Source: an uncultured Latescibacterota bacterium
GTDB taxonomy: Bacteria > Latescibacterota > UBA2968
Reading direction: 5' to 3'
Assembly (NCBI GenBank): GCA_958295785.1
Contig: OY282377.1
Span: 1 to 64,000, forward strand
Length of the DNA stretch: 64,000 bases
In this document: positions 1 through 64,000 of the stretch, one piece after another
Position numbering within the stretch: the first letter of the stretch is position 1
Layout: every line of letters begins with the position of its first letter
Translations under genes and position numbers: made by a program
The notes under the pieces: model-generated
What the model was told of the DNA's origin: nothing
What the model saw: the letters and a program-made list of their open reading frames with translations, nothing else
Database searches by the model: none

Positions 1-768
1 TCTGTCTGGTATCGTTGAAATTGATGAAACCTACATCGGTGGCAAAGAAAAGAACAAACATAAATCCAAAAAGTTGAATGCGGGTCGCGGAACAGTAGGT
101 AAATCGGTTGCTTTTGGAATGCGGGAAAAAGGTGAAGATGGTGAGGCAATGGTGGTTCATGTACAGGACGCAAAAGGGGCAACATTACGCGATCAGATGT
201 TGAACCAGGTCTTGACGGGCGCAACTATTCATGCAGACGAGAACCGCGCATACGGCGCATTGAGGGATGATTACGAAGTGGAACAAATCAATCATTCTGC
301 CGACGAATATGAACGCGATGGTGTCCATACAAACTCCATTGAGAGTTTGTGGGCACTGGTTAAGCGTGTCTATATGGGTATTCATCACCACTGGTCAGAC
401 AAACACATGCAAAAGTACCTGAATGCTTGCGTGTTTCGCATCAATCGAAAAAAGGTTGATACCTTAAGTCGTGTTGATGAGATGTTGAATATGGCGATGG
501 GCGCACGGTTGACTTACAAGCAACTTATAGCCAGTGAGGCGGTTGCATGAACAACCTTTATGGCACAAGCGGGCGATATGGAAGTCAACGGGAAATGTTA
601 TCCACGCATGCAAAGGTTATCCGTTCCTGAAAGACGCGAAGGAAAACGTTTTGAAACGCCAGATGTTAGGGGCAGGCATGCCCAAAATCAGAGGGCGCTT
701 GCATTCAACACCAAAAACCCGTGATTACTTTAACAAGAAGATTTAGGGTTGGAAAGTATATAATTCCC
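1..768 (+). mobile_element. IS1595-family insertion sequence, right part
   Basis: The left end lies outside the window. The right end is at 768, where the outward sequence GTATATAATTCCC matches the last 13 bases of the terminal inverted repeat of the IS1595-type transposon at 21165-26307. The next 8 bases (769-776, TTTACTTA) are the probable target duplication, since IS1595-family elements usually duplicate 8 bp. A 27-codon ORF follows the transposase at 547-630; I cannot assign it. The insertion splits a PorV-like gene whose 3' end survives downstream. Confidence 0.8.
2..550 (+). CDS. IS1595-family (ISXO2-like) DDE transposase, 5' truncated by window edge
   Basis: The reading frame is open from base 2 and encodes the catalytic part of an ISXO2-like transposase. 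VEIDETYIGGKEK carries the first catalytic Asp, IHADENRAY the second Asp, and HTNSIESLWALVKR the third acidic position; the C-terminal helix region follows. The N-terminal zinc ribbon is off the window. It is paralogous to the transposase at 25245-26199: the two share the GGKE-N-KH-SKKL-AGRGTVGK block and the closing YQ/YK-DLIA-type end. No frameshift is seen in the visible part, so this copy could be active if its 5' part is intact. Confidence 0.9.
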   Translation: MSGIVEIDETYIGGKEKNKHKSKKLNAGRGTVGKSVAFGMREKGEDGEAMVVHVQDAKGATLRDQMLNQVLTGATIHADENRAYGALRDDYEVEQINHSADEYERDGVHTNSIESLWALVKRVYMGIHHHWSDKHMQKYLNACVFRINRKKVDTLSRVDEMLNMAMGARLTYKQLIASEAVA

Positions 769-1010
769 TTTACTTAGATATGGGCGTCGAATATACCTAT
801 ACGCACCTGGTCGCGGGCCACTTGGTCGGATTGTCATTGCGCGGCGGACACAAATCCGCAAGCAACCTGAGAATCACTTTGGGAGTGGGGGTGCAACTTA
901 TGACCACAGGCGGTCGAGGTATAAAGATGGATTACGCGCGCCAGTCTTTTGACAGCTTTTATTTGGGCAGCGAACAGACACATATCCTCAGTGCTGCTTT
1001 CAGTTTCTGA
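769..1010 (+). pseudogene. 3' remnant of a PorV/PorQ-type outer-membrane protein
   Basis: The frame is open straight from the IS end and reads LYLDMGVEYTYTHLV, then about 60 residues ending in QTHILSAAFSF. Alternating hydrophobic strands and a closing aromatic Phe are typical of a beta-barrel C-terminus, and the D-GVEYTY motif resembles PorV/PorQ family barrels. The 5' part of the gene is absent from the window because the IS occupies it. The ATG at 780 has no clear ribosome-binding site, so this is better read as a broken gene than a 76-residue protein. The family call rests on motif resemblance only. Confidence 0.55.
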
Positions 1011-1140
1011 ATCTGTATGAAAGCGGCCTGACCGATAAATTTTGCTTTCTCCAACGCGCCTATCATACTATATTGGGCGCGGTCTTCAGACACGCTGTCA
1101 GGCGATTGACTGACGAACCGCCTTTTACAGGAAGACTGCT

Positions 1141-2334
1141 ATGTTGAAAAGTATCAGTGTGATTGTCATGTCCTTTGCCGCGAGCGCGATGTGGGGCTGT
1201 GGCGGCGAGCACGCGACGCGGTCTCAGATGGATGAGGCACACGGGGATGTGGGACAACCGCTGAGTAAATTGGCCGTGCGGGGCCACATGTCGTCAGAGG
1301 CGGTGGTGGTCGTCACAATGTGGCAAAAAGACGCACCCGTAAGCGGTGCAAGGGTGGAATTTTCGCGTTCTATTGCGGGACGGGCGCCAGATTATCAATG
1401 GTCTGGAATGACCGATGACATGGGGCGGGCGCGCGTGGAGATCGCGGCGAAAAATGTGACGGGTTATTATCGGGCGCGTGCATCGCGGGACGGAATCGGA
1501 ATCGGATCGTGGTCGAGTATTCCGGTGAATGCCGGCTACATGGTGATGCTCAATTTGCCCATTGGGGGAAAGGCGCGTGTAACGAGTTCATCCATGCTCA
1601 CTGAATCTGCGGAATTTACGCGGGCCAATGTCGCAACTGGCGGCGCATTGTACGATAAGTGGTGGGTGGTTGCAGGCGTCAGCGAACCGAGCGATGAACA
1701 CCCCTTGTGGGCACAGCGTCCCGATAAGGCGTCTAATACACGCTCGGGCAGCACCACCCATCTGTGCAAGGAATGTCACGGCTGGGATTACAAAGGGGTG
1801 AACGGGGCTTACAGTACAGGTAGCCATCGAACCGGATTTCCCGGCATCAGGGGAACCACAAAATCGCCGCAAGAGATTTTTGACCTGCTCAAAAACGCGC
1901 ATGGATTTGGCGCGCTCGGATTGAGCGATACTGCCCTTTGGGATGCGACCAAGTTTGTCCTTGAAGGCGCGATTGACACGGATCAAATCATCGACCAAGC
2001 GGGCGCGTTCACGGGCAATCGCGCAGGTGGCAAAGCTCCTTATGATCGGTCATGTGTCTCCTGTCACGGCGCAGATGGGCTGACGAATCCGTTTGATGCG
2101 ATCCCGAATCAGCCGGGTTCTTCTCCCGGCTACGATCACTATCCGCAAGTGGTTGCCAACGATAATCCCTGGGAATTTCAACACAAAGTCCGCTTTGGGC
2201 AACCGGGCACCAATATGCCCCTCTTGGCTGCCGAGAACATAACCCCTACAGCACTGGCGAATTTAGGGGCTTATGTTCAATCGCTACCTGCATCGGTGGC
2301 CTCGCAGAAGGGCGTAGCCGAGGTGAAAAGGTAA
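1141..2334 (+). CDS. Dihaem c-type cytochrome lipoprotein
   Basis: A 397-residue secreted protein. The N-terminus has a hydrophobic signal and a lipobox-like AMWGC, so Cys20 is the likely lipidated residue. Residues about 45-150 look like a beta-rich Ig/carboxypeptidase-regulatory-type domain. Two CxxCH haem-binding motifs follow, CKECH at 209-213 and CVSCH at 305-309, each in its own cytochrome-c-like domain; the second is followed by a Met in NMPLL that could be the axial ligand. The role is probably periplasmic or surface electron transfer, substrate unknown. Its stop codon overlaps the ATG of the next gene by one base (TAATG), which suggests translational coupling to the first ATPase-nuclease copy. 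Confidence 0.8.
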   Translation: MLKSISVIVMSFAASAMWGCGGEHATRSQMDEAHGDVGQPLSKLAVRGHMSSEAVVVVTMWQKDAPVSGARVEFSRSIAGRAPDYQWSGMTDDMGRARVEIAAKNVTGYYRARASRDGIGIGSWSSIPVNAGYMVMLNLPIGGKARVTSSSMLTESAEFTRANVATGGALYDKWWVVAGVSEPSDEHPLWAQRPDKASNTRSGSTTHLCKECHGWDYKGVNGAYSTGSHRTGFPGIRGTTKSPQEIFDLLKNAHGFGALGLSDTALWDATKFVLEGAIDTDQIIDQAGAFTGNRAGGKAPYDRSCVSCHGADGLTNPFDAIPNQPGSSPGYDHYPQVVANDNPWEFQHKVRFGQPGTNMPLLAAENITPTALANLGAYVQSLPASVASQKGVAEVKR

Positions 2335-3941
2335 TGACAGTAGATTTGGCGAAAAAAAAAGAAGCCATTACGCGCTTCTTCAACACCAGTGGGCCGGTCG
2401 TGGCCGCGGACCACTACTGCATTCCCCCCTTGGAACGGCTCAACCTCGCCGAGATTCGCAGGCTCATCCGCGACAAACGCTATTTCGTCCTGCACGCGCC
2501 TCGGCAGACGGGCAAGACTTCTGCATTGTTAGCTCTGCGCGACCTGCTCAATGCCGAGGGGGCATACCGTTGCGTGTATGTCAATGTTGAAGGTGGACAG
2601 GCCGCACGCGAAGATGTGGAACAAGTCATGCGTACCGTTCTGGGCACCTTGGCGTCTCGGGCGCGTTCAATGGGCGACGAATTTCTGGACGAGGTTTGGC
2701 TCGACATCCTGATCAAGTACGGTCCCCACGCTGCACTACAGGAAGCGTTGACGCGCTGGGCTGGGGCCGATCTCAAGCCGCTGGTGTTGCTCATCGACGA
2801 GATAGACGCCTTGATCGGCGACTCGCTCCTGTCCGTGTTGCGTCAGTTGCGTGCCGGCTACGACATGCGTCCGGAGGGGTTTCCGCAAAGCGTGGTGCTG
2901 TGCGGTGTGCGCGATGTGCGCGATTACCGCATCCATTCGAGTTCAACCAACGCCATCATCGCCGGGGGCAGTCCGTTCAACATCAAAGCGCAATCGTTGC
3001 GTCTGGGAGACTTCTCGCAGGCCGAGGTGCGTGCTCTGCTCGGGCAACACACCGAAGAGACGGGTCAGGCATTCACGTTCGAGGCATTGGAGATGATCTG
3101 GACACAGACCCAAGGTCAGCCGTGGCTGGTCAACGCTTTGGCGGATCAAACCTGCTTCCGCGATGGGGCCGCAGATCGGCGCGATTCGGTCACTGCTTTT
3201 GCCATCATTGAGGCGAAAGAGCAACTCATCCTGCGCCGCGAAACGCATTTGGAACAGTTGACCGACAAACTCAAAGAGGAGCGCGTGCGGCGCATTGTCG
3301 AGCCCCTCTTGAGTGGGGGCGAGGAACGCCACTTCACGGATCGCGATTTGGAGTATGTGCGGGACCTCGGTCTCGTGGCTCAAGATCGTCCGCTCCGCAT
3401 CGCCAATCCGATCTACGCCGAAGTCGTGCCGCGCGAATTGACCTGGGTGATTCAAGAGGAGTTCGATCAGGAAACAGCCTGGTATGTCCATGCGGATGGC
3501 AGTTTGGATGTGGTCGAGTTGCTGACCGCGTTCCAAACGTTCTTCCGCGAACACTCAGAGCATTGGGTGAAGCGATTCGCGTATCGAGAGGCCGGGCCCC
3601 AGTTATTGCTACAGGCATTTCTCCAGCGCATCGTCAACAGCGGCGGACGCATTGAACGCGAGTATGGCCTGGGCAAGATGCGAACCGACCTGCTCATCGT
3701 CTGGCCGCAGGGAGAGCGGACGCGCAAATTCGTGATCGAGTGCAAAGTGCTTCACAGAAGCTTGGAGCAGACCCTCGCCGAGGGTTTGGAACAGACCGCC
3801 GAGTACATGGATCGCTGCGATGCAGAGGCGGGTCATCTGGTGGTCTTTGATCGGCGCGAGGGCAGGCGTTGGACGGACAAGGTGTTCCGGGATCGCCGAG
3901 CGTCGGGCAGTGATGTCGAGATCGACATTTGGGGGATGTGA
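2334..3941 (+). CDS. AAA ATPase / PD-(D/E)XK nuclease fusion, copy 1
   Basis: 535 residues. It differs from copies 2-5 by 12 extra N-terminal residues (MTVDLAKKKEAI, then TRFFNT in place of MRFFNT), because translation starts at an ATG overlapping the cytochrome stop. A run of nine A at about 2352-2360 sits in this extension and could slip. The core has a Walker A variant (APRQTGKTS), a Walker B (LVLLIDEID) and a C-terminal nuclease-like motif (RTDLLI, then VIECKV). N-terminal type TSGPVV; middle block type GDEFLDEVWLDIL. The family is recognisable as an AAA ATPase found in many paralogues in large environmental genomes; its biological role is unknown. Confidence 0.85.
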   Translation: MTVDLAKKKEAITRFFNTSGPVVAADHYCIPPLERLNLAEIRRLIRDKRYFVLHAPRQTGKTSALLALRDLLNAEGAYRCVYVNVEGGQAAREDVEQVMRTVLGTLASRARSMGDEFLDEVWLDILIKYGPHAALQEALTRWAGADLKPLVLLIDEIDALIGDSLLSVLRQLRAGYDMRPEGFPQSVVLCGVRDVRDYRIHSSSTNAIIAGGSPFNIKAQSLRLGDFSQAEVRALLGQHTEETGQAFTFEALEMIWTQTQGQPWLVNALADQTCFRDGAADRRDSVTAFAIIEAKEQLILRRETHLEQLTDKLKEERVRRIVEPLLSGGEERHFTDRDLEYVRDLGLVAQDRPLRIANPIYAEVVPRELTWVIQEEFDQETAWYVHADGSLDVVELLTAFQTFFREHSEHWVKRFAYREAGPQLLLQAFLQRIVNSGGRIEREYGLGKMRTDLLIVWPQGERTRKFVIECKVLHRSLEQTLAEGLEQTAEYMDRCDAEAGHLVVFDRREGRRWTDKVFRDRRASGSDVEIDIWGM

Positions 3942-4115
3942 GAAAGGCCGTTGTTCGGCTGTCCAACGCCCAAGCGGATAAAAGTCAGCGGTTAGTGCTC
4001 GGTCTCCCTCGCGGCCATCCGCCTTAGTGACCGACCCCGTGCCTGTCCTTTTACCTGGCGGTGGGGATGAACGGACAGGCCACTGACCACCGACCCCTGA
4101 CCCGGAGATTACACC

Positions 4116-5690
4116 ATGCGCTTCTTCAACACCAGTGGGCCGGTCGTAGCCGCGGACCACTACTGCATTCCCCCCTTGGAACGGCTCAACCTCGCCGAGA
4201 TTCGCAGGCTCATCCGCGACAAACGCTATTTCGTCCTGCACGCGCCTCGGCAGACGGGCAAGACTTCTGCATTGTTAGCTCTGCGCGACCTGCTCAATGC
4301 CGAGGGCATCTACCGTTGCGTGTACGTCAATGTTGAAGGTGGACAGGCCATGCGCGAAGATGTGGAACAAGTGACGCGCACCATTCTGGGCACCTTGGCG
4401 TCTCGGGCACGCTTGACCTTGGGCGATGAATTTTTGGGCAAAGTCTGGCCTGGCATTCTCGCTGAAATCGGACCGGGTGCTGCACTACAAGAAGCGTTGA
4501 CGCGCTGGGCCGAGGCGGCTCTGAAACCGCTGGTGCTGCTCATTGACGAGATAGACGCCTTGATCGGCGACTCGCTCCTATCCGTGTTGCGTCAGTTGCG
4601 TGCCGGCTACGACATGCGTCCGGAGGGGTTTCCGCAAAGCGTGGTGCTGTGTGGTGTGCGCGATGTGCGCGATTACCGCATCCATTCGAGTTCGACCAAC
4701 GCCATCATCGCCGGGGGCAGTCCGTTCAACATCAAAGCGCAATCGTTGCGCCTGGGCGACTTCTCGCAAGATGAGGTGCGTGCTCTGCTCGGGCAACACA
4801 CCGAAGAGACGGGTCAGGCATTCACGTCCGAGGCATTGGAGATGATCTGGACGCAGACCCAAGGTCAGCCGTGGCTGGTCAACGCTTTGGCGGATCAAAC
4901 CTGCTTCCGCGATGGGGCCGCAGATCGGCGCGATTCGGTCACTGCTTCTGCCATCATCGAGGCGAAAGAACAACTCATCCTGCGCCGCGAAACGCATTTG
5001 GAACAGTTGACCGACAAACTCAAAGAGGCGCGCGTGCGGCGCATTGTCGAGCCCCTCTTGAGCGGGGCCGAGGAACGCCACTTCACGGATCGCGATTTGG
5101 AGTATGTGCTCGATCTCGGTCTCGTGGTTCAAGATCGCCCTTTGCGTATCGCCAATCCGATCTACGCCGAAGTCGTGCCGCGCGAATTGACCTGGGTGGT
5201 CCAAGAGGAGTTCGATCAGGAAACAGCCTGGTATGTCCATGCGGATGGCAGTTTGGATGTGGTTGAGTTGTTGACCGCGTTCCAAACGTTCTTCCGCGAA
5301 CACTCCGAGCATTGGGTGAAACGATTCGCATATCGAGAAGCCGGGCCCCAGTTATTGTTGCAGGCATTTCTCCAGCGCATCGTGAACAGCGGCGGACGCA
5401 TTGAACGCGAGTATGGCCTGGGCAAGATGCGAACCGATCTCCTCATCGTCTGGCCGCAGGGGGAGCGGACGCGCAAATTCGTGATCGAGTGCAAAGTGCT
5501 TCACAGAAGCTTGGAGCAGACCCTCGCCGAGGGTTTGGAACAGACCGCCGAGTACATGGATCGTTGCGATGCAGAGGCGGGTCATCTGGTGGTCTTTGAT
5601 CGGCGCGAGGGCAGGCGTTGGACGGACAAGGTGTTTCGGGATCGCCGAGCGTCGGGCAGTGATGTCGAGATCGACATTTGGGGGATGTGA
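4116..5690 (+). CDS. AAA ATPase / PD-(D/E)XK nuclease fusion, copy 2
   Basis: 524 residues, used here as the reference copy. The P-loop is APRQTGKTS with Lys49; Walker B is LVLLIDEID with Asp144 and Glu145. A GVRDVRDYRIH segment follows that may act as a sensor region. A winged-helix-like middle section links to a C-terminal PD-(D/E)XK fold with Asp441 in RTDLLIVW and Glu458/Lys460 in VIECKV. N-terminal type TSGPVV; middle block GDEFLGKVWPGIL, shared only with copy 5. The start is set by CCGGAG upstream of the ATG. ATP-driven DNA or RNA processing is inferred from the fold, not known. Confidence 0.87.
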   Translation: MRFFNTSGPVVAADHYCIPPLERLNLAEIRRLIRDKRYFVLHAPRQTGKTSALLALRDLLNAEGIYRCVYVNVEGGQAMREDVEQVTRTILGTLASRARLTLGDEFLGKVWPGILAEIGPGAALQEALTRWAEAALKPLVLLIDEIDALIGDSLLSVLRQLRAGYDMRPEGFPQSVVLCGVRDVRDYRIHSSSTNAIIAGGSPFNIKAQSLRLGDFSQDEVRALLGQHTEETGQAFTSEALEMIWTQTQGQPWLVNALADQTCFRDGAADRRDSVTASAIIEAKEQLILRRETHLEQLTDKLKEARVRRIVEPLLSGAEERHFTDRDLEYVLDLGLVVQDRPLRIANPIYAEVVPRELTWVVQEEFDQETAWYVHADGSLDVVELLTAFQTFFREHSEHWVKRFAYREAGPQLLLQAFLQRIVNSGGRIEREYGLGKMRTDLLIVWPQGERTRKFVIECKVLHRSLEQTLAEGLEQTAEYMDRCDAEAGHLVVFDRREGRRWTDKVFRDRRASGSDVEIDIWGM

Positions 5691-5793
5691 GAAAGGCCGT
5701 TGTAAAAGTCAGCGGTTAGTGCCGTGCCTGTCCTTTTACCCTGCGGTGGAGATGGGCGGACAGGCCACTGACCCCTGACCCGGAGATTACACC

Positions 5794-7365
5794 ATGCGCT
5801 TCTTCAACACCAGTGGGCCGGTCGTGACTGCGGACCACTACTGCATTCCCCCCTTGGAACGGCTCAACCTCGCCGAGATTCTCAGGCTCATCCGCGACAA
5901 ACGCTATTTCGTCCTGCATGCGCCTCGGCAGACGGGCAAGACCTCGGCTCTGCTGGCTCTGCGCGACCTGCTCAACGCCGAGGGCATCTACCGTTGCGTG
6001 TACGTCAATGTTGAAGGTGGACAGGCCGCACGCGAAGATGTGGAACAAGTGACGCGCACCATTCTGGGCACCTTGGCGTCTCGGGCGCGTTCAATAGGCG
6101 ACGAATTTCTGGACGAGGTTTGGCTCGACATCCTGATCAAGTACGGTCCCCACGCTGCACTACAAGAAGCGTTGACGCGCTGGGCCGAGGCGGCTCTGAA
6201 ACCGCTGGTGCTGCTCATTGACGAGATAGACGCCTTGATCGGCGACTCGCTCCTATCCGTGTTGCGTCAGTTGCGTGCCGGCTACGACATGCGTCCGGAG
6301 GGGTTTCCGCAAAGCGTGGTGCTGTGCGGTGTGCGCGATGTGCGCGATTACCGCATCCATTCGAGTTCGACCAACGCCATAATCGCCGGGGGCAGTCCGT
6401 TCAACATTAAAGCGCAATCGTTGCGCCTGGGCGACTTCTCGCAAGATGAGGTGCGTGCTCTGCTCGGGCAACACACTGAAGAGACGGGTCAGGCATTCAC
6501 GTCCGAGGCATTGGAGATGATCTGGACACAGACCCAAGGTCAGCCGTGGCTGGTCAACGCTTTGGCGGATCAAACCTGCTTCCGCGATGGGGCCGCGGAT
6601 CGGCGCGATTCGGTCACTGTTTCTGCCATCATTGAGGCGAAAGAGCAACTCATCCTGCGCCGCGAAACGCATTTGGAGCAGTTGACCGACAAACTCAAAG
6701 AGGAGCGCGTGCGGCGCATTGTCGAGCCCCTCTTGAGCGGGGGCGAGGAACGCCATTTCACGGATCGCGATTTGGAGTATGTACGGGATCTCGGTCTCGT
6801 GGTTCAAGATCGTCCGCTCCGCATCGCCAATCCGATCTACGCCGAAGTCGTGCCGCGCGAATTGACCTGGGTGATTCAAGAGGAGTTCGATCAGGAAACA
6901 GCCTGGTATGTCCATTCGGATGGCAGTTTGGATGTGGTCGAGTTGCTGACCGCGTTCCAAACGTTCTTCCGCGAACACTCAGAGCATTGGGTGAAGCGAT
7001 TCGCGTATCGAGAGGCCGGGCCCCAGTTATTGCTACAGGCATTTCTCCAGCGCATCGTCAACAGCGGCGGACGCATTGAACGCGAGTATGGCCTGGGCAA
7101 GATGCGAACCGATCTGCTCATCGTCTGGCCGCAGGGGGAGCGGACGCGCAAATTCGTGATCGAGTGCAAAGTGCTTCACAGAAGCTTGGAGCAGACCCTC
7201 GCCGAGGGTTTGGAACAGACCGCCGAGTACATGGATCGCTGCGATGCAGAGGCGGGTCATCTGGTGGTCTTTGATCGGCGCGAGGGCAGGCGTTGGGCGG
7301 ATAAGGTGTTCCGGGATCGCCGAGCGTCGGGCAGTGATGTCGAGATCGATATTTGGGGGATGTGA
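5794..7365 (+). CDS. AAA ATPase / PD-(D/E)XK nuclease fusion, copy 3
   Basis: 523 residues. The N-terminal block is as in copies 1 and 2 (TSGPVVTADHY) and the middle block (GDEFLDEVWLDIL) as in copies 1 and 4, so it combines segments found in different neighbours. P-loop, Walker B and nuclease Asp/Glu/Lys are all kept. The spacer before it is the shortest (103 bp), having lost about 70 bp that the other spacers keep. No stop or frameshift is present, so selection may still act on each copy. Confidence 0.86.
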   Translation: MRFFNTSGPVVTADHYCIPPLERLNLAEILRLIRDKRYFVLHAPRQTGKTSALLALRDLLNAEGIYRCVYVNVEGGQAAREDVEQVTRTILGTLASRARSIGDEFLDEVWLDILIKYGPHAALQEALTRWAEAALKPLVLLIDEIDALIGDSLLSVLRQLRAGYDMRPEGFPQSVVLCGVRDVRDYRIHSSSTNAIIAGGSPFNIKAQSLRLGDFSQDEVRALLGQHTEETGQAFTSEALEMIWTQTQGQPWLVNALADQTCFRDGAADRRDSVTVSAIIEAKEQLILRRETHLEQLTDKLKEERVRRIVEPLLSGGEERHFTDRDLEYVRDLGLVVQDRPLRIANPIYAEVVPRELTWVIQEEFDQETAWYVHSDGSLDVVELLTAFQTFFREHSEHWVKRFAYREAGPQLLLQAFLQRIVNSGGRIEREYGLGKMRTDLLIVWPQGERTRKFVIECKVLHRSLEQTLAEGLEQTAEYMDRCDAEAGHLVVFDRREGRRWADKVFRDRRASGSDVEIDIWGM

Positions 7366-7532
7366 GAAAGGCCGTTGTTCGGCTGTCCAACGCCCAAGCG
7401 GATAAAAGTCAGCGGTTAGTGCTCGGTCTCCCTCGCGGCCATCTGCCTTAGTGACCGACCCCGTGCCTGTCCTTTTACCTGGCGGTGGGGATGAATGGAC
7501 AGGCCACCGACCACTGACCCGGAGATTATACC

Positions 7533-9104
7533 ATGCGCTTCTTCAACACTGCCGGTCCCATCAAGCCGGGCAAACACTACTGCATCCCGCCGTTAGAACG
7601 CTTGGACATAGACGATGTACTCGCCCTGATCCGGGACGAGAAGTACTTCGTCCTGCATGCGCCTCGGCAAACGGGCAAGACCTCTGCATTGTTAGCTCTG
7701 CGCGACCTGCTCAACGCCGAGGGCATCTACCGTTGCGTGTACGTCAATGTTGAAGGTGGACAGGCCGCACGCGAAGATGTGGAACAAGTGACGCGCACCA
7801 TTCTGGGCACCTTGGCGTCTCGGGCGCGTTCAATAGGCGACGAATTTCTGGACGAGGTTTGGCTCGACATCCTGATCAAGTACGGTCCCCACGCTGCACT
7901 ACAAGAAGCGTTGACGCGCTGGGCCGAGGCGGCTCTGAAACCGCTGGTGCTACTCATTGACGAAATTGACGCCTTGATCGGCGACTCGCTCCTGTCCGTG
8001 TTGCGTCAGTTGCGTGCCGGCTACGACATGCGTCCGGAGGGGTTTCCGCAAAGCGTGGTGCTGTGCGGTGTGCGCGATGTGCGCGATGACCGAATCTATT
8101 CGAGTTCAACCAACGCCATCATCGCCGGGGGCAGTCCGTTCAACATCAAAGCGCAATCGCTGCGCCTGGGCGACTTCTCGCAAGATGAGGTGCGTGCTCT
8201 GCTCGGGCAACACACCGAAGAGACGGGTCAGGTGTTCACGTCTGAGGCATTGGAGATGATCTGGACACAGACCCAAGGTCAGCCGTGGCTGGTCAACGCT
8301 TTGGCAGATCAAACCTGCTTCCGCGATAGGGCCGCAGATCGATGCGATTCGGTCACTGCTTCTGCCATCATTGAGGCGAAAGAGCAACTCATCCTGCGCC
8401 GCGAAACGCATTTGGAACAGTTGACCGACAAACTCAAAGAGGAGCGCGTGCAACGTGTCGTTGAACCGCTGTTGAGTGGATCCGAAAAAAGCACGTTCTC
8501 CACCCGAGACCTTGAATACGTCCGCGACTTGGGCTTGATCGCCCAAGATGACCCGCTCCGCATCGCCAATCCCATTTATGCGGAAATCGTGCCGCGCGAA
8601 CTGACCTACGCCACGCAGTCCGGCCTTATTGAGGAAACGGCTTGGTATGTCCATTCGGATGGCAGTTTGGATGTGGTCGAGTTGCTGACCGCATTCCAGA
8701 CCTTCTTCCGCGAACACTCCGAGCATTGGGTGAAGCGATTCGCGTATCGAGAAGCCGGGCCCCAGTTATTGCTACAGGCATTTCTCCAGCGCATCGTCAA
8801 CAGCGGCGGACGCATTGAACGCGAGTATGGCCTGGGCAAGATGCGAACCGATCTCCTCATCGTCTGGCCGCAGGGCGAACAGACGCGCAAATTCGTGATC
8901 GAGTGCAAAGTGCTTCACAGAAGCTTGGAACAGACCCTCGCCGAGGGTTTGGAACAGACCGCCGAGTACATGGATCGTTGCGATGCAGAGGCGGGTCATC
9001 TGGTGGTCTTTGATCGGCGCGAGGGCAGGCGTTGGACGGACAAGGTGTTTCGGGATCGCCGAGCGTCGGGCAGTGATGTCGAGATCGACATTTGGGGGAT
9101 GTGA
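7533..9104 (+). CDS. AAA ATPase / PD-(D/E)XK nuclease fusion, copy 4 (most divergent)
   Basis: 523 residues. It has the alternative N-terminus (TAGPIKPGKHY, then LDIDDVLALIRDEKYF) shared with copy 5. A divergent block around residues 305-350 (SGSEKSTFSTRDLEYV, and TYATQSGLIEETAW in place of TWVIQEEFDQETAW) is unique to it. Flanking sequence outside these blocks is almost identical to the other copies, so the differences look imported by recombination with an unseen paralogue. Catalytic motifs are intact. Confidence 0.86.
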   Translation: MRFFNTAGPIKPGKHYCIPPLERLDIDDVLALIRDEKYFVLHAPRQTGKTSALLALRDLLNAEGIYRCVYVNVEGGQAAREDVEQVTRTILGTLASRARSIGDEFLDEVWLDILIKYGPHAALQEALTRWAEAALKPLVLLIDEIDALIGDSLLSVLRQLRAGYDMRPEGFPQSVVLCGVRDVRDDRIYSSSTNAIIAGGSPFNIKAQSLRLGDFSQDEVRALLGQHTEETGQVFTSEALEMIWTQTQGQPWLVNALADQTCFRDRAADRCDSVTASAIIEAKEQLILRRETHLEQLTDKLKEERVQRVVEPLLSGSEKSTFSTRDLEYVRDLGLIAQDDPLRIANPIYAEIVPRELTYATQSGLIEETAWYVHSDGSLDVVELLTAFQTFFREHSEHWVKRFAYREAGPQLLLQAFLQRIVNSGGRIEREYGLGKMRTDLLIVWPQGEQTRKFVIECKVLHRSLEQTLAEGLEQTAEYMDRCDAEAGHLVVFDRREGRRWTDKVFRDRRASGSDVEIDIWGM

Positions 9105-9278
9105 GAAAGGCCGTTGTTCGGCTGTCCAACGCCCAAGCGGATAAAAGTCAGCGGTTAGTGCTCGGTCTCCCTCGCGGCCATCCGCCTTAGTGACCGACCC
9201 CGTGCCTGTCCTTTTACCTGGCGGTGGGGATGAACGGACAGGCCACTGACCACCGACCCCTGACCCGGAGATTACACC

Positions 9279-10853
9279 ATGCGCTTCTTCAACACTGCCG
9301 GTCCCATCAAGCCGGACAAACACTACTGCATCCCGCCGTTAGAACGCTTGGACATAGACGATGTACTCGCCCTGATCCGGGACGAGAAGTACTTCGTCCT
9401 GCACGCGCCTCGGCAGACGGGCAAGACCTCGGCTCTGCTGGCCCTGCGCGACCTGCTCAATGCCGAGGGCATCTACCGTTGCGTGTACGTCAATGTTGAA
9501 GGTGGACAGGCCATGCGCGAAGATGTGGAACAAGTGACGCGCACCATTCTGGGCACCTTGGCGTCTCGGGCACGCTTGACCTTGGGCGATGAATTTTTGG
9601 GCAAAGTCTGGCCTGGCATTCTCGCTGAAATCGGGCCGGGTGCTGCACTACAGGAAGCATTGACGCGCTGGGCCGAGGCGGCTCTGAAACCGCTGGTGCT
9701 GCTCATTGACGAGATAGACGCCTTGATCGGCGACTCGCTCCTATCCGTGTTGCGTCAGTTGCGTGCCGGCTACGACATGCGTCCGGAGGGGTTTCCGCAA
9801 AGCGTGGTGCTGTGTGGTGTGCGCGATGTGCGCGATTACCGCATCCATTCGAGTTCGGCCAACGCCATCATCGCCGGGGGCAGTCCGTTCAACATCAAAG
9901 CGCAATCGCTGCGCCTGGGAGATTTTTCGCAAGATGAGGTGCGTGCTCTGCTCGGGCAACACACCGAAGAGACGGGTCAGGCATTCACGTCCGAGGCATT
10001 GGAGATGATCTGGACACAGACCCAAGGTCAGCCGTGGCTGGTCAACGCTTTGGCGGATCAAACCTGTTTCCGCGATGGGGCCGCGGATCGGCGCGATTCG
10101 GTCACTGCTTCTGCCATCATTGAGGCGAAAGAACAACTCATCCTGCGCCGCGAAACGCATTTGGAACAGTTGACCGACAAACTCAAAGAGGAGCGCGTGC
10201 GGCGCATTGTCGAGCCCCTCTTGAGTGGGGGCGAGGAACGCCACTTCACGGATCGCGATTTGGAGTATGTGCGGGATCTCGGTCTCGTGGCTCAAGATCG
10301 TCCGCTCCGCATCGCCAATCCGATCTACGCCGAAGTCGTGCCGCGCGAATTGACCTTGGTGGTCCAAGAGGAGTTCGATCAGGAAACGGCTTGGTATGTC
10401 CATGCGGATGGCAGTTTGGATGTGGTCGAGTTGCTGACCGCGTTCCAAACGTTCTTCCGCGAACACTCCGAGCATTGGGTGAAGCGATTCGCGTATCGAG
10501 AAGCCGGGCCGCAGTTATTGCTACAGGCATTTCTCCAGCGCATCGTGAACAGCGGCGGGCGCATCGAACGCGAGTATGGCCTGGGTAAGATGCGAACCGA
10601 CCTGCTCATCGTCTGGCCGCAGGGCGAACAGACGCGCAAATTCGTGATCGAGTGCAAAGTGCTTCACAGAAGCTTGGAGCAGACCCTCGCCGAGGGTTTG
10701 GAACAGACCGCCGAGTACATGGATCGTTGCGATGCAGAGGCGGGTCATCTGGTGGTCTTTGATCGGCGCGAAGGCCGGCGTTGGGCGGACAAGGTGTTTC
10801 GGGATCGCCGAGCGTCGGGCAGTGATGTCGAGATCGACATTTGGGGGATGTGA
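9279..10853 (+). CDS. AAA ATPase / PD-(D/E)XK nuclease fusion, copy 5
   Basis: 524 residues. The N-terminus is of the copy 4 type (TAGPIKPDKHY) but the middle block is of the copy 2 type (GDEFLGKVWPGIL) and the C-terminal region is of the common type. It is therefore a third combination of the same blocks. P-loop, Walker B and ECK nuclease motif are kept. It is the last gene of the array; after the stop the conserved spacer breaks off within about 15 bp. Confidence 0.86.
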   Translation: MRFFNTAGPIKPDKHYCIPPLERLDIDDVLALIRDEKYFVLHAPRQTGKTSALLALRDLLNAEGIYRCVYVNVEGGQAMREDVEQVTRTILGTLASRARLTLGDEFLGKVWPGILAEIGPGAALQEALTRWAEAALKPLVLLIDEIDALIGDSLLSVLRQLRAGYDMRPEGFPQSVVLCGVRDVRDYRIHSSSANAIIAGGSPFNIKAQSLRLGDFSQDEVRALLGQHTEETGQAFTSEALEMIWTQTQGQPWLVNALADQTCFRDGAADRRDSVTASAIIEAKEQLILRRETHLEQLTDKLKEERVRRIVEPLLSGGEERHFTDRDLEYVRDLGLVAQDRPLRIANPIYAEVVPRELTLVVQEEFDQETAWYVHADGSLDVVELLTAFQTFFREHSEHWVKRFAYREAGPQLLLQAFLQRIVNSGGRIEREYGLGKMRTDLLIVWPQGEQTRKFVIECKVLHRSLEQTLAEGLEQTAEYMDRCDAEAGHLVVFDRREGRRWADKVFRDRRASGSDVEIDIWGM

Positions 10854-10945
10854 GGAAGGCCGTTGGCAGGAGTCAGTCCGCCCAACCTCAAGCCCCAAGT
10901 GGCCGGTGAAAATCAGCTATCCACATTTCGCTTTCAGCTTTATTA

Positions 10946-11195
10946 ACTGATGTTACGCACAGATTAGCACTTGAGTTGCTCGTCTCAAGCGTTTGGTTCT
11001 ATACCCTCGTTTGTTGCCTTTGATGCCTTCGGCCCTACGCTACACGTAGGCCACTTTTTTTTGGCAAAAAAAATAAGCGAGCGGGGACCAACTGCGATAG
11101 CAGTTCAATCGCTTTTCTGGTAGCACGCCACGCGCACCATTCTGGGCACCTTGGCGTCTCGGGCACGCTTGACCTTGGGCGCTGTGCGTAATGTT
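10946..11195. repeat. Dispersed noncoding repeat, copy A (MITE-like)
   Basis: The sequence starting ACTGATGTTACGCAC and containing TTGCTCGTCTCAAGCGTTTGG recurs at 20779-21157 (copy B), 46598-47016 (copy C) and 61158-61207 (copy D); A and D share the left start, B and C have a different left part. In this copy the left end TGTTACGCACA is mirrored by TGTGCGTAATG at 11183-11193, giving short inverted ends. The interior holds a gene fragment (11130-11181) from the ATPase array. No coding potential is seen. This repeat, the terminator and unassigned sequence make up 10854-11416. Confidence 0.6.
11130..11181 (+). pseudogene. 52-bp fragment of the ATPase-nuclease gene
   Basis: These 52 bases are identical to codons in copies 2 and 5 of the array, for example 4374-4425, which encode the RTILGTLASRARLTLG stretch. 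Both sides are unrelated to that gene. It is either the last trace of a sixth copy or a piece captured by the surrounding MITE-like repeat. Confidence 0.8.
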
Positions 11196-11364
11196 TTTTT
11201 TGTCTTTTTGTGATGGCTTATCTGACGTATTGCGTAAAGTCAGTTGCTAACGTTGTGCTCTGCATGCAGTCCTCGCCGTGTTTTGCCAATCGCCGATTGC
11301 TTAGAACTCGTGGCCTGTGATGGCATCCCCTTGCGTTGTTCATTTCTCGGTGCTGTGCAACGAC

Positions 11365-11398
11365 AAAAGGACGGAGGCAATCTCGCTTCCGTCCTTTT
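11365..11398. terminator. Bidirectional rho-independent terminator
   Basis: AAAAGGACGGA and its exact reverse complement TCCGTCCTTTT form an 11-bp stem with a 12-base loop. T-rich tracts flank it on both strands. On the minus strand it lies about 20 bp beyond the modA stop, so it likely ends that transcript. Confidence 0.8.
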
Positions 11399-11416
11399 CT
11401 TTTTTTTCGTTTGTTT

Positions 11417-12184
11417 TTACTCGCCTGTCGCCAACACGCGAAACCCATACCGCTGAAACACCGCAGCCGCTGTGTCCGATAGCAAAAAGCGCATCGCCGC
11501 ATCAACCGCTGGCGTGCGCTGTCCTTTGACAATCGCGACGGGATACGCGATGGGCGTTTGCAACAGGGAATCGGGCAGGGTGGCGAGCACCTCGACCCCA
11601 TCGCTGATCGCCGCATCTGTGGCATAGACAATCCCCATCGCACACTCCCCGCGTGCAACCAACGCCAGCGCGCCGCGCACATCCATTGCCGGGGCAATGC
11701 GGTTTTTGAGCACATTCCACCAGCCCAAATTTTTTAGCGCGTCTCTGGCATAAATCCCCGCAGGCACATGAGACGGGTCGCCCAGTGCCAATGTCCCTGA
11801 TTCGGGCAAGCGAAACTCCGACCACGGTTTTTGCTCGCCCTTGGGCGCGATCACCACCAGCGCGTTGCCCAACAGATCAATTCGGGTATCGGGTTCGATC
11901 AACTTTTCATCCGCCAAAAAATCCATCCATTTCACATTCGCTGAAAAATACACATCCACAGGCGCGCCAAGCGCGATCTGCTTGGCGAGGATTGACGAAC
12001 TGGCAAAAGACAATCGCAACGTTATACCCTGTTGTTCCGCCATTTTGGACAAGTCCTGCAACGCACTCGTCAAACTGGCCGCTGCATAAACCGTCACCGG
12101 CTCGGCGGCCATCCCGCGCATTGCAACAAGGGCCATCGCGCCTAGAAAAATAAAGATCGCAAAACAAATCAGTTGTCTTTTCAT
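11417..12184 (-). CDS. modA: Molybdate ABC transporter substrate-binding protein ModA
   Basis: 255 residues from the ATG at 12184; an upstream in-frame start at 12214 would add ten residues ahead of the typical MKRQL signal-peptide start. An export signal (about residues 1-27, ending GMAAEP) precedes VTVYAAASLTSAL, the family hallmark whose Ser contacts the oxyanion. The SFASSSILAKQI segment supplies further anion ligands, and GDPSHVPAGIYA matches the conserved hinge motif. It should bind molybdate or tungstate in the periplasm for a ModBC permease. No modB or modC is adjacent. Confidence 0.88.
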   Translation of the reverse strand: MKRQLICFAIFIFLGAMALVAMRGMAAEPVTVYAAASLTSALQDLSKMAEQQGITLRLSFASSSILAKQIALGAPVDVYFSANVKWMDFLADEKLIEPDTRIDLLGNALVVIAPKGEQKPWSEFRLPESGTLALGDPSHVPAGIYARDALKNLGWWNVLKNRIAPAMDVRGALALVARGECAMGIVYATDAAISDGVEVLATLPDSLLQTPIAYPVAIVKGQRTPAVDAAMRFLLSDTAAAVFQRYGFRVLATGE

Positions 12185-12254
12185 CAGTCTCGCTTTGGGG
12201 AGATGTTCTGCCACCTTTTCTCGTCGGGAGGGCTTGATTTCCCCTTGTATCTTT

Positions 12255-12318
12255 GGGCGAGCACGAGGGCATCGCCCCTACACACATCGCGGGCGGGCAC
12301 GGCCCCCACGCCCCTACA
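12255..12318. repeat. Two short GC-rich palindromic repeats
   Basis: GGGCGAGCACGAGGGCATCG followed by CCCCTAC, and a few bases later GGGCGGGCACGG then CGCCCCTAC. These are two copies of a short dispersed motif found in intergenic gaps at 13834, 17038, 29735 and 32382. Each can form an imperfect hairpin. They lie between modA and the sulfatase gene. Confidence 0.6.
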
Positions 12319-12377
12319 TTTTACCTTTCGCCTTTCATCCGTGTAATCCGCGTCATCCGCTTAATCCGCGATCCGCC

Positions 12378-13757
12378 TTACCCGAGCAATTTCCGTTCCC
12401 ACATTGCCATGTATTCTTCCGGCGAAACCGGCCAGGGGTTGCCGTGGTCGGCGTGCATTTGGGCGTGGTTTTTGGCGTGCATGTCTTCGGCTTGTGCGGC
12501 AATCACGGCTGGGTCTTCGGGAACAGCACCGTGGCTGTCAAACGTCTCAATCCAGTTGTCCAAGCGCGTGCGTAGGTCGGTGAGCGCATCGCGGTGATCT
12601 GGCGAATCTGCGAGGTTGTCGATCTCGTGCGGGTCCGCTTGCAGATCATAGAGTTCTTCATACGGGCGATAGGGCGCGAGGAATTTGGCCTGTGCATCGG
12701 TGAGTTTGCCCTCTTTGGCGAGCACGGGGAGAAGTGTCCAGAGCGGATACTGCTGGTGCTTGTACCTGTTGAATTGCATGTACGCACGGTCTGGATGGTA
12801 GTTGCGAATGTATTTGTACTGTTTCGTCCGCACGCAACGAATCCGATCCACTGTGCCGTCGCACCGGTCGCGGGCAGAGAAAATTTCGCTGCGCGATGTG
12901 GCATCGGCACCGAGGAAGATGTTGCCCTGCATCTCGGACGGGACATCCAAACCCGCAAGCGAGAGCGCGGTGGGGGCAAAGTCAATGCCGCTGACGAGTT
13001 CATCGCTCACGACGCCCGCGTCAATATGCGAGGGCCACCGCACAATGCAGGGCACGCGAATGCCGCCATCGTACAAAAATTGTTTGTCGCGGATATGCGC
13101 GCACCCGTGATCCGCAATGAGAAAAACAAGGGTGTTGTCGGCTATGCCCTCGTCTTCGAGCCGCTGGAGCACCTGCCCGACCTTGCGGTCAAAGACCTGA
13201 ACGCTTTCGAGATACATCGCCCAATCTTTTCGCACGAGTGGGTGATCGGGATAATAAGGCGGCAGTTCCACAGCGTCCGGGTCGATGGGATTTTCCGGGT
13301 CGGGCGTGAAATTGCGGTGGGTATCCGTGATGTTGTTCTGCGCGTAAAACGGCTGTCCCTCGGCGCGTTGCGACCAGTCAATGCCGTCAAACACGCCTTC
13401 GCGCTGAAAGTTGAAATCGGTCTTGCCGGGCTTGTCAAACGGCGGGCCTGGGCTGTTGCACGTATAATATCCCGCATTGCGAAAATAATCCGTGATGAGG
13501 CGAATGTCGCGCGGCAACGGGACATCGCGCTTGCTGCGGTGATTGTGCGCGCCAAAGCTATTTTGATACCGGCCCGTGATGATGGCCGACCTGCTCGGGG
13601 AACACACCGGGCAGGTGACAAACGCATGGGTAAAAAGCGTACCCTCCGACGCCAGTTGGTCGATGTTCGGCGTTTGCACAACCGGCGTGCCATAACAGGC
13701 GAGATTGGGATACAGATCTTCGCCGTAGATCCAAAGAATATTCGGTTTATCAGCCAT
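12378..13757 (-). CDS. Sulfatase (formylglycine-dependent type I arylsulfatase family)
   Basis: 459 residues from the ATG at 13757, which has AAAGGA upstream; the longer frame from 13802 lacks such a site. The N-terminal KPNILWIYGEDL carries metal-ligand acidic residues. CSPSR at residues 52-56 is the sulfatase signature in which Cys52 becomes formylglycine. The GRYQNSFGAHNH segment and the later IADHGCAHIRDKQFLYDGG match the family's second signature and metal site. C-terminal HEIDNLADSPDHRDAL is typical of this family. It probably removes sulfate from a sulfated carbohydrate or aryl ester; the exact substrate is not readable. No clear signal peptide, so it may be cytoplasmic. Confidence 0.9.
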   Translation of the reverse strand: MADKPNILWIYGEDLYPNLACYGTPVVQTPNIDQLASEGTLFTHAFVTCPVCSPSRSAIITGRYQNSFGAHNHRSKRDVPLPRDIRLITDYFRNAGYYTCNSPGPPFDKPGKTDFNFQREGVFDGIDWSQRAEGQPFYAQNNITDTHRNFTPDPENPIDPDAVELPPYYPDHPLVRKDWAMYLESVQVFDRKVGQVLQRLEDEGIADNTLVFLIADHGCAHIRDKQFLYDGGIRVPCIVRWPSHIDAGVVSDELVSGIDFAPTALSLAGLDVPSEMQGNIFLGADATSRSEIFSARDRCDGTVDRIRCVRTKQYKYIRNYHPDRAYMQFNRYKHQQYPLWTLLPVLAKEGKLTDAQAKFLAPYRPYEELYDLQADPHEIDNLADSPDHRDALTDLRTRLDNWIETFDSHGAVPEDPAVIAAQAEDMHAKNHAQMHADHGNPWPVSPEEYMAMWERKLLG

Positions 13758-13833
13758 GGAAAAATCCTTTTGCGTAACAGATGGGACAGCGCGACCGGAC
13801 ATCGAATGGTTTTGGAACGGTTGGACAGAGGCA

Positions 13834-13860
13834 GGGCGGGCACAGGGGCACCGCCCCTAC
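13834..13860. repeat. Short GC-rich palindromic repeat
   Basis: GGGCGGGCACAGGGGCACCG then CCCCTAC; same dispersed motif as at 12255-12318. It lies in the gap upstream of the sulfatase. A TAACCACTGACCACC motif, another recurrent short sequence, lies at about 13969-13983. Confidence 0.6.
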
Positions 13861-13987
13861 GGCCTCGCCTTTCTTCGTGTCGTGAACTGCTGGTGAGACG
13901 TCGCAGTTGTACCCCACCCGTGGATCACATCTTGTATATCACGTCTCGATTTTTGGGGCGGCGGACACTAACCACTGACCACCGCTC

Positions 13988-14791
13988 TCACCGCGCCCCG
14001 CACGCTTGTAGCGACGCCTGCATGTGCCCGCGGGTTTCCGCGCCGATGATGCAACACTGTTCCAAGGTGTACGCTTTGGCCTTGGTGCCAATGACCTCGA
14101 GATCGACCGGGCCATCGTAGCCGTTTTCGTGCAAAACGCGGATATACCCGACGAGGTCGATATCCCCGCGCCCATTGGCCTGATTTTCCGGATCCCCAGG
14201 GCCGCGTTCACGGCCTTTGCAATCGCGGATGTGTACGTGTTTGACGCGCGATATAACAGCGGCAATGGCATCCACCGGGTTTTCGTTTGCGCGGTGAATG
14301 TGCGACGGGTCCATGTCGATGCCAAAGGCGGGGGACGTGATGGCGTCCATTGCGCGCAGGGTGGTCGGCGTGTTGTAAATGGCCGCGCCCACATGGGCTT
14401 TGACGCAGAGGGTCACGCCGTATTTTTCCGCCATGTGGGCGAGGTTGCCCAGTGAATTGATGCTTTGCTGGAAGGTTTCTTCGTCATCCGATTTCCCGCC
14501 CGGCCCGCAGTTGACAATGGGAATGCCCGCTTCGTTTGCGGCCTGAAACGCCTGCTCCATCATGCCGCGGTCTTGTTTGGACTGCTCCATCGCGAGCAGG
14601 TCAAGGCTGTATTTTGCCCCCAAGCGTTTGGCTTCTCGCGCTGTTTCGCGCCAGTTGTCGAGGACGAGGTGCTGGCTCATCCCGCCAATGGCCGAGACTT
14701 CAATCCCGTCGTATCCGGCCATCGCCGTGTATTTGAACGCGGTTTCCATGTCCCACGCGCCAAAGAGAACCGAATTAAGTCCGAGTTTCAT
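13988..14791 (-). CDS. Sugar phosphate isomerase/epimerase-like TIM-barrel protein
   Basis: 267 residues; a strong AGGAGG lies just upstream of the ATG. The pattern of beta strands with metal ligands (GYDGIEVSAIGG, NCGPGGKSDD, VKAHVGA, GIDMDPSHIHR, HVHIRDCKGRERG, and a final VDLEVIG) fits the xylose-isomerase-like TIM barrel (AP endonuclease 2 superfamily). The Glu/Asp/His positions for a divalent metal are present. Probably interconverts a keto-sugar or inositol derivative. Its neighbours (dehydrogenases, SDR, second epimerase) suggest a carbohydrate-catabolic neighbourhood. Substrate unknown. Confidence 0.82.
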   Translation of the reverse strand: MKLGLNSVLFGAWDMETAFKYTAMAGYDGIEVSAIGGMSQHLVLDNWRETAREAKRLGAKYSLDLLAMEQSKQDRGMMEQAFQAANEAGIPIVNCGPGGKSDDEETFQQSINSLGNLAHMAEKYGVTLCVKAHVGAAIYNTPTTLRAMDAITSPAFGIDMDPSHIHRANENPVDAIAAVISRVKHVHIRDCKGRERGPGDPENQANGRGDIDLVGYIRVLHENGYDGPVDLEVIGTKAKAYTLEQCCIIGAETRGHMQASLQACGAR

Positions 14792-14918
14792 GTTTCCTCC
14801 TATGGTAAAAAAAGATCTGCCTTCCTAACCCCGTTACTCGCACTGCTCGTTGTAGAGCCTGCACTGGAACGCTGTAATCCAGCACTACGTCTATACGCCG
14901 ATTCGCAGTTTCGTCAAT

Positions 14919-15971
14919 TCACCGCGTCATCGCCGGCAAATCCACGCGCTCGCCGCGCACGGCAATGGCGTCCCGCGAAAGCCGCGCAACTGGGGCTTCG
15001 CCCTTGAGTATCCGCGCAAAATCATCGGCGATCACATGGGCGGCCAGCACATTTGCATCTCGCGTGCGCCCGGCAATATGCGGGGTGTGTACCACATTGA
15101 CCCGATTTCGCAACAAATCATCCGTCGGCACGGGCTCGTTGTCATACACATCAAATGCGCCCGCGAGTTCATTGGCGAGAATGCGCTCGCGCAAGGCGTC
15201 CATATCCACGGCATGCGCCCGCGTGGTGATCGCGACCAGCGCGCCTTTTCGCAACCGATAAATGCGTTCCCGCGACAGAATTTTCCTCGCAGAAGGCGTT
15301 GGCGGGATGGTCGCGATCACCACCTCGCATGTATCGACCAACTCATCCATTTCCACGCCCTCCACGCCGAGTTCGTCCAACCGCGTTTTTGAAATAAACG
15401 GGTCGTAGCCGAGCACCCGCGCGCCGAGTGCGCCGCACCACATTGCCACGCGCCCGCCGATTTGCCCCAGTCCCATCACGCCCACGGTTTTGCTGCCCAA
15501 AGTGCCATTGACAAACTCGGGATGGTCGCAAAATTGCGCGTATTCAAAATGCCACAGGCGTTCGCCCGCTGCCATGCGCTTGTGCCAGTGTGGAATCATC
15601 CGCAGCGCGTTCAACGTCAGCGCGAGGGTGACTTCCGCCACAGATGGCGCCCATCCCCTCGTGCCGTCGATCATGGGGATATCGCGCTCAAACAGGGTAT
15701 CGACCGGGCAACTGCGATGCCCCCAATTATCCAACACCGCGCCGATGGCCTTCAACCCCGGTGCCTTTGCCAAACACGCTTCGGTCAACACCCCGCCAAA
15801 CAGCGCGATGCACGACACATCCGACAAATTTGTCGCTTCCCCTAGCGCCGCGCCGCGTTCCACCTGCACCACGCGCACCTCGTCCAATTCATTCAACCGC
15901 GCCATCAGTGCCTCGGGCACAAAGGGCCACGTCCGCTCCAAATTTTTCGTCCGCGCAAATACAATCGCCAT
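14919..15971 (-). CDS. D-2-hydroxyacid dehydrogenase family protein
   Basis: 350 residues. The Rossmann fold is marked by GLGQIGGRVAMWCGALG (GxGxxG) at about residues 167-183, followed by an acidic-end strand (VLGYDPF). The catalytic trio is visible as Arg in AITTRAHAVD, Glu in YDNEPVP and His in VVHTPHIAG. This is the phosphoglycerate dehydrogenase/formate dehydrogenase fold and should use NAD(H). The N-terminal catalytic half has a GVLTEACLAKAPGLKAIG segment. Same strand as the epimerase downstream, about 130 bp apart. Substrate is not predictable. Confidence 0.87.
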   Translation of the reverse strand: MAIVFARTKNLERTWPFVPEALMARLNELDEVRVVQVERGAALGEATNLSDVSCIALFGGVLTEACLAKAPGLKAIGAVLDNWGHRSCPVDTLFERDIPMIDGTRGWAPSVAEVTLALTLNALRMIPHWHKRMAAGERLWHFEYAQFCDHPEFVNGTLGSKTVGVMGLGQIGGRVAMWCGALGARVLGYDPFISKTRLDELGVEGVEMDELVDTCEVVIATIPPTPSARKILSRERIYRLRKGALVAITTRAHAVDMDALRERILANELAGAFDVYDNEPVPTDDLLRNRVNVVHTPHIAGRTRDANVLAAHVIADDFARILKGEAPVARLSRDAIAVRGERVDLPAMTR

Positions 15972-16236
15972 GTCACTCTCCTAGGGTAAAATGGGTTTTC
16001 GTTTTCAAACAGGCACAGAATAGACTTCGGGTTGGCTCTGCGTTCAGCAGTGGTTGCATTTGACATAATAATACGCCTTGCCCGGACAAACAAGCAGCAA
16101 AAATATTGCGGATAGATTTTTTTTTGACTTGCGCGCTCAGGATATTATTTTGTCCTTGATTAAGGCATTTGGCTGAGAGACCCTGCACGCTCCACTTTCA
16201 GCGCGTTGAACCCCTCACCCATCAGGAGATTTGACC

Positions 16237-16992
16237 ATGAACAGCAAAGTAGCCCTGGTCACCGGCGCGGGCAGCGGCATTGGCAAACACACCGCGCTCG
16301 CCTTTTTGCACGCGGGATATGCCGTTGTGCTGGCAGGGCGGCGCGAAGATCCCTTGAACGCCACCGTGCAAGACGCGGGGGCTTCGGATGCACAAACCCT
16401 CGTTGTGCCCACAGATGTCGGGGATCCCGCATCTGTCGAACATCTCTTTGCCCAAGCCAAAGAAAAATTCGGGCGGCTCGACGTGCTTTTCAACAACGCG
16501 GGCATTGGCGCGCCGCGTGCCACCAACCTCGAGGATTTGACGTACGCGCAATGGCAAGCCGTGGTCAACACCAACTTGACCGGCGTGTTTCTCTGCATTC
16601 GGGAGGCGTTCAAACTCATGAAAGCACAGCGGCCCATGGGCGGCAGAATCATCAACAACGGCTCGATTTCCGCGCACGTTCCCCGACCCAATTCCGCGCC
16701 CTATACCGCGACCAAACACGCGGTGACGGGCCTCACCAAATCCGCATCTCTCGACGGGCGCAAATACGACATTGCCTGCGGGCAAATCGACATTGGCAAC
16801 GCCACGACCGACATGACCGAGCGCATGCAAAACGGCGTCCTGCAAGCCAATGGATCCATCGTAGTCGAGCCCACGATGGCTGTCAAAGGCGTCGCCCAAG
16901 CCGTGCTCTACATGGCGAGCCTGCCCTTAGACGCCAACATACCTTTCCTCACGATCACCGCGACTAAGATGCCCTACATCGGCCGCGGATAA
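16237..16992 (+). CDS. Short-chain dehydrogenase/reductase (SDR)
   Basis: 251 residues from the ATG at 16237, preceded by CAGGAG. The cofactor motif TGAGSGIG is at residues 9-16. NNAGIGA and the catalytic Asn/Ser/Tyr/Lys set (INNGSISAH, then YTATKHA) are present, so it is a complete classical SDR. AGRR after the second strand favours NADP(H). The substrate is unknown; it may act on a polyol or keto-sugar, given the surrounding isomerase/epimerase genes. It is divergent from the upstream hydroxyacid dehydrogenase, with about 265 bp between the two starts. Confidence 0.88.
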
Positions 16993-17037
16993 CAAAAGTT
17001 GCCAACCAAAGTAGCGAAGCGAGTATGAAAGGCAAAC

Positions 17038-17062
17038 GTAGGGGCGCGGCCACTGTGCCCGC
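17038..17062. repeat. Short GC-rich palindromic repeat
   Basis: GTAGGGGCGCGGCCACTGTG then CCCGC: the reverse orientation of the dispersed motif seen at 12255 and 32382. It lies in the 220-bp gap between the SDR and the second epimerase, which also holds TTAACCACTGACCACTG just before the next start. Confidence 0.55.
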
Positions 17063-17213
17063 AAAATAAAAACCAACCACAGATGAACGAGGAATGGGGG
17101 ACAGATGCGTCACACAGGAGGAACGGGGCACAACGCTGGACTGACACGCTCTAAGCCACATTTTCGCATCTTTCGCGTCTTTCGTAGTTCATTTAACCAC
17201 TGACCACTGCCTT

Positions 17214-18077
17214 ATGAAACTCGGTGTCATTACAGATGGAATCAGCAGGGATTTGGGACGCGCTTTGGACGTGATGGCGGCGTGCGGGTTGCGGTATCCC
17301 GAACTCCAATTTGTTTGGGATCGCGAGGTGGGGGATCACGATGCCGCGCAGGTCGCACGCATGAAGGCGTTGGTGGAACAGCGCGATATGAAAGTGTCAT
17401 GCATTTCGCGGCACAATTTTGCCGGCCTGCCCGTGTTGCAGACCGAGGTGGAAGACGAGGTGTTCGAGGAACAGGTGGCGGGTCTGCGGCGGTGCATTGC
17501 CCTCGCAAAGGCCATGGGGACGGATCTGGTCAGGATTATGAGTTGCAAGAAGGAGATGATTCTTTTTGGGTATAACGGCGCCGAGGAGTGGATTGTGACG
17601 TCCGGCGCGTGGGACAAACTGGTGAGGCTGATGACCGTGCCCGTTCAAATTGCCGAGGCGGAAGGCGTGACGCTGGTCGTTGAAACCGGGAATAACGCCA
17701 TGATCACGTCGGGATTTCTCGGGCGAAAGCTGATCGATGAATTGGGCAGTGCCCATCTCAAGTTGCTGTGGGATTTTCCCAATGCAATGTATTGTACGGA
17801 TGTGCCGTTTCCCAATGCGTACAATGAGATTCGGGATTGCATCGGCCATATTCACATCAAAGATGCAAAAATTGATATTGCGCGGGCGACCGTGGGGTTC
17901 TGTCCTTTGGGCGAGGGCGATGTCGCGCCGTATTTGGAGCCGATAGCAAACGCGCTGCGCCGCGATGGATACGCCGGGGCCATTTCCTACGAGAGCGTGT
18001 ATCGGCCCACAGGCGGCACGTACGAAGACGGGTTTTGGGCGAGTGTGGCGACATTCAAAGCCATTTTTGGCGAATAG
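17214..18077 (+). CDS. Sugar phosphate isomerase/epimerase-like TIM-barrel protein
   Basis: 287 residues. MKLGVITDGISRD is a typical first strand of the xylose-isomerase-like barrel. Metal-site motifs are visible: YPELQFVWD, VVETGNN (Glu), LLWDFPNAMY (Asp), IGHIHIKDAK (His/Asp) and a closing AISYESVYRP (Glu). The gene overlaps nothing but ends 10 bp before the next start, so the two are probably co-transcribed. A different subfamily from 13988-14791, with low identity. The sugar acted on is not predictable. Confidence 0.83.
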   Translation: MKLGVITDGISRDLGRALDVMAACGLRYPELQFVWDREVGDHDAAQVARMKALVEQRDMKVSCISRHNFAGLPVLQTEVEDEVFEEQVAGLRRCIALAKAMGTDLVRIMSCKKEMILFGYNGAEEWIVTSGAWDKLVRLMTVPVQIAEAEGVTLVVETGNNAMITSGFLGRKLIDELGSAHLKLLWDFPNAMYCTDVPFPNAYNEIRDCIGHIHIKDAKIDIARATVGFCPLGEGDVAPYLEPIANALRRDGYAGAISYESVYRPTGGTYEDGFWASVATFKAIFGE

Positions 18078-18087
18078 GGGCGAGAAT

Positions 18088-20550
18088 ATGATCAGATTTT
18101 GGCTTGTGATTTTTACCATTGCAGGGCTTTGCGTGCAGGCAAGGGGCGAGGAGGGCGAAGGCGTGGTAAAAGAAATTGCGGGCGATCTGGCTTATGTGGC
18201 CGGGCTGAATGGGGCGGCGACTTTGGGCAGTCAGCTGCAGGTAGATGAGGACGGCGCAACGCTTCAAGTGATCAAAAAGCTCGACGACGATGTGCTGGTG
18301 GCGCGCGTCGTCGAGGAAAATGGGGCGCCCGTGAAGGTGTCGGATCGGATTCGCATGCTTGCGACCCGCGCACCAGACGAGGCGCGGCGCACGGTGTATG
18401 CGGTTCGCGTTGATGAGGGCCCAAAAATGGACGGGCATTTGGACGATGCCGCGTGGCGAGCGGCAAAACCCATTGAGGGATTTGTGCAGCGCGATCCGGG
18501 CTACTGGGTGCCGAGCACGGAACGCACCATTGCCCGCATTATTTACGACCGTGAAAAAATCTATTTCGGGTTTGCGTGTTACGATTCCGATCCGCAACAG
18601 ATCGTGGCGAACAACATGCGACGGGATTCAGAGGTGTGGGGCGATGACAATGTGCAGATTCTTTTGGATACGTACAACGACCGCCAAACCGGGTTGTTCT
18701 TTTTTGTCAATGCCTTGGGCGCGAAGCGCGATCTCATTTTGTCGCGGGAAGGCCGCACCTACAACGAGGATTGGGATTGCATCTGGGAGGCCAAGGGCCA
18801 ACGGCACGACAAGGGGTGGTCGGTCGAGGTGGCGATTCCGTTTGGTCAATTGCGGTTTAAGGACCAAGCCGATGCGAGATGGGGCATTAACTTGGCGCGG
18901 TTTATCGCCCGCAAGGCCGAGTCCGCGGCGTTGATGGTGGGGCGGCGATCCACATCGCCCACACAGCGCTATCGCACGTCTGATCTCGCAGAACTCAGGG
19001 GCCTGACCGCGCTGAAGGCCAAGCGGGTGTTGCAGGTCAAACCCTATCTGTTGCCCGGCATGCTGAAGGATTTGAAGGCGGATGATCCAGCCGCGCAGCG
19101 GTCCTTTGAAGCGGGGGGGGATGTGCGATATGGCGTAACGCCCAATATGGTGCTGGACTTGTCTTACAATACGGATTTTGCCCAGGTGGAGGGCGATCAA
19201 GAGCAGGTGAACCTGACGCAGTTCTCGCAGTTTTTCCCGGAGAAGCGCGAGTTTTTTCTCGAGGGATCCAATCTGTTCGATTTTGGCGAGGCCGCCTCGC
19301 GCCGCGGGGGCGACAGCCGGCCGCCCACGATTTTGTTTTACAGCCGGCGCATCGGCCTGGAAGAAAAGCAACCCGTGCCGATTCTTTTGGGCAGCAAACT
19401 GGCGGGCAAAGCGGGCAAGACGAGCATTGGCGCGTTGAATGTGCTGACCGATGCCGCGATACTGCCGGATAGCACGCGGGTTGAGCGCAGCAATTTTTCG
19501 GTGTTGCGCGTGAAGCGCGATGTGCTGGCGCGCTCCAATGTCGGCGCGATTTTTGTGAATAAGCAAACCCGCATCCCCGACTCGGGGTGGGACGACTACA
19601 ACCGCGCGGCTGGGGTGGATTTCAGTTTTTCCCCGTCCAACGCCCTCAATTTTCAGGGGTTTTACGCGCGCACATGGGGCGTGAAAGATGCGGAGGAGAC
19701 CGGCGACGCGATGTTTTTTCAGGGCACTTATACGGGCAGTGTGTATTCATTGTCCGCAAAGGTGATCGACATCGAAGCGGCGTTTCAGCCACGGGCCGGA
19801 TTTGTCAATCGCCGCACGGACCTGCCGGGGCTTCGTCGCTATGAATCCTCTGTCAGGGCGAGGCTTCCCTCCGGGTGGCAGCACATCCGCTACGTTTCCA
19901 CCGGGCCGCGTCTGCGGCTCATTGCGGACAGGCAGAACGCGGTCAAATTTTGGGACGTGCAGTGGGCGACTTATGCGCGCTTCAAGACCGGCGATTGGTA
20001 CCGCGTTGAGGTGACGCAAACGCACGACGTGGTCGAGCGCACGTTCAAGCTGTCAAAAAAGCGACCCGATGTGGTTATCCCGCACGGCACTTATAGGTTC
20101 ACGAAATTTAGAACCGGGCCTTTTCCGAGCCGCTCGCGGAAAATTCGCCCGGAGTTCGATTTTGAGTTTGGCTCTTATTACACGGGCAAGCGATACAAAT
20201 TTTCCCTCGAAAACGGCTATCGCCCCTCGGGCCGCCTGTCTATCGAGACCGATTACGAAATCAACTGGGTGCGGTTGCCCGAGGGCAATTTCAATATTCA
20301 GGTGTTGAGCAACCGGTTGGTCTATTCGTTTTCCACGGATTTTTACGTGAAGTTGTTCGCGCAGTGGAATAACGACAGCGAACAGGCCAATGTGAATGTG
20401 TTGATGAATTATCGCTTCCGCCCCGGTAGCGATATTTACGTGGTGTTCGATCAGGGATATGCCCGCGATTCCGAACTCGATCCAAGCGGTGCATGGGCCG
20501 AGAGAAATCGCGCCGTGCTCGTCAAAATGTCGTATATGCTGGGGATGTGA
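18088..20550 (+). CDS. CBM9-like domain + DUF5916 outer-membrane protein
   Basis: 820 residues from the ATG at 18088 (GGGGCGAG upstream); the open frame extends further 5' but overlaps the epimerase. Signal peptide (residues 1-22), then about 85 residues resembling an SH3-like surface domain. A carbohydrate-binding-module-9-like domain follows (VDEGPKMDGHLDDAAWRAA, DNVQILLDTYNDR, WSVEVAIPFGQLRF). The C-terminal half matches DUF5916 (YNTDFAQVEGDQEQVNLTQF, FFPEKREFFLEGSNLFDFG) and is a predicted beta-barrel ending with alternating strands. It probably binds or imports glycans at the outer membrane; this is inference from the domain pair. Confidence 0.86.
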   Translation: MIRFWLVIFTIAGLCVQARGEEGEGVVKEIAGDLAYVAGLNGAATLGSQLQVDEDGATLQVIKKLDDDVLVARVVEENGAPVKVSDRIRMLATRAPDEARRTVYAVRVDEGPKMDGHLDDAAWRAAKPIEGFVQRDPGYWVPSTERTIARIIYDREKIYFGFACYDSDPQQIVANNMRRDSEVWGDDNVQILLDTYNDRQTGLFFFVNALGAKRDLILSREGRTYNEDWDCIWEAKGQRHDKGWSVEVAIPFGQLRFKDQADARWGINLARFIARKAESAALMVGRRSTSPTQRYRTSDLAELRGLTALKAKRVLQVKPYLLPGMLKDLKADDPAAQRSFEAGGDVRYGVTPNMVLDLSYNTDFAQVEGDQEQVNLTQFSQFFPEKREFFLEGSNLFDFGEAASRRGGDSRPPTILFYSRRIGLEEKQPVPILLGSKLAGKAGKTSIGALNVLTDAAILPDSTRVERSNFSVLRVKRDVLARSNVGAIFVNKQTRIPDSGWDDYNRAAGVDFSFSPSNALNFQGFYARTWGVKDAEETGDAMFFQGTYTGSVYSLSAKVIDIEAAFQPRAGFVNRRTDLPGLRRYESSVRARLPSGWQHIRYVSTGPRLRLIADRQNAVKFWDVQWATYARFKTGDWYRVEVTQTHDVVERTFKLSKKRPDVVIPHGTYRFTKFRTGPFPSRSRKIRPEFDFEFGSYYTGKRYKFSLENGYRPSGRLSIETDYEINWVRLPEGNFNIQVLSNRLVYSFSTDFYVKLFAQWNNDSEQANVNVLMNYRFRPGSDIYVVFDQGYARDSELDPSGAWAERNRAVLVKMSYMLGM

Positions 20551-20562
20551 GGATTCTGGTCC

Positions 20563-20769
20563 TTACTCGCGCAAGTGAAGCACTTTTGCCTGCACAGATT
20601 CCGCTATCGAATCCCGAATAAAGTCACTGGCCTTGAGAATTTCAATGCCGATGAGTTCCCCTTTGTCATTGTATTCCGCCGTAATATTGGGGCTAATTTC
20701 AATGCTTCCGCATTCCGGATCGTCAGAAACCGCCCAGTACAAAACATCTTCTCGCTCGAAGTATTTCAT
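20563..20769 (-). CDS. DUF2283 protein (antitoxin-like), orphaned
   Basis: 68 residues. The pattern REDVLYWAVSDD, then SIEISPNITAEYNDKGELIG and IEILKASDF matches DUF2283. Such proteins are commonly encoded beside DUF4258 proteins in putative toxin-antitoxin pairs. Here the expected partner is found in pieces: a DUF4258-like 5' half on the same strand at 26384-26551, separated by a dispersed repeat and a 5.1-kb transposon. AAGGCAAAG before the ATG is a weak ribosome site. Confidence 0.75.
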   Translation of the reverse strand: MKYFEREDVLYWAVSDDPECGSIEISPNITAEYNDKGELIGIEILKASDFIRDSIAESVQAKVLHLRE

Positions 20770-20778
20770 CTTTGCCTT

Positions 20779-21157
20779 ATACCAATTTGATTTTTATTTG
20801 TCCGTGCCTCCCATCAAGAATGAATGAGGAATGAGGAACAGACGTTCCGTGGGGATCATGCGTTGCTCGTCTCAAGCGTTTGGCTCTACAGCATCGTTTG
20901 TTGCCTTTGATGCGTTGGCTACGCCTGTGCCCACGGCGTGCGGCGACCGACTTTTTTTCAACAGGAAAAAAAAGTAGGCGAGCGGGGTACAACTGCCCCA
21001 GCAGTTCAAAAATGCCGCTCTCATGCGCCGAGAGGCTTGCACAGCGCAAAGCGCTTTTGTAGGAGCACGACATGCGTTGGCCTGCAAGGTGGGTTGCAAG
21101 AGGGAGGTGGGTTGCGAGACGGCCTTGCGCGCTGTGCGCGATGGCTTTATCGGAGGT
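20779..21157. repeat. Dispersed noncoding repeat, copy B left part
   Basis: Matches copy C (46598-47016) over its length, including GAGGAATGAGGAACAGA, TGCTCGTCTCAAGCGT, GGCTACGCCTGTGCC and GGTGGGTTGCGAGACGGCC, and its middle matches copy A. It is cut at 21157-21164 by the transposon and resumes at 26308 (GGGATGGCATTTTTGCAATG) for roughly 80 bp. The left end ATTTGATTTTT and the right-hand GAAAATCAATTT near 26392 may be its inverted ends. No coding potential is evident. Confidence 0.7.
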
Positions 21158-21164
21158 TTTTTTG

Positions 21165-21190
21165 GGGAATTATATACAATGATGCCAAAA
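21165..21190 (+). repeat. Transposon left terminal inverted repeat
   Basis: 26 bp, exactly the reverse complement of 26282-26307. It contains two in-frame ATGs (21179 and 21182) that start the DUF4160 gene, and a TATA-rich core (TTATATACAAT) that could serve as a -10 element. Confidence 0.92.
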
Positions 21191-21583
21191 TTTATTGTAA
21201 TTGGTCGATATGTATTTTTTGTCTATTCTGCTGATAGAACAGAACGGGCATATATTCATGTGCGGGTGAAAACGTCAGCCCTTCCTGAAGCAAAGTTTTG
21301 GTTAGTTCCTGTTGTGGAGTTAACGTATAACAAGGGTTTTAATTCTAAAGAGATTTCAGATATTAGAAAACTGGTTATGAAAAATGCGGAGGAACTATTG
21401 GCGAGGTGGCATGCGGAGTTTAATCAGGATCAGAGCGTGGAAAGAGATGAAGTGCGTGAAGCATTTTTGCGTGGTTATGATAAACTGTGGTGGTTGGATG
21501 AGGCAAAGCATTCATGGCCTCCTTTTAGCAGAGTAAATTGTTTTGCGATGATGATGTCAAGTGCGTACCGAATGCTCTTTTAG
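21179..21583 (+). CDS. DUF4160-domain protein, transposon passenger
   Basis: 134 residues starting inside the terminal inverted repeat (MMPKFIVIG). The first 80 residues match the DUF4160 pattern: MPKFIVIGRYVFFVYSAD, then AYIHVRVK, KFWLVP and a helix ISDIRKLVMKNAEELLARW. DUF4160 proteins often accompany DUF2442 proteins in toxin-antitoxin-like pairs, but no DUF2442 partner is seen here. The C-terminal 50 residues are unassigned. No convincing ribosome site precedes the start, so expression may depend on sequence in the inverted repeat or flanking DNA. Confidence 0.7.
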   Translation: MMPKFIVIGRYVFFVYSADRTERAYIHVRVKTSALPEAKFWLVPVVELTYNKGFNSKEISDIRKLVMKNAEELLARWHAEFNQDQSVERDEVREAFLRGYDKLWWLDEAKHSWPPFSRVNCFAMMMSSAYRMLF

Positions 21584-21619
21584 GTTGCGAATTTTTTCCA
21601 GTAATTGTTCCCTGTTCGG

Positions 21620-24600
21620 TTATCCGGCCGCACTCGGTAGCAAATTCTTCTCGGCCTTCAAATACAGACCATCGATCTGTTTCTGAAGGGCCAGTGTCCT
21701 CCCAATAGCCGTCACCAGTCGGCAGTAGGTGCGGATGTCGTCGAGTTCGAGACGGCGGTCTTTGCGGTCTTTCAACCACTTGTCGCAGACTTGGTAGCCG
21801 CCGATGCGAGAGTCATAGACCTCAGAGGGAACAGGCCCGAAATACTGCGTTTGGTTGATGTACTGGCGTTGCCCATCAGAGTCATAGCGAAAGCCCTTGG
21901 CCTTTGTCCGGGCGACCTGAGCGTCGCCATCGCCCTCAAAGCGGCAGGTCGGCGGGTCGAGTTCTGGCGAGGTGAGCAAATGCAGAGCGACCAATCGCCC
22001 GCCGAGTTCGGCGAGTTCGGCAAACAACGCGCTGTCTGATGTGAACGGGATGCGCGGGAAGTCGATCCGCAAAAATTCGGCGTATTGCTCGCGGTAGGCT
22101 GGGGCATGCAAAATGGCGTAGGTATAGTGGAAAATGTCCTCGGGCGATGGCACGCGACCATGCGCCTCTGCGAGTGTTGCGACCAGTTTGGGATTCAGAT
22201 TTGGTTGTCGTTCGGACGATTCGCGTTGCGCGAAAAGGTCGTCGCGGTCAGCAGTGAGATAGAGGGGGAAGTAATAGTTGATATCGTAGGCCGCAACTGA
22301 CTTGTGAGCACCAATGAATGATGTTGCTAAAGCACCAAATTCATCTTTGTGCTGTTTGGGTACTATCAGTGCCAAATTCTTCCCGGCCAGCATGTGGCGC
22401 ATGACTTCATGGCGTGGCGTACAGATAAATCCCCGCGAGTGGCCGGTGTAATAGGTATGGCGGATGTCAAAGGGCCGATAAAGAATCGGAATCACATTCT
22501 CGCGTGTCGGGCCGGAATCCCGCAAGTCCTTCTGGGCCAGCATCACTTTCCAATCTCGCGTATCTTTGCCGAGTGCGTAGCTCTGCCGGGCCAGTTCCGG
22601 CTCCATTCCCGAAAACGCACGCACCGTATCCCACACCTCGTCCGCGGACCAGCGAATCGTCAAGCGATCACGCGCGGTTACAATGCCGACGCTGTTGATC
22701 GGAAATATCTCGGGGACAGCCATGAACTCGCGATATTTGGCTTCAAACGCAGCGTCATGTGGCACAAACATATAGAACGGCGATGCAGGATTTATCTGTT
22801 GCCAATCGGTGTTGCCAAGGTCATGGGCGTCCAGCCAGTCATACTTGCTCTCTCGCGTTCCGTAGCGTTCGGCGTGATGTATGGCGGCTTCCGTGTGTTG
22901 GTCGCCGCGCTTGACAAAAAAGGCAATCGCCACGCCCTGCCTAATATCAAAGATGTTCTTGTCGGGACTGCCGTCAGGACAAGTCTCCTTTTTTAGCGAA
23001 TTGCCGTGTAGGTCGAGAATGTAAATGTCGTCAAAGGTCTGCATCAGACTGCGGCGCATCCCGCGAAAGGTCAAGTTATTGAGATAGCCGTGATTGGTGA
23101 TCATCCCAACGACGCCGCGACCTACCTGCTCAATTTTCCACTGCGCGAAACGCAGGAACTTGACGTAATCATCCTGAAGACCTTTCGGATTTTTCTCGCC
23201 CAATGGCTCGCCATCCACTCGTTTGTAGTCCTCAATCAATCCCCGTATCCAATCGCCCTTGTTGCTGGAATCGTAGGAATAGGGCGGATTGCCGAGGATG
23301 AGCAAAATCGGCGTCTGCTTCTTGACCACGCCAGCCAAACGGGACTCCTCGGCCAGGGCGGACAAGCCGGGCAACCGGCTCTGCTCCAGTTCTGCCATGT
23401 CGAGCGTGTTGGTCAAATAGAACGGCACGCGCTCATCATCGCCGAGGCGGTGGCCGAGTTCCTCCAAGAAAAAGCTCATCTTGAGATGGCCTACTGCATA
23501 AGGCGCCATCATCAACTCGAGCGCGTAGAAATTCTTGAGAACATGCCGACGGATGAAGTCCTCTCGTCCGCCGCTACCGTATTTCTCTTCGAACTCGGCG
23601 ACCGCCTGTTGCGCCGCACGCGCCACAAACGTCATCGTCCCCGCCGCTGGATCGAGCAGCGTTACGCCATCCGAGGCGAGGCCATCGCGCTGGTCAAATT
23701 CCGTCTTGAGAAGGCCATGCAGAGAACGCACGATGTACCCAACGACCGGCTCCGGCGTGTAATAAACCCCTCGCCGCTCGCGCTCGTCGGGGTCGTATTG
23801 CGCCAAAAAGGTCTCGTAAAAATGCACGATGGGATCGCCACCCTTGCCCTTTCGGTAATAGCTATCCAGAATGTCCGGCACGTCTGCCACGCATAGCACC
23901 TCGGCCAGATCATCCACGCACCAAGCGAGTGGGGCGGGCAAGTCGTCGAGCGAAATGAAGCGGAACAGATCGCGCAACACGCCGATAGTATGCGGGATAT
24001 TGTCGAACGCGACGCGGCGGTTGAACCCCTCTCCTGCCCGCGTGCGAGCCGCAAAAAGGCCGTAGGCTATCGTCTGCGCGAACAGATCGGCAAACGCCTC
24101 CGGCGTTAGCGAGCTGATGAGGTACGTCTGAAATGCCTCGAAGAAACCGGAGAGCATCCCAGGCGCATCGCGTTCCCGATCAAATTGCTCACCGATCACC
24201 TCGCGGAGGAGGCGCGTACGTTTCGCCAATTCAACCGCAAGGGATTCCGCGGTGAATGTCGGGGGCAGTGCGAAATCGAGAAAGCGGTCGAGAAGGGCGG
24301 CGAGTTCGGCTTGGTTTTCCAGCGGTGGCGTTGTGCCCAGCGCGTTGAGCACCGTGGGGCGCCCCACCCTGACCGCCTGAACGCGCTCGCCGTTGCGGTA
24401 CAAGCGGAACTCGAGAAAGTTGGTGAGAATGAGATTGGGAAATGTGTCGCGATAACGTTTGAGTTGATCGGAACTTTCGATACTATCCAGCCGCTCTTCG
24501 GTCGGCTTCTTGGCCTCGACATAGCCGATGATGCGATCCGTCCCATTCCAGAGCCTGAAATCGGGGTTGCCGCCCTCGGTGGGCTTGGGCAATGTGGTGA

Positions 24601-24748
24601 CGTGGACGTGCGTCTTGCCGGTGGCGCGTGCCGTTTCCGTGAGCATGTCCGATAGTGCCGGATAGAAACTCTCTTCCCGTGCGTCGCCTCGGTGGGCGAT
24701 GGCGGTTAGGTCGTTCAGATACGTTGAGAAGATGGATTTTTGACTCAT
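21620..24748 (-). CDS. Single-polypeptide restriction-modification enzyme (type IIG / ISP-like)
   Basis: 1,042 residues. Near the N-terminus a PD-(D/E)XK nuclease site is visible (NPDFRLWNG, then YVEAKKP) at about residues 59-80. The adenine-N6 methyltransferase core has motif I LLDPAAGTMTF near 365 and motif IV GNPPYSYDSS near 486. The C-terminal third, ending RLVTAIGRTLALQKQIDGLY, resembles the specificity region of type ISP enzymes. Unlike true type ISP proteins (about 1,600 residues) there is no helicase between nuclease and methyltransferase, so type IIG is the better class. It should both methylate and cut at an unknown asymmetric site. Passenger of the IS1595-type element. Confidence 0.88.
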   Translation of the reverse strand: MSQKSIFSTYLNDLTAIAHRGDAREESFYPALSDMLTETARATGKTHVHVTTLPKPTEGGNPDFRLWNGTDRIIGYVEAKKPTEERLDSIESSDQLKRYRDTFPNLILTNFLEFRLYRNGERVQAVRVGRPTVLNALGTTPPLENQAELAALLDRFLDFALPPTFTAESLAVELAKRTRLLREVIGEQFDRERDAPGMLSGFFEAFQTYLISSLTPEAFADLFAQTIAYGLFAARTRAGEGFNRRVAFDNIPHTIGVLRDLFRFISLDDLPAPLAWCVDDLAEVLCVADVPDILDSYYRKGKGGDPIVHFYETFLAQYDPDERERRGVYYTPEPVVGYIVRSLHGLLKTEFDQRDGLASDGVTLLDPAAGTMTFVARAAQQAVAEFEEKYGSGGREDFIRRHVLKNFYALELMMAPYAVGHLKMSFFLEELGHRLGDDERVPFYLTNTLDMAELEQSRLPGLSALAEESRLAGVVKKQTPILLILGNPPYSYDSSNKGDWIRGLIEDYKRVDGEPLGEKNPKGLQDDYVKFLRFAQWKIEQVGRGVVGMITNHGYLNNLTFRGMRRSLMQTFDDIYILDLHGNSLKKETCPDGSPDKNIFDIRQGVAIAFFVKRGDQHTEAAIHHAERYGTRESKYDWLDAHDLGNTDWQQINPASPFYMFVPHDAAFEAKYREFMAVPEIFPINSVGIVTARDRLTIRWSADEVWDTVRAFSGMEPELARQSYALGKDTRDWKVMLAQKDLRDSGPTRENVIPILYRPFDIRHTYYTGHSRGFICTPRHEVMRHMLAGKNLALIVPKQHKDEFGALATSFIGAHKSVAAYDINYYFPLYLTADRDDLFAQRESSERQPNLNPKLVATLAEAHGRVPSPEDIFHYTYAILHAPAYREQYAEFLRIDFPRIPFTSDSALFAELAELGGRLVALHLLTSPELDPPTCRFEGDGDAQVARTKAKGFRYDSDGQRQYINQTQYFGPVPSEVYDSRIGGYQVCDKWLKDRKDRRLELDDIRTYCRLVTAIGRTLALQKQIDGLYLKAEKNLLPSAAG

Positions 24749-24923
24749 GGCATTACCCTAGTACTCTGTAAATTAAATCCTTTGTCATGTGTCAACTTTC
24801 AATTATCACTATTTCAAACGTTGAAAATGCTTGTTTCCTGATCTAAAATTCAGGCACCCTTTACAATGCGATAACGGCATTATCCGTCCCTCCAAATCCA
24901 AATTCCTAGGCGGAAAATCCCCT

Positions 24924-25178
24924 TCATGATATTTTACAGGCATCCCCATCACTCCCTTCGCTTGTTCCGTCCACTTGTTCCGTTTGTTTCTGATTATGAC
25001 GCTTCATATACTCCCATTCATTGTCCTTTTTCGGTGGTGTTGTAAGAACAGCCCTTGCTATATTCTCAGGCGTATCGGGGATACGTTCAGGCCATTCCTT
25101 CACAACAGGACGACCCCGCCTTTTTTTTCCTTTTTTCCCACTCAATTTCCGCTTCCCCCCTTTTGCCACCTTTGCCAT
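24924..25178 (-). CDS. Small basic protein of unknown function
   Basis: 84 residues from the ATG at 25178, preceded by AAAGGGG; an upstream frame start at 25220 would add 14 residues. The first 25 residues are very rich in Lys and Arg (MAKVAKGGKRKLSGKKGKKRR), followed by a compact motif RIPDTPENIARAVLTTPPKK. I do not recognise a named family. Position between the R-M gene and the transposase, on the same strand, suggests a DNA-binding accessory or regulator, which is only a guess. Confidence 0.5.
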   Translation of the reverse strand: MAKVAKGGKRKLSGKKGKKRRGRPVVKEWPERIPDTPENIARAVLTTPPKKDNEWEYMKRHNQKQTEQVDGTSEGSDGDACKIS

Positions 25179-25244
25179 TTGCAACCCCTTTCTCTTTTCT
25201 CTGTTATACCACACTGACAACAGACTACAACAACAACTGACAGA

Positions 25245-26199
25245 CTACAACGCTATCAAGTCCTGATAACGCAATCTCTTGCCCTCCATATTTTCAACAA
25301 TAGACGCCATTTGGTCTATGGTGTCCCGATTACGCACATTTTGACGACCCGAAAACTCACTCACATATCTGTTCAAATGCTTTTTGCTCATCTGGTGATA
25401 CACACCATAATAACCCCGTTTAAGCATTGACCAAAACGACTCGATACCATTTGTATGCGCTTTCTCGCGTACATATTCGCCAACACCATGTTTAACCGAT
25501 TCATGCATGACTAAAACCTCTCAAACCCCGATAAACCAAAGCATCATCCGTATAGACTGTTGCATCACGCTCAACATTGTCGGCAACAAACCCTTGCAGT
25601 GTAACAGAATCCGTCTTTTCAACAACTCTTGATGAAACCTTTTTGCTTTCACGATCCTTTACACCCGCAACAGCAACTTTACCGACCGTACCACGACCCG
25701 CTTTCAATTTTTTGGATGCATGTTTGTTGCCTTCTTTGCCCCCAATATATGTTTCATCAACTTCTACGGGGCCAGTGAACGGGGCAAAGTCAATCTCTTT
25801 CCCTTGCCATGACTCTCGAATACGATGAGACAAATGCCACGCCGATTTTTGGGTAATGTTCAAGTCTCGGTGCAACTTCATGCTTGAAATTCCTTTGATA
25901 TTCGTCGTCAACATATATATTGCAATGACCCAAACTTGATAACCCAAATTGGAATTTTGCATCACCGTACCCGTCTTAACAGAAAACCGCTTAAAACAGT
26001 CCCGACAACGAAATGGCATCGTCTTATGAGTCGCCTTCTCATTAACCCTTACAGAACCACAATGCGGACAAGCAATACCTTCAGGCCAGCGTATTTTGAT
26101 AAACCACTTTTCCGCTGTTTTATCGTCGGGAAATTTCTTGAACAAATCAACCCATGAAATACCCGCTCGAAAATGCTTGCCAGGAGCTTTCTGTGCCAT
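25245..26199 (-). pseudogene. IS1595-family transposase, frameshifted by a 4-bp duplication
   Basis: The first part (26199-25501) has the N-terminal zinc ribbon (CPHCGS and CRDC), then DETYIGGKE with the first catalytic Asp and TVYTDDALVY with the second. It stops after GLRGFSHA. The rest (25508-25245) continues HESVKHGVGEYV with HTNGIESFWSMLKRG, in another frame. At the junction CATG occurs twice in tandem (about 25503-25510); deleting one copy gives one continuous frame of about 316 residues. The damage looks recent, and transposition would now need a helper enzyme. Related to the partial transposase at 2-550. Confidence 0.9.
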
Positions 26200-26281
26200 C
26201 GTATCTTCTCCATAAATAAAAGGTTAGCAACTTTTCTTATTTATAGAAATACAGTGCCAAAACGCCCTCTTGTCAAACCCT

Positions 26282-26307
26282 TTTTGGCATCATTGTATAT
26301 AATTCCC
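26282..26307 (-). repeat. Transposon right terminal inverted repeat
   Basis: 26-bp exact inverse of 21165-21190, followed by the TTTTTTTG duplicate at 26308-26315. Confidence 0.92.
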
Positions 26308-26383
26308 TTTTTTTGGGATGGCATTTTTGCAATGGCTTCTCTGAATGACAGGGAATCATTTGCGGGTCGCATATCGCATCAGG

Positions 26384-26551
26384 TCAACAGAAAATCAATT
26401 TGCTATTACAGCGTCCAATCGCAATGCGGCGGCCAGTGACCGCATCGAAATATCGCTCAGAAGAATATCGGACGATGTTCTCAATGGTGGGCAGGTCAAA
26501 CCCGCGCAAAGAGGCTTTGTATCGCAGGTAGTCTGTCCAAGTGATTCTCAT
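26384..26551 (-). pseudogene. DUF4258-like toxin gene, 3' half lost
   Basis: The ATG at 26551 has GAGGAAAG upstream. It encodes MRITWTDYLRYKASLRGFD, then ENIVRYSSERYFDAVTGRRIAIGR, which is the first half of a DUF4258-like fold. The frame then runs into CNSKLIFC and a stop where the dispersed repeat (copy B) begins. The normal C-terminal beta strands are missing. Same strand as, and originally upstream of, the DUF2283 gene at 20563-20769, so the pair was broken by repeat plus transposon insertion and a small deletion. Confidence 0.6.
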
Positions 26552-26635
26552 TGCGGTCTTTCCTCGAGGTTGGGTTTTCAAGGTAGCCCAATACGTTGCC
26601 CCATGCAAAGTCAAAACGATGTGAGGAGAGATGCG

Positions 26636-26797
26636 ATGGGCGACACAGAAGAACACCTGCACCACGAGAATTACAGAAAACGCTTTGGGGCCGAGATTTA
26701 TGTGATGCCGCTTTTGACTGTTCGCGCCAAGAGATTTTGCCCCAAAAGGGCTTTGGCGTTGCCAGCATCCGATTGGAGATGCTGGCTTATTTCATGA
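26636..26797 (+). pseudogene. N-terminal fragment of a BCCT transporter gene
   Basis: With GAGGAGAG upstream, the ATG at 26636 encodes MGDTEEHLHHENYRKRFGAE, then IYVMPLLTV. This aligns with the start of the intact BCCT protein at 48815 (MRDREKHLHHEKYKRLFGLE). Homology ends at about 26724, after which the frame is unrelated and stops at 26797. A transporter gene was therefore truncated exactly where the CRISPR locus begins. Confidence 0.8.
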
Positions 26798-28695
26798 GGG
26801 AGGGTAAGCCATTGGATACACAGGACGTGTTGCGCCGTGCGCGACAGCATATCGAGGCGCGTGAGTTTGACCGCGCCGAAAGTTTGTGCGCCGATGTTTT
26901 GGTGACCGATCCGGTCTGTGTGCCGGCGCACCAGTTGATGGCGCGGGTGTGGCTGGGGCGGAACAAGCCGGACAAAGTGCGCGACCGCATTGCGTATCGC
27001 GAGCAGTTGCCCTATGACGAACACTTTGTCGAGTGGGGGCTGATCGCCGAGGAGGTGGCGGATTTGGACACCGCGGCAAAGATCTATGAAGCGTTGTTGC
27101 AGCGCGATCCGCAAAACGCCGTGGGCCTGTATCGCTTGGGCTTGCTGTGTTTGGAGCGCGGCGAGCGCGATCGGGCCGTGGGCCTGTTGCAACGCGCCTT
27201 GCGGGCGCACCCCGAGCACGCTCCTACGGCGTTTGAGTTGGCGCAGTGCTATGCCGAAGACGAGTTGTGGGGGTTGGCTGCCGATGCCTACGACCGGGGC
27301 TTGGCCTGCGATCCCGACAATGCGGAGGCGCGCACGGCCCTTCGGGTGGTGGAGGCGCGGATGCGGGAACTCGCGCAGTTGCCCAGCAGCGAAGTGCCGT
27401 TGGGAGAGGCGCCCACGCAGCGCATGCGGGTGTTGTTCGCCGGGCGGGAAAATGTCCATGCGCGGCAGTGGATAGACGAGAATGGCCGGGTTGGGTACAG
27501 TCCAGTACACGAGCCTCTCGCCGAACATCTGTTAGACCTGCACCTGCAAGGCAGCGCGACCTTGGGCGTGTATCCCGTGCGGGCCGACCAGACCGTGCTG
27601 TTTGGCGCGATTGATATCGACATCCGCAAAAACGCGCGCGCGCAACCCGTGACCGACCAACTTCGGGAAACCGTGCGGGCCGACGCGCGCAGGCTCGCGC
27701 GGCAATTCGATGCGTTGCACCTGCCGGTCTATGTGGAGGACAGCGGGTACAAGGGCGTCCATCTGTGGATTTTTCTCTCAGAGCCGGTGCCCGCTGCGGA
27801 TGTGAAACGCTTTTTCGAGGCGGTCGTCCAGCGGGTTGGCCCGCCCGATCCCGCGCTCCAGTGGGAGGTCTTTCCCAAGCAAGATCGGGTCGCCGAAGAC
27901 CAACTGGGCAATCTGATCAAATTGCCGCTGGGCATTCATCTAAAAACCGGGCACCGGTGTTTGTTCACAGATCTAGACGGGCAGGAGTACAGCGATCAAG
28001 AAGGCTTTCTACAACGCATCCAACAGGTCGAGCGGAAGGATTTTGAGCGGGCCGTGTCTCGCTTGGTGGCGCCGTCCGTTCAAGGCGGTGCGACCGGATC
28101 TGCCCAAACCCTGCGCGAAGCTTTTCCCGAGTACGAGGCCCTGTTCAAGGGCTGTCCGGTGCTCATCGCCCTGATGGAAAAAGCCGTGGTGACGCATCAC
28201 CTCACGCACGACGAACGCCTGGTGCTCAAGTGCGTTTTGGGACATTTGGGCGAGGGCGGCGCCCGCTTGATCCACGCCATTGTGGGGCACTGTTTGGATT
28301 ATTCCGAATCGATCACACAGCAACAGATTGATCGCACGCCGCCATCTCCCGTGAGTTGTCCCAAAATTCGCCAACGCCTCCCCGAGATCACGTCCACAGT
28401 CAACTGCGCGTGTGTGTTCACACTGCCCGAAGGCGGGTATCCCTCCCCGGTGTTGCACCTCGATCCGGGCTTTACCAAGGGGCGGTCTCTCAATGCGGAT
28501 CGACACGGGCCGCTGGTGGATCAATACGTGAATTTGCGGCGGGATTACCAGCGGTTGAACCGCGAGTTGGCCCAGGTTGAAAATGATCTGCGCTACGCGC
28601 TCGACTCGAGTGGGCAAGACGAGTTGCGCGCCGGCGGGTGGATTTTGCGCCGCGATGGGGAGGGGCGCCTGAAGGTGGAGATCGACCTGGGATGA
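26794..28695 (+). CDS. CRISPR-associated primase-polymerase (CAPP) with TPR domain
   Basis: 633 residues from 26794; a TTG at 26812 behind GGGAGGG is an alternative start. The N-terminal 200 residues are TPR-like helices (AKIYEALLQRDPQNAVGLYRLG and repeats). The archaeo-eukaryotic primase core follows: metal motif AIDIDIRKN near 272-279, GYKGVHLWIF near 318, and NLIKLPLGIHLKTG near 375-388. The C-terminal region has CACVFTLPEG and a closing coiled-coil-like segment. Its stop overlaps the cas1 start (ATGA). CAPPs next to cas1 in type III loci are known and are thought to help make or fill spacer DNA during adaptation. Confidence 0.88.
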   Translation: MREGKPLDTQDVLRRARQHIEAREFDRAESLCADVLVTDPVCVPAHQLMARVWLGRNKPDKVRDRIAYREQLPYDEHFVEWGLIAEEVADLDTAAKIYEALLQRDPQNAVGLYRLGLLCLERGERDRAVGLLQRALRAHPEHAPTAFELAQCYAEDELWGLAADAYDRGLACDPDNAEARTALRVVEARMRELAQLPSSEVPLGEAPTQRMRVLFAGRENVHARQWIDENGRVGYSPVHEPLAEHLLDLHLQGSATLGVYPVRADQTVLFGAIDIDIRKNARAQPVTDQLRETVRADARRLARQFDALHLPVYVEDSGYKGVHLWIFLSEPVPAADVKRFFEAVVQRVGPPDPALQWEVFPKQDRVAEDQLGNLIKLPLGIHLKTGHRCLFTDLDGQEYSDQEGFLQRIQQVERKDFERAVSRLVAPSVQGGATGSAQTLREAFPEYEALFKGCPVLIALMEKAVVTHHLTHDERLVLKCVLGHLGEGGARLIHAIVGHCLDYSESITQQQIDRTPPSPVSCPKIRQRLPEITSTVNCACVFTLPEGGYPSPVLHLDPGFTKGRSLNADRHGPLVDQYVNLRRDYQRLNRELAQVENDLRYALDSSGQDELRAGGWILRRDGEGRLKVEIDLG

Positions 28696-29690
28696 TCCTC
28701 TACGTGACAGACCAAGGCGCAGGGGTCTATCGCCGCGGCGAGCGGTTGCAGGTGCGGCGGCGCAAGGAAGTCCTGGCCCAAGTGCATCTGCACGATCTGG
28801 AACAGGTGGTGCTGATGGGGCAGATTGCCCTTTCCGCGCCTGCGATGAGCGCGTTGCTCGAGCGCGGGGTCGATACGGTTTTGTTGAGCACCAACGGGCG
28901 ATACCGAGGCCGACTGGTAGGGCCGGCGCGGCGCAATATTCTGTTGCGGCAAAAGCAGTTCAAGCAGTACGAGGCAGAGGCATTTCGCCTGGGCGTGGCG
29001 CGGGCCGTGGTGGAGGGCAAATTACGCAACATGCGAACCTTGCTCATGCGCTTGGCGCGGCGACGCGGGATGGATGTGAGATCGGTGGCCCACTCGCTGC
29101 GGCGGTGCATTCAAAAGGTGGCACAGGCGACCAACGCCGAGTCGCTGCGCGGCATTGAGGGGGCGGGCACCGCGGCGTATTTTGGCGCGCTCGGGGGATT
29201 TTTCCCCGAGGCATTCAAATTCGAGGGGCGCAACCGCCGCCCGCCCAAGGATCCGGCCAATGCCATGCTCAGTTTTGGCTATGCCCTGCTGGGCAACAGC
29301 GTCGAGGGCGCGATTTACACGGCTGGTCTCGATCCCTATTTGGGCTTTTTGCATGTGGTCGATTATGGGCGTCCGTCTCTGGCGCTGGACCTGATGGAGG
29401 AATTTCGCCCGGTGCTGGTCGATGCCCTCGTTCTGGATCTGGTCAACCACCATCGGGTGCAACGCGAGGATTTTGAAGCGCGAGATGGCGGGGTATTTTT
29501 ACAAGGCGACAGCCGCAAACAGTTGATTGCCGCATACAGGCGACGCCTTGAAGACCGCGTGATCTACCCCGTGAGTGCCGAGCGCATGGAACGGACGACC
29601 TACCGGCGTTGCCTCGAATACCAAGTGCGCCGATTGGCCCGGGTGATCCTGGGCGAGGAAGACCACTACCGAGCTTTTTTGGTGCGCTGA
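28692..29690 (+). CDS. cas1: CRISPR integrase Cas1
   Basis: 332 residues from the ATG at 28692, which overlaps the primase-polymerase stop by four bases, so the two are translationally coupled. The N-terminal beta domain (MILYVTDQGAGVYRRGERL) is followed by the helical catalytic domain. Likely metal ligands are Glu in SLRGIEGAGTAAYF, His in FLHVVDYGRPSLAL and the acidic residue in DLMEEFRPVLVD. With Cas2 it integrates spacers at the leader end. Unusually, cas2 is not adjacent but about 19 kb away, beyond the array. Confidence 0.96.
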   Translation: MILYVTDQGAGVYRRGERLQVRRRKEVLAQVHLHDLEQVVLMGQIALSAPAMSALLERGVDTVLLSTNGRYRGRLVGPARRNILLRQKQFKQYEAEAFRLGVARAVVEGKLRNMRTLLMRLARRRGMDVRSVAHSLRRCIQKVAQATNAESLRGIEGAGTAAYFGALGGFFPEAFKFEGRNRRPPKDPANAMLSFGYALLGNSVEGAIYTAGLDPYLGFLHVVDYGRPSLALDLMEEFRPVLVDALVLDLVNHHRVQREDFEARDGGVFLQGDSRKQLIAAYRRRLEDRVIYPVSAERMERTTYRRCLEYQVRRLARVILGEEDHYRAFLVR

Positions 29691-29734
29691 GAGAAAAGTC
29701 GGTGGTCAGTGGTCAGTCCCTGCACCCATCCGCC

Positions 29735-29757
29735 GTAGGGACAGGCCCCTGTGCCTA
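29735..29757. repeat. Short palindromic repeat in cas1-cas10 gap
   Basis: GTAGGGACAGGCCCCTGTGC then CTA, the dispersed GTAGGG...GTGCC motif. The 316-bp gap also holds GGTGGTCAGTGGTCAGTCCC and a second GGTCAGTGG, short motifs recurrent in the window. Confidence 0.55.
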
Positions 29758-29881
29758 TCCGAAACAGCGGTCAGTGGTCGTCCGCCCCGCGCATCCAAAA
29801 GGCGAGAAGCAAACCGTGGGGTACGCGGCCCGCCCGTTGTGGTAGGCCCTGACCCTTTGCCGACACTGGATACCAAAAGGG

Positions 29882-29909
29882 TTGACATGACCAGATAAGT
29901 AGCTATGTT
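29882..29909 (+). promoter_or_regulatory. Possible promoter of the csm operon
   Basis: TTGACA at 29882-29887 and TATGTT at 29904-29909 are separated by 16 bases, close to sigma-70 spacing, about 100 bp upstream of the cas10 start. Suggestive only. Confidence 0.4.
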
Positions 29910-30006
29910 CGGATACAAGGGACGGATCCTTGTTGACACTGGATGCCCAAAGTGGATGATTTTTGGGACGAGACAATACACGCAAAAACAAAAGGAGGGC
30001 CAGCGT

Positions 30007-32379
30007 ATGGCCGAACGAGATGCTTTGGTTTTAGGTGCGCTGTTGCACGATATTGGGAAGTTTGAATTTCGCGCCAATCGCCCGGACGCTTATACGTCGC
30101 ATACAAATTACGGTGATTACTTTGTTTCTCAGCACCTCAATCGGTTTCGCTGTGTGGACGATATTCGCGAGGCGATCCGTCGAAAAGTAGCGTGGCATCA
30201 CGAGGCCGAGTTGGCCGATCCGAGTTTGCGGGCGGCCGATCACGCATCTGCCGGGGGTGAACGCACGGCGGATGCGAGCACGCAAACGCGGAGGCCCCTC
30301 GTGTCGGTGCTGTCACAAGTCGATATTGGTAAGGGCGCGTGCCCAGACAGTGTGTTCTATTATCCGCCTGCTGCGGTAGATGCGAACAATCCGTTTCCCC
30401 ATTCAGTTCCCGGCGTCAGTGTGACAGATTGGAAGCCCGATGAGGATGAGATGGTGCAGTTGCACGCCAAGGCCTGGAAAGCCTTTCTGACCGATGTGCA
30501 AAAACTGCCCGATGTTTCGACAAAGGCACTGATTGAGACATTTCAAACGCTGATGGAGAAACATACATCGCGCATCGCGTCTGCCGCCTACAAATCCGTG
30601 CCGGATATTTGCCTGTACGATCATTCGCGTTCGGTGGCGGCCTTTGCGGTATGTATAAACGGTGCCGGGCACAATGCGACAAAACCCTTTTTGGCAATCC
30701 AAGGCGATGTGTCGGGCATTCAGCAATTTATCTACAAATTGGCTGCGCCCGGTGAAGGCGAGACAGCGACCAAGCGCACCGCCAAGCGGTTGCGGGGGCG
30801 ATCCTTTTACGTATGGCTGTTGACCGAGACGGTTGCAACCCTGTATTTGCGGCGGTTGCACTTATATCGCACCAATCTGATTTTTGGTAGCGGGGGGCAC
30901 TTTTTGATTCTGGCACCCAATACCAAAGACAATCGGAAAATTTGCACTAAATTAGAGCGGGAGGTAAATGCTTGGCTGTATCGGTTGCTAAAAGGCGATT
31001 TGGGATTGGTGACAGCGACAGAGGAGTTTGATGAGAAAGAGGTCCGGGATTTTGCGGGATTGCTCGATAGGATGGGGCGCAAGGTGGCTCTTGAGAAACG
31101 GTGCAAGTTTCAGTCCGTGCTGGATCCTGCATTTTTTGACCCGAAGTCCGAGCCCGGTAAAAAGGATTCTTGTCCGGTGTGTCAGGCGGATTATCAAAAG
31201 AATAACGAGGGCATTTGTCCCATGTGTGCGGAACATGTCGAGACAGGCAGGCAGATTGTATCGGCGCAGTGGCTGGTGCGATTGGAAGGGCAAGAGCCGA
31301 AAGGTGAGAAGTGGATCCATGATTTTGCCGAGTTCTGCACTTATTGGGCATTGCCAAAAAGCGAAGATGAGTTGTATGGTCTGCTGAATGGATTGGATCC
31401 GGCGGAGGTGTCACACCTCGTTGTGTATCGGCTGAATGATGCGAATTTTTTGATCGACAAGTTGGTCAAACTCGTGGAAGACAAGGGGCTATCCACGGCA
31501 TTTGGCTATCGCTTTCTGGGCAATTACGCACCCGTAGATAGCGAGGGGCCAAAGGATTTTGAGGCACTGGCAAAGATGGATTCCGAAAACTATCCCTTGC
31601 TGGGGATTGTGCGGATGGATGTGGATTCGCTCGGTTTTGTATTTAGCATGGGGTTGGGGAATAGCAAGTCCCTGTCGCGTTTGGCAACACTGAGCCGCGA
31701 GATGGATTTGTTTTTTCAAGGGTATATCAACAAATTGGCGCGTGAACACGAGATGTATGTGACGTATTCGGGCGGCGACGATTTGTTTATGGTGGGGTCA
31801 TGGGCCAACGCGCTTTCGTTTGCACAGGCGGTCCGAGAGGATTTCAAGCGGTTCGGTTGTTGCAATCCCAATTTGTCAATTTCGGGTGGGATATATCTTT
31901 GCAAAGAACACTTTCCGATCAATCGCGCAGCCGAGCAGTGTGCCGAAGCCGAGGAAGCGGCAAAGGGACACGAGGGGAAAGACGCTGTGCATGTTTTTGG
32001 CCATACAGTGAGTTGGCTGCGTTTTGATGAGTTGATGCGCGTTGCAAAAGACCTGTACGCGTTGTGCGAAGACGAGACATTGCCGCGAGACAAGAAACTG
32101 CCGCGCTCGCTGGTGCATCACCTCATCGCTTCGGATTTGCAGTGCCGAACCCCGGATGGCAAGATCGACAACGCAAAATTTATTCAAAGTCAGATGCGAT
32201 TGAAGTATCTGGTCGCACGGCATGACGCCACGCAACAAAAGATCGACGAGAATGCGTCCAAGGCCGAACCCGATGCCAAGATCAGCATGCTGACAAAACT
32301 GGTGATGGAAAACCAACTGATGAAAGACATTCGCATTCCCGCGTCTTATGTGCTTTACAAAACGCGGGATACCACATAA
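30007..32379 (+). CDS. cas10: Type III-A Cas10 (Csm1): HD nuclease and cyclic-oligoadenylate synthase
   Basis: 790 residues from the ATG at 30007 (GGAGGGCC upstream). An N-terminal HD domain with HD at 14-15 (ALLHDIGKF) should cut single-stranded DNA. A four-cysteine zinc element (CPVCQADYQ, CPMC) lies near 389-410. The cyclase palm has the GGDD motif at 589-592 (YSGGDDLFMVG). As the large subunit of the Csm complex it makes cyclic oligoadenylates when target RNA is bound; CARF proteins encoded nearby would read them. First gene of a tight cas10-csm2-csm3-csm4-csm5 operon. Confidence 0.95.
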   Translation: MAERDALVLGALLHDIGKFEFRANRPDAYTSHTNYGDYFVSQHLNRFRCVDDIREAIRRKVAWHHEAELADPSLRAADHASAGGERTADASTQTRRPLVSVLSQVDIGKGACPDSVFYYPPAAVDANNPFPHSVPGVSVTDWKPDEDEMVQLHAKAWKAFLTDVQKLPDVSTKALIETFQTLMEKHTSRIASAAYKSVPDICLYDHSRSVAAFAVCINGAGHNATKPFLAIQGDVSGIQQFIYKLAAPGEGETATKRTAKRLRGRSFYVWLLTETVATLYLRRLHLYRTNLIFGSGGHFLILAPNTKDNRKICTKLEREVNAWLYRLLKGDLGLVTATEEFDEKEVRDFAGLLDRMGRKVALEKRCKFQSVLDPAFFDPKSEPGKKDSCPVCQADYQKNNEGICPMCAEHVETGRQIVSAQWLVRLEGQEPKGEKWIHDFAEFCTYWALPKSEDELYGLLNGLDPAEVSHLVVYRLNDANFLIDKLVKLVEDKGLSTAFGYRFLGNYAPVDSEGPKDFEALAKMDSENYPLLGIVRMDVDSLGFVFSMGLGNSKSLSRLATLSREMDLFFQGYINKLAREHEMYVTYSGGDDLFMVGSWANALSFAQAVREDFKRFGCCNPNLSISGGIYLCKEHFPINRAAEQCAEAEEAAKGHEGKDAVHVFGHTVSWLRFDELMRVAKDLYALCEDETLPRDKKLPRSLVHHLIASDLQCRTPDGKIDNAKFIQSQMRLKYLVARHDATQQKIDENASKAEPDAKISMLTKLVMENQLMKDIRIPASYVLYKTRDTT

Positions 32380-32381
32380 TC

Positions 32382-32407
32382 GGGCGGGCACGGGGGTACC
32401 GCCCCTA
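32382..32407. repeat. Short GC-rich palindromic repeat inside the csm operon
   Basis: GGGCGGGCACGGGGGTACCG then CCCTAC in the 80-bp gap between cas10 and csm2; the clearest copy of the dispersed motif. It could form a hairpin in the operon mRNA. Confidence 0.6.
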
Positions 32408-32459
32408 CATTGGAAACGGAGAATTGAATTGTTTTTTCGCAGTCAGAAAGGAGGCATAA

Positions 32460-32855
32460 ATGCCCAGAACACATTTGAATGGTGTCACCGATCTCGGTGC
32501 CATAAAACCGGAAGACATCGATGGCATTGGCAAGGCTCAAGGCAAAGCATTTGCCGACAATGTGAAAACCAGCCAACTGCGTGCGTTTTACGGCGCGGTG
32601 AACCGCATTCGCGTTCAGTTTCAACAAGCCAATGATTTTTCACCTCGTATTGAGCGCAGTCTGATTTTGCTCAAGCCCAAATTGGCCTATGCGGCGGGGC
32701 GACATAATACACTGAAATCTTTTCAGTCCTTTATGGTGCAGGCCATTGATGGCGTTGTCAAAAGCAACGGTAAAGAGCAGGCACTGACCAACTTTTTCGA
32801 TTTGCTGGAAGCGGTCGTTGCCTATCATAAATTTTACGGCGGCAAAGACAAATAA
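32460..32855 (+). CDS. csm2: Csm2, small subunit of the type III-A complex
   Basis: 131 residues, nearly all helical. KAFADNVKTSQLRAFYGAVN is the typical Csm2 (Cas11) motif and the length is normal. AAAGGAGG precedes the start. It packs along the crRNA-target duplex next to Csm3 filaments. Located between cas10 and csm3 as expected. Confidence 0.9.
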   Translation: MPRTHLNGVTDLGAIKPEDIDGIGKAQGKAFADNVKTSQLRAFYGAVNRIRVQFQQANDFSPRIERSLILLKPKLAYAAGRHNTLKSFQSFMVQAIDGVVKSNGKEQALTNFFDLLEAVVAYHKFYGGKDK

Positions 32856-32875
32856 ACAAGGAGTTTTGAAACGCT

Positions 32876-33637
32876 ATGGCACAGTTCACGGGTAATATTC
32901 TGATTCGCGGTCAAATTGAATGCCTGACGGGTCTTCACATTGGCGGCAGCAAAGACAAGATGGAAATTGGCGGGGTGGATAGCCCGGTGGTGCGCGATCC
33001 TGTGACGCGGCAACCCTATATTCCGGGGTCGTCGCTCAAGGGCAAGATGCGGATGCTTTTGGAGTATTTGACGGGTAAGGTGACAAAAAATGGTGGGGTT
33101 CACAGTTGCGCTGAAGCGGACTGTCCTGTTTGTCGGGTATTTGGCTCGTCGGCGGCTGAAGAACGGCGATGCGGTCCCACGCGGCTCTCAGTGCGTGATG
33201 CCTATCCCGATAAGACCACGGTGGCTTTGTGGGACACGATGGATTCAGAGCTTTTGTTTGCCGAGATGAAGTCCGAGAATTTTTTGAACCGCATTACGTC
33301 CGCGGCAAATCCGCGATTTTTGGAGCGCGTGGTGAAGGGATCGAAGTTCGATCTGGACATGGTGTACAGCGTGTATGATGTAGATGCCCACGACGATCTG
33401 AAATTTTTTGATCATGTGCGGACGTCGCTGGTGCTTTTGGAACAATCGGCCTTGGGCGGCAATGGTAGCCGGGGATATGGGCGCGTAAAATTCTGTTTTG
33501 CCGAACCGCTGATGCTTGGGCGCGAAGCGTATCGACGGGGCTTGGATGCGGTGAAACAGGCCGCGCAATGGCCGGAAGATAAAGCGTTTGCGATTTCGCC
33601 GGAGGATCTGAAACTCGGTTCGTGGCGGACAAGCTGA
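32876..33637 (+). CDS. csm3: Csm3, Cas7-type backbone subunit and target-RNA nuclease
   Basis: 253 residues. GGVDSPVVRDP carries Asp35, which aligns with the catalytic Asp32 of characterised Csm3, so target RNA cleavage every six bases is expected. YIPGSSLKGKMRMLLEY is the RAMP glycine-rich loop, and a cysteine group (CAEADCPVC) probably binds zinc. ACAAGGAG lies just upstream of the ATG. Confidence 0.95.
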   Translation: MAQFTGNILIRGQIECLTGLHIGGSKDKMEIGGVDSPVVRDPVTRQPYIPGSSLKGKMRMLLEYLTGKVTKNGGVHSCAEADCPVCRVFGSSAAEERRCGPTRLSVRDAYPDKTTVALWDTMDSELLFAEMKSENFLNRITSAANPRFLERVVKGSKFDLDMVYSVYDVDAHDDLKFFDHVRTSLVLLEQSALGGNGSRGYGRVKFCFAEPLMLGREAYRRGLDAVKQAAQWPEDKAFAISPEDLKLGSWRTS

Positions 33638-33647
33638 GGAGGGTGGT

Positions 33648-34595
33648 GTGAAACGCATTTATCTGAAACCGCGCTCAACTTATCGCACGGCCCTGCATTC
33701 CGATACGTTGTTCGGGTGTGTGTGCTGGGCGATTCGAGAGGTGTTTTCGGAATCCCGACTCGAGGGATTGCTGAAACGGTTCGCGTCAGGCGATCCCCCT
33801 TTTCAACTTTCGTCGGCCTTTCCCTTTCGGGATGCGGCGGATGGACGGACGCATTTTTATCCGCATCCCATGTTGCAACCTGCGGAATTGGAGACTTCCC
33901 AAAAGTTGGCTGAGGCGGAACGGCAAAAACGCTTTCGCAAGGTGAAATGGGTGACAGAAGCGACATTGGGCAAGTTCGCATCGGGGGCATGGAACGAGGG
34001 GGATTATTACGCATCGGGCGCCTGGCAGGCCGATGGGCCACAACTGATGGCCGTTGAGGTGCAACACAATACGATTGATCGCTTGTCGGGCGGAGGCCAG
34101 TTGTATTCGCTGACCGAATACGCCGTGTCAGATGGCGGGCTGTATTTTTGGTTGGATGGCGAGACCGATGTGGTCGAAGGCGCGTTTGGTTTTTTGACGC
34201 ACTTCGGCATTGGAGGAGACAGCAGCCTGGGCAAGGGGCAGTTTGAGATTGAGGTGACGGATGCGGAATTGCCCGTTACAACAGCGGACGCAGATCGGTT
34301 TATGACCTTGTCGCTCTACGCGCCTCGAGAATCGGAAATGGATGCGGTGCGTTCAGATGGGGCGTGGTACAATTTGACCGTGCGAAAAGGCAAGGTGGGC
34401 GGGCCGTTTTTGCGGGTCGCCGATTTTTGGAAAAAGTCGCTGACGATGTTTGCCGAAGGATCGACATTTCCGATAGACGGGCCGAAAACCTTTGGGCACA
34501 ATCCGATTGTGAAAGGCATTGCAGACGGTTTGCCCTTTGACGTTCAACACTATGGCTATGCGTTTCAGATTCCCATGAAAACAAAGGCGGCATGA
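33648..34595 (+). CDS. csm4: Csm4, Cas5-type subunit capping the crRNA 5' handle
   Basis: 315 residues. Early SDTLFGCVCWAIRE is the Csm4 signature, and a late GFLTHFGIGGDSSLGKGQF matches the second RAMP glycine-rich region. It binds the 8-nt handle and contacts Cas10. It starts 10 bp after csm3 and its stop overlaps the csm5 start (ATGA). Confidence 0.93.
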   Translation: MKRIYLKPRSTYRTALHSDTLFGCVCWAIREVFSESRLEGLLKRFASGDPPFQLSSAFPFRDAADGRTHFYPHPMLQPAELETSQKLAEAERQKRFRKVKWVTEATLGKFASGAWNEGDYYASGAWQADGPQLMAVEVQHNTIDRLSGGGQLYSLTEYAVSDGGLYFWLDGETDVVEGAFGFLTHFGIGGDSSLGKGQFEIEVTDAELPVTTADADRFMTLSLYAPRESEMDAVRSDGAWYNLTVRKGKVGGPFLRVADFWKKSLTMFAEGSTFPIDGPKTFGHNPIVKGIADGLPFDVQHYGYAFQIPMKTKAA

Positions 34596-36427
34596 TTATG
34601 GATATGACATTGAGAACCCTGTCTCCGGTACATATCGGATCGGGCAACAACATCGAGCCGTTTGATTATGTAGCGCGAAATGGCGCGTATTCGCGGGTGA
34701 ATTTTGAAGCATTTTCCGAACGGTTGTTCGACCTGAATCCCGATCATGTCACGCGGTTGTCAACATGGATTACCGAGACAGCCGAGCGTATTGATGAATT
34801 GGAGCGCCAACGAAAAAAAGATCGCTCCCGGCGACGGGAATTTCAAAATGAGTTGAATGCGGTGCGAAGGAATTTTACGTTGTCGCACTTTGCGACCGAT
34901 CAGGCGCGGGTAACAGATTTATCCAATCAACTCATGACAGACGACGATCTGGCATATTATCGGTGTGCGATCAATACAGACCGACAGTATCAACTCAAAG
35001 AACAAATCAAGACGGCGAATCACGAGTTGTATGTACCGGGTTCGTCACTGAAGGGCGCGTTGCGAACGGCTCTGGCATTTGCGGTATTGACCGAGGCCAA
35101 TAAAGGATTTAAGCTACGGTTGCGGAAGCGGTTGTCGCGCTATCCAGATGAAGCGCGGCGGTTGCGAAATCCTCGAGATCGGAGGCGTTTGGAAGCACAA
35201 CTTGGCGAGGAGATTGAACAAGCGGTGTTTCGGTGCGGCGTGAAGGACAAAAGAAGCGTGTCTTTTTCGGAAGTTCATTTTGATCTGATGCGCGGGGTGC
35301 AGGTATCGGATACATTTGATGCCGATGCACAGTTGGCGGTGTTGCTGGCGAATACGTTTTTGCGTCAGGCGGATCGCAACAATCGGGGGCGTACGCCGCG
35401 TCTGAATGCCCAAGTGCCCGTGTTGCTCGAAGCCCTATTGCCTCAAAGTTCGTTCTCCGTGCGGTTGAATGTCGATTTGGGTTTTGTCCGTCGCGCACAG
35501 CCGGGCGTGAAAGGCGAATGGATTGAATTGGATGAACGGTTTGAGCGTTTGTTTGGTTTCTCGCGTGTTGCGTTAAAAAAGATGGATGATGCAACGGCTT
35601 CATCGCGTACGTTGGAACGCATCTTGAATGCCTGTCGAACATTTTCAGCAGCGATTGTGAAAGAAGAGGTGCGCTGGGCCGAGCAATTTGATCGGAGCGA
35701 TACCGGACGGATTCTGAATTTTTACAACCAGTTAAATGCGTTGGCGGATTGTGTGCCCGTGCGCTTGGGATGGGGCAGTCATTTTATGTCGACGACCGTG
35801 TTGCTGGCGTTGCGCGGTGATTCGGTTTTGGGTGAGGTGATGACCGATATTGTACGGGCGTTTGAATTGGATTTGATCTGGAACATGAAAGGCAAGTCAG
35901 GGAATCCCAGAACGCGCACAGTCCGCCTTGAAACGTTTCCACGTTCGCGTCGAATGGCGGCATTGGCAGGGAAGGCCGGCGTGCCCTTTGGCTGGGTGGC
36001 CCTGTCCGATCCCGCTGTTGCACCGAGTGCTCCGCTCGTGGATGTCGATGAACTCACGCGCCTATATGGATCACAACAACCCCAGCGAGGTGGACGGCCA
36101 CAGGGGCGCCCTCAACATGGAGGGAGGCGCGACCTTGCTCCTCGTGAAACTGCACGCGGTCAAAGGACGATGCAGGAAGCCTTGCGCGGCTTGAGTAGGG
36201 TTCAACAACCGAAGCCACAGGCAAAAGTGCGCGAAGGCCAGCGCGTGAATGTAGAAGTGATTTCCAACGACGGCAAGACTGTGGTGGTGCGTCTGATCGA
36301 TAACCAGAATGAAGAGGTGAAATTTCAACAGTTCGCTTTCCCCCACAAACCGGGCGCCGCTGGGGTCAAAGTAAAAATAGATCGCGTGGATCAACGCACG
36401 GGACGGATTACCCGCGTGAGACCGTGA
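34592..36427 (+). CDS. csm5: Csm5 with an unusual low-complexity and OB-like C-terminal extension
   Basis: 611 residues, against about 350-400 for most Csm5 proteins. Residues 1-480 are a normal Csm5 RAMP, with TLRTLSPVHIGSGN at the start and LYVPGSSLKGALRTALAFAV near 150. Two parts are extra: a Gly/Gln/Arg-rich linker (about 490-530, PQRGGRPQGRPQHGGRR) and a final beta-rich domain (about 545-611, GQRVNVEVISNDGKTVVVRL) that looks like a small RNA-binding barrel of OB, S1 or KOW type. Csm5 caps the 3' end of the complex, so the tail could bind the crRNA 3' end or recruit maturation nucleases. The domain call is inference. Confidence 0.88.
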   Translation: MIMDMTLRTLSPVHIGSGNNIEPFDYVARNGAYSRVNFEAFSERLFDLNPDHVTRLSTWITETAERIDELERQRKKDRSRRREFQNELNAVRRNFTLSHFATDQARVTDLSNQLMTDDDLAYYRCAINTDRQYQLKEQIKTANHELYVPGSSLKGALRTALAFAVLTEANKGFKLRLRKRLSRYPDEARRLRNPRDRRRLEAQLGEEIEQAVFRCGVKDKRSVSFSEVHFDLMRGVQVSDTFDADAQLAVLLANTFLRQADRNNRGRTPRLNAQVPVLLEALLPQSSFSVRLNVDLGFVRRAQPGVKGEWIELDERFERLFGFSRVALKKMDDATASSRTLERILNACRTFSAAIVKEEVRWAEQFDRSDTGRILNFYNQLNALADCVPVRLGWGSHFMSTTVLLALRGDSVLGEVMTDIVRAFELDLIWNMKGKSGNPRTRTVRLETFPRSRRMAALAGKAGVPFGWVALSDPAVAPSAPLVDVDELTRLYGSQQPQRGGRPQGRPQHGGRRDLAPRETARGQRTMQEALRGLSRVQQPKPQAKVREGQRVNVEVISNDGKTVVVRLIDNQNEEVKFQQFAFPHKPGAAGVKVKIDRVDQRTGRITRVRP

Positions 36428-36459
36428 ATGATGCGATGGATTTGCAGAAAGGAGAGGAT

Positions 36460-37734
36460 ATGAGCACGGCGATGCTGGTGACAGTGGGGGTGGGCGCCAC
36501 GGTTGCAGATGGAATTGCGTTTGCCATTCGGGACAAACGCCCGGATTTTGTGGTGTTTCTGACGACGGAACAAAGCGAAAGCCTAACGATTCCCACCCTG
36601 TTGGATAAACTCAAGTTGAATCCCGGAGATTATGAATGCCGCCGCGTGTCGGACGAGAATGATGTTGAAGGATGCACGTTGGACTGCATAGCTGCGATCC
36701 AAGGGTTGAAAAAACGAGGATTTGATGCCCAAGACCTCGTGGCGGATTTCACATCGGGCACCAAGGCGATGTCTGCGGCACTTGTGGCTGCTGGCGTTGA
36801 GGAGACCCTTGGCAGACTGTCTTATATCCACGGAAAACGCGGTAAAGGCGGGATCGTGATTTCGGGCACAGAACACGCCTCATCACTTGAACCAACCCGA
36901 TTGACCATCCGCCGCATGACGGAACAGGCCATCGCGCAATTCAATGCACCGCGTTTTGATACGTGCGTGGACATGCTCGATCAGATCGAGGGCCTGACCG
37001 GCCTGGAGAGTGTCAAGGAAACGATGGCTACCTTGCAAAAGCTTGCAAAGGGATATCGATCTTGGGATCAATTCGACTACCCATCGGCCATGGCGCATCT
37101 GAATAGCTTGAGGAGAGATGAGCGGGTGTCCAAGTGGGGATTGAAAAACAAGTTGAAGAAGCACAAGGCTTTTTTGCACCGCGTTATCCACTCCAAGTAC
37201 GGCGTCGAGCGGGCCGTGGATTTGTGGAACAGTGCGGAGAAACGCAAAGCCGAGGGGCGTTTCGACGATGCCATCGCGCGTCTGTATCGGTTGATGGAAT
37301 ATATCGCACAAGTGCAACTCTTCAACAATCATCGCGGCTTGGAAACCCATGATCTCGATGTGAAATTGCTGCCCGAATCCCTGCGCCCACAGTACGAAAA
37401 AAAAGTTGGACGGTCCGGCAAAATCGAACTGCCGCTGTATGAAAGCTATGCGTTGTTGAAGCATTTGGGCGATGACTTGGGGGGGGTGTTCACAAATGAG
37501 TATGACGGGAAGGGCGACCTCAAAAAAGTGCTGGGGCTGAGAAATCAGTCTATTCTCGCACATGGCTTTGGGCCGGTCTCTCAAGAAGGATGTGGAACAG
37601 CACGGGATTATGTCCGTCAGTTTATGGATCAGGCATTTCAGGACTGGGAGCAGAAAGCCGCAGAAGCGGTATTTCCGAGACTGCAATTCACATCAGTAAC
37701 TGAAAGTTTGGCATTGGGAGGTCAACCGGGTTGA
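36460..37734 (+). CDS. CARF-HEPN effector, TIGR02710-like (Csm6-related)
   Basis: 424 residues from the ATG at 36460, which follows AAAGGAGAGG; the longer frame from 36424 is less likely. The CARF domain has the nucleotide-binding strand AMLVTVGVGATVADG and the VADFTSGTKAMSAAL loop. The C-terminal part holds RNQSILAH at about 360-367, an R-X6-H HEPN ribonuclease motif. It should be an RNase switched on by cyclic oligoadenylate. Last gene of the csm operon. Confidence 0.85.
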   Translation: MSTAMLVTVGVGATVADGIAFAIRDKRPDFVVFLTTEQSESLTIPTLLDKLKLNPGDYECRRVSDENDVEGCTLDCIAAIQGLKKRGFDAQDLVADFTSGTKAMSAALVAAGVEETLGRLSYIHGKRGKGGIVISGTEHASSLEPTRLTIRRMTEQAIAQFNAPRFDTCVDMLDQIEGLTGLESVKETMATLQKLAKGYRSWDQFDYPSAMAHLNSLRRDERVSKWGLKNKLKKHKAFLHRVIHSKYGVERAVDLWNSAEKRKAEGRFDDAIARLYRLMEYIAQVQLFNNHRGLETHDLDVKLLPESLRPQYEKKVGRSGKIELPLYESYALLKHLGDDLGGVFTNEYDGKGDLKKVLGLRNQSILAHGFGPVSQEGCGTARDYVRQFMDQAFQDWEQKAAEAVFPRLQFTSVTESLALGGQPG

Positions 37735-38013
37735 TTGGGCAAGTGCCGACGCGATAGAAGTCTGTCTGCGACCCTAAAAAAAAAAGGTTGTCATAATGAC
37801 GCAATGGGGTTATATTGATTTAAGCTATCGAACATTAGGCGCGTTACCTGATCCAATTCTGGGTCGCAAATTTGTAACGGCCTGTCTCGAAAGCAATTAT
37901 CCGAACACCATTTTAGTCGTCAGCGCGATTTTGAGGGGCATCTGCCTGTCAAAGTGGCCTGAGTCGCACAAGGGCCTCATACGAACTGCGGCCCAATAAG
38001 TTAGAAAGGAGGC
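37735..38013 (+). promoter_or_regulatory. CRISPR leader region
   Basis: The 279 bp between the CARF gene and the first repeat, with an A10 run near 37776-37785. Array polarity (repeats ending GAAAC, cas operon upstream) places the leader here. A 67-codon ORF (37796-37999) crosses it without a good ribosome site or recognisable family; I regard it as doubtful. TTAGAAAGGAGG ends 2 bp before the first repeat. Confidence 0.6.
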
Positions 38014-41000
38014 ATTTGGAAGTACTACCCGCCTACTGGGGTATTGAAACTCAACTTCTCGCGCCACAGCGCGGAGATACAACGAGTAAATTTGGAAGTA
38101 CTACCCGCCTACTGGGGTATTGAAACCTCTCATATCAGCTAACAACCAACCAATCGAAATTAAGATTTGGAAGTACTACCCGCCTACTGGGGTATTGAAA
38201 CGTAACCGCAACGCCGTTGCCCGTGCATTACAGCAAGTATTTGGAAGTACTACCCGCCTACTGGGGTATTGAAACATCAATAACAGGGGTAATATGCGCC
38301 CGTTCATACTGTTTCATTTGGAAGTACTACCCGCCTACTGGGGTATTGAAACTTGTATGCCCAATGCTTCTCCAAGCATTTTCTGCGACATTTGGAAGTA
38401 CTACCCGCCTACTGGGGTATTGAAACTTTCTGATAGCGTTTGACCAGGAAGTTGTGCCTGTAAAATTTGGAAGTACTACCCGCCTACTGGGGTATTGAAA
38501 CTTGCTACGTGTGATGCTACGGCTTTGTAATTCATAATGTATTTGGAAGTACTACCCGCCTACTGGGGTATTGAAACCTTCACGCTCAAACACGGACTCG
38601 GAGACATCCACATACTATTTGGAAGTACTACCCGCCTACTGGGGTATTGAAACCTCGCAATCTTCATGTCGCGTTTCGCGCCGAAAGGCAACATTTGGAA
38701 GTACTACCCGCCTACTGGGGTATTGAAACGTAGTCACCACAAGAGACCTAACAACAGTCTTGCTTGTGTCGATTTGGAAGTACTACCCGCCTACTGGGGT
38801 ATTGAAACTCCAAACAAACGTCTGACCCGCAGTAATCTCACACCCTCCATTTGGAAGTACTACCCGCCTACTGGGGTATTGAAACCCCAAGATGTTCTTG
38901 TGATCATGCCCATAGCAGAGCCAAATATTTGGAAGTACTACCCGCCTACTGGGGTATTGAAACATACTCTTGATTGTTGTAGAAGTCGACACCATCAGCC
39001 CAAATTTGGAAGTACTACCCGCCTACTGGGGTATTGAAACATCCACTGCAACGCGCGCCCCATGACGTATTGAATCCCGGTGTTTTTATTTGGAAGTACT
39101 ACCCGCCTACTGGGGTATTGAAACCCGAATTGTCGCCTCATCCCCATCGAAATAGGGGGAATTGGTGAATTTGGAAGTACTACCCGCCTACTGGGGTATT
39201 GAAACTATAATTATGAAGTGCCTCATCTAGCGCCGGATCGGGCGAATTTGGAAGTACTACCCGCCTACTGGGGTATTGAAACGTGGTGGTGTGGGGTGGC
39301 TATTCGGGCACTTTCTCGAGAATTTGGAAGTACTACCCGCCTACTGGGGTATTGAAACGATCCAAAATTGACCTCCTCGCCTAAAACCATCTCCATATTT
39401 GGAAGTACTACCCGCCTACTGGGGTATTGAAACATACACCGACGGACGAAAAGCTTTGTAATGCTTTTATTTGGAAGTACTACCCGCCTACTGGGGTATT
39501 GAAACTTGCTTTATTTGCCACTTCAATTCTCGCTTCCTCTGTTCATTTGGAAGTACTACCCGCCTACTGGGGTATTGAAACTTGAAGTCGGGCAACCGAC
39601 ACGTTCACCTGTTGCCGTTTCATTTGGAAGTACTACCCGCCTACTGGGGTATTGAAACTTTCGGCTTTTTAGATAAGTTTATTTGGGTTGATCCCCCATT
39701 TGGAAGTACTACCCGCCTACTGGGGTATTGAAACTTAAGCTCATCATCCCCGACAACCCGCCACTCTTTTTCACCCATTTGGAAGTACTACCCGCCTACT
39801 GGGGTATTGAAACATACTCGCCACCATGGGCAATGGTCACAATGTACGCTTGCATCTATTTGGAAGTACTACCCGCCTACTGGGGTATTGAAACTGTCAG
39901 GCACCGCCCGGATGAAAAACACCAGTGGTGTTATTTGGAAGTACTACCCGCCTACTGGGGTATTGAAACTTATCCACCACCGCTTCCTCTGCCGCCGCCA
40001 AATCTTCAATTTGGAAGTACTACCCGCCTACTGGGGTATTGAAACGCCTCTTCTGCGGTTTTCCAGTCCTTTTTCTCGATAGATTTGGAAGTACTACCCG
40101 CCTACTGGGGTATTGAAACTGACATAAAATTCGGTTGATCAGTTCTGAATAACTGATATTTGGAAGTACTACCCGCCTACTGGGGTATTGAAACTTTTTT
40201 CGTGAAGATCCGTAGGCCATTCTTGGCGGCCTGATTTGGAAGTACTACCCGCCTACTGGGGTATTGAAACATCTTGCGCTGAGCGTCTTCGTATTGCCCG
40301 TCGAAAAAATTTGGAAGTACTACCCGCCTACTGGGGTATTGAAACGCAACTTCTCCTCATTGAAAACTTTGGCACGCTCACCAATTTGGAAGTACTACCC
40401 GCCTACTGGGGTATTGAAACCAAACGCATCAAGCCCCTCGCGCGCATGCTGGGTACGCAAATTTGGAAGTACTACCCGCCTACTGGGGTATTGAAACTTT
40501 TCCCGTCGGGATATTTGTTGATCAAATCTTGGAGACATTTGGAAGTACTACCCGCCTACTGGGGTATTGAAACTATTGATAAGGTTTGTAACCGTCTCAA
40601 TACCAAATTCAAATTTGGAAGTACTACCCGCCTACTGGGGTATTGAAACACATTGTGCTACTCCTATGGATGGTGTGAACTACGGTGATTTGGAAGTACT
40701 ACCCGCCTACTGGGGTATTGAAACTTAAGGAAGAACATCAGGACCAAAGATTTTTACAGCATACAATTTGGAAGTACTACCCGCCTACTGGGGTATTGAA
40801 ACAGGAGGCGGCGATGAGCAAGGCCGAGCGCGAAATTTGGAAGTACTACCCGCCTACTGGGGTATTGAAACTGTCTTGAAGCAACGGCATTGGCTTCTTC
40901 CTGTTTCAATTTGGAAGTACTACCCGCCTACTGGGGTATTGAAACGGATTTTCTCGTCCGGCTGCACGGGCAGAATTCGCTCCCAGATTTGGAAGTACTA

Positions 41001-42553
41001 CCCGCCTACTGGGGTATTGAAACTAAGTCTCCCTTTTTCAATGGGATGCTCACGTAATTGATATTTGGAAGTACTACCCGCCTACTGGGGTATTGAAACT
41101 CATGCGCGTAGTCTCGCGCCTCGACCTGCACAGATTTCAATTTGGAAGTACTACCCGCCTACTGGGGTATTGAAACGGGCGAGACGCTGAGTAAGGTCAA
41201 AGCGCAGACTGACAATTTGGAAGTACTACCCGCCTACTGGGGTATTGAAACATGAGAGAGCTTATAGGTTGCCGCGGAGCAGTCGATGTCAATTTGGAAG
41301 TACTACCCGCCTACTGGGGTATTGAAACTCATAACGCGCCGCAACACACGCAATCGCGGAATCAAAAATTTGGAAGTACTACCCGCCTACTGGGGTATTG
41401 AAACGTAGGTGTCCAATGCGGATTTCAACAGCAGGGTAGCCCTAATTTGGAAGTACTACCCGCCTACTGGGGTATTGAAACGTAGTCTCGTCGGTAAGCA
41501 TTCACGAAATGTCGTCTTTTGATTTGGAAGTACTACCCGCCTACTGGGGTATTGAAACAAATATTTCTTTCTCTTTCATGCTCAAAAACCGCTCCGATTT
41601 GGAAGTACTACCCGCCTACTGGGGTATTGAAACCAATGGGAGACTGGCGACAGCGAACGCAATCTTCGCGTTGATTTGGAAGTACTACCCGCCTACTGGG
41701 GTATTGAAACAAGTAACTGATCGCTCGGTCAATTGAATCCATAGCCATCTATTTGGAAGTACTACCCGCCTACTGGGGTATTGAAACGGTGTCAAGTGGG
41801 GGTTTCATTCGTTTTCGTTGCACGAATTTGGAAGTACTACCCGCCTACTGGGGTATTGAAACACCGCGTGTCTGGAGACCTTAATCATCATTTTTCATGT
41901 ATTTGGAAGTACTACCCGCCTACTGGGGTATTGAAACAACTCTGTGTAGTATTTCTTCACCGTATCAAAATCCGCGGCATTTGGAAGTACTACCCGCCTA
42001 CTGGGGTATTGAAACTTCCTTGGTGGTATCTCGTTGTATGCGATACCGGGAAAATTTGGAAGTACTACCCGCCTACTGGGGTATTGAAACAGCATCTGAT
42101 CGTCGGCATCTGCGATGGCATCCGCGGCGGCATTTGGAAGTACTACCCGCCTACTGGGGTATTGAAACTTCTGTCTCGTCAACAACTTTCAACAAGTGTT
42201 CCGTTTATTTGGAAGTACTACCCGCCTACTGGGGTATTGAAACAAGGTGGGGGTCAGGTCGATCAGGGTTTTGGCCTCGGATTTGGAAGTACTACCCGCC
42301 TACTGGGGTATTGAAACAGACCGTTACATCCGTCTCGAAAATCTCCTCGTAAAGCAATTTGGAAGTACTACCCGCCTACTGGGGTATTGAAACCAAAAAC
42401 ATAACGGCCATCGTTCGGCAGTGCCGAACGCCACTGTCATTTGGAAGTACTACCCGCCTACTGGGGTATTGAAACTTCACCAGCCATACATCTGCGAAAG
42501 GCACCAGGCACAGTACATTTGGAAGTACTACCCGCCTACTGGGGTATTGAAAC
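38014..42553 (+). CRISPR. CRISPR array, 60 identical repeats and 59 spacers
   Basis: The repeat is 37 nt, starting ATTTGGAAGTAC and ending GGGGTATTGAAAC; I counted 60 copies with no sequence change seen. Spacers are mostly 35-44 nt and none is visibly duplicated. A short hairpin (TACCC/GGGTA) sits in the 3' half, leaving the 8-nt handle ATTGAAAC typical of type III crRNAs, so transcription is on the + strand. A 61st identical repeat lies at 47143-47179, cut off by a 4.5-kb insertion. Confidence 0.99.
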
Positions 42554-42591
42554 TTAATTGCCCGCATCGGGAAAGCCCCTTTATTCACTAA

Positions 42592-43518
42592 GAAGCCCTA
42601 ACAAAAAGGGTTGACATGGATTTGTGAGAGGCCGATTTTCTTCTCAGCCCAACCCTTACAACGTCCATGCCCGGCATCTGCAACCGGGCGAGGAGGAACA
42701 GAGGACCAACCCCCTCGTGAGCGATGAACTCTGGGAAAAGGTCCACCCCCTTTTGCCGGTTCCCAAGCCGAGACGATTCCGCTTTCCCGGACGTAAGCGC
42801 ATTGATGACCGCAAGGCGTTGACCGGTATTCTATTCGTCCTGAAGAGCGGCATCCCGTGGGAGCAGTTGCCCCAAGAGATGGGGTGTGGTTCCGGGATGA
42901 CCTGCTGGCGCCGTCTGAAGGAGTGGCATGACGCCGGCGTGTGGGAGCGGCTTCATCATCTGCTGTTGTCCAAACTGCGAGCGGCCGATGGCCTGGACGG
43001 GTCTCGTGCCTGCGTGGACAGCGCCTCCCTGCGTGCGGTAGGCGCTGGGGGGAAAAACCGGCCCCAATCCCACAGACCGCCGCAAGCCCGGGCGTAAGCA
43101 TCATGGGATCACCGATGCCAACGGGGTGCCTCTGGCCGCGATTGTGACCGAGGCGAACCGGCCAGATGTGACGCAATGGTTGCCATGGGTGGACGCTGTG
43201 CCTGCGGTCAGAGGCAAACGTGGTCGTCCGCGCCGCAGACCCCAACGGCTGTATGCAGACCGTGCCTATGACTCGAAGGCATGCCGGAAGGCCCTGCGTG
43301 CGCGCCACATCTGGCCGGTGATCGCCCGGCGGGGTGCAGAGCATGGTAGCGGGTTGGGGGTGTACCGGTGGGTCGTTGAGCGGACGCTGGCCTGGCTCCG
43401 GCAGTTCCGCAGCCTGCGGGTGCGCGACGAGCGCAGAGCGGACATCCATGAGGCGTTCCTCTCCATCGGCTGTTCACTCCTCTGTTTCAGACGCTTGCTT
43501 TCTTTATGTTAGGGCTTC
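42592..43518 (+). mobile_element. IS5-family insertion sequence, 927 bp
   Basis: The ends GAAGCCCTAACAAAAAG and CTTTATGTTAGGGCTTC are near-perfect inverted repeats. It lies in the CRISPR spacer after repeat 60. Left flank is TAA (42589-42591). A shortened inverted derivative is at 47020-47136 and a truncated copy at 61225-61553. The TNA-type 3-bp flank fits the IS1031/IS427 part of the IS5 family. Confidence 0.9.
42624..43512 (+). CDS. IS5-family transposase in two frames
   Basis: The first frame (42624-43097) has the N-terminal region LVSDELWEKVHPLLP, IDDRKALTGILFVLKSGIPW and CVDSASLRAVGAGGK. The second (through 43512) has GPNPTDRRKPGRKHHG, LYADRAYDSK and YRWVVERTLAWLRQFRSL with the catalytic Asp and Glu. 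The switch occurs at a G6A5 run (about 43047-43057) and needs a +1 shift; with five G the frame would be continuous. It is either a mutation or slippage-dependent expression; related IS5-family elements often use two frames. Confidence 0.85.
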
Positions 43519-43709
43519 AAGGCCGTGCCCACTTCTCGGGGCACCTTGGGGGGGAGGGCCCCTGCTTTTTTGAACTGCCCGAACCCATTGCGCGCGCGGG
43601 CTTCCAATTTTGTATTTTGTTCGACACTGGCGGTCGCTTTCTCGACTTGGGCCCCGGGAAGCGGAATATATTGCGTGTTCATTTTTTTGATGTCGCTTTG
43701 GGAACGCGT

Positions 43710-44407
43710 GTGAACCGATCAGCTGACCAAGGACGCGAGGCGAGATTTCGCTTTTCGGATGACAGGTCCCCCTTTCTCGGCCTGTCAGTGGTTTTTCTTC
43801 TTGTGGTGAAGCCGTTGTTGGAGCGCGAAGCGCCCCCCCTTGTGCCCTTTCTTTTTTTGTTGGTTATGGCCGTGGTGCTCTGGCCGCTTGGCCTTGCCAA
43901 GGTGCTCTTTGGGTTGTGTGTGGTTCTCGGATTGTTGGGGTTTGGATTTTCGTTGTGGATGGAGCTGAGGGCCGTTTCAGAGGCCGTATCTGAAGGGGTT
44001 GCGTTGGCCTTGCTCGGTGTTTATGCCTCGTTTTACGGGATATGTCTCGTGGTTTTTTTGGACCGGATTTTCTCTGAGAAGATGATCGCGGCAGATACCA
44101 TTCAGGGGGAATTGCCGTCTCATTTCTCAGCGGGTTGTTGTGGGCGTTTTTCTATCCCATCTTGCTCTTGCTCGACCCCGCTGCGATTTCATTGCCGGTT
44201 CACACGTCGGGCGAGTTTTCAGAGTTGATTTATTTTTCCTTTGTCAGGCTGACCCCTTTGGGGTACGGAGCGATAACGCCGGTGAGTTGGATGGCGCAAA
44301 ACCTGACCCTGTTGGAAGCCGTTTGGGGTCAGACGTATCTGGTGGTGCGGGTTGCTCGCCTGGTGGGCTTGCCTTTGAGTGGGGCCGGTCAATCGGATCA
44401 CAAATAG
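43710..44407 (+). pseudogene. Two-pore-type potassium/ion channel gene, frameshifted
   Basis: The first frame (GTG at 43710) encodes hydrophobic segments (GLSVVFLLVV, PFLFLLVMAVVLW, VLFGLCVVLGLLGFGF) and a helix ending AADTIQG. The second frame continues GIAVSFLSGLLWAFFYPI and IYFSFVRLTPLGYGAITPVS with the TxxGYG selectivity filter, then TLLEAVWGQTYLVVRVARLVG. The frame changes at a G5 run near 44106. This is a broken ion channel gene inside the IS5-bounded insertion. Confidence 0.75.
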
Positions 44408-44415
44408 GAAGGGTT

Positions 44416-44517
44416 ATGAATGACAGATGGCCTGTTGTGTTTGGCGTTTTCTTTTGGGTGCTCTTATTGACGCCTGACGTTTGTGCTCAAAGTGAAAAAG
44501 AGCCCGTCGCTAGCTGA
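44416..44517 (+). CDS. Signal-peptide-only ORF, probably a truncated secreted protein
   Basis: 33 residues: MNDRWPVVFGVFFWVLLLTP, then DVCAQSEKEPVAS. This is a textbook signal peptide with an AQ cleavage site followed by only a few residues, so the mature part is probably lost. GAAGGG precedes the ATG. Follows the channel remnant by 8 bp. Confidence 0.4.
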   Translation: MNDRWPVVFGVFFWVLLLTPDVCAQSEKEPVAS

Positions 44518-44568
44518 CCTCATTCCCGCATTTGCCATTCATTGAATTTTGTCCATCCAAAAAATAAA

Positions 44569-44602
44569 AACGCCCGGTCATTGTGCGACTGGGCGTTATT
44601 TT
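44569..44602 (+). terminator. Rho-independent terminator
   Basis: AACGCCCGGTC pairs with GACTGGGCGTT (one G-T pair) around a 7-base loop and is followed by ATTTT. It ends the channel/secreted-protein remnant unit. Confidence 0.65.
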
Positions 44603-45104
44603 GCTCGATTTGCGTTATCACTGGGTGCTTGGCTTGGTGTGTGTCAATGATGCGGTTGTTGGGGCGTTTGAGGGTTTGGCGAAAAAGTCGGGGATGGCAA
44701 CAACGGGTTCTCCGAGGGACAGACGCCTGAGCGCGTCCTGCATGCAGAATGCGGGTTCGTCGGCGCAGGGCGCGGTGCGATTGTTTGAAGCACGAAGAAA
44801 ATGGGATGGCAGATTTGGTTTGGTGCTTGTAAGAGTCGGAACAGACCTTATTTTCCGTCCCGTCCCCCTCGGCACAACTCTATCGCCCTGCAAAACATAG
44901 ACATCATGAGCAATATCAGGAGCATGACCCTCATTCAATACCCTCTGAAAACCCCCTCATAACGCGCCACAGAAGCCGGCACCCTATGAGGTGGATTTGT
45001 CTCAAGCGACTCATAGACTTGCCAACCTTATGTTTCAAATCCGCTATCATATCCGCCATTATAGATCTCCTTTCTATTCACCCATCACCATCTCATAAAC
45101 AAGA
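44603..45104. other. No recognisable gene
   Basis: Open frames on both strands cross 44618-44938, but none has a known motif or clear start. I see nothing I can support here. Confidence 0.4.
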
Positions 45105-45509
45105 TCAGATCCCATCATAAATAGACTTCTCGCCCCCATCCGTCAACTTATCCCACAATATCAAAATCTTCCAAGCATCATCTCTCTCATGTCCTAAATC
45201 CATCAATCCCTTGACCAAACGCTTCCGCCAATACAAACTTTCCCTCTTCTCTCCATTTTTCTTTGTTACAAATATCTGCTTTCCATCCAACACTGCAAGC
45301 ACTTTTCTCTGTAAAAGCAACTCTTTAATACGCCCATCCTCATTTCCCTTTTTTCCTTTCACCACCCATTCTAAAACCCGTGACAACAACCCCCCCTTCA
45401 TCATCCCCTGCATCCCTCCCAACATCCCCCGCCGCTCGTCCTTATCGCCTCCATCTGACGCCTCAACAACACCCAATGTCTGTCTCACAATGCACCGCCA
45501 TTTTCTCAT
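45105..45509 (-). CDS. Hypothetical basic protein
   Basis: 134 residues, rich in Lys and Gly. An early low-complexity piece (GMLGGMQGMMKGG) is followed by a plausible globular part (ELLLQRKVLAVLDGKQIFV, WRKRLVKGLMDLGHERDDAW). I recognise no family. The ribosome site is poor, and an internal Met could be the true start. It lies in AT-richer sequence within the IS5-bounded insertion, which suggests foreign origin. Confidence 0.4.
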   Translation of the reverse strand: MRKWRCIVRQTLGVVEASDGGDKDERRGMLGGMQGMMKGGLLSRVLEWVVKGKKGNEDGRIKELLLQRKVLAVLDGKQIFVTKKNGEKRESLYWRKRLVKGLMDLGHERDDAWKILILWDKLTDGGEKSIYDGI

Positions 45510-45675
45510 ACGACAAAAGGCAATAGACTACTATCGCTTTTTCACAAAATTTTCAAATTTTTATCACTAGCACATCTCCACCCCGGGTCGCTTCCTTCTA
45601 TATACTAGTGAAAAAACGACCGAAAAATCGAAATTATACAGACTTTACTGCTTATTTTTTCTGACAGGCACCTCC

Positions 45676-45722
45676 CGATCATGCCCATCAGAAAATCCCG
45701 ATCATGCCCGTCAAAAAATCCA
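45676..45722. repeat. Short tandem repeat
   Basis: Two near-identical 23-bp units each starting CCCGATCATGCCC and ending in A-rich sequence. A second short tandem duplication (GAGACAGGGCCTATCTTT twice) lies at about 45829-45863 inside the neighbouring ORF. Confidence 0.6.
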
Positions 45723-45726
45723 AATT

Positions 45727-46011
45727 TCAATGAATCTGACACCTGCCATGATACTCAGAAAAACAAATATATCGCCGTTCACTTTCAACAACAGACAGAT
45801 AACATTTTTGCTTTTTGCATCTCTCGATGAGACAGGGCCTATCTTTGAGACAGGGCCTATCTTTGACGGGTTTGACCGGCGTCAATGGCCGAGGAAATGC
45901 ACAAGAAAACAAGCTCGACATCATCACTAAAACGCCCAACCAACCCCATCTCGAACACAATCCTTTACCCCAACAACAATTCTTTACCTTTAAGACGATT
46001 ATTCCCCACAA
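45727..46011 (-). CDS. Hypothetical lipoprotein-like ORF
   Basis: Up to 94 residues from a TTG; the true start is unclear. A hydrophobic stretch LGVLVMMSSLFSC could be a lipobox-type signal, followed by a Cys-rich tail containing a repeated DRPCL unit created by an 18-bp tandem duplication. No family is recognised and it may be a fragment. Confidence 0.25.
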   Translation of the reverse strand: MWGIIVLKVKNCCWGKGLCSRWGWLGVLVMMSSLFSCAFPRPLTPVKPVKDRPCLKDRPCLIERCKKQKCYLSVVESERRYICFSEYHGRCQIH

Positions 46012-46038
46012 AACTTGACGCTCCTTGATCTACACGCT

Positions 46039-46461
46039 TTAACGGAGATTTCCCATACCGAGTATAACAGGCCACACAAAAATCGTTCCCAAGGGATGCG
46101 ACTGCAACACGTCCGTCAGCGCGAGGCGCGCCAGGCCCTGAACGAGCCCCTGCATCTGGCCGGCGGGCGGGCGCGATGATCGCGCAATGTCGATCGCAGT
46201 ACCCATTGGGTACAGGAACTCGCGACGGAGGTCTTTTTCGCTCCCCTGTGAATCGCTTTCTTTGAGGGCGCCAAAAATGGCGATCCCTTTATGCCCGGCG
46301 TCTATTGCCGCTTGTGCGGCTTTTACGGCACGCTCGGCTTCCAACAACAAGGGCGCGGCCATTAAGGGGTAGATTACCCCTTCAGAGGTTACCCGCGTGG
46401 GCAATTCAGGGGGCATGCGATCCGTTTCGATTGCGTTCACGCTCGTTAGGGGATTTGCCAT
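46039..46461 (-). pseudogene. Fragment of a Lon protease N-terminal domain
   Basis: From the ATG at 46461 about 122 residues match the start of Lon: LPTRVTSEGVIYPLMAAPLL, GHKGIAIFGALKESDS, LYPMGTAIDIARSSRPPAG and MQGLVQGLARLALTDVL. Homology ends at QSHP (near 46095); the frame runs on to 46039 in unrelated sequence. The ATPase and protease domains (about 650 residues) are missing, so this is a truncated gene carried in the insertion. Confidence 0.85.
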
Positions 46462-46597
46462 GACATATACTCCTCTCCGAATGCGATCCGATCTCGCGCG
46501 CTGGCGTGAGTCAGAATGGCAGTTGGGGCGCGCTTTGTATGATATGATTTCACGCTGGAAACGCATGGGGCGTTTCGCTATATGGATGGGGTCTTAT

Positions 46598-47016
46598 ACC
46601 CATTTGATTTTTCTTTGTCCGTCTCCTGCCTCCCATCAGGGAGGAATGAGGAATGGGGAACAGATGTTGCGTAGGGATCATGCGGTGCTTGTCTCAAGCG
46701 TTGGGTTCTGCCTCCTCGTTTGTTACTTCCGATGCGTTGGCTACGCCTGTGCCTACGGCGTGCGGCGACCTCCTTTTTTTTAACAACAAAAAAAGGAAGC
46801 AAAAAATGCCGCTCTCATGCGCTGAGGGGGGTCTGCACAGCGCAAAGCGCTTTGCGGGTCGCACACCATGCGCTGGCCTGCGAGGTGGGGTGCAAGAGGG
46901 AGGTGGGTTGCGAGACGGCCTTGCGCGCTGTGCGCGATGGTTTTATCGGAGGGTCTTTTGGGATGGCCTTTTTGCCATGGCTTTTCTGAATGCCTAGGTA
47001 ACGTCAAGGGAATCAT
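46598..47016. repeat. Dispersed noncoding repeat, copy C (uninterrupted)
   Basis: Matches copy B from ATTTGATTTTT through GGGAATCATT, including TATCGGAGGGTCTTTTGGGA, the undisturbed equivalent of the site where the R-M transposon sits in copy B. It is the best guide to the full repeat, about 420 bp. Hairpin-forming T8/A7 runs lie near 46775-46800. Its right edge abuts the IS5-derived MITE. Confidence 0.75.
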
Positions 47017-47019
47017 TAA

Positions 47020-47136
47020 GAAGCCCTCACATAAAGAAAGCAAGCGTCTGAAACAGAGGAGGGAACACCCGAGGGAGAGGAACGCCTCAAAGTTGGCCTC
47101 TCACAAATCCAGGGCAACGCTTTTTGTTAGGGACTC
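47020..47136 (-). mobile_element. MITE-like deletion derivative of the IS5-family element
   Basis: 117 bp made of the two ends of the IS at 42592-43518, in reverse orientation: about 70 bp of its right end (GAAGCCCTCACATAAAGAAA) joined to about 45 bp of its left end (CCTCTCACAAATCC, TTTTTGTTAGGGA). The transposase is deleted. It is flanked by TAA on both sides (47017-47019 and 47137-47139). Confidence 0.88.
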
Positions 47137-47142
47137 TAAATC

Positions 47143-47179
47143 ATTTGGAAGTACTACCCGCCTACTGGGGTATTGAAAC
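47143..47179 (+). CRISPR. Detached 61st CRISPR repeat
   Basis: A single copy identical to the array repeat, in the same orientation. Joining 42554-42591 to ATC (47140-47142) recreates a 41-nt spacer between repeat 60 and this one, so it is the original distal repeat. Confidence 0.95.
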
Positions 47180-47237
47180 GGATAACCAGCGGTGCATGAT
47201 GCCCTTTTACACGCCAGTCTTTTTTTGGAGAGTTGCC

Positions 47238-48386
47238 ATGCCTAAACCTAAACCCCACACGCTCATCTGTACAGTCGGAACAAGTCTGTTATATCCCAAC
47301 CTGTCTGGTCTAACGCAGGAATCGCAGGCTGACCCGACCCTTGACGCTTTGGCCCAAGCGTATTCCAGAGAGAATTGGAAAGAAGTGGCGGTCCAATTGC
47401 GTAAAATCCAGCCAACCGAACGGCTTTGCGGTGCAGAGATTAACTCTGTAACGGATCTCCTCACGCATGGAGAGGTTGAGAAATCCAACCTTCATCTGCT
47501 CTATTCTGACACCGATGATGGGCAGGCAATTGCCCAAATTTTACAGTTCTATTTCGAAGCCGATAGTTGGAAGCAGGTGCAGATTCATTGCGTGGACGGG
47601 TTGCGCGATGACGACCCGCGACTTTTCCGCACGCATGGTTTGCGGAACTTGGCGAAAATTTTTGGTGAACAGGTGCGTCATGCTGGCGGCGCGGATTCTT
47701 GCGCGATTAACGCAACGGGTGGCTATAAAGCTCAGATCGCCATTGCCGTGCTGATGGGACAAGCCCTCGACATTCCAGTGTTTTACAAGCACGAACGCTT
47801 CAACGCCATTATTCCCTTTCCTCCTATGCCAGTGGCACTCGATTTTTCACTTTGGGAGCGGGCAAGCGGCATGTTTATGGTGCTCAGCCAGCGCAATGCC
47901 TGTGAGCCGTGGGAACGGTTCGAAGGGGACTGGGATGAACGCTTTGAACCGCTGGTCAATCGGGTGGAGATCGACGGTGAGGATTATTTGGAACTCTCGG
48001 CGACCGGCCAGATTTTTCACGAGACGTTCCGATCCCGTTTTCAAGCGATTAAGGCTACCCGTTTGCCGCGTTCAGCAACAAAGGATGAGAAGGAGGCGCC
48101 TAGGCTGGGGCAACATAACTACGGGCAAGCTAGAGAAAGAATTTTGAGGTTTTTGGAAAATCTAACGGAAGATGTGCCGTACATCCGCTATTGCCACACC
48201 ACGTATTGGAACCCAGATTTGTCTGAATCGACGCGGTTTCGGTCGTCGCGTGGAAACGTGCAAGGCATATACTCGAACGGGACTTGGTGCGTGAAGTTTC
48301 GTGTCGTTACAACTGTGAATGATCCAGATTCAGAAAGCACGGCGGTCATTGTGGCTGATCTCAACGACAGGTTGGCGGAAGCATGA
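47238..48386 (+). CDS. CARF-domain protein (TIGR02619/APE2256-like) with unassigned C-terminal domain
   Basis: 382 residues from the ATG at 47238 (GGAGAG upstream). The CARF-like domain has HTLICTVGTSLLYPNLSG at the start and CAINATGGYKAQIAIAVLMG near 155-175, then YKHERFNAIIPFPPMPVAL; these fit the TIGR02619 family. The last 130 residues (RERILRFLENLTEDVPYIRY, VQGIYSNGTWCVKFRVVTT) are a separate alpha/beta domain I cannot assign; a RelE-type RNase is one possibility. Probably a cyclic-oligoadenylate sensor or effector. Located between the distal repeat and cas2. Confidence 0.78.
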   Translation: MPKPKPHTLICTVGTSLLYPNLSGLTQESQADPTLDALAQAYSRENWKEVAVQLRKIQPTERLCGAEINSVTDLLTHGEVEKSNLHLLYSDTDDGQAIAQILQFYFEADSWKQVQIHCVDGLRDDDPRLFRTHGLRNLAKIFGEQVRHAGGADSCAINATGGYKAQIAIAVLMGQALDIPVFYKHERFNAIIPFPPMPVALDFSLWERASGMFMVLSQRNACEPWERFEGDWDERFEPLVNRVEIDGEDYLELSATGQIFHETFRSRFQAIKATRLPRSATKDEKEAPRLGQHNYGQARERILRFLENLTEDVPYIRYCHTTYWNPDLSESTRFRSSRGNVQGIYSNGTWCVKFRVVTTVNDPDSESTAVIVADLNDRLAEA

Positions 48387-48490
48387 GCCATGCACGGCGG
48401 TTGCGCGATTTGAAGTTGACAAGGGCTTGGGGATTTCGTAGGATACGGAAACATACCTCAAGTCCTATTGTGTATCTGGGGAGGAACGCG

Positions 48491-48772
48491 ATGTTTGTGG
48501 TTGTGGCCTACGATATTGCAGACAAACGCAGGTTGCGGCGGGTGATGAAGGTGATGGAGAATTACGGCACGCGGCGGCAGAAGAGCGTTTTTGAATGCGA
48601 GTTGAACGACCGGCTGTTTGTCGATTTGCGCGCCAAAATATCGGAAGAGATCGATCCCGAAGTGGATCGGGTGTGTTATTATACCCTGTGCGCCGCGTGT
48701 AAGAAGCGGATCGAGGGGATTTCCGACCATGAACATCCCATCCCCAAGCGCGAGGATTATGTGATCGTTTGA
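48491..48772 (+). CDS. cas2: CRISPR adaptation protein Cas2
   Basis: 93 residues from the ATG at 48491, behind GGGGAGGAAC; the open frame extends 5' without a better start. MFVVVAYDIADKRRLRRVMK contains the conserved Asp8 at the end of the first beta strand, and YGTRRQKSVFECEL completes the ferredoxin-like fold. It bridges two Cas1 dimers during spacer integration. It is separated from cas1 by the csm operon and the array. Confidence 0.95.
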   Translation: MFVVVAYDIADKRRLRRVMKVMENYGTRRQKSVFECELNDRLFVDLRAKISEEIDPEVDRVCYYTLCAACKKRIEGISDHEHPIPKREDYVIV

Positions 48773-48814
48773 TTGATAATTGACAATTCGCAATTCTAAT
48801 CTGGGAAAAACAAA

Positions 48815-50446
48815 ATGCGCGACCGAGAAAAACACCTGCACCATGAGAAGTACAAGAGGCTGTTCGGGCTCGAGATTTATCTGACGCCCGTGTTCACTTT
48901 TTCCAGCCTCGCCATTGTCGCCATTGTCGCCGGTGCCCTCGTCTTTGATGAAGGCGCGACGCGAGTGTTTGGCAATGTCCGCGTGTGGCTCACGACGCAC
49001 CTCGCTTGGTTGTTTATGATCACCGCCAACTTCGTCGTGCTCTTTTGCGCGTTTGTGGCTGTTTCGCCCCTCGGCAAGGTGCGCCTCGGTGGGAAAGATG
49101 CAAAGCCCGAGTATTCCTACGCAACATGGCTTGCCATGCTCTTTGCCGCAGGCGTGGGGATCGGGCTTTTGTTTTTTGGCGTGCTCGAGCCGGTGACCTA
49201 CTTTCAAAGCCCGCCGCTCGGCCTCGAAAATCTCGATCAGGTCTATGACACAGAAACGCGCTACACCGCCGAGAATACGCCCGCTATAGATGACGTCAAT
49301 GCTCGAGCCGCGAGTGCCTTGGGGATCGCCACGACCACCTTTCACTGGGGGTTGCACGGGTGGGCAATTTACGGCGTTGTCGGGCTGACCCTCGCGTTTT
49401 TTGCGTACAACAGGGGGTTTCCCCTCACCATCCGCTCGGCGTTCTATGTGTTGTTCGGAGAGCGCGTATGGGGCTGGCCCGGGCACCTCGTGGATACATT
49501 TGCCATCTTGGCGGGGCTGTTTGGCCTTGCGACCTCGCTCGGCCTGGGCGTGCAACAAGTGACCTCGGGCCTCAACTATCTGTTTGCTGTGCCCGATACC
49601 CACACCACAATGGTGCTGCTGATTGTGGGGATTACGGCTATCGCGTTGCTGTCGGTGCTGTCGGGGCTCGATGTGGGGATCAAGCGTCTCAGCCAACTCA
49701 ACATCATACTCGCACTATTGTTGCTGTTGGCGATGATCATCCTCGGCCCCACGACCTACATTTTCCACAGCATGGTCGCTGGGCTCGGCGAATACGTCAC
49801 CAAAATTGTGCCCCTCAGCAACTGGGTCGGGCGGACAGATACGGTCTTTCTGCACGACTGGACGATGTTCTATTGGGCGTGGTGGATTGCATGGGCGCCG
49901 TTTGTCGGCACGTTTATCGCCCGCATTTCCAAGGGGCGTACGGTGCGCGAGTTTATCTCCTGTGTGCTCCTTTTTCCAACGCTGTTGTGTTTGGTGTGGT
50001 TTGGCACGTTTGGCGGTACGTCCATTCACCAATTCCTCACCGAGGGCTACACCGGCGTCACCGAGGCGGTCGAGGCGTCTCAACCTGCCCTCGTGCTGTT
50101 CAAAATGTTCGATGGCTTGCCGCTATCGGGGCTGTTGTACGGCCTGCCGCTGGCGGGCCTGCTGTCGTGCTTTGGCATGCTTTTGACCATCATCTTTTTC
50201 ATTACGTCGTCGGACTCTGGCTCGTTGATCATTGACACCATCGCAGCCGGCGGCAAGACAGACGCGCCCGTGTCGCAACGGGTGTTCTGGTGTACGGCCG
50301 AGGGCGCGGTTGCCATAGCCCTCCTGCTCGGCGGTGGCCTCAAGTCCATGCAGGCGGCCACCCTGGCCACGGGCCTCCCATTCGCTTTTGTGCTCATCGG
50401 GATGTGCGCCTGCATCGCTATCGGCCTCCGCAGGGCATCGCGGTGA
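48815..50446 (+). CDS. BCCT-family betaine/carnitine/choline transporter
   Basis: 543 residues with about 12 hydrophobic segments. Family motifs are visible: SYATWLAMLFAAGVGIGLLF, HWGLHGWAIY and FYWAWWIAWAPFVGTFIARI, the last with the Trp-rich substrate box. The N-terminal HLHHEKYKRLFGLEIY resembles the truncated gene at 26636. The C-terminus is short after the last helix. Sodium- or proton-coupled uptake of a quaternary amine is expected; the substrate cannot be named. Confidence 0.92.
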   Translation: MRDREKHLHHEKYKRLFGLEIYLTPVFTFSSLAIVAIVAGALVFDEGATRVFGNVRVWLTTHLAWLFMITANFVVLFCAFVAVSPLGKVRLGGKDAKPEYSYATWLAMLFAAGVGIGLLFFGVLEPVTYFQSPPLGLENLDQVYDTETRYTAENTPAIDDVNARAASALGIATTTFHWGLHGWAIYGVVGLTLAFFAYNRGFPLTIRSAFYVLFGERVWGWPGHLVDTFAILAGLFGLATSLGLGVQQVTSGLNYLFAVPDTHTTMVLLIVGITAIALLSVLSGLDVGIKRLSQLNIILALLLLLAMIILGPTTYIFHSMVAGLGEYVTKIVPLSNWVGRTDTVFLHDWTMFYWAWWIAWAPFVGTFIARISKGRTVREFISCVLLFPTLLCLVWFGTFGGTSIHQFLTEGYTGVTEAVEASQPALVLFKMFDGLPLSGLLYGLPLAGLLSCFGMLLTIIFFITSSDSGSLIIDTIAAGGKTDAPVSQRVFWCTAEGAVAIALLLGGGLKSMQAATLATGLPFAFVLIGMCACIAIGLRRASR

Positions 50447-50466
50447 CGAAAACTTAAGGAGACTCC

Positions 50467-50595
50467 ATGAACAACCATATCTTGTTATGCACAGTCGGCG
50501 GTGCTCAAAAGCCGATTCTCACGGCAATCCGAGGGACGGCCCCCAACCGAGCAGGACAGCGATCCGTTTGTGCGAGGCGATTGCCCTTGGCTTGA
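50467..50595 (+). pseudogene. N-terminal remnant of a CARF effector gene
   Basis: An ATG with TAAGGAGA upstream opens MNNHILLCTVGGAQKPILTA, then IR, which matches the first beta strand and loop of TIGR02710-type CARF proteins. After residue 22 the sequence is unrelated and the frame stops at 50595. A CARF gene at the left edge of the second type III locus was evidently deleted. Confidence 0.7.
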
Positions 50596-50699
50596 CACGG
50601 CGCGTGCGTGATTGTAGATTGGGAACAGGGAAGGCGAGTTGCTGTGCCTGCTTATGCCAAGGGGTGGCATTGCTGGTAGTACTGAAAGGGAGAAATTTT

Positions 50700-52238
50700 A
50701 TGGGACAAAAGTTAGTCTCGTTTGATACAGACCGTATAAAAGAATATGTTTTTGCAACAGATAAGCTCAAAGAGATTCGAGGGGCGAGTGCCATTCTTGA
50801 TGAATTGAACCGGTGGGATATGGTCGAAAAGAGTCGAAAATTCAATGCAGAGAAAATTTATGCAAACGGCGGCTCCGGGATGTTCAGAGTGCATGCAACC
50901 TCCGCAAAGGCTCTGATGCAGGCTTTAGAAAGGGAATACCGTTTGAAGACACGGACCGGTTCTATTACAAGTGCCATCGCAGAACTCCCTGACGGCTTTA
51001 CAAATCAAGATGCTGTCCAACCCTATCTTCAAAGGCTTGCTTACCGGCTTCGTCTGAAAAAGGATGAAAATATTCTAAATCAGCCGCTTTTGACCCACTC
51101 TTATTTGAGAACTTGCGATTCTTGTGGTGAACAGTATGCAAGTCATAGCGTTACAAATCCCGAACCTGAATTGCTTTGTGGGAGTTGCAAAAATAAACGA
51201 GACAAGAATGACGAAGTTAAAGCAGATATTCAAGCCATTATCAGTGGAAAAGCCACAGAAGCTATGAAACACAAACTCTGGCATCGCCTATTACACGATC
51301 TGAAGGGAGAAGGCTATAAAATAAAAGAAAAAAATCGTCCTGAAGATTTTGGTGATTTGGGCGAAATGTCGAACCCACAGAACTACATGGGACTTATCTA
51401 TGCAGATGGGGACAGTATGGGCAAGGCACTGGAGGAGTTGAATAACTTAGACGAGGTCAAACAGTTTTCTAGGGTGGTTGACGATGCTATTTACCAAGCA
51501 GTACGAGAGGCAATCTGTGCATATCTGCCTCCCGGCGATAAGTATTTACCTTTCGACATTCTGATGCTTGGAGGCGATGATTTGGCAATGGTTACAACGG
51601 CACACAAAGCCATTGAAGTTTCAATGAAGATCGCCGAAAAATTCAGTGAACTCACCCAAAAAGGCTTAAGCAAATCTTTGACACTATCCATTGGTGCGGC
51701 TATCACGCATACGACATTTCCATTTTCGAGCCTACTGACTTTAGCTGAAGGAGCGTTGAAATTCGCGAAAAAGGAAGCCGCGAAACGCAAACGGCATGGA
51801 CGAGAGACATCAAAGGAAGGTCTAATCAATTTCATTGTGGTAAGTAATTCTAACAGCCTTGATTTTGACACCTACCACAGCGAGACGCTTAGCGACGAGG
51901 ACCAAAACCTCTATCGAACGATTCGTCCCTACAGTCTGGCAGATATGCGATATATCGTGGAGACAATTCGCTACCTAAAAAGGAAAAATTTCCCACGCGG
52001 CAAACTGAAGGGTCTTCAGGATGTGGTTTTCCAAAGTATAAATCAGTCACTCTTAGAAGGGTTGACATTCCTCAAAAGCACAAAGGATGAAGAACAGCCA
52101 AGACTATTCATAAAATTTCTCGAACGTTTTGCAACCAATCAACCGCCTTATCCTTTCCCTTGGTTCCAAGATGGTGGCGATTACTATACCCCGTTTTTGG
52201 ACCTCATCGAACTTTACGATTTCATCGAAGCAAAGTGA
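50700..52238 (+). CDS. cas10: Type III-D-like Cas10 without HD domain
   Basis: 512 residues from the ATG at 50700 (AAAGGGAG upstream). It starts directly with a palm-like domain (FDTDRIKEYVFATDKLKEIR). A zinc element (CDSCGEQ near 139-145, then CGSC) and the cyclase palm follow, with YADGDSMGKALEEL near 235 and GGDD at 291-294. No HD nuclease motif exists, so this complex should signal through cyclic oligoadenylates and not cut DNA. First gene of an operon through 60125. Its codons are more AT-rich than those of the III-A locus, suggesting separate acquisition. Confidence 0.9.
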   Translation: MGQKLVSFDTDRIKEYVFATDKLKEIRGASAILDELNRWDMVEKSRKFNAEKIYANGGSGMFRVHATSAKALMQALEREYRLKTRTGSITSAIAELPDGFTNQDAVQPYLQRLAYRLRLKKDENILNQPLLTHSYLRTCDSCGEQYASHSVTNPEPELLCGSCKNKRDKNDEVKADIQAIISGKATEAMKHKLWHRLLHDLKGEGYKIKEKNRPEDFGDLGEMSNPQNYMGLIYADGDSMGKALEELNNLDEVKQFSRVVDDAIYQAVREAICAYLPPGDKYLPFDILMLGGDDLAMVTTAHKAIEVSMKIAEKFSELTQKGLSKSLTLSIGAAITHTTFPFSSLLTLAEGALKFAKKEAAKRKRHGRETSKEGLINFIVVSNSNSLDFDTYHSETLSDEDQNLYRTIRPYSLADMRYIVETIRYLKRKNFPRGKLKGLQDVVFQSINQSLLEGLTFLKSTKDEEQPRLFIKFLERFATNQPPYPFPWFQDGGDYYTPFLDLIELYDFIEAK

Positions 52239-52249
52239 GGTAAATTTTC

Positions 52250-53005
52250 ATGCAACGAGACTTTATCAGTATTGACTACCGCATTGAATTTGAAACCCCT
52301 TTCCACTTTGGGACTGGGTTGCGACGCAATTTGTTAGATCGCAGTGTTTGTCGAGATGCAAATAGTTATCTTTATATTCCCGGCTCAACGCTGAAAGGGG
52401 TATTGAGAGAACAGTGTGAGCAGATTGCCCGCTTATTCGGCCTTCGCGCTACCAGTCCACACAATGAACGAAAAGCAATTGCCAGTTTCCGCGATAATAT
52501 AGATATCGTTGACCGAATCTTCGGCTCTCGTTACAAGCCGGGTGAACTTTATTTTGACAATGCGACGATGGTTGAGGCAGATCGGAATTTTTTTGATAGT
52601 TCCCAAATTTCAAAGCGGTACATCCACCTTCAAACCGAGACCCGCACACAAACCAGTATCTCTCGACTTCTTGGCACGGTACGTGAACAAGCCCTGTTCC
52701 AGAGCGAATTTGGCATCAAGACACTCTGCTTTGAAGGACGGATTTACGGCTACCTTGAAGGATTTCGCCTGCTTGATAGAGGGACTTGGAGCTATTCGCT
52801 ACTGTTGCTTGTCGCGGGAATTTGTGTCAATGACCGAATCGGAGCAAACAAATCAACGGGGATGGGCAAGTATGACTGCCAAATTCAAAAGTTGAAATTC
52901 AATGAGAAAACAATTGAAGTTGCAGATTTGTTGGAAAGTCTGAGCGAGTTGGAGTTGTATCAAGACATACAGCAGGAATATTATGAACAGGAGGGAATAG
53001 AATGA
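52250..53005 (+). CDS. Cas7-type RAMP subunit (III-D), first of four
   Basis: 251 residues. FHFGTGLRRNLLDRSVCRD places Asp30 where Csm3 has its catalytic Asp. YIPGSTLKGVLREQCEQ is the RAMP loop and NKSTGMGKYDCQIQ the late glycine-rich segment. A backbone subunit likely able to cut target RNA. Its stop overlaps the csx10 start (ATGA). Confidence 0.85.
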   Translation: MQRDFISIDYRIEFETPFHFGTGLRRNLLDRSVCRDANSYLYIPGSTLKGVLREQCEQIARLFGLRATSPHNERKAIASFRDNIDIVDRIFGSRYKPGELYFDNATMVEADRNFFDSSQISKRYIHLQTETRTQTSISRLLGTVREQALFQSEFGIKTLCFEGRIYGYLEGFRLLDRGTWSYSLLLLVAGICVNDRIGANKSTGMGKYDCQIQKLKFNEKTIEVADLLESLSELELYQDIQQEYYEQEGIE

Positions 53006-54276
53006 AAGCAAGACTTATCGTTTCATCGGAATCGCCGCTAAACTTTCGCGTATCTCGTTCAACGGCAAGTTTTGAGACGCTTAAATACATTCCTGGCACC
53101 GCACTGTTAGGGGCGTTTGTAGTCGCGCATCGCAAAACTCGTGACAATGAAACCGAATTTAACCGGTTCTTCCTTTCCGGGGAGATAGGTTTTGGTAATC
53201 TTTATCCCGCAAATTTTCAGACGGATGAATTTGCAAACACCGAACTGAGAGACAATGATCAGCCAGTCAAACCAATACCGAACACCGCCCGTTCATGCAA
53301 ACGATTCAATGGCTTTCGCTTTAAGGCAAATGAAAGCGATAAGGAGCGACACGGTGTCTTAGATAGTCTCATCGATTGGGGGTTGTTTGCGTTGAGTCAA
53401 CAGAAAAATATTGAAATCCTCAAGGCACATAGGAATTGCACTTATGCCGATGATCAAAGCAAATGTAACGAATTGCTCGATGTATTCTCGAGTTTCTATC
53501 GTCGTGGTGAGGAGATTAACCAGATTGGCAAATCTGAGGCAAAGACTCGCCTGTTGACCCGAACGGGCATCAGCAGGGAAACGGGCACTGTTCAAGAAGG
53601 TATCCTCTACAACCGAGAAGTCCTCAATGAAGGACAGTCGTTTTGGGGAACAGTGTCCTTTTCCAATGAATCGCTGTATGATATTTTCTGCGACTTTGCA
53701 GAGGATGTCGCAGAAAAGGGAATACTCAGGGTTGGAAATAACTTGACGCGAGGACTGGGAAAACTTGGCGTTCCACAAATCCAAAAATTTGATATTGAGG
53801 ATAGCGAATCGTTCAAAAAACGGGCTGATGCGTTCAATGAGAAGCTCCACACTAAAGCAAAAGCGCATTGTGTTGATTTGCCACATCAATTTTATTTTCC
53901 GATCACACTCCAATCGGATGCGATTCTTCTCGATCCATTGCTACGTTATCAAACGGCTCTAGATGGTGATTATCTGTATCGTGTGTGGGATATAGCGGAT
54001 GCCAAATTGGTCTATCAGAATGCAGGCCAACGGCGCGTGATCGGCTGGAATGCCCTTTTCGGATTGCCCAAGGTAGCAGAATGGGCGATTTCAATGGGTT
54101 CTGTTTTCCTGTTTGGATGTGACGGGGCAATTAATGATCATTTTTATTTGAAACTCTACGATATTGAACAGAAAGGGATTGGCAAACGTCGAACAGAAGG
54201 TTTCGGTAAAGTAACGATTGCCGATGCCTTTCATTGGGAGGTCAACGAATATGAATCAACAAATGAAAATCCTTAA
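53002..54276 (+). CDS. csx10: Csx10-like Cas5 subunit
   Basis: 424 residues. LKYIPGTALLGAFVVAHRK is the Csx10/Cas5-type entry motif, and LTRTGISRETGTVQEGILYN, then GNNLTRGLGKLGV and a C-terminal GKRRTEGFGKV match the later RAMP motifs. In III-D complexes Csx10 takes the Cas5 role at the crRNA 5' handle. The ATG overlaps the previous stop; the small-subunit gene starts inside its 3' end. Confidence 0.83.
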   Translation: MKARLIVSSESPLNFRVSRSTASFETLKYIPGTALLGAFVVAHRKTRDNETEFNRFFLSGEIGFGNLYPANFQTDEFANTELRDNDQPVKPIPNTARSCKRFNGFRFKANESDKERHGVLDSLIDWGLFALSQQKNIEILKAHRNCTYADDQSKCNELLDVFSSFYRRGEEINQIGKSEAKTRLLTRTGISRETGTVQEGILYNREVLNEGQSFWGTVSFSNESLYDIFCDFAEDVAEKGILRVGNNLTRGLGKLGVPQIQKFDIEDSESFKKRADAFNEKLHTKAKAHCVDLPHQFYFPITLQSDAILLDPLLRYQTALDGDYLYRVWDIADAKLVYQNAGQRRVIGWNALFGLPKVAEWAISMGSVFLFGCDGAINDHFYLKLYDIEQKGIGKRRTEGFGKVTIADAFHWEVNEYESTNENP

Positions 54277-54685
54277 GGAAATTGCCCAAACCGCTGATCG
54301 CAATGACTTTTACAGTCGGGCAAAGCAACTTGGAAAGATCGCGTCAAAGGCGTTTGCGGGACACCGGAGCCAGATGACGAATCTCGAAAACATTGCGAAT
54401 TCCACGCTCAAAGTGACGGATGTGCTCGACTATATCAAAAAGCAAGTTGCTAAAAACAAAATGTGGCGAAGGTATAACTTTGGCACTGAATTGAAAAAGT
54501 ACATTGAAAATAGCCTTCGCAAACGGCGAGAAGAGATTTGTAGCAGAATCGAAGGTGTTGAGGAAAATTCATTTGAAGGACAGCGCATCTACCTGAATCT
54601 CATCCGTGAATTTGTGCGCCAACTCGTAGTGCATTACGAATATCGGGAACCCATTGGAGATGAACATAATGACGGTGACAATTGA
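54251..54685 (+). CDS. Putative small subunit (Cas11-like), first of two
   Basis: 144 residues, predicted mostly helical (KILKEIAQTADRNDFYSRAK, RIYLNLIREFVRQLVVHYEY). The size, charge and place after csx10 fit Cas11, the small subunit. It begins within the csx10 3' end and overlaps the next gene by 17 bp. Its C-terminal helix resembles that of the following gene, suggesting duplication. Family assignment is by context. Confidence 0.65.
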   Translation: MNQQMKILKEIAQTADRNDFYSRAKQLGKIASKAFAGHRSQMTNLENIANSTLKVTDVLDYIKKQVAKNKMWRRYNFGTELKKYIENSLRKRREEICSRIEGVEENSFEGQRIYLNLIREFVRQLVVHYEYREPIGDEHNDGDN

Positions 54686-55079
54686 CCAAGCGCAAAAGAT
54701 CCGTCTGTTGAGTGATGGAAAACTTTATGATAAGGCGGTTGATTTTGTCCAAACGCATCTCGGCGTAAAAGTCTCAAAGACCCAACTGAGCGGTCTTCTA
54801 AACGCTGTCAGATCAGGAGATTGGAGTGAAATTTTTCGCTATATCGACAATCGGATCAATCGAAAAACAACTTCCGATGAATTGAAAGAATTCTATCAAT
54901 CCCTGAAAAATTATCTCAACCAAAAACTGTACAATCAAATTGAGGAACTCCTCACAATCAATTTGAATCACCTAAATCGTAACGAAAGGACTCAAGCTAA
55001 AAAGCAATATGCTCACTTTTTGGCAAAAGAATTTATTCAACATTTAGTCGCCGAATACAACTACCAAAGGAGTGTATAA
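54669..55079 (+). CDS. Putative small subunit (Cas11-like), second of two
   Basis: 136 residues from the ATG at 54669. Helical, ending QYAHFLAKEFIQHLVAEYNY, which parallels IREFVRQLVVHYEY of the upstream protein. It overlaps that gene by 17 bp, and its stop shares a base with the next ATG (TAATG). Two tandem small subunits could alternate in one filament or distinguish two complex forms. Assignment by size, fold and position. Confidence 0.6.
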   Translation: MTVTIDQAQKIRLLSDGKLYDKAVDFVQTHLGVKVSKTQLSGLLNAVRSGDWSEIFRYIDNRINRKTTSDELKEFYQSLKNYLNQKLYNQIEELLTINLNHLNRNERTQAKKQYAHFLAKEFIQHLVAEYNYQRSV

Positions 55080-55888
55080 TGCGTCGAAAATACATGTTCA
55101 CTGGAAAAGTGGAACTGAAATCTGCGATGCACATTGGGGGCAAAAAAATAAATCTGCGCGGTACCGACAGGCCTGTTGTTCTCACGCCTGAAGGATCTCC
55201 CTTTATTCCCGGTTCCAGTTTCAAAGGCGTGTTCCGGAGTACCGTCGAAAAATTAGTTGGCACGATTCCCAATCAAACCACTTGTTCGCTAGTTGAAGGC
55301 ATTTGTCCGACGGCTACTCAGGAAAAATTCAATAACCGCCGCAGAAATGGTAACTGGAGTGAAGGTCATCTCGCACAAATTCTCGATGCCGAACTGTGTG
55401 CTACCTGTAAACTCTTCGGCTCACCGTTCTCGGCTTCCAAAATCTTCTTTAGCGACTTGTATGTTAACGAATGGTCAGAGACCACACAGGTGCGCGATGG
55501 CGTAGCGATTGATCGGGATAGTGAGCGAGCAGTCGACAAGCTAAAGTATGATTATGAGGTCGTCCCTATCGGTTCGACATTCAAAATGGAAATCGTCTTG
55601 GAAAATCCGACCGATACCGATCTGAGTTTGGCTTGCATTGGCTTGAACGAATTTGTAAGCGGCATGGGCGGAATAGGCGGAATGCGCTCGCGAGGGCTTG
55701 GAAATTGTCAGGTCGTTGATCTCATGGGGTATGAACTGGATATGACTGATCTTGATCAGTTAAAAAATTACCTTATCGGCAAAGAGCTTAAATGCAAGAT
55801 GTCAGCCATCAATGACGTGGATGGATTTCTAAAAGAGCGTATTGAAGAACTCTTTAAGGAGAAAGAAAATGCTCAAGCGACTTCTTAA
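55079..55888 (+). CDS. Cas7-type RAMP subunit (III-D), second of four
   Basis: 269 residues. GTDRPVVLTPEG carries Asp30, aligned with the catalytic Asp of Csm3. FIPGSSFKGVFRSTVEKLV is the RAMP loop; CATCKLFGS is a zinc-cysteine motif; GGMRSRGLGNCQV is the late glycine-rich loop. Closest in layout to Csm3/Csx7 proteins. The next gene begins 20 bp before its stop. Confidence 0.87.
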   Translation: MRRKYMFTGKVELKSAMHIGGKKINLRGTDRPVVLTPEGSPFIPGSSFKGVFRSTVEKLVGTIPNQTTCSLVEGICPTATQEKFNNRRRNGNWSEGHLAQILDAELCATCKLFGSPFSASKIFFSDLYVNEWSETTQVRDGVAIDRDSERAVDKLKYDYEVVPIGSTFKMEIVLENPTDTDLSLACIGLNEFVSGMGGIGGMRSRGLGNCQVVDLMGYELDMTDLDQLKNYLIGKELKCKMSAINDVDGFLKERIEELFKEKENAQATS

Positions 55889-56909
55889 TGAATGCCGTTT
55901 CAATCTTGTGATTCACACCGAAGGCCCCGTGCTTGTCAAATCGGGGTATGCGACTGTTTCCGGCCCCGACATGACGCCTGTGAGAACTTATCGCAACGGC
56001 AAAACGGAGATCTATTTGCCGGGGAGTTCCTTAAAGGGCGTCTTCCGAAGTCACATTGAAAAGGTGATACGAACGCTTAACGACGGGGTCGTGTGCAATC
56101 CATTTGTCAAGACAAAGGATAAGTGGCGAGGTAATCAGATTGTCTGCCCCGATTACGCTGAAGTTGCGTGTAGCGACAAATTTGAAGTGCGGAAAAAATC
56201 TGAATTGCAGAATCACGAAAATCACTGGCGTCGGGACCCTGAAGATTTGTCAAATGAACAGATCTATCGCGATTCCTGCCCCGCGTGTCGCCTGTTCGGT
56301 TCGACTTCGTTCATTGGGCGTGTGGCTATCTCAGATGCCTACCTCACCCAAAACAGTCAGGAGGTGACCGAGCAACGAGACGGTGTCGGCATTGATCGGT
56401 TCACGGGCGGTGCAGCAGATAAAGCAAAATTCGAGCTGGAAGTCGTCTCCTCCGGTGTTGCGTTTGAGACAAACATTTACATGCGTAATTTTGAGGTGTG
56501 GCAACTTGGAATGCTGTTGCTCATTGTGCAAGATTTGGAGGATGGTTTGATTCGCATTGGCTCTGGAAGATCACGCGGGCTAGGGAATGTCAAGGGCAAA
56601 ATTTCCGGGGTGTTGGTCAATTACATCGGCGCGGTGAATGGAAAACCTGCCGAAACGGTATGGGGACTGGGCAAGCTCTTGGGCAACAATTCTTATGGCA
56701 CGGATGCCAACGACCAAGTGCCGATTCAACCGCCCCCTACTGAAAAGACGCACGGTATCCGCAAAGTCACCACTTTCAGCGGCGATAGTCTCAACAGTCT
56801 CAAACAAGCCGCCATTGAATCATTTGTGGAGAAAATCCAGTCGTGGAGCATGCCGGAAACGATGCAGTTTGAGCATCTACAATTCCAACAGACCGGAGGA
56901 GATAGATGA
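55869..56909 (+). CDS. Cas7-type RAMP subunit (III-D), third of four
   Basis: 346 residues from the ATG at 55869, behind AAGGAGAAAG. SGPDMTPV supplies Asp34 at the catalytic position; IYLPGSSLKGVFRSHIEKVI is the RAMP loop; CPACRLFGS the cysteine motif; GSGRSRGLGNVKGK the late loop. The C-terminal 80 residues after WGLGKLLG are an extra tail rich in Pro, Thr and Ser. Overlaps the next start by four bases. Confidence 0.86.
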   Translation: MLKRLLNECRFNLVIHTEGPVLVKSGYATVSGPDMTPVRTYRNGKTEIYLPGSSLKGVFRSHIEKVIRTLNDGVVCNPFVKTKDKWRGNQIVCPDYAEVACSDKFEVRKKSELQNHENHWRRDPEDLSNEQIYRDSCPACRLFGSTSFIGRVAISDAYLTQNSQEVTEQRDGVGIDRFTGGAADKAKFELEVVSSGVAFETNIYMRNFEVWQLGMLLLIVQDLEDGLIRIGSGRSRGLGNVKGKISGVLVNYIGAVNGKPAETVWGLGKLLGNNSYGTDANDQVPIQPPPTEKTHGIRKVTTFSGDSLNSLKQAAIESFVEKIQSWSMPETMQFEHLQFQQTGGDR

Positions 56910-57457
56910 CCGAACAAATCTGTTGGGGAAAGGCTGAAAGTTTGCTTCCAATTGTTAAAGCGTTGAATTGTCCGCCTGAATCGTTGATGATGCTTGAACG
57001 AGTGCCGAGTTCTTTCTTGTCTGATGATGAACGGGAAAAGGGAATCTGTCTGCGGGTATATGACGCAAATGAAAATTTTGAGGCTTGGGAACAGGGACGC
57101 ATTTTTCACAACGATTTTGAGTTGCGATGGGAGAAACAGGATGGCGCATTTAGCACCGTTTATATCGGTGCTGAGAAAACGTTGTCAATGCCTAATGTCA
57201 AGCCGCTTTCCGGCTTTGAAATTCAGGATGATAGCTACTATCTCTGGGGCGAAAAGATGACAGCAGATACCCTTACGTTGATTGCTCAACCAGAGACAGC
57301 GAACTTATTCCTCGAACTGCAAATACCGCGGTTGTTGAGCTATCCTGTCTCGAATCGAAATGCAAGGTTCCGTGTGAAATTATCTGTGCAACACTACTTA
57401 AATTTAGAGACCGGCGAGTTGGAATTTTACCGTTTTCGACATCTGGAGGAAGTATAA
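56906..57457 (+). CDS. csx19: Csx19-like (TIGR03984-type) protein
   Basis: 183 residues, beta-rich. GRIFHNDFELRWEKQDGAFS and YYLWGEKM fit the pattern of TIGR03984/Csx19 proteins found only in III-D type loci. Its role in the complex is poorly known. The start overlaps the preceding stop (ATGA) and its stop overlaps the next start (TAATG), so it is tightly co-translated. Recognised from memory of motifs. Confidence 0.65.
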   Translation: MTEQICWGKAESLLPIVKALNCPPESLMMLERVPSSFLSDDEREKGICLRVYDANENFEAWEQGRIFHNDFELRWEKQDGAFSTVYIGAEKTLSMPNVKPLSGFEIQDDSYYLWGEKMTADTLTLIAQPETANLFLELQIPRLLSYPVSNRNARFRVKLSVQHYLNLETGELEFYRFRHLEEV

Positions 57458-58500
57458 TGAATCCCTACGACTTTGTGCCGATTGACTGGCACATCCCCCC
57501 TGAACGTCATTGCCCTTCGCCACATGATAGATTTGATGGCGTATCCGGGAAGATCGAAGGAACGATCACGGCAGAGACACCTCTTTTCATTTTTCGTTCA
57601 CCTAAAAAGAACAGTGGAGCAGAACCGTTTATTTCAAACGCTCTGAATCAGCATATCATCCCCGGAAGTTCGCTCAAAGGGCTTTTTCGCAATTTGGTGG
57701 AGACGATTGGGAACGGCTGTTTTCTTGTGTTTGATGAGGATTATGAGTACGATAAGGAGAGAAAAAAATATACAGTCAAATATGGCAATAAACTGCTGTC
57801 TAAATTTAAAAAATGTAGTACCGCTGATTTGTGTATCGCTTGCCGAATGTTCGGAACGATTCAAGGATCGATACTCGGTAAAATTTCATTCAACGATGCC
57901 GAAGAAGTCAATATTTGCGATCACAGGACAGTTTATACCATCGCGCTTATGGAACCTAAACCACGTCATCAAGCGTTTTACCTTGAGCCAAATAGGCAAC
58001 ATATTGCAGGGCGCAAGTTCTATTTTCATCAACCGAGTGGCATACAGGCTGAAAACCAGAAAACTAAATATAATCAATACATCAAGCCAATTGATAAGGG
58101 CAGTCTGTTCTCCTTCTCTGTGCAGTTCACAAACCTTGAAGATGCCGAATTGCAGACGCTCCTTTACGCGCTTGTTCTCGAACCGGAGATGCGACATAAG
58201 ATCGGTTATGGCAAACCTGCGGGACTCGGTAGCGTCCGCTTTGAAATTACGAAACTCAAAATGATTGACTACGCTTGCCGTTACAGGGCCAATCAAGGGA
58301 TAACCGAATATGTAGGAAACGAGTTAGCCAGCTATTTAGCAACGGAGCTTCAACCGTTCAAGGATAACACAACCTCACTAACACTTAACGCACTCCGTCG
58401 CATCTGGCGATGGGATTCGGATGACACAACCACTTATCGTTATCCGGTTCAAAGCTGGTTTAGTGCCAATCCCGCGGCACCGATTAGCAAATCGCCATAA
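57457..58500 (+). CDS. TIGR03986-like Cas7 RAMP subunit (III-D), fourth of four
   Basis: 347 residues. MNPYDFVPIDW and HDRFDGVSGKIEGTITAETP match the TIGR03986 RAMP start; HIIPGSSLKGLFRNLVETIG is the RAMP loop; CIACRMFGT the cysteine motif; GYGKPAGLGSVRFE the late loop. In the segment where the three sister Cas7 proteins have Asp, this one reads KKNSGAEPFISNALNQ without Asp, so it is probably not a nuclease and may cap the filament. Confidence 0.82.
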   Translation: MNPYDFVPIDWHIPPERHCPSPHDRFDGVSGKIEGTITAETPLFIFRSPKKNSGAEPFISNALNQHIIPGSSLKGLFRNLVETIGNGCFLVFDEDYEYDKERKKYTVKYGNKLLSKFKKCSTADLCIACRMFGTIQGSILGKISFNDAEEVNICDHRTVYTIALMEPKPRHQAFYLEPNRQHIAGRKFYFHQPSGIQAENQKTKYNQYIKPIDKGSLFSFSVQFTNLEDAELQTLLYALVLEPEMRHKIGYGKPAGLGSVRFEITKLKMIDYACRYRANQGITEYVGNELASYLATELQPFKDNTTSLTLNALRRIWRWDSDDTTTYRYPVQSWFSANPAAPISKSP

Positions 58501-58523
58501 ATTCCAAAAAGGAAGTTTTCGCT

Positions 58524-60125
58524 ATGCCCCAAAATGTTCTGATTGCGACGCTTGGTGAATCGCCTATCATCGTCACCTCAATGGTAAAGGCACTGAGAGA
58601 GAAGAAATGGATGACGATTGATCAATTGCATGTCGTCCATCCACAAAGCGAGGAACAACTAATTGACCTCGGCTATGAAATGATCTGTGAACATCTTGCA
58701 GAAGAATGCGTTGTCGCACAATGTGTGCTACCCTTTCCCGACACAAACAGCCGCGAAACATCAATGACGTTTCTCCAAACTTTGTCCGGTTTAATCCAAA
58801 GCCACGAAGAGGCGAAAGATAACGTTTATCTTTCCCTTGCTGGTGGAAGAAAAAACATGTCCGCACTGATGGCAGTGACATGCCAATTCTTTGAGTGTGT
58901 GCGTGGATTGTACCATATCTTGGATAAACACGAGGATGATCCCAAGAAACGAAATTTCCATTCGATAGAGGCATTGTGTGATTTTGGTGAGGGTGAACGG
59001 TCTGAAAAATTGAGTCCTCCTGCTGATGATCTAATCCTTGTTGAAATTCCCTATCCCCGACTGTCGAACCCTATTGCTCTTCGGCAATATTTCAGTGAAG
59101 CGCAATCTAATCCGGATGCACAGACCCCGATTGAGATTGAGGGCGAACTTAATGCGTTTTATCGTGAAATTTTTCAACAAAAAAAAATAGAAGATCTTCT
59201 TGATGTTTATCTTTCCAAAGAAGCCTATGATCAGTTTAAAAAAATCCATGGTGCTACTCGACAGAACCTTATGAACTGTTTTCGATCTATGCGGTATCCG
59301 CAATTGCTAAAGAGTCGTGGTAAATCATTATCCAAAGCAAAAACAGATTGTACTCCGTTCAAGATGGGAAGAACGGCTGAACGACCATTCTACTATCGTA
59401 CCAATGGCGAAGTTGTCGTCTGCGAAATTGCATTGAAGAATACCACTTATCCAGACATTATTGCTGGAAGAAAGGAAATTTGGTCAAAAGATCACGATAA
59501 ATTTGTACCTGTGAATAAACTCAAAGAAGATAGCATCCTGATTGTCCCGCTTGGAAAATCACCCATGGTTGTCACCCAAACCTTCGCGTTGTTGTCCAAA
59601 CGGGAAGGGGTCAAGATCAAAAAGATCATCGTTATTCAACCCAGAAATGCCGAAATTAGCAATGGTGTAGAGTTGGTGCAAGAGGCGTTTAGGAGAAAAT
59701 TTAGGAAACATAAAAGTCAAAAAGACCTTATCCGATCTCATGAGATTCCGAATATTCAAGATGTCGCGTCCGAAAATAATTGTATGATCTATCTCAAAAA
59801 ACTGGTCTCTGTCATTGAGGCAGAGCAGAAAAATAACCCTGATAAAAGCATCCACCTGTCGTTGTCTGGTGGACGAAAAGGGATGGCTGCATTGACCCTT
59901 TTTGCGACTCAACAGGCAAATATTGATGCAGTGTATCATACCTTAATCACGGATATTGAACTTGAAAAGAAAATTGAAGAGGAGACAACGCTTGATAAAC
60001 TACAATCACTTACCCGATCAAAGAGAATTGAACGCCTATTTTTAGATGCCTATGATGAATCAAAATTTGAGCTGTTTCGTGTGCCTGTTATCCCATTGCG
60101 ATTATTGTACCCAATTGTTGAATGA
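58524..60125 (+). CDS. Double-CARF protein of the III-D locus
   Basis: 533 residues. CARF 1 (about 1-190) has VLIATLGESPIIVTSMVKAL and YLSLAGGRKNMSALM. CARF 2 (about 334-490) repeats the pattern: ILIVPLGKSPMVVTQTFALL and HLSLSGGRKGMAALTLFATQ. Both resemble the NE0113-like CARF type. The 140-residue middle (ELNAFYREIFQQKKIEDLLD onward) and the last 40 residues match nothing I know; no HEPN RxxxxH or PD-(D/E)XK set is evident. Likely a cyclic-oligoadenylate receptor or ring nuclease formed from two fused CARF units. Last gene of the operon, before a terminator. Confidence 0.8.
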   Translation: MPQNVLIATLGESPIIVTSMVKALREKKWMTIDQLHVVHPQSEEQLIDLGYEMICEHLAEECVVAQCVLPFPDTNSRETSMTFLQTLSGLIQSHEEAKDNVYLSLAGGRKNMSALMAVTCQFFECVRGLYHILDKHEDDPKKRNFHSIEALCDFGEGERSEKLSPPADDLILVEIPYPRLSNPIALRQYFSEAQSNPDAQTPIEIEGELNAFYREIFQQKKIEDLLDVYLSKEAYDQFKKIHGATRQNLMNCFRSMRYPQLLKSRGKSLSKAKTDCTPFKMGRTAERPFYYRTNGEVVVCEIALKNTTYPDIIAGRKEIWSKDHDKFVPVNKLKEDSILIVPLGKSPMVVTQTFALLSKREGVKIKKIIVIQPRNAEISNGVELVQEAFRRKFRKHKSQKDLIRSHEIPNIQDVASENNCMIYLKKLVSVIEAEQKNNPDKSIHLSLSGGRKGMAALTLFATQQANIDAVYHTLITDIELEKKIEEETTLDKLQSLTRSKRIERLFLDAYDESKFELFRVPVIPLRLLYPIVE

Positions 60126-60183
60126 AGCCCACGCAGTTTTGATTGGAAACCTGTGGATTGGGCGGTGGGGTTGATAAAAAAAT

Positions 60184-60213
60184 AAAAGCCAGACAATGCG
60201 TCTGGCTTTTTTA
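60184..60213 (+). terminator. Rho-independent terminator of the III-D operon
   Basis: AAAAGCCAGAC and GTCTGGCTTTT form an 11-bp stem around AATGC, followed by TTTATTTTG. It lies 60 bp after the double-CARF stop and could also serve the opposite-strand dehydrogenase gene. Confidence 0.88.
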
Positions 60214-60232
60214 TTTTGTTGATTCTCTGCGT

Positions 60233-61135
60233 TCATCTGCGTTCATCTGCGGATGCTTTCTTCACCTCAATCCCCAGCATGTCCTCGAAAATTTTGATAA
60301 TTGCCCAGTTCGATTCCTCGGGATTCACGCTGATCCCCGCTTGAAACCACTCCGCGGCCGCGGACAGGGCGAATAGGGGCACGCCGCACTCGCGGCCCAA
60401 CGCCTTTGCGATCCCCAAGTCTTTATACATCGTGCCAATGCGGCTTTGGCCCGCAAAATTTCGTTCCATAATATTCTGTGCGGTATCCCGAAACAGAAAA
60501 CTGCCCACCACACTTGTGTTGATCACCTCGCACAGGGTCTCGGGTTTCACACCCGCTTTGACGCCCAGGGCGAGGGTCTCGAAAATGCCCGCGTACGTCA
60601 CGCCCGTCAAAACGGCCAAACACGCTTTCACGGTCTGCCCTGCGCCGATCTCTTCGCCGACGTGGTAAATGTGCTCGCCAACCGCATGAAGCACCTCTTT
60701 TGCTCCGTCAAAAACATCCTGCCGCGCGGCCACCATCATCGTCAAGGTGCCGGTTGCCGCGCCGGGTGCGCCGCCACTGACGGGCGCGTCCACAACGCGA
60801 ATCCCCTTTTCTTTCAGCAACTGCGCGACTTCGATCAGTTCCGACCGCAAAATGGTTGAGGTGCAAATAAACGTCGATCCCGGTTTCATACTGTCCAACA
60901 AGCCCCCCTTCAAGATCGCCGCAATCTGATCGCCATTCATGACCATGACAAACACAAAGTCCGCATGTTCGCCCACTTCGCCCACATTTTTTGCAGCGCG
61001 AGCACCCCGCGCGACAAACGGCTCCAATTGTTCGGGACGCAAATCGCACACCACGAGCTCGTGTCCGTTTTTCAAAATATTCGCAGCCATCCCACTGCCC
61101 ATATCCCCTATGCCGATCAATCCAACACGCGCCAT
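60233..61135 (-). CDS. NAD(P)-dependent 3-hydroxyisobutyrate-dehydrogenase-family oxidoreductase
   Basis: 300 residues from the ATG at 61135, preceded by AAAGGA; the longer frame from 61204 runs into a dispersed repeat. MARVGLIGIGDMGSGMAANI is the GxGxMG cofactor site, DAPVSGGAPGAATGTLTMMV the substrate signature, and GAGQTVKACLAVL carries the catalytic Lys (about residue 170). Reduces or oxidises a beta-hydroxyacid; substrate not defined. Confidence 0.88.
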   Translation of the reverse strand: MARVGLIGIGDMGSGMAANILKNGHELVVCDLRPEQLEPFVARGARAAKNVGEVGEHADFVFVMVMNGDQIAAILKGGLLDSMKPGSTFICTSTILRSELIEVAQLLKEKGIRVVDAPVSGGAPGAATGTLTMMVAARQDVFDGAKEVLHAVGEHIYHVGEEIGAGQTVKACLAVLTGVTYAGIFETLALGVKAGVKPETLCEVINTSVVGSFLFRDTAQNIMERNFAGQSRIGTMYKDLGIAKALGRECGVPLFALSAAAEWFQAGISVNPEESNWAIIKIFEDMLGIEVKKASADERR

Positions 61136-61157
61136 AGTTTTTCCTTTCACATTAGTC

Positions 61158-61207
61158 ACTGATGTTACGCACGAATCAGCACCTGCCTTGCTTGCTCGTC
61201 TCAAGCG
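61158..61207. repeat. Dispersed noncoding repeat, copy D (truncated)
   Basis: ACTGATGTTACGCACGAATC and TTGCTCGTCTCAAGCG match the left part of copy A (10946). After 61207 the text switches to TACTGAAAATCAATTT, similar to the presumed right end of copy B, and then to an IS5 end. An internally deleted copy is likely. Confidence 0.6.
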
Positions 61208-61224
61208 TACTGAAAATCAATTTA

Positions 61225-61553
61225 GAAGCCCTAACACAAAGAAATCAAGCATCTGAAACAGATGAGAGAACAGCCCATGGACAGGAACGCCTCATGGATG
61301 TCCGCTCTGCGCTCGTCGCGCACCCGCAGGCTGCGGAACTGCCGGAGCCAGGCCAGCGTCCGCTCAACGACCCACCGGTACGCGCCCAATCCGCTACCAT
61401 GCCCTGCGCCCCGGCGGGCTATCACCGGCGAGATGTGGCGCAAACGCAGGGCCTTCCGGTGCGCCCTCGAGTCATAGGCACGGTCCGCATACAGCCGTTG
61501 GGGTCTGCGGCGCGGACGACCGCATTTGCCCCTGACCGCGTGCACGGCGCTCT
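61225..61553 (-). pseudogene. Truncated IS5-family element with transposase C-terminus
   Basis: Starts with the IS right end (GAAGCCCTAACACAAAGAAA) and, on the minus strand, encodes LYADRAYDSRAHRKALRL and YRWVVERTLAWLRQFRSL, about 85-90% like the copy at 43126-43512. Homology stops near 61553, so the 5' two thirds and the left end are missing. Directly followed by the methyltransferase stop codon at 61567. Confidence 0.88.
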
Positions 61554-61566
61554 GGAGCCTTGCCAT

Positions 61567-62415
61567 CTATAGCCGCCGGTAAATCGCATATACGGAAGCC
61601 GCAAGGTAGTCGCGCAACACCGGCACGCGCAGCAATAGGTTGGAAAGTCGCCAGAGCGCAGGCCAGCGTTTCAGTTGCGGGTTCACAATCAGCCGTTCCG
61701 TTATCCATCCCATTTCTTCGACGTAGCGAAGAAACTCCGAAAACTTCATTTTGTTCAGTCCTTCTCGCGTATCTTCGAACGACTCGGCCTCATCCGCTAC
61801 CGGTCGCCAGAACTCGCGCCTGAGACGCATCAGCGCGTCTTCCGAAAATAGGACACCGGCCCACGGTATGCGGAATCTGAAGAACCGGTTCAGGTGGTCT
61901 CCGAACGGTGAATGAAACAGCGGGCCAAACGCCATAATTATTACGCCTCCCGGACTTTTTGACTTGAGGACCCCGTCCATACGGCGGAGGCAGTCGCCAG
62001 GGCGTTCCACGTGCTCGAACACCTCATGAGAAAGTACGATGTCATACTCTTTCTCGTTCGTTATATCATGGACATTCATGCACTCGAATGTGACTTTGTC
62101 CTGCAACTGCGCCTTCCTGGCACAACGCTTTGCGATTTCGATGTAATGCGGGTCTTTATCGATACCCGTCACGTGCCTGCATCCGCGCTGCGCCAGTGCC
62201 AAGGCCATTTCTCCCATGCCGCACCCGACCTCCAAGTAGCGCATATCCGGCTCAATGGGAATTTCGTTGTCCAGTCGGCGATTCCATTTTTCGAAGCGAG
62301 CCTTCGCGGATTCGATGCCGAGATCACGCTCAAGCTGACGAAGTTCCTCCGCTTCGGGGTGCCTGCCATGCGCGAAGGGCCGAAGCAACCAGTAATCAAT
62401 CGTCTTACCAAACAT
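61567..62415 (-). CDS. SAM-dependent class I methyltransferase
   Basis: 282 residues from the ATG at 62415, which has GGAGGG upstream; the frame is open to 62472. YLEVGCGMGEMALALAQRG is motif I for SAM binding, VTGIDKDP the acidic end of strand 2, and YDIVLSHEVFEHVERP motif IV/post-motif. This is the Methyltransf_11-like pattern. The C-terminal 80 residues with WPALWRLSNLLLRVPVL could pack on a membrane. Neighbouring deacetylase-like lipoprotein hints at glycan or lipid modification. Substrate unknown. Confidence 0.82.
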   Translation of the reverse strand: MFGKTIDYWLLRPFAHGRHPEAEELRQLERDLGIESAKARFEKWNRRLDNEIPIEPDMRYLEVGCGMGEMALALAQRGCRHVTGIDKDPHYIEIAKRCARKAQLQDKVTFECMNVHDITNEKEYDIVLSHEVFEHVERPGDCLRRMDGVLKSKSPGGVIIMAFGPLFHSPFGDHLNRFFRFRIPWAGVLFSEDALMRLRREFWRPVADEAESFEDTREGLNKMKFSEFLRYVEEMGWITERLIVNPQLKRWPALWRLSNLLLRVPVLRDYLAASVYAIYRRL

Positions 62416-62572
62416 TTGCCCTCCGAGGTCGTCCTGTTTTTCGTGTATAGCAGCATCGCCAAAGCGCGCCACAGATTATTCACTGCGAAACCTTGTGGGC
62501 CGTTCCCGCTACCGTTCAAGGCGGAACGCCACCTCCCAAGCGATGCGGCATCGTGACCAAGAGGCGAGATGG

Positions 62573-63706
62573 CTAAGGGCGCGGGCGAAGCACGTAGGGC
62601 CGCTCGTTTGGCTTGAGTGAAAGCGCGGCGGCCTGCGTGTCGAAGACGAGTTCAGCCAGGACTTCACCGTTCTGAGAGACGGTGAATGTTCTGCCGACCC
62701 AATCCGTTGGTTGGTCGAACAGGATGGTCAGCGGTTGGTCGAACCTGACGTTGTCCAGACCGTCGGATAGCGTAATCTCGATGCTTTCGGTTCCGGTGCT
62801 ACCCTCAACCACATCAACCGTTATCACGGCGTTCTCTCTTTCCCGGACATAAAGGGTTATGTCGTTCATCGAAGCGGTCCAGAAATCCCGCGCCGCGATG
62901 GATTGAACGTCTTTGCGAAATTCGTCCCAATCGTACCATCCCCACCACTCAGGCTTTCCGATGGCGTGGTACGTCAAGATGACCCACGCGGTCTGCGCCA
63001 ATGCCTCATCCAGGATAGGCACCAACTCGTCATTGTTGTTGATGCAGCCCTCGCAACCCTGAAACTCGATGCTTTGCATCTCCAACGCCCGCAAGCCGAA
63101 CCAATTGTCCGGCGCCAGCCGGGACCCCGGGATGTTGTAGAATTCACCCGGGTTCGTGGTCTGTAGTCTGCCGCTCAGAAACCCTGAAGCCTCCAGAGCC
63201 AGTTGCGTCTCTTCTTCGTGCCCGGCGCTTCTCGGATAGGCGTAGGCGACGGGCTTCATTCCCCAATCCTTCATGGTGTCATAGCAGGCTTGGAATGATT
63301 CGAGGGCCTCTTCGTAAGACAACTCGTCGTGGTCAATGTGATTGTGGCCGTGTCCAAAGTAGCTGAACCCCTGGGGGACCAGTTCGGACATCAGATAGGC
63401 GATCCGCTCATCGTCAGGCCCGCTGAATATGCGATCACCGGAAAAGGAATTTCCGGTCACCACTTCATAGCCCATGACCAGGCCCTGCTCCAGCACGTAG
63501 CTGTCTATGTCCGGTTCCCTTCCGCGGATGGGCCAGTCATCGTTGGTAATCGAGATTGCGGCGGCGTGGTTGTCAAACCACTTTGCGACTGATGCGTTCA
63601 GGGGGGTGTTGGACTGGCATCCCACCGCCAGGACCAAAACGCCGAGTAACAGCGCCGTCGCGATCATTGCAACGCAATGTTGCCGGGGGGTGAGTGAATG
63701 GGTCAT
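62573..63706 (-). CDS. Polysaccharide-deacetylase-like lipoprotein
   Basis: 377 residues. Signal with lipobox VLAVGC (Cys30). AISITNDDWP carries the paired Asp of the NodB fold, FGHGHNHIDHDELSYEEALE the His metal ligands, VAYAYPRSAGHEE the next motif and WVILTYHAIG the closing His. The last 90 residues form a beta-rich domain. It is a probable outer-surface or periplasmic deacetylase or related hydrolase. Catalytic-site spacing is not canonical, so activity is uncertain. Confidence 0.7.
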   Translation of the reverse strand: MTHSLTPRQHCVAMIATALLLGVLVLAVGCQSNTPLNASVAKWFDNHAAAISITNDDWPIRGREPDIDSYVLEQGLVMGYEVVTGNSFSGDRIFSGPDDERIAYLMSELVPQGFSYFGHGHNHIDHDELSYEEALESFQACYDTMKDWGMKPVAYAYPRSAGHEEETQLALEASGFLSGRLQTTNPGEFYNIPGSRLAPDNWFGLRALEMQSIEFQGCEGCINNNDELVPILDEALAQTAWVILTYHAIGKPEWWGWYDWDEFRKDVQSIAARDFWTASMNDITLYVRERENAVITVDVVEGSTGTESIEITLSDGLDNVRFDQPLTILFDQPTDWVGRTFTVSQNGEVLAELVFDTQAAALSLKPNERPYVLRPRP

Positions 63707-63716
63707 AGTGAATGGG

Positions 63717-64000
63717 TCATGGTGAGCCTATCTTCCTCATTACTGCCGCATTGAAAAGGAACTCCGCCTTCCAAGGGTGGTTGAAACCGCCTGCCACGGG
63801 GACGTACTGGCCGGTGCTGATGCGGGCAATATCATACTCAGGGAAAGCCACCGTCGCCATACATCTCCCGTCAAGTATCACGCCGCGCTTATAAAAATTG
63901 AAGTCCAGGTTGTCGAAGCCATGCCCCCGGCGATGGTCGGGCAGGTCGTTCACGTCAACCGGGTACAGGTGGAGGAAGAACATTGCTTTGGTGTCGGCCG
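63717..64000 (-). CDS. C-terminal part of an unidentified gene, runs off the window
   Basis: The frame is open to the window edge and reads ADTKAMFFLHLYPVDVNDLP, then GFDNLDFNFYKRGVILDGRC, ATVAFPEYDIARISTGQYVP and a hydrophobic-poor tail. This resembles the C-terminal soluble segment often seen after multi-helix membrane proteins of glycan metabolism, but I cannot name the family. Ends 10 bp before the deacetylase-like gene, so both are probably one operon. Confidence 0.55.
   Translation of the reverse strand, partial: ADTKAMFFLHLYPVDVNDLPDHRRGHGFDNLDFNFYKRGVILDGRCMATVAFPEYDIARISTGQYVPVAGGFNHPWKAEFLFNAAVMRKIGSP

Follow-up and report, generated by a model that had tools for sequence, protein, structure and literature searches.

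Mosaic genes for predicted ATPase-nucleases, arrayed in tandem in a marine Latescibacterota bacterium, look more like a jumping gene than an antigen-variation system

Organization of the five-gene array

The window analyzed here, a stretch of 64,000 bp from a marine Latescibacterota bacterium whose genome is assembled as a single 5.66-Mb contig, carries five genes (T1–T5) that are located one after another on the same strand and together fill positions 2334 to 10853 (Table 1). All five encode proteins of 523–535 amino acids without internal stop codons and show pairwise nucleotide identities of 88–96%, with the differences concentrated in three sharp blocks. The first-pass annotation had described these genes as tandem block mosaics of each other with intact catalytic residues, and both statements held: the Walker A (RQTGKT) and Walker B (LLIDEID) motifs, as well as the PD-(D/E)XK motif RTD...ECK followed by QTAEYM, occur once in each of the five copies. 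Intact catalytic residues are not a property of the whole family, since copy a5380 carries a D440N substitution and Walker A of the copy in genome G041 a K-to-N change. Further, copy a1248 is frameshifted.

T1 has ACG (position 2370) where the family usually has ATG, and its start codon, an ATG located 12 codons further upstream, overlaps the stop codon of the preceding gene. The spacers between the array copies are near-identical, which is a sign of tandem duplication. The left flank of the array was non-syntenic in the congeners looked at. Scattered pieces similar to the stray fragment downstream of T5 were also present in other genomes carrying the family.

Elsewhere in the window, a ~37-bp repeat (ATTTGGAAGTACTACCCGCCTACTGGGGTATTGAAAC) recurs in tandem with unique spacers of ~35–40 bp; these arrays, which have long ORFs on both sides, appear to make up one large CRISPR-like locus divided into several parts. 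The 27-bp sequence GGGCGGGCACAGGGGCACCGCCCCTAC is an abundant interspersed repeat, found exact or near-exact at dozens of congener positions.

Table 1. Features of the window and coordinates of the array copies and their variable blocks
Feature	Position	Strand	Description
T1	2334–3941	+	AAA+/PD-(D/E)XK ORF; N block S, middle block D
T2	4116–5690	+	N block S, middle block K
T3	5794–7365	+	N block S, middle block D
T4	7533–9104	+	N block A, middle block D, divergent C-proximal block
T5	9279–10853	+	N block A, middle block K
Spacer, 174 bp	3942–4115	+	Near-identical at 7366–7532, at 9105–9278 and in U1–U2; shortened at 5691–5793
N block, aa 1–50			S in T1–T3, A in T4–T5
N block, T4 vs. T3	7550–7694	+	46 nucleotide differences
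Middle block, aa ~83–128			D in T1, T3 and T4; K in T2 and T5
Middle block, K allele, T2 vs. T3	4350–4478	+	Between Walker A and Walker B
C-proximal block, aa ~306–378	8452–8702	+	Divergent in T4 only; after the ATPase core, predicted winged-helix region
Stray 55-bp piece of K-type middle block	11127–11181	+	Intergenic, downstream of T5
27-bp repeat	13834–13860
CRISPR-like repeat arrays	38013–42245

Domain composition and predicted fold

Pfam searches placed AAA_22 and AAA_35 above the cut-off in the first half of T1–T5. The last part of the proteins matched PF08011 (PDDEXK_9) at 16.9–18.2 bits, below the cut-off of 25.5, and contains the conserved residues D440, E457, K459 and Q475; the identity of the nuclease domain rests on these residues together with the weak PDDEXK_9 match. 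Among 69 family members, at E ≤ 0.01, AAA_22 was detected in all 69, PDDEXK_9 in 20 and PF09820 in 12. In T1–T5, PF09820 scored no more than 13.1 bits (cut-off 26.1) and PF01637 no more than 20.9 bits (reached by T3; cut-off 33.2), PF04754 was not matched in the Pfam search, and a sequence search of the PDB yielded chance-level matches only.

A structure model built from 69 sequences (pLDDT 82, pTM 0.72) replaced a weak 27-sequence model (pTM 0.41) and was used for fold comparisons. For residues 1–355, the best match was 2QEN (Z 16.0, 318 residues aligned), followed by 2FNA (Z 15.3), with plant NLRs, Cdc6/Orc, MuB (Z 12.8) and TnsC (Z 12.4) as further neighbours. As modelled, this region has the fold of an archaeal ATPase/STAND/Orc/MuB/TnsC-type AAA+ module plus a winged helix, after which a C-terminal PD-(D/E)XK domain is predicted. 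Pfam matches, conserved motifs, structure model and fold match are all in line with the earlier assignment of the proteins as AAA-type ATPases joined to a PD-(D/E)XK nuclease.

Recombination between copies and selection on the variable blocks

In windows of 75 nt, most pairs of copies differed at 0–8 sites outside the blocks and at 18–29 sites within them, and the allele pattern agreed with the shuffling proposed in the first-pass annotation, with S or A alleles at the N-terminus, D or K alleles in the middle and a C-proximal block particular to T4. A second pair of copies, U1–U2, is located at 242781–246101 and has the same spacer as the array. For T1–T5 together with U1–U2, the PHI statistic was 0.309 vs. 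0.542 ± 0.011 upon permutation (0 of 1000 permutations; about 20 SD below), and for all 17 intact copies it was likewise far outside permutation. Window differences, block alleles and PHI concur with the repeated recombination that had been suggested. Recombination between copies is certain, and the overwriting of segments of one copy by those of another has given rise to the block mosaics.

Related segments were found in other copies of the genome. The nearest paralogue of the T4 C-proximal block is a4207 (79%), and the middle block of U2 is of a third type, nearest to that of a5380. The clearest case of a swapped-in segment is copy a2958, which matches T4, T5, U1 and U2 at 94–96% identity in their A-type N blocks and at 69% or less elsewhere, with 56–68% identity to T4 beyond the N block.

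Pairs of block alleles showed dS values of 0.8–2.5 and dN/dS ratios of 0.09–0.21. Because of these values, the alleles are ancient, copied-in paralogue segments and not fast-evolving surfaces; they represent long-separated paralogue sequence introduced by gene conversion and kept under purifying constraint. The proposal that recombination goes along with selection for antigen-like or target-recognition variation was not supported by the per-block ratios; with none above 1, diversifying selection was rejected.

Two observations concern chromosomal arrangement around the copies. The 5′ flank of L196 resembles that of one L191 copy and its 3′ flank resembles that of the L204 copy; these flanks are a sign of possible chromosomal rearrangement through exchange between copies. 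In related gammaproteobacterial genomes (L186/L192), apparently the same tandem cluster comprises three full copies vs. two, and at the two-copy locus a ~40-bp 3′ remnant of an additional copy comes after one of the two.

Copy number and distribution across bacteria

The host genome contains 18 copies, namely T1–T5, U1–U2, ten intact singles and one frameshifted single, so that 17 are full-length; most are solitary and far apart, between ordinary genes. Copy number was also checked in sister genomes, where each of ten congeners had 1–9 matches, some of which were fragments. In another family of the same class, two genomes had 17 and 19 matches, with most other relatives having none.

A scan of species genomes returned at least 551 relatives. 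Among the matches listed were Latescibacterota, Gammaproteobacteria, Acidobacteria, Gemmatimonadota, Spirochaetes, Entotheonella, Chloroflexi, a heliobacterium and others, and tandem copies were observed in several phyla, in independent assemblies. Phyla are intermixed in the tree, in which a copy from G046 forms a pair with one from Entotheonella and a gammaproteobacterial clade includes a copy from Vicinamibacterales. Neither IMG/VR nor the phage set contained any relative, and a phage origin was rejected on this basis. Distant relatives (24–43% identity) are present on some plasmids; in Pseudanabaena sp. ABRG5-3 and P. galeata, ~40% identical relatives were found on each of four plasmids (H4, H6–H12).

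Dispersed copies occupy sites that are empty in congeners

The ten congeners were searched with the flanking sequences of four dispersed copies. All four sites (a5301, a1691, a5203 and a5380) were unoccupied in every informative congener, a pattern shared with classical insertion sequences. The cleanest insert of those tested was that of a5301, where the chromate-transporter gene is separated from bioB by 11–14 bp in eight of eight informative congeners; in the host genome, 1624 bp (L057:5520–7143), consisting of a ribosome-binding site, the ORF and 35 bp, replace these 11–14 bp after a stop codon. At a1691, the gap was 12–68 bp in all ten congeners, and the host interval includes an extra second gene that is located elsewhere in relatives. 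The a5203 site measured 100–295 bp in ten of ten congeners in the main placement, a second G010 contig being split differently, vs. about 2.4 kb in the host genome, while a5380 measured 0–814 bp in the seven congeners with both flanks on one contig vs. 1906 bp in the host.

The neighbours of dispersed copies are mostly ordinary transport or metabolic genes, encoding MacB-type, MFS and chromate transporters, a TonB receptor, a TPP enzyme, biotin synthase and a sulfatase. Defence-like neighbours were a TIR-TPR gene adjoining a943 and a Schlafen AlbA_2 gene adjoining one G046 copy. With ORFs called by length only, the upstream neighbour was usually co-oriented and sometimes close. An interspersed repeat of 300–500 bp, MITE-like and with further occurrences elsewhere in the host genome, lies within 600 bp of three dispersed copies (L049:4777–5160, L052:5499–5907 and L055:6826–7308).

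Boundaries, derivatives and ends of the unit

Several pairs of copies with 84–94% nucleotide identity, one of them cross-phylum (L159/L162), matched over a unit of ~1.6 kb and nothing beyond, with some pairs from related genomes having flanks in common too. In three gammaproteobacterial genomes, dispersed copies that are full or near-full number about 16, 18 and 26 (hand-counted from tables), and the part common to these copies is only a ~1.63-kb unit composed of a leader of about 25 bp, the ORF and a few bp. Internal-deletion derivatives joining the 5′ end to the 3′ end were also detected in gammaproteobacterial genomes, along with scattered 5′, 3′ and internal fragments.

The gammaproteobacterial leader (GCGCGGCAAGTGCCATAATCGGCCC) directly precedes the start codon and is conserved at otherwise unrelated sites. 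Its CATAAT resembles a -10 box and, if used as such, would make the message nearly leaderless. Leaders differ between branches, and that of the host branch carries a ribosome-binding site. The 3′ end of the unit lies at the stop codon or a few bases beyond, with a short conserved tail. Synonymous positions vary without constraint at either end of the ORF, so the ends are not recognised inside the gene. Neighbouring copies are arranged head to tail, as in L148, where three units are connected by 4-bp TAGGGCCATG junctions.

Unlike classical insertion sequences, the 133 copies analyzed were devoid of terminal inverted repeats (inverted match of 5.95 bp vs. 5.78 bp in the control). None had terminal hairpins, and direct repeats showed no overall excess (6.00 vs. 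5.78 bp), a comparison compatible with target duplications that are a few bp long and vary in offset. The direct-repeat signal seen at -30/+10 originated from a few related gammaproteobacterial sublineages. In the absence of inverted repeats, a consistent target-site duplication or hairpins, there is no standard transposition signature. Further, no partner gene was found in the unit, nor within the a5301 insert. The G034 copy in L080 (~4756–6351) is flanked by a 19-bp direct repeat (GGCTTTGGCTCGACCGGGG), possibly a pre-existing one.

Discussion

The array is probably a cluster of tandem copies of a mobile unit that is dispersed, IS-like and made up of a single gene; the family resembles a new kind of jumping gene more than it does an antigen-variation system. 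Gene-sized units occupy new intergenic positions, left vacant in sister species, and they have spread across phyla. In one genome they reach 16–26 copies, full or near-full, and they decay into deletion derivatives and fragments; the protein is under purifying constraint. Against this reading stand the lack of a standard transposition signature, the free variation of synonymous positions at the ORF ends, the absence of relatives from IMG/VR and the phage set, and the fact that no transposition event was observed; purifying selection would also fit a host-beneficial gene.

The unit would consist of a leader (about 14–25 bp), one ORF encoding an AAA+ ATPase, a winged helix and a PD-(D/E)XK nuclease, and a short 3′ tail, with the leader providing a ribosome-binding site in the host branch and, among gammaproteobacterial copies, a promoter box of -10-like sequence. 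In the mechanism that we propose, the AAA+ protein would bind DNA and, switched by ATP, let the nuclease domain nick or cut; repair of the break or nick would place copies of the unit at new sites and carry its sequence over from one paralogue to another, and unequal crossover would enlarge the tandem arrays. We infer that the encoded enzyme moves the unit. More tentatively, the family may represent a new, minimal class of mobile element, present in many phyla, in which an AAA+/PD-(D/E)XK gene with a built-in leader drives its own copying and paralogue conversion without terminal repeats or a known transposase.

Purifying selection would also be found in a defence- or toxin-like family that benefits its host, spreads by horizontal transfer and is then duplicated, with recombination shuffling sensor and effector segments. 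The STAND-like ATPase plus nuclease architecture and the TIR-TPR and Schlafen AlbA_2 neighbours fit such a family, and Rpn, another multicopy PD-(D/E)XK family, is anti-phage (PMC10327210). However, PADLOC models gave no family at E ≤ 1 for T1, T4 or T5, most copies are single and lie between ordinary genes rather than in a defence-island setting, their dispersal resembles that of a mobile element more than that of a defence locus, fragments and deletion derivatives are IS-like, and dN/dS of the variable blocks is low. We regard this explanation as unlikely.

Passive expansion would mean that an ordinary gene is dispersed through ordinary duplication, natural transformation and illegitimate recombination, with selection paring the flanks back to the gene itself; this seems doubtful to us as well. 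It would account for the lack of inverted repeats, target-site duplications and hairpins, and the usual co-orientation of the upstream neighbour is expected if expressible copies alone survive. DUF1703 families likewise expand and recombine (PMC6387759). Pairs that are ~90% identical already have no common flanks, however, and are rather young for trimming to have taken place in every case, and three gammaproteobacteria contain 16–26 copies per genome.

It is less probable still that the gene is non-autonomous and travels as a passenger, mobilised in trans by a different transposase or a reverse transcriptase that recognises short leader or tail sequences. The ~25-bp leader conserved in gammaproteobacterial copies, the short conserved tail and the retention of both ends in internal-deletion derivatives agree with such recognition; the a5301 insert lacks a partner gene, the leader is not the same between branches, and neither target-site duplications nor inverted repeats were found. 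Finally, a false expansion due to an assembly artefact is unlikely to the point of being hardly credible, because the genome is single-contig, the copies are 4–12% different and other, independent genomes contain tandem copies too.

Among described cases, the DUF1703 family (PF09820 AAA-ATPase_like plus PF08011 PDDEXK_9) comes nearest; it is expanded and recombining in Cardinium cCpun (PMC6387759), and its fold has been assigned in PMC1913061. Both families combine an AAA+ module with a following C-terminal PD-(D/E)XK domain, and in both, paralogues have multiplied, been transferred horizontally and undergone intragenic recombination with one another. They differ in that the ATPase described here matches AAA_22/AAA_35 and PF09820 weakly (12 of 69 members), PDDEXK_9 is under the cut-off in the array copies, and the passages of PMC6387759 and PMC1913061 considered here do not mention discrete gene-sized units with empty sites. 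Rpn/YhgA-like (PF04754) nucleases, also multicopy PD-(D/E)XK proteins, have been linked to recombination or phage defence (PMC5350276, PMC10327210); in contrast to them, the present family does not match PF04754 and possesses a large AAA+ module.

The archaeal ATPases of PF01637 provide the best fold match for residues 1–355 (2QEN and 2FNA; ATPase plus winged helix), but the sequence score is under the curated cut-off, the hosts here are mostly bacterial and the proteins end in a nuclease domain. Tn7-type TnsA/TnsC and phage Mu MuB exemplify an AAA+ DNA-binding ATPase working with a restriction-like nuclease, and free-standing homing endonuclease genes are gene-sized intergenic insertions that spread by cutting and repair. 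The likeness of the unit to these systems would be one of logic only: it has no DDE transposase or terminal inverted repeats, no target-site duplication was found, and it occupies many unrelated target sites instead of one allelic site.

Multicopy AAA-nuclease genes in many bacteria are annotated as hypothetical or AAA-like proteins. Open-licence papers yielded no account of the gene in the role of a mobile unit, which is weak evidence of absence. Empty sites, sharp boundaries and deletion derivatives turn the single-gene mobile unit into a testable claim, namely that the gene itself is what moves. If the enzyme drives this movement, it would represent a transposition or homing route arising from the ATPase group of MuB, TnsC and the STAND sensors, and would link mobile elements with defence ATPases.

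Follow-up and report, generated by a model that had tools for sequence, protein, structure and literature searches.

A single-chain CARF-RelE-CARF protein at the end of a type III-D CRISPR operon, probably a cyclic oligoadenylate-activated effector

Cami1 is described in PMC11229360 as a dimeric CARF-RelE protein that is activated by cA4 and cuts mRNA in the ribosomal A-site, and PMC12409355 ascribes intrinsic ring-nuclease activity to it; its structures are PDB 8phb and 8phj (Mogila et al. 2023, as cited in PMC11229360 and PMC12409355). Each chain has one CARF of the APE2256 type N-terminal to RelE, in the order CARF-(wHTH)-RelE, and the homodimer contains two CARF and two RelE domains. Can1 and Csm6-2 are precedents for a dimer fused into one chain (PMC11229360, PMC9704534). 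Can1 (PDB 6sce) carries two fused CARFs with another domain between them, as well as nuclease-like and PD-(D/E)XK domains, and cuts DNA, while Csm6-2 (PDB 9w3u), a single-chain III-D effector, is built as CARF-HEPN-CARF-HEPN with two nuclease domains. The Crn1/Csx14 ring nucleases (Sso2081, Sis0455) include Csx14, which has been placed within the Crn1 family (PMC12409355), and Crn1 is a small stand-alone CARF dimer; the importance of Ser11 is reported to differ between Sso2081 and Sis0455 (PMC10018336).

The gene described here lies in a stretch of 64,000 nucleotides (positions 1 to 64,000 of contig OY282377.1) from an uncultured Latescibacterota bacterium, which is called the window. It comes last in a complete type III-D CRISPR operon (Table 1), and its reading frame starts 23 nt after the preceding cas gene, the TIGR03986 RAMP gene. 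The original prediction of an open reading frame inside a III-D locus was borne out, as the frame has no internal stop and a plausible ribosome-binding site, and the csx10 and csx19 markers and cas10 are found upstream. Pfam gave no match to an HD domain in the III-D Cas10, which keeps GGDD, and interference beyond the target RNA should therefore rely on signalling by cyclic oligoadenylate (cOA).

Table 1. Positions of the operon genes, of the domains and residues of the CARF-RelE-CARF protein, and of two orthologues that lack RelE (window coordinates unless a contig is named).
Feature	Position	Strand	Basis or remark
cas10, type III-D, palm domain with GGDD	50700..52238	+	presumed activator source
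cas7-like RAMP gene	52250..53005	+	profile
csx10, III-D marker	53002..54276	+	TIGR02674
Two small overlapping genes, probably for small-subunit-like proteins of 155 and 141 aa	54218..55079	+	syntenic in relatives; no profile match
Two cas7-like RAMP genes, the second Csx7	55079..56909	+	TIGR02581 for the second
csx19, III-D marker	56906..57457	+	TIGR03984
TIGR03986 RAMP gene, immediately preceding the effector gene	57457..58500	+	profile
Likely ribosome-binding site AGGAAG	58510..58515	+	sequence
CARF-RelE-CARF gene, 533 aa	58524..60125	+	ORF stop-free, intact; homologues in twelve other genomes
CARF1, residues 1-178, NE0113/Csx14/Crn1 type	58524..59057	+	PF09623, TIGR03642, AF2 pLDDT mostly >80
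CARF1 motifs: TLGESP near residues 9-14; GGRK, residues 107-110	58842-58853 (GGRK)	+	
RelE-family ribonuclease domain, residues 205-334 including the linkers on both sides, core ~224-314	59136..59525	+	PADLOC, PDB profile matches, AF2 model
Lys280, equivalent of RelE K54	59361..59363	+	Lys in 9/12 members with the domain
Arg287, equivalent of RelE R61	59382..59384	+	Arg in 11/12 members with the domain
Tyr309, conserved	59448..59450	+	aligned with Cami1 Tyr; with RelE Y87 in one alignment
CARF2, residues 336-525, NE0113/Csx14/Crn1 type	59529..60098	+	PF09623, TIGR03642, PDB sequence matches to Sis0455/Sso2081 ring nucleases
CARF2 motifs: PLGKSP near residues 342-347; GGRK, residues 449-452	59868-59879 (GGRK)	+	
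Terminator-like hairpin closing the operon, downstream of the effector	60184..60210	+	sequence
RelE-less orthologue	L060:886-2148	-	first GGRK motif reads GGRKHTS
RelE-less orthologue	L061:1498-2736	+	first GGRK motif reads GGRKHTS

Other features were recorded in the window. An adjoining type III-A locus (26596-42500) contains a PrimPol/RT-like gene, cas1, an HD-bearing cas10, csm3-5 and Csx1 (CARF-HEPN), and a CRISPR array of ~61 repeats runs from near 38012, after the III-A genes. Copies of related repeats lie on either side of the III-D region, at 42585, 47013-47102 and 61218-61307; the last overlaps a minus-strand ORF (61231-61566) whose product, judged by eye, looks like the C-terminal end of an IS5-type transposase, and insertion-sequence remnants around the III-D cassette are possible. 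A second CARF protein, of the Cas_APE2256 type (47124-48386), matched the PADLOC profile CARF7--CARF_DUF2103 over nearly its full length (E 4.9e-120), and may be another cOA effector whose C-terminal domain is uncharacterised. Five plus-strand ORFs of similar size (523-535 aa) stand in a row at 2334-10853, possibly a tandem paralogous family.

The two NE0113-like CARFs that had been proposed in one chain are both present, as are the motifs TLGESPIIVTS and PLGKSPMVVTQ and the A/S-GGRK-x-M pattern. Both halves exceeded the curated cut-off of Pfam Cas_NE0113 (PF09623), with E 1.7e-15 for the N-terminal and 9.4e-19 for the C-terminal half, and the Csx14 profile TIGR03642 scored 116.1 bits over two stretches, against a cut-off of 90.35; the Crn1 profile NF040581 gave 63.2 bits, below its curated cut-off of 125. 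Both the Csx14 and the Crn1 profile matched the CARFs in all ten family members tried. The two halves can be aligned (26% identity, E 1e-14), and judging from this alignment they are paralogous. In a tree of CARF domains the CARF1s of the family form one group and the CARF2s another (99/100 each), a grouping compatible with the two-CARF layout having arisen once. In both halves the lysine of GGRK never varies where the alignment covers it, and the position of Sso2081 Ser11 is occupied by His or Tyr instead of Ser in CARF1 of some members. Intrinsic ring-nuclease activity of the CARF pair is plausible, given the relationship of these CARFs to Csx14 and Crn1 and the invariant GGRK lysine.

The original prediction had seen no known nuclease in the protein and had taken a middle part of ~140 residues to be new. 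Its boundary was about right, since there is an extra domain at ~205-334, but the domain is not new: it belongs to the RelE (mRNA interferase) family and is homologous to the Cami1 nuclease. Pfam is blank in this region, its RelE/ParE models matching neither the protein nor the middle domain alone, which explains why it had seemed novel. The PADLOC profile CARF7--CARF_RelE matched residues 211-326 (E 1.2e-9 with the whole protein, 2.4e-10 with the domain alone), the match covering the C-terminal part of the profile (228-339 of 344). When a profile of ten middle domains was compared with the PDB (177,635 sequences, matches listed to E 10), three of the four matches were YoeB, YoeB and ribosome-bound RelE, individually weak (E 0.2-1.1) and collectively specific. 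Structure prediction and search, which had been proposed for residues 190-330, led to the Cami1/RelE fold: the AlphaFold (AF2) model of the middle domain had a pLDDT of 84.7, and the 50 Foldseek matches listed for it were all Cami1 or toxins of the RelE/YoeB/YafQ/HigB/ParE type, with Cami1 first among the matches listed (E 2.6e-4). An HHalign comparison with three E. coli RelE-type toxins gave a weak match (probability 11%, E 0.003), so the RelE call rests on the PADLOC, PDB profile and fold matches, and these together with the residue alignments place the middle domain in the RelE family. Pfam matches of the middle domain to DUF3500, DUF2004 and Z1 were discarded as chance level (E about 0.1).

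The residue alignments used E. coli RelE from MG1655 as the reference, with the customary numbering of the RelE catalytic residues. Lys280 and Arg287 (Table 1) also match residues of Cami1, while the equivalence of Tyr309 with RelE Y87 varies with gap placement. RelE K52 and R81 are not conserved in the window domain and, as aligned, are absent from Cami1 too. Arg287 is lost in one family member, L022. A ParE-like or other non-ribosomal role of the RelE-fold domain is improbable; the protein would then be a cOA-controlled gyrase inhibitor or a free RNase and not an A-site mRNA interferase. ParE toxins have the same fold and are among the structural matches, and the missing K52 and R81 would agree with such a function, but the best structural match is Cami1, the only strong sequence match is the CARF_RelE profile, and Lys280 and Arg287 match the RelE and Cami1 residues, whereas the catalytic residues essential to BECR-fold RNases are reported to be missing from ParE toxins (PMC11980606).

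Cami1 is the closest characterised protein, and the window protein looks like a one-chain redesign of it. The two have in common a CARF sensor, a homologous RelE-fold domain with the shared Lys and Arg, and a place among type III effectors, but the window protein is one chain with a lone RelE between two NE0113-type CARFs, and Pfam gave no match to a winged-helix domain in it. A protein closer to the Cami1 layout was also found in the scan described below (P0002 in L032): it consists of a Cas_APE2256 CARF and RelE and matches Cami1 8phb (E 3.5e-14); when it is aligned with the window protein, its C-terminal part corresponds to the middle domain.

The whole-protein model, built from an alignment of depth 10, matched Can1 in Foldseek and gave its best E-value with Csm6-2; Sso2081 and Sis0455 were also among its matches. 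As had been predicted, the double CARF is comparable to that of Can1, while neither of the Can1 nuclease-type domains was found; Pfam searches of the window protein and eight relatives matched neither PD-(D/E)XK nor HEPN (Csm6/Csx1/Csm6-2), two of the three site types whose detection would have spoken against the original prediction. Weak PADLOC CARF_HEPN matches fell on the CARF parts only. The protein resembles Csm6-2 in having two CARFs in a single III-D chain and differs in its one RelE. Because the whole-model superpositions on Can1, Csm6-2 and Cad1 had an rmsd > 20 A, they were not used for the domain arrangement. Profile and structure matches put the CARF halves on the same branch as the Crn1/Csx14 ring nucleases, with the GGRK lysine in common, but here the CARF is fused twice and joined to RelE in a chain of 533 residues.

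Twelve relatives (33-69% identity) were found in Poribacteria, Desulfobacterota, Chloroflexota and one Desulfotomaculum MAG, the closest being Ca. Poribacteria. Scanning GTDB species genomes gave eleven of them, of which three are from Ca. Poribacteria, three from Desulfobacterota (L016, L018 and L019), four from Chloroflexota (L017 and L020-L022, three of them Ktedonobacteria) and one from the Desulfotomaculum MAG (L023), this copy being broken or truncated, with an ORF of 208 aa. The scan patterns were picked from a steering alignment with artificial rows, in which only the GGRK motifs were left conserved; it was used solely for the patterns, each scan match being confirmed by tblastn with the real protein. 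An alignment with Sso2081/Sis0455 had given poor patterns. The twelfth relative, L058, came from 400 genomes of the phylum of L022, which yielded this one new full-length gene, located after TIGR03986, and two RelE-less ones. No new match was found in 395 genomes of the phylum of L016 or 348 of that of L023, none of 297 genomes of the phylum of L032 had one, and neither a single-protein scan of viral contigs nor tblastn against plasmids gave a match. The family is rare, and its counts are lower bounds, since the scan is pattern-limited and the genome sets are samples. In the Desulfarculaceae copy (L016, near 8100), a frame change near residue 38 splits the gene, by decay or assembly error.

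A search of III-D loci for this architecture had been proposed. The gene directly follows TIGR03986 of the III-D operon in 10 of 11 compared relatives, the eleventh (L021) being cut by the contig end. As far as the contigs extend, the gene order cas10-cas7-csx10-two small genes-cas7-cas7-csx19-TIGR03986 recurs, with an insertion in L019. These proteins make up a small family that seems to be undescribed, so far seen only in type III-D loci of several bacterial phyla. No description of a CARF-RelE-CARF protein was found in the literature searched, which did not include Makarova 2020 or Mogila 2023, so that an earlier mention is possible; Makarova 2014 mentions a 'fusion of two CARF domains', RelE not being named there (PMC4012209). 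The idea of a new effector class survives only as a new architecture, the effector type itself being known.

Several genes adjoin the effector in the relatives: cas6 (L013:9631-10608), a CARF-like protein that by eye is Card1-like (L014:9625-10842), a small HFX_2341/CARF-like protein (L015:9737-10348), and a fusion of an NE0113-CARF with a LuxR-type helix-turn-helix (L020:3370-4236, minus strand).

NE0113-type proteins were earlier predicted as regulators (PMC4012209), and together with the CARF-LuxR-type neighbour this could hint at a cOA-dependent regulator that controls the operon, with a non-cutting middle domain that binds RNA or a partner. Such a role appears very improbable, because Pfam found no DNA-binding domain in the family, the nuclease-type residues are conserved, and the position and synteny are effector-like.

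Between close relatives, the window protein and L013, purifying selection acts on all three domains (dN 0.16-0.24, dS 0.8-1.8), with a dN of about 0.16 against a dS of about 0.8 in RelE. When these two are compared with the lineage of L014, the CARFs keep 65-75% identity and RelE only 46-47%, and synonymous change in RelE is saturated (pS 0.74-0.75, versus 0.47-0.63 in the CARFs). The same amino acid identity of 46-47% was observed for the RelE segment against L014 and L015, far more diverged than the flanking CARFs. The drop in identity and the saturated synonymous sites are the pattern expected of a replacement, which suggests that the RelE segment was exchanged for a divergent allele between Poribacteria orthologues.

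The two RelE-less orthologues (L060 and L061, from Chloroflexota genomes G713 and G529) are CARF-CARF proteins of 420 or 412 aa in the same III-D operon position. In the tree their CARFs fall within the CARF1 and CARF2 groups, on long branches whose placement differs between the halves, and this nesting favours a secondary loss of RelE. With L022 lacking Arg287 and two orthologues lacking the domain, RelE is not needed in every locus.

These members, the invariant GGRK lysine, and the scores of both CARFs on profiles of a ring-nuclease family that takes in Csx14 (PMC12409355) might also point to a protein acting mainly as a ring nuclease or cOA sponge, its CARF pair destroying or buffering the activator and its RelE-like domain being structural or a decaying remnant. 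That is unlikely, as the key Arg is kept in 11/12 members with the domain, which is under purifying selection, and the Ser11 equivalent is His or Tyr in CARF1 of some members. Moreover, the window's III-D operon has no other effector, and a lone ring nuclease would have nothing to switch off there, unless it served the III-A Csx1 or the CARF protein at 47124.

We consider it likely that the CARF-RelE-CARF protein is a type III-D ancillary effector, a cOA-activated ribosome-dependent mRNA interferase, perhaps self-limiting via its Crn1-like CARFs. The domain make-up, conservation, purifying selection and III-D gene context were obtained by computation, and we infer intramolecular CARF pairing, activation by cOA (most likely cA4), ribosome dependence and self-inactivation. 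Upon target RNA recognition, the III-D Cas10 would make cOA, which would be bound in one intramolecular pocket formed by the two fused CARFs; binding would reposition the single RelE, allowing its entry into the ribosomal A-site, mRNA cleavage and growth arrest as with Cami1, and slow breakdown of the activator by the Crn1/Csx14-like CARFs may turn the toxin off. A dimer of chains may instead take the place of the intramolecular CARF pair. By analogy, the protein would most simply be read as keeping the Cami1 chemistry while its CARF dimer is contained in one chain, a step that Can1 and Csm6-2 took with other nucleases.

The finding would assign an effector to a conserved III-D subset, represented in the window by a system whose Cas10 has no recognisable HD domain, and would make RelE the third nuclease class turned from dimer to single chain, after Can1 and Csm6-2. 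Family libraries label the window protein Csx14, Csm6 or Csx1, and ring-nuclease surveys with a length limit of 250 aa (PMC12409355) would miss a CARF-RelE-CARF protein. Tentatively, it can be pictured as a self-timed one-chain mRNA interferase with two CARFs to one RelE, whose fused Crn1-like CARFs would both sense and destroy cOA and whose effector would be an exchangeable cassette, RelE being replaced in Poribacteria and deleted elsewhere to leave the CARF-CARF frame as a ring nuclease. The natural set of proteins with a presumably active, a degenerate, a deleted or a replaced RelE may serve to learn in what way RelE is controlled by ligand binding at the CARFs, and whether a CARF pair can do with one RelE.
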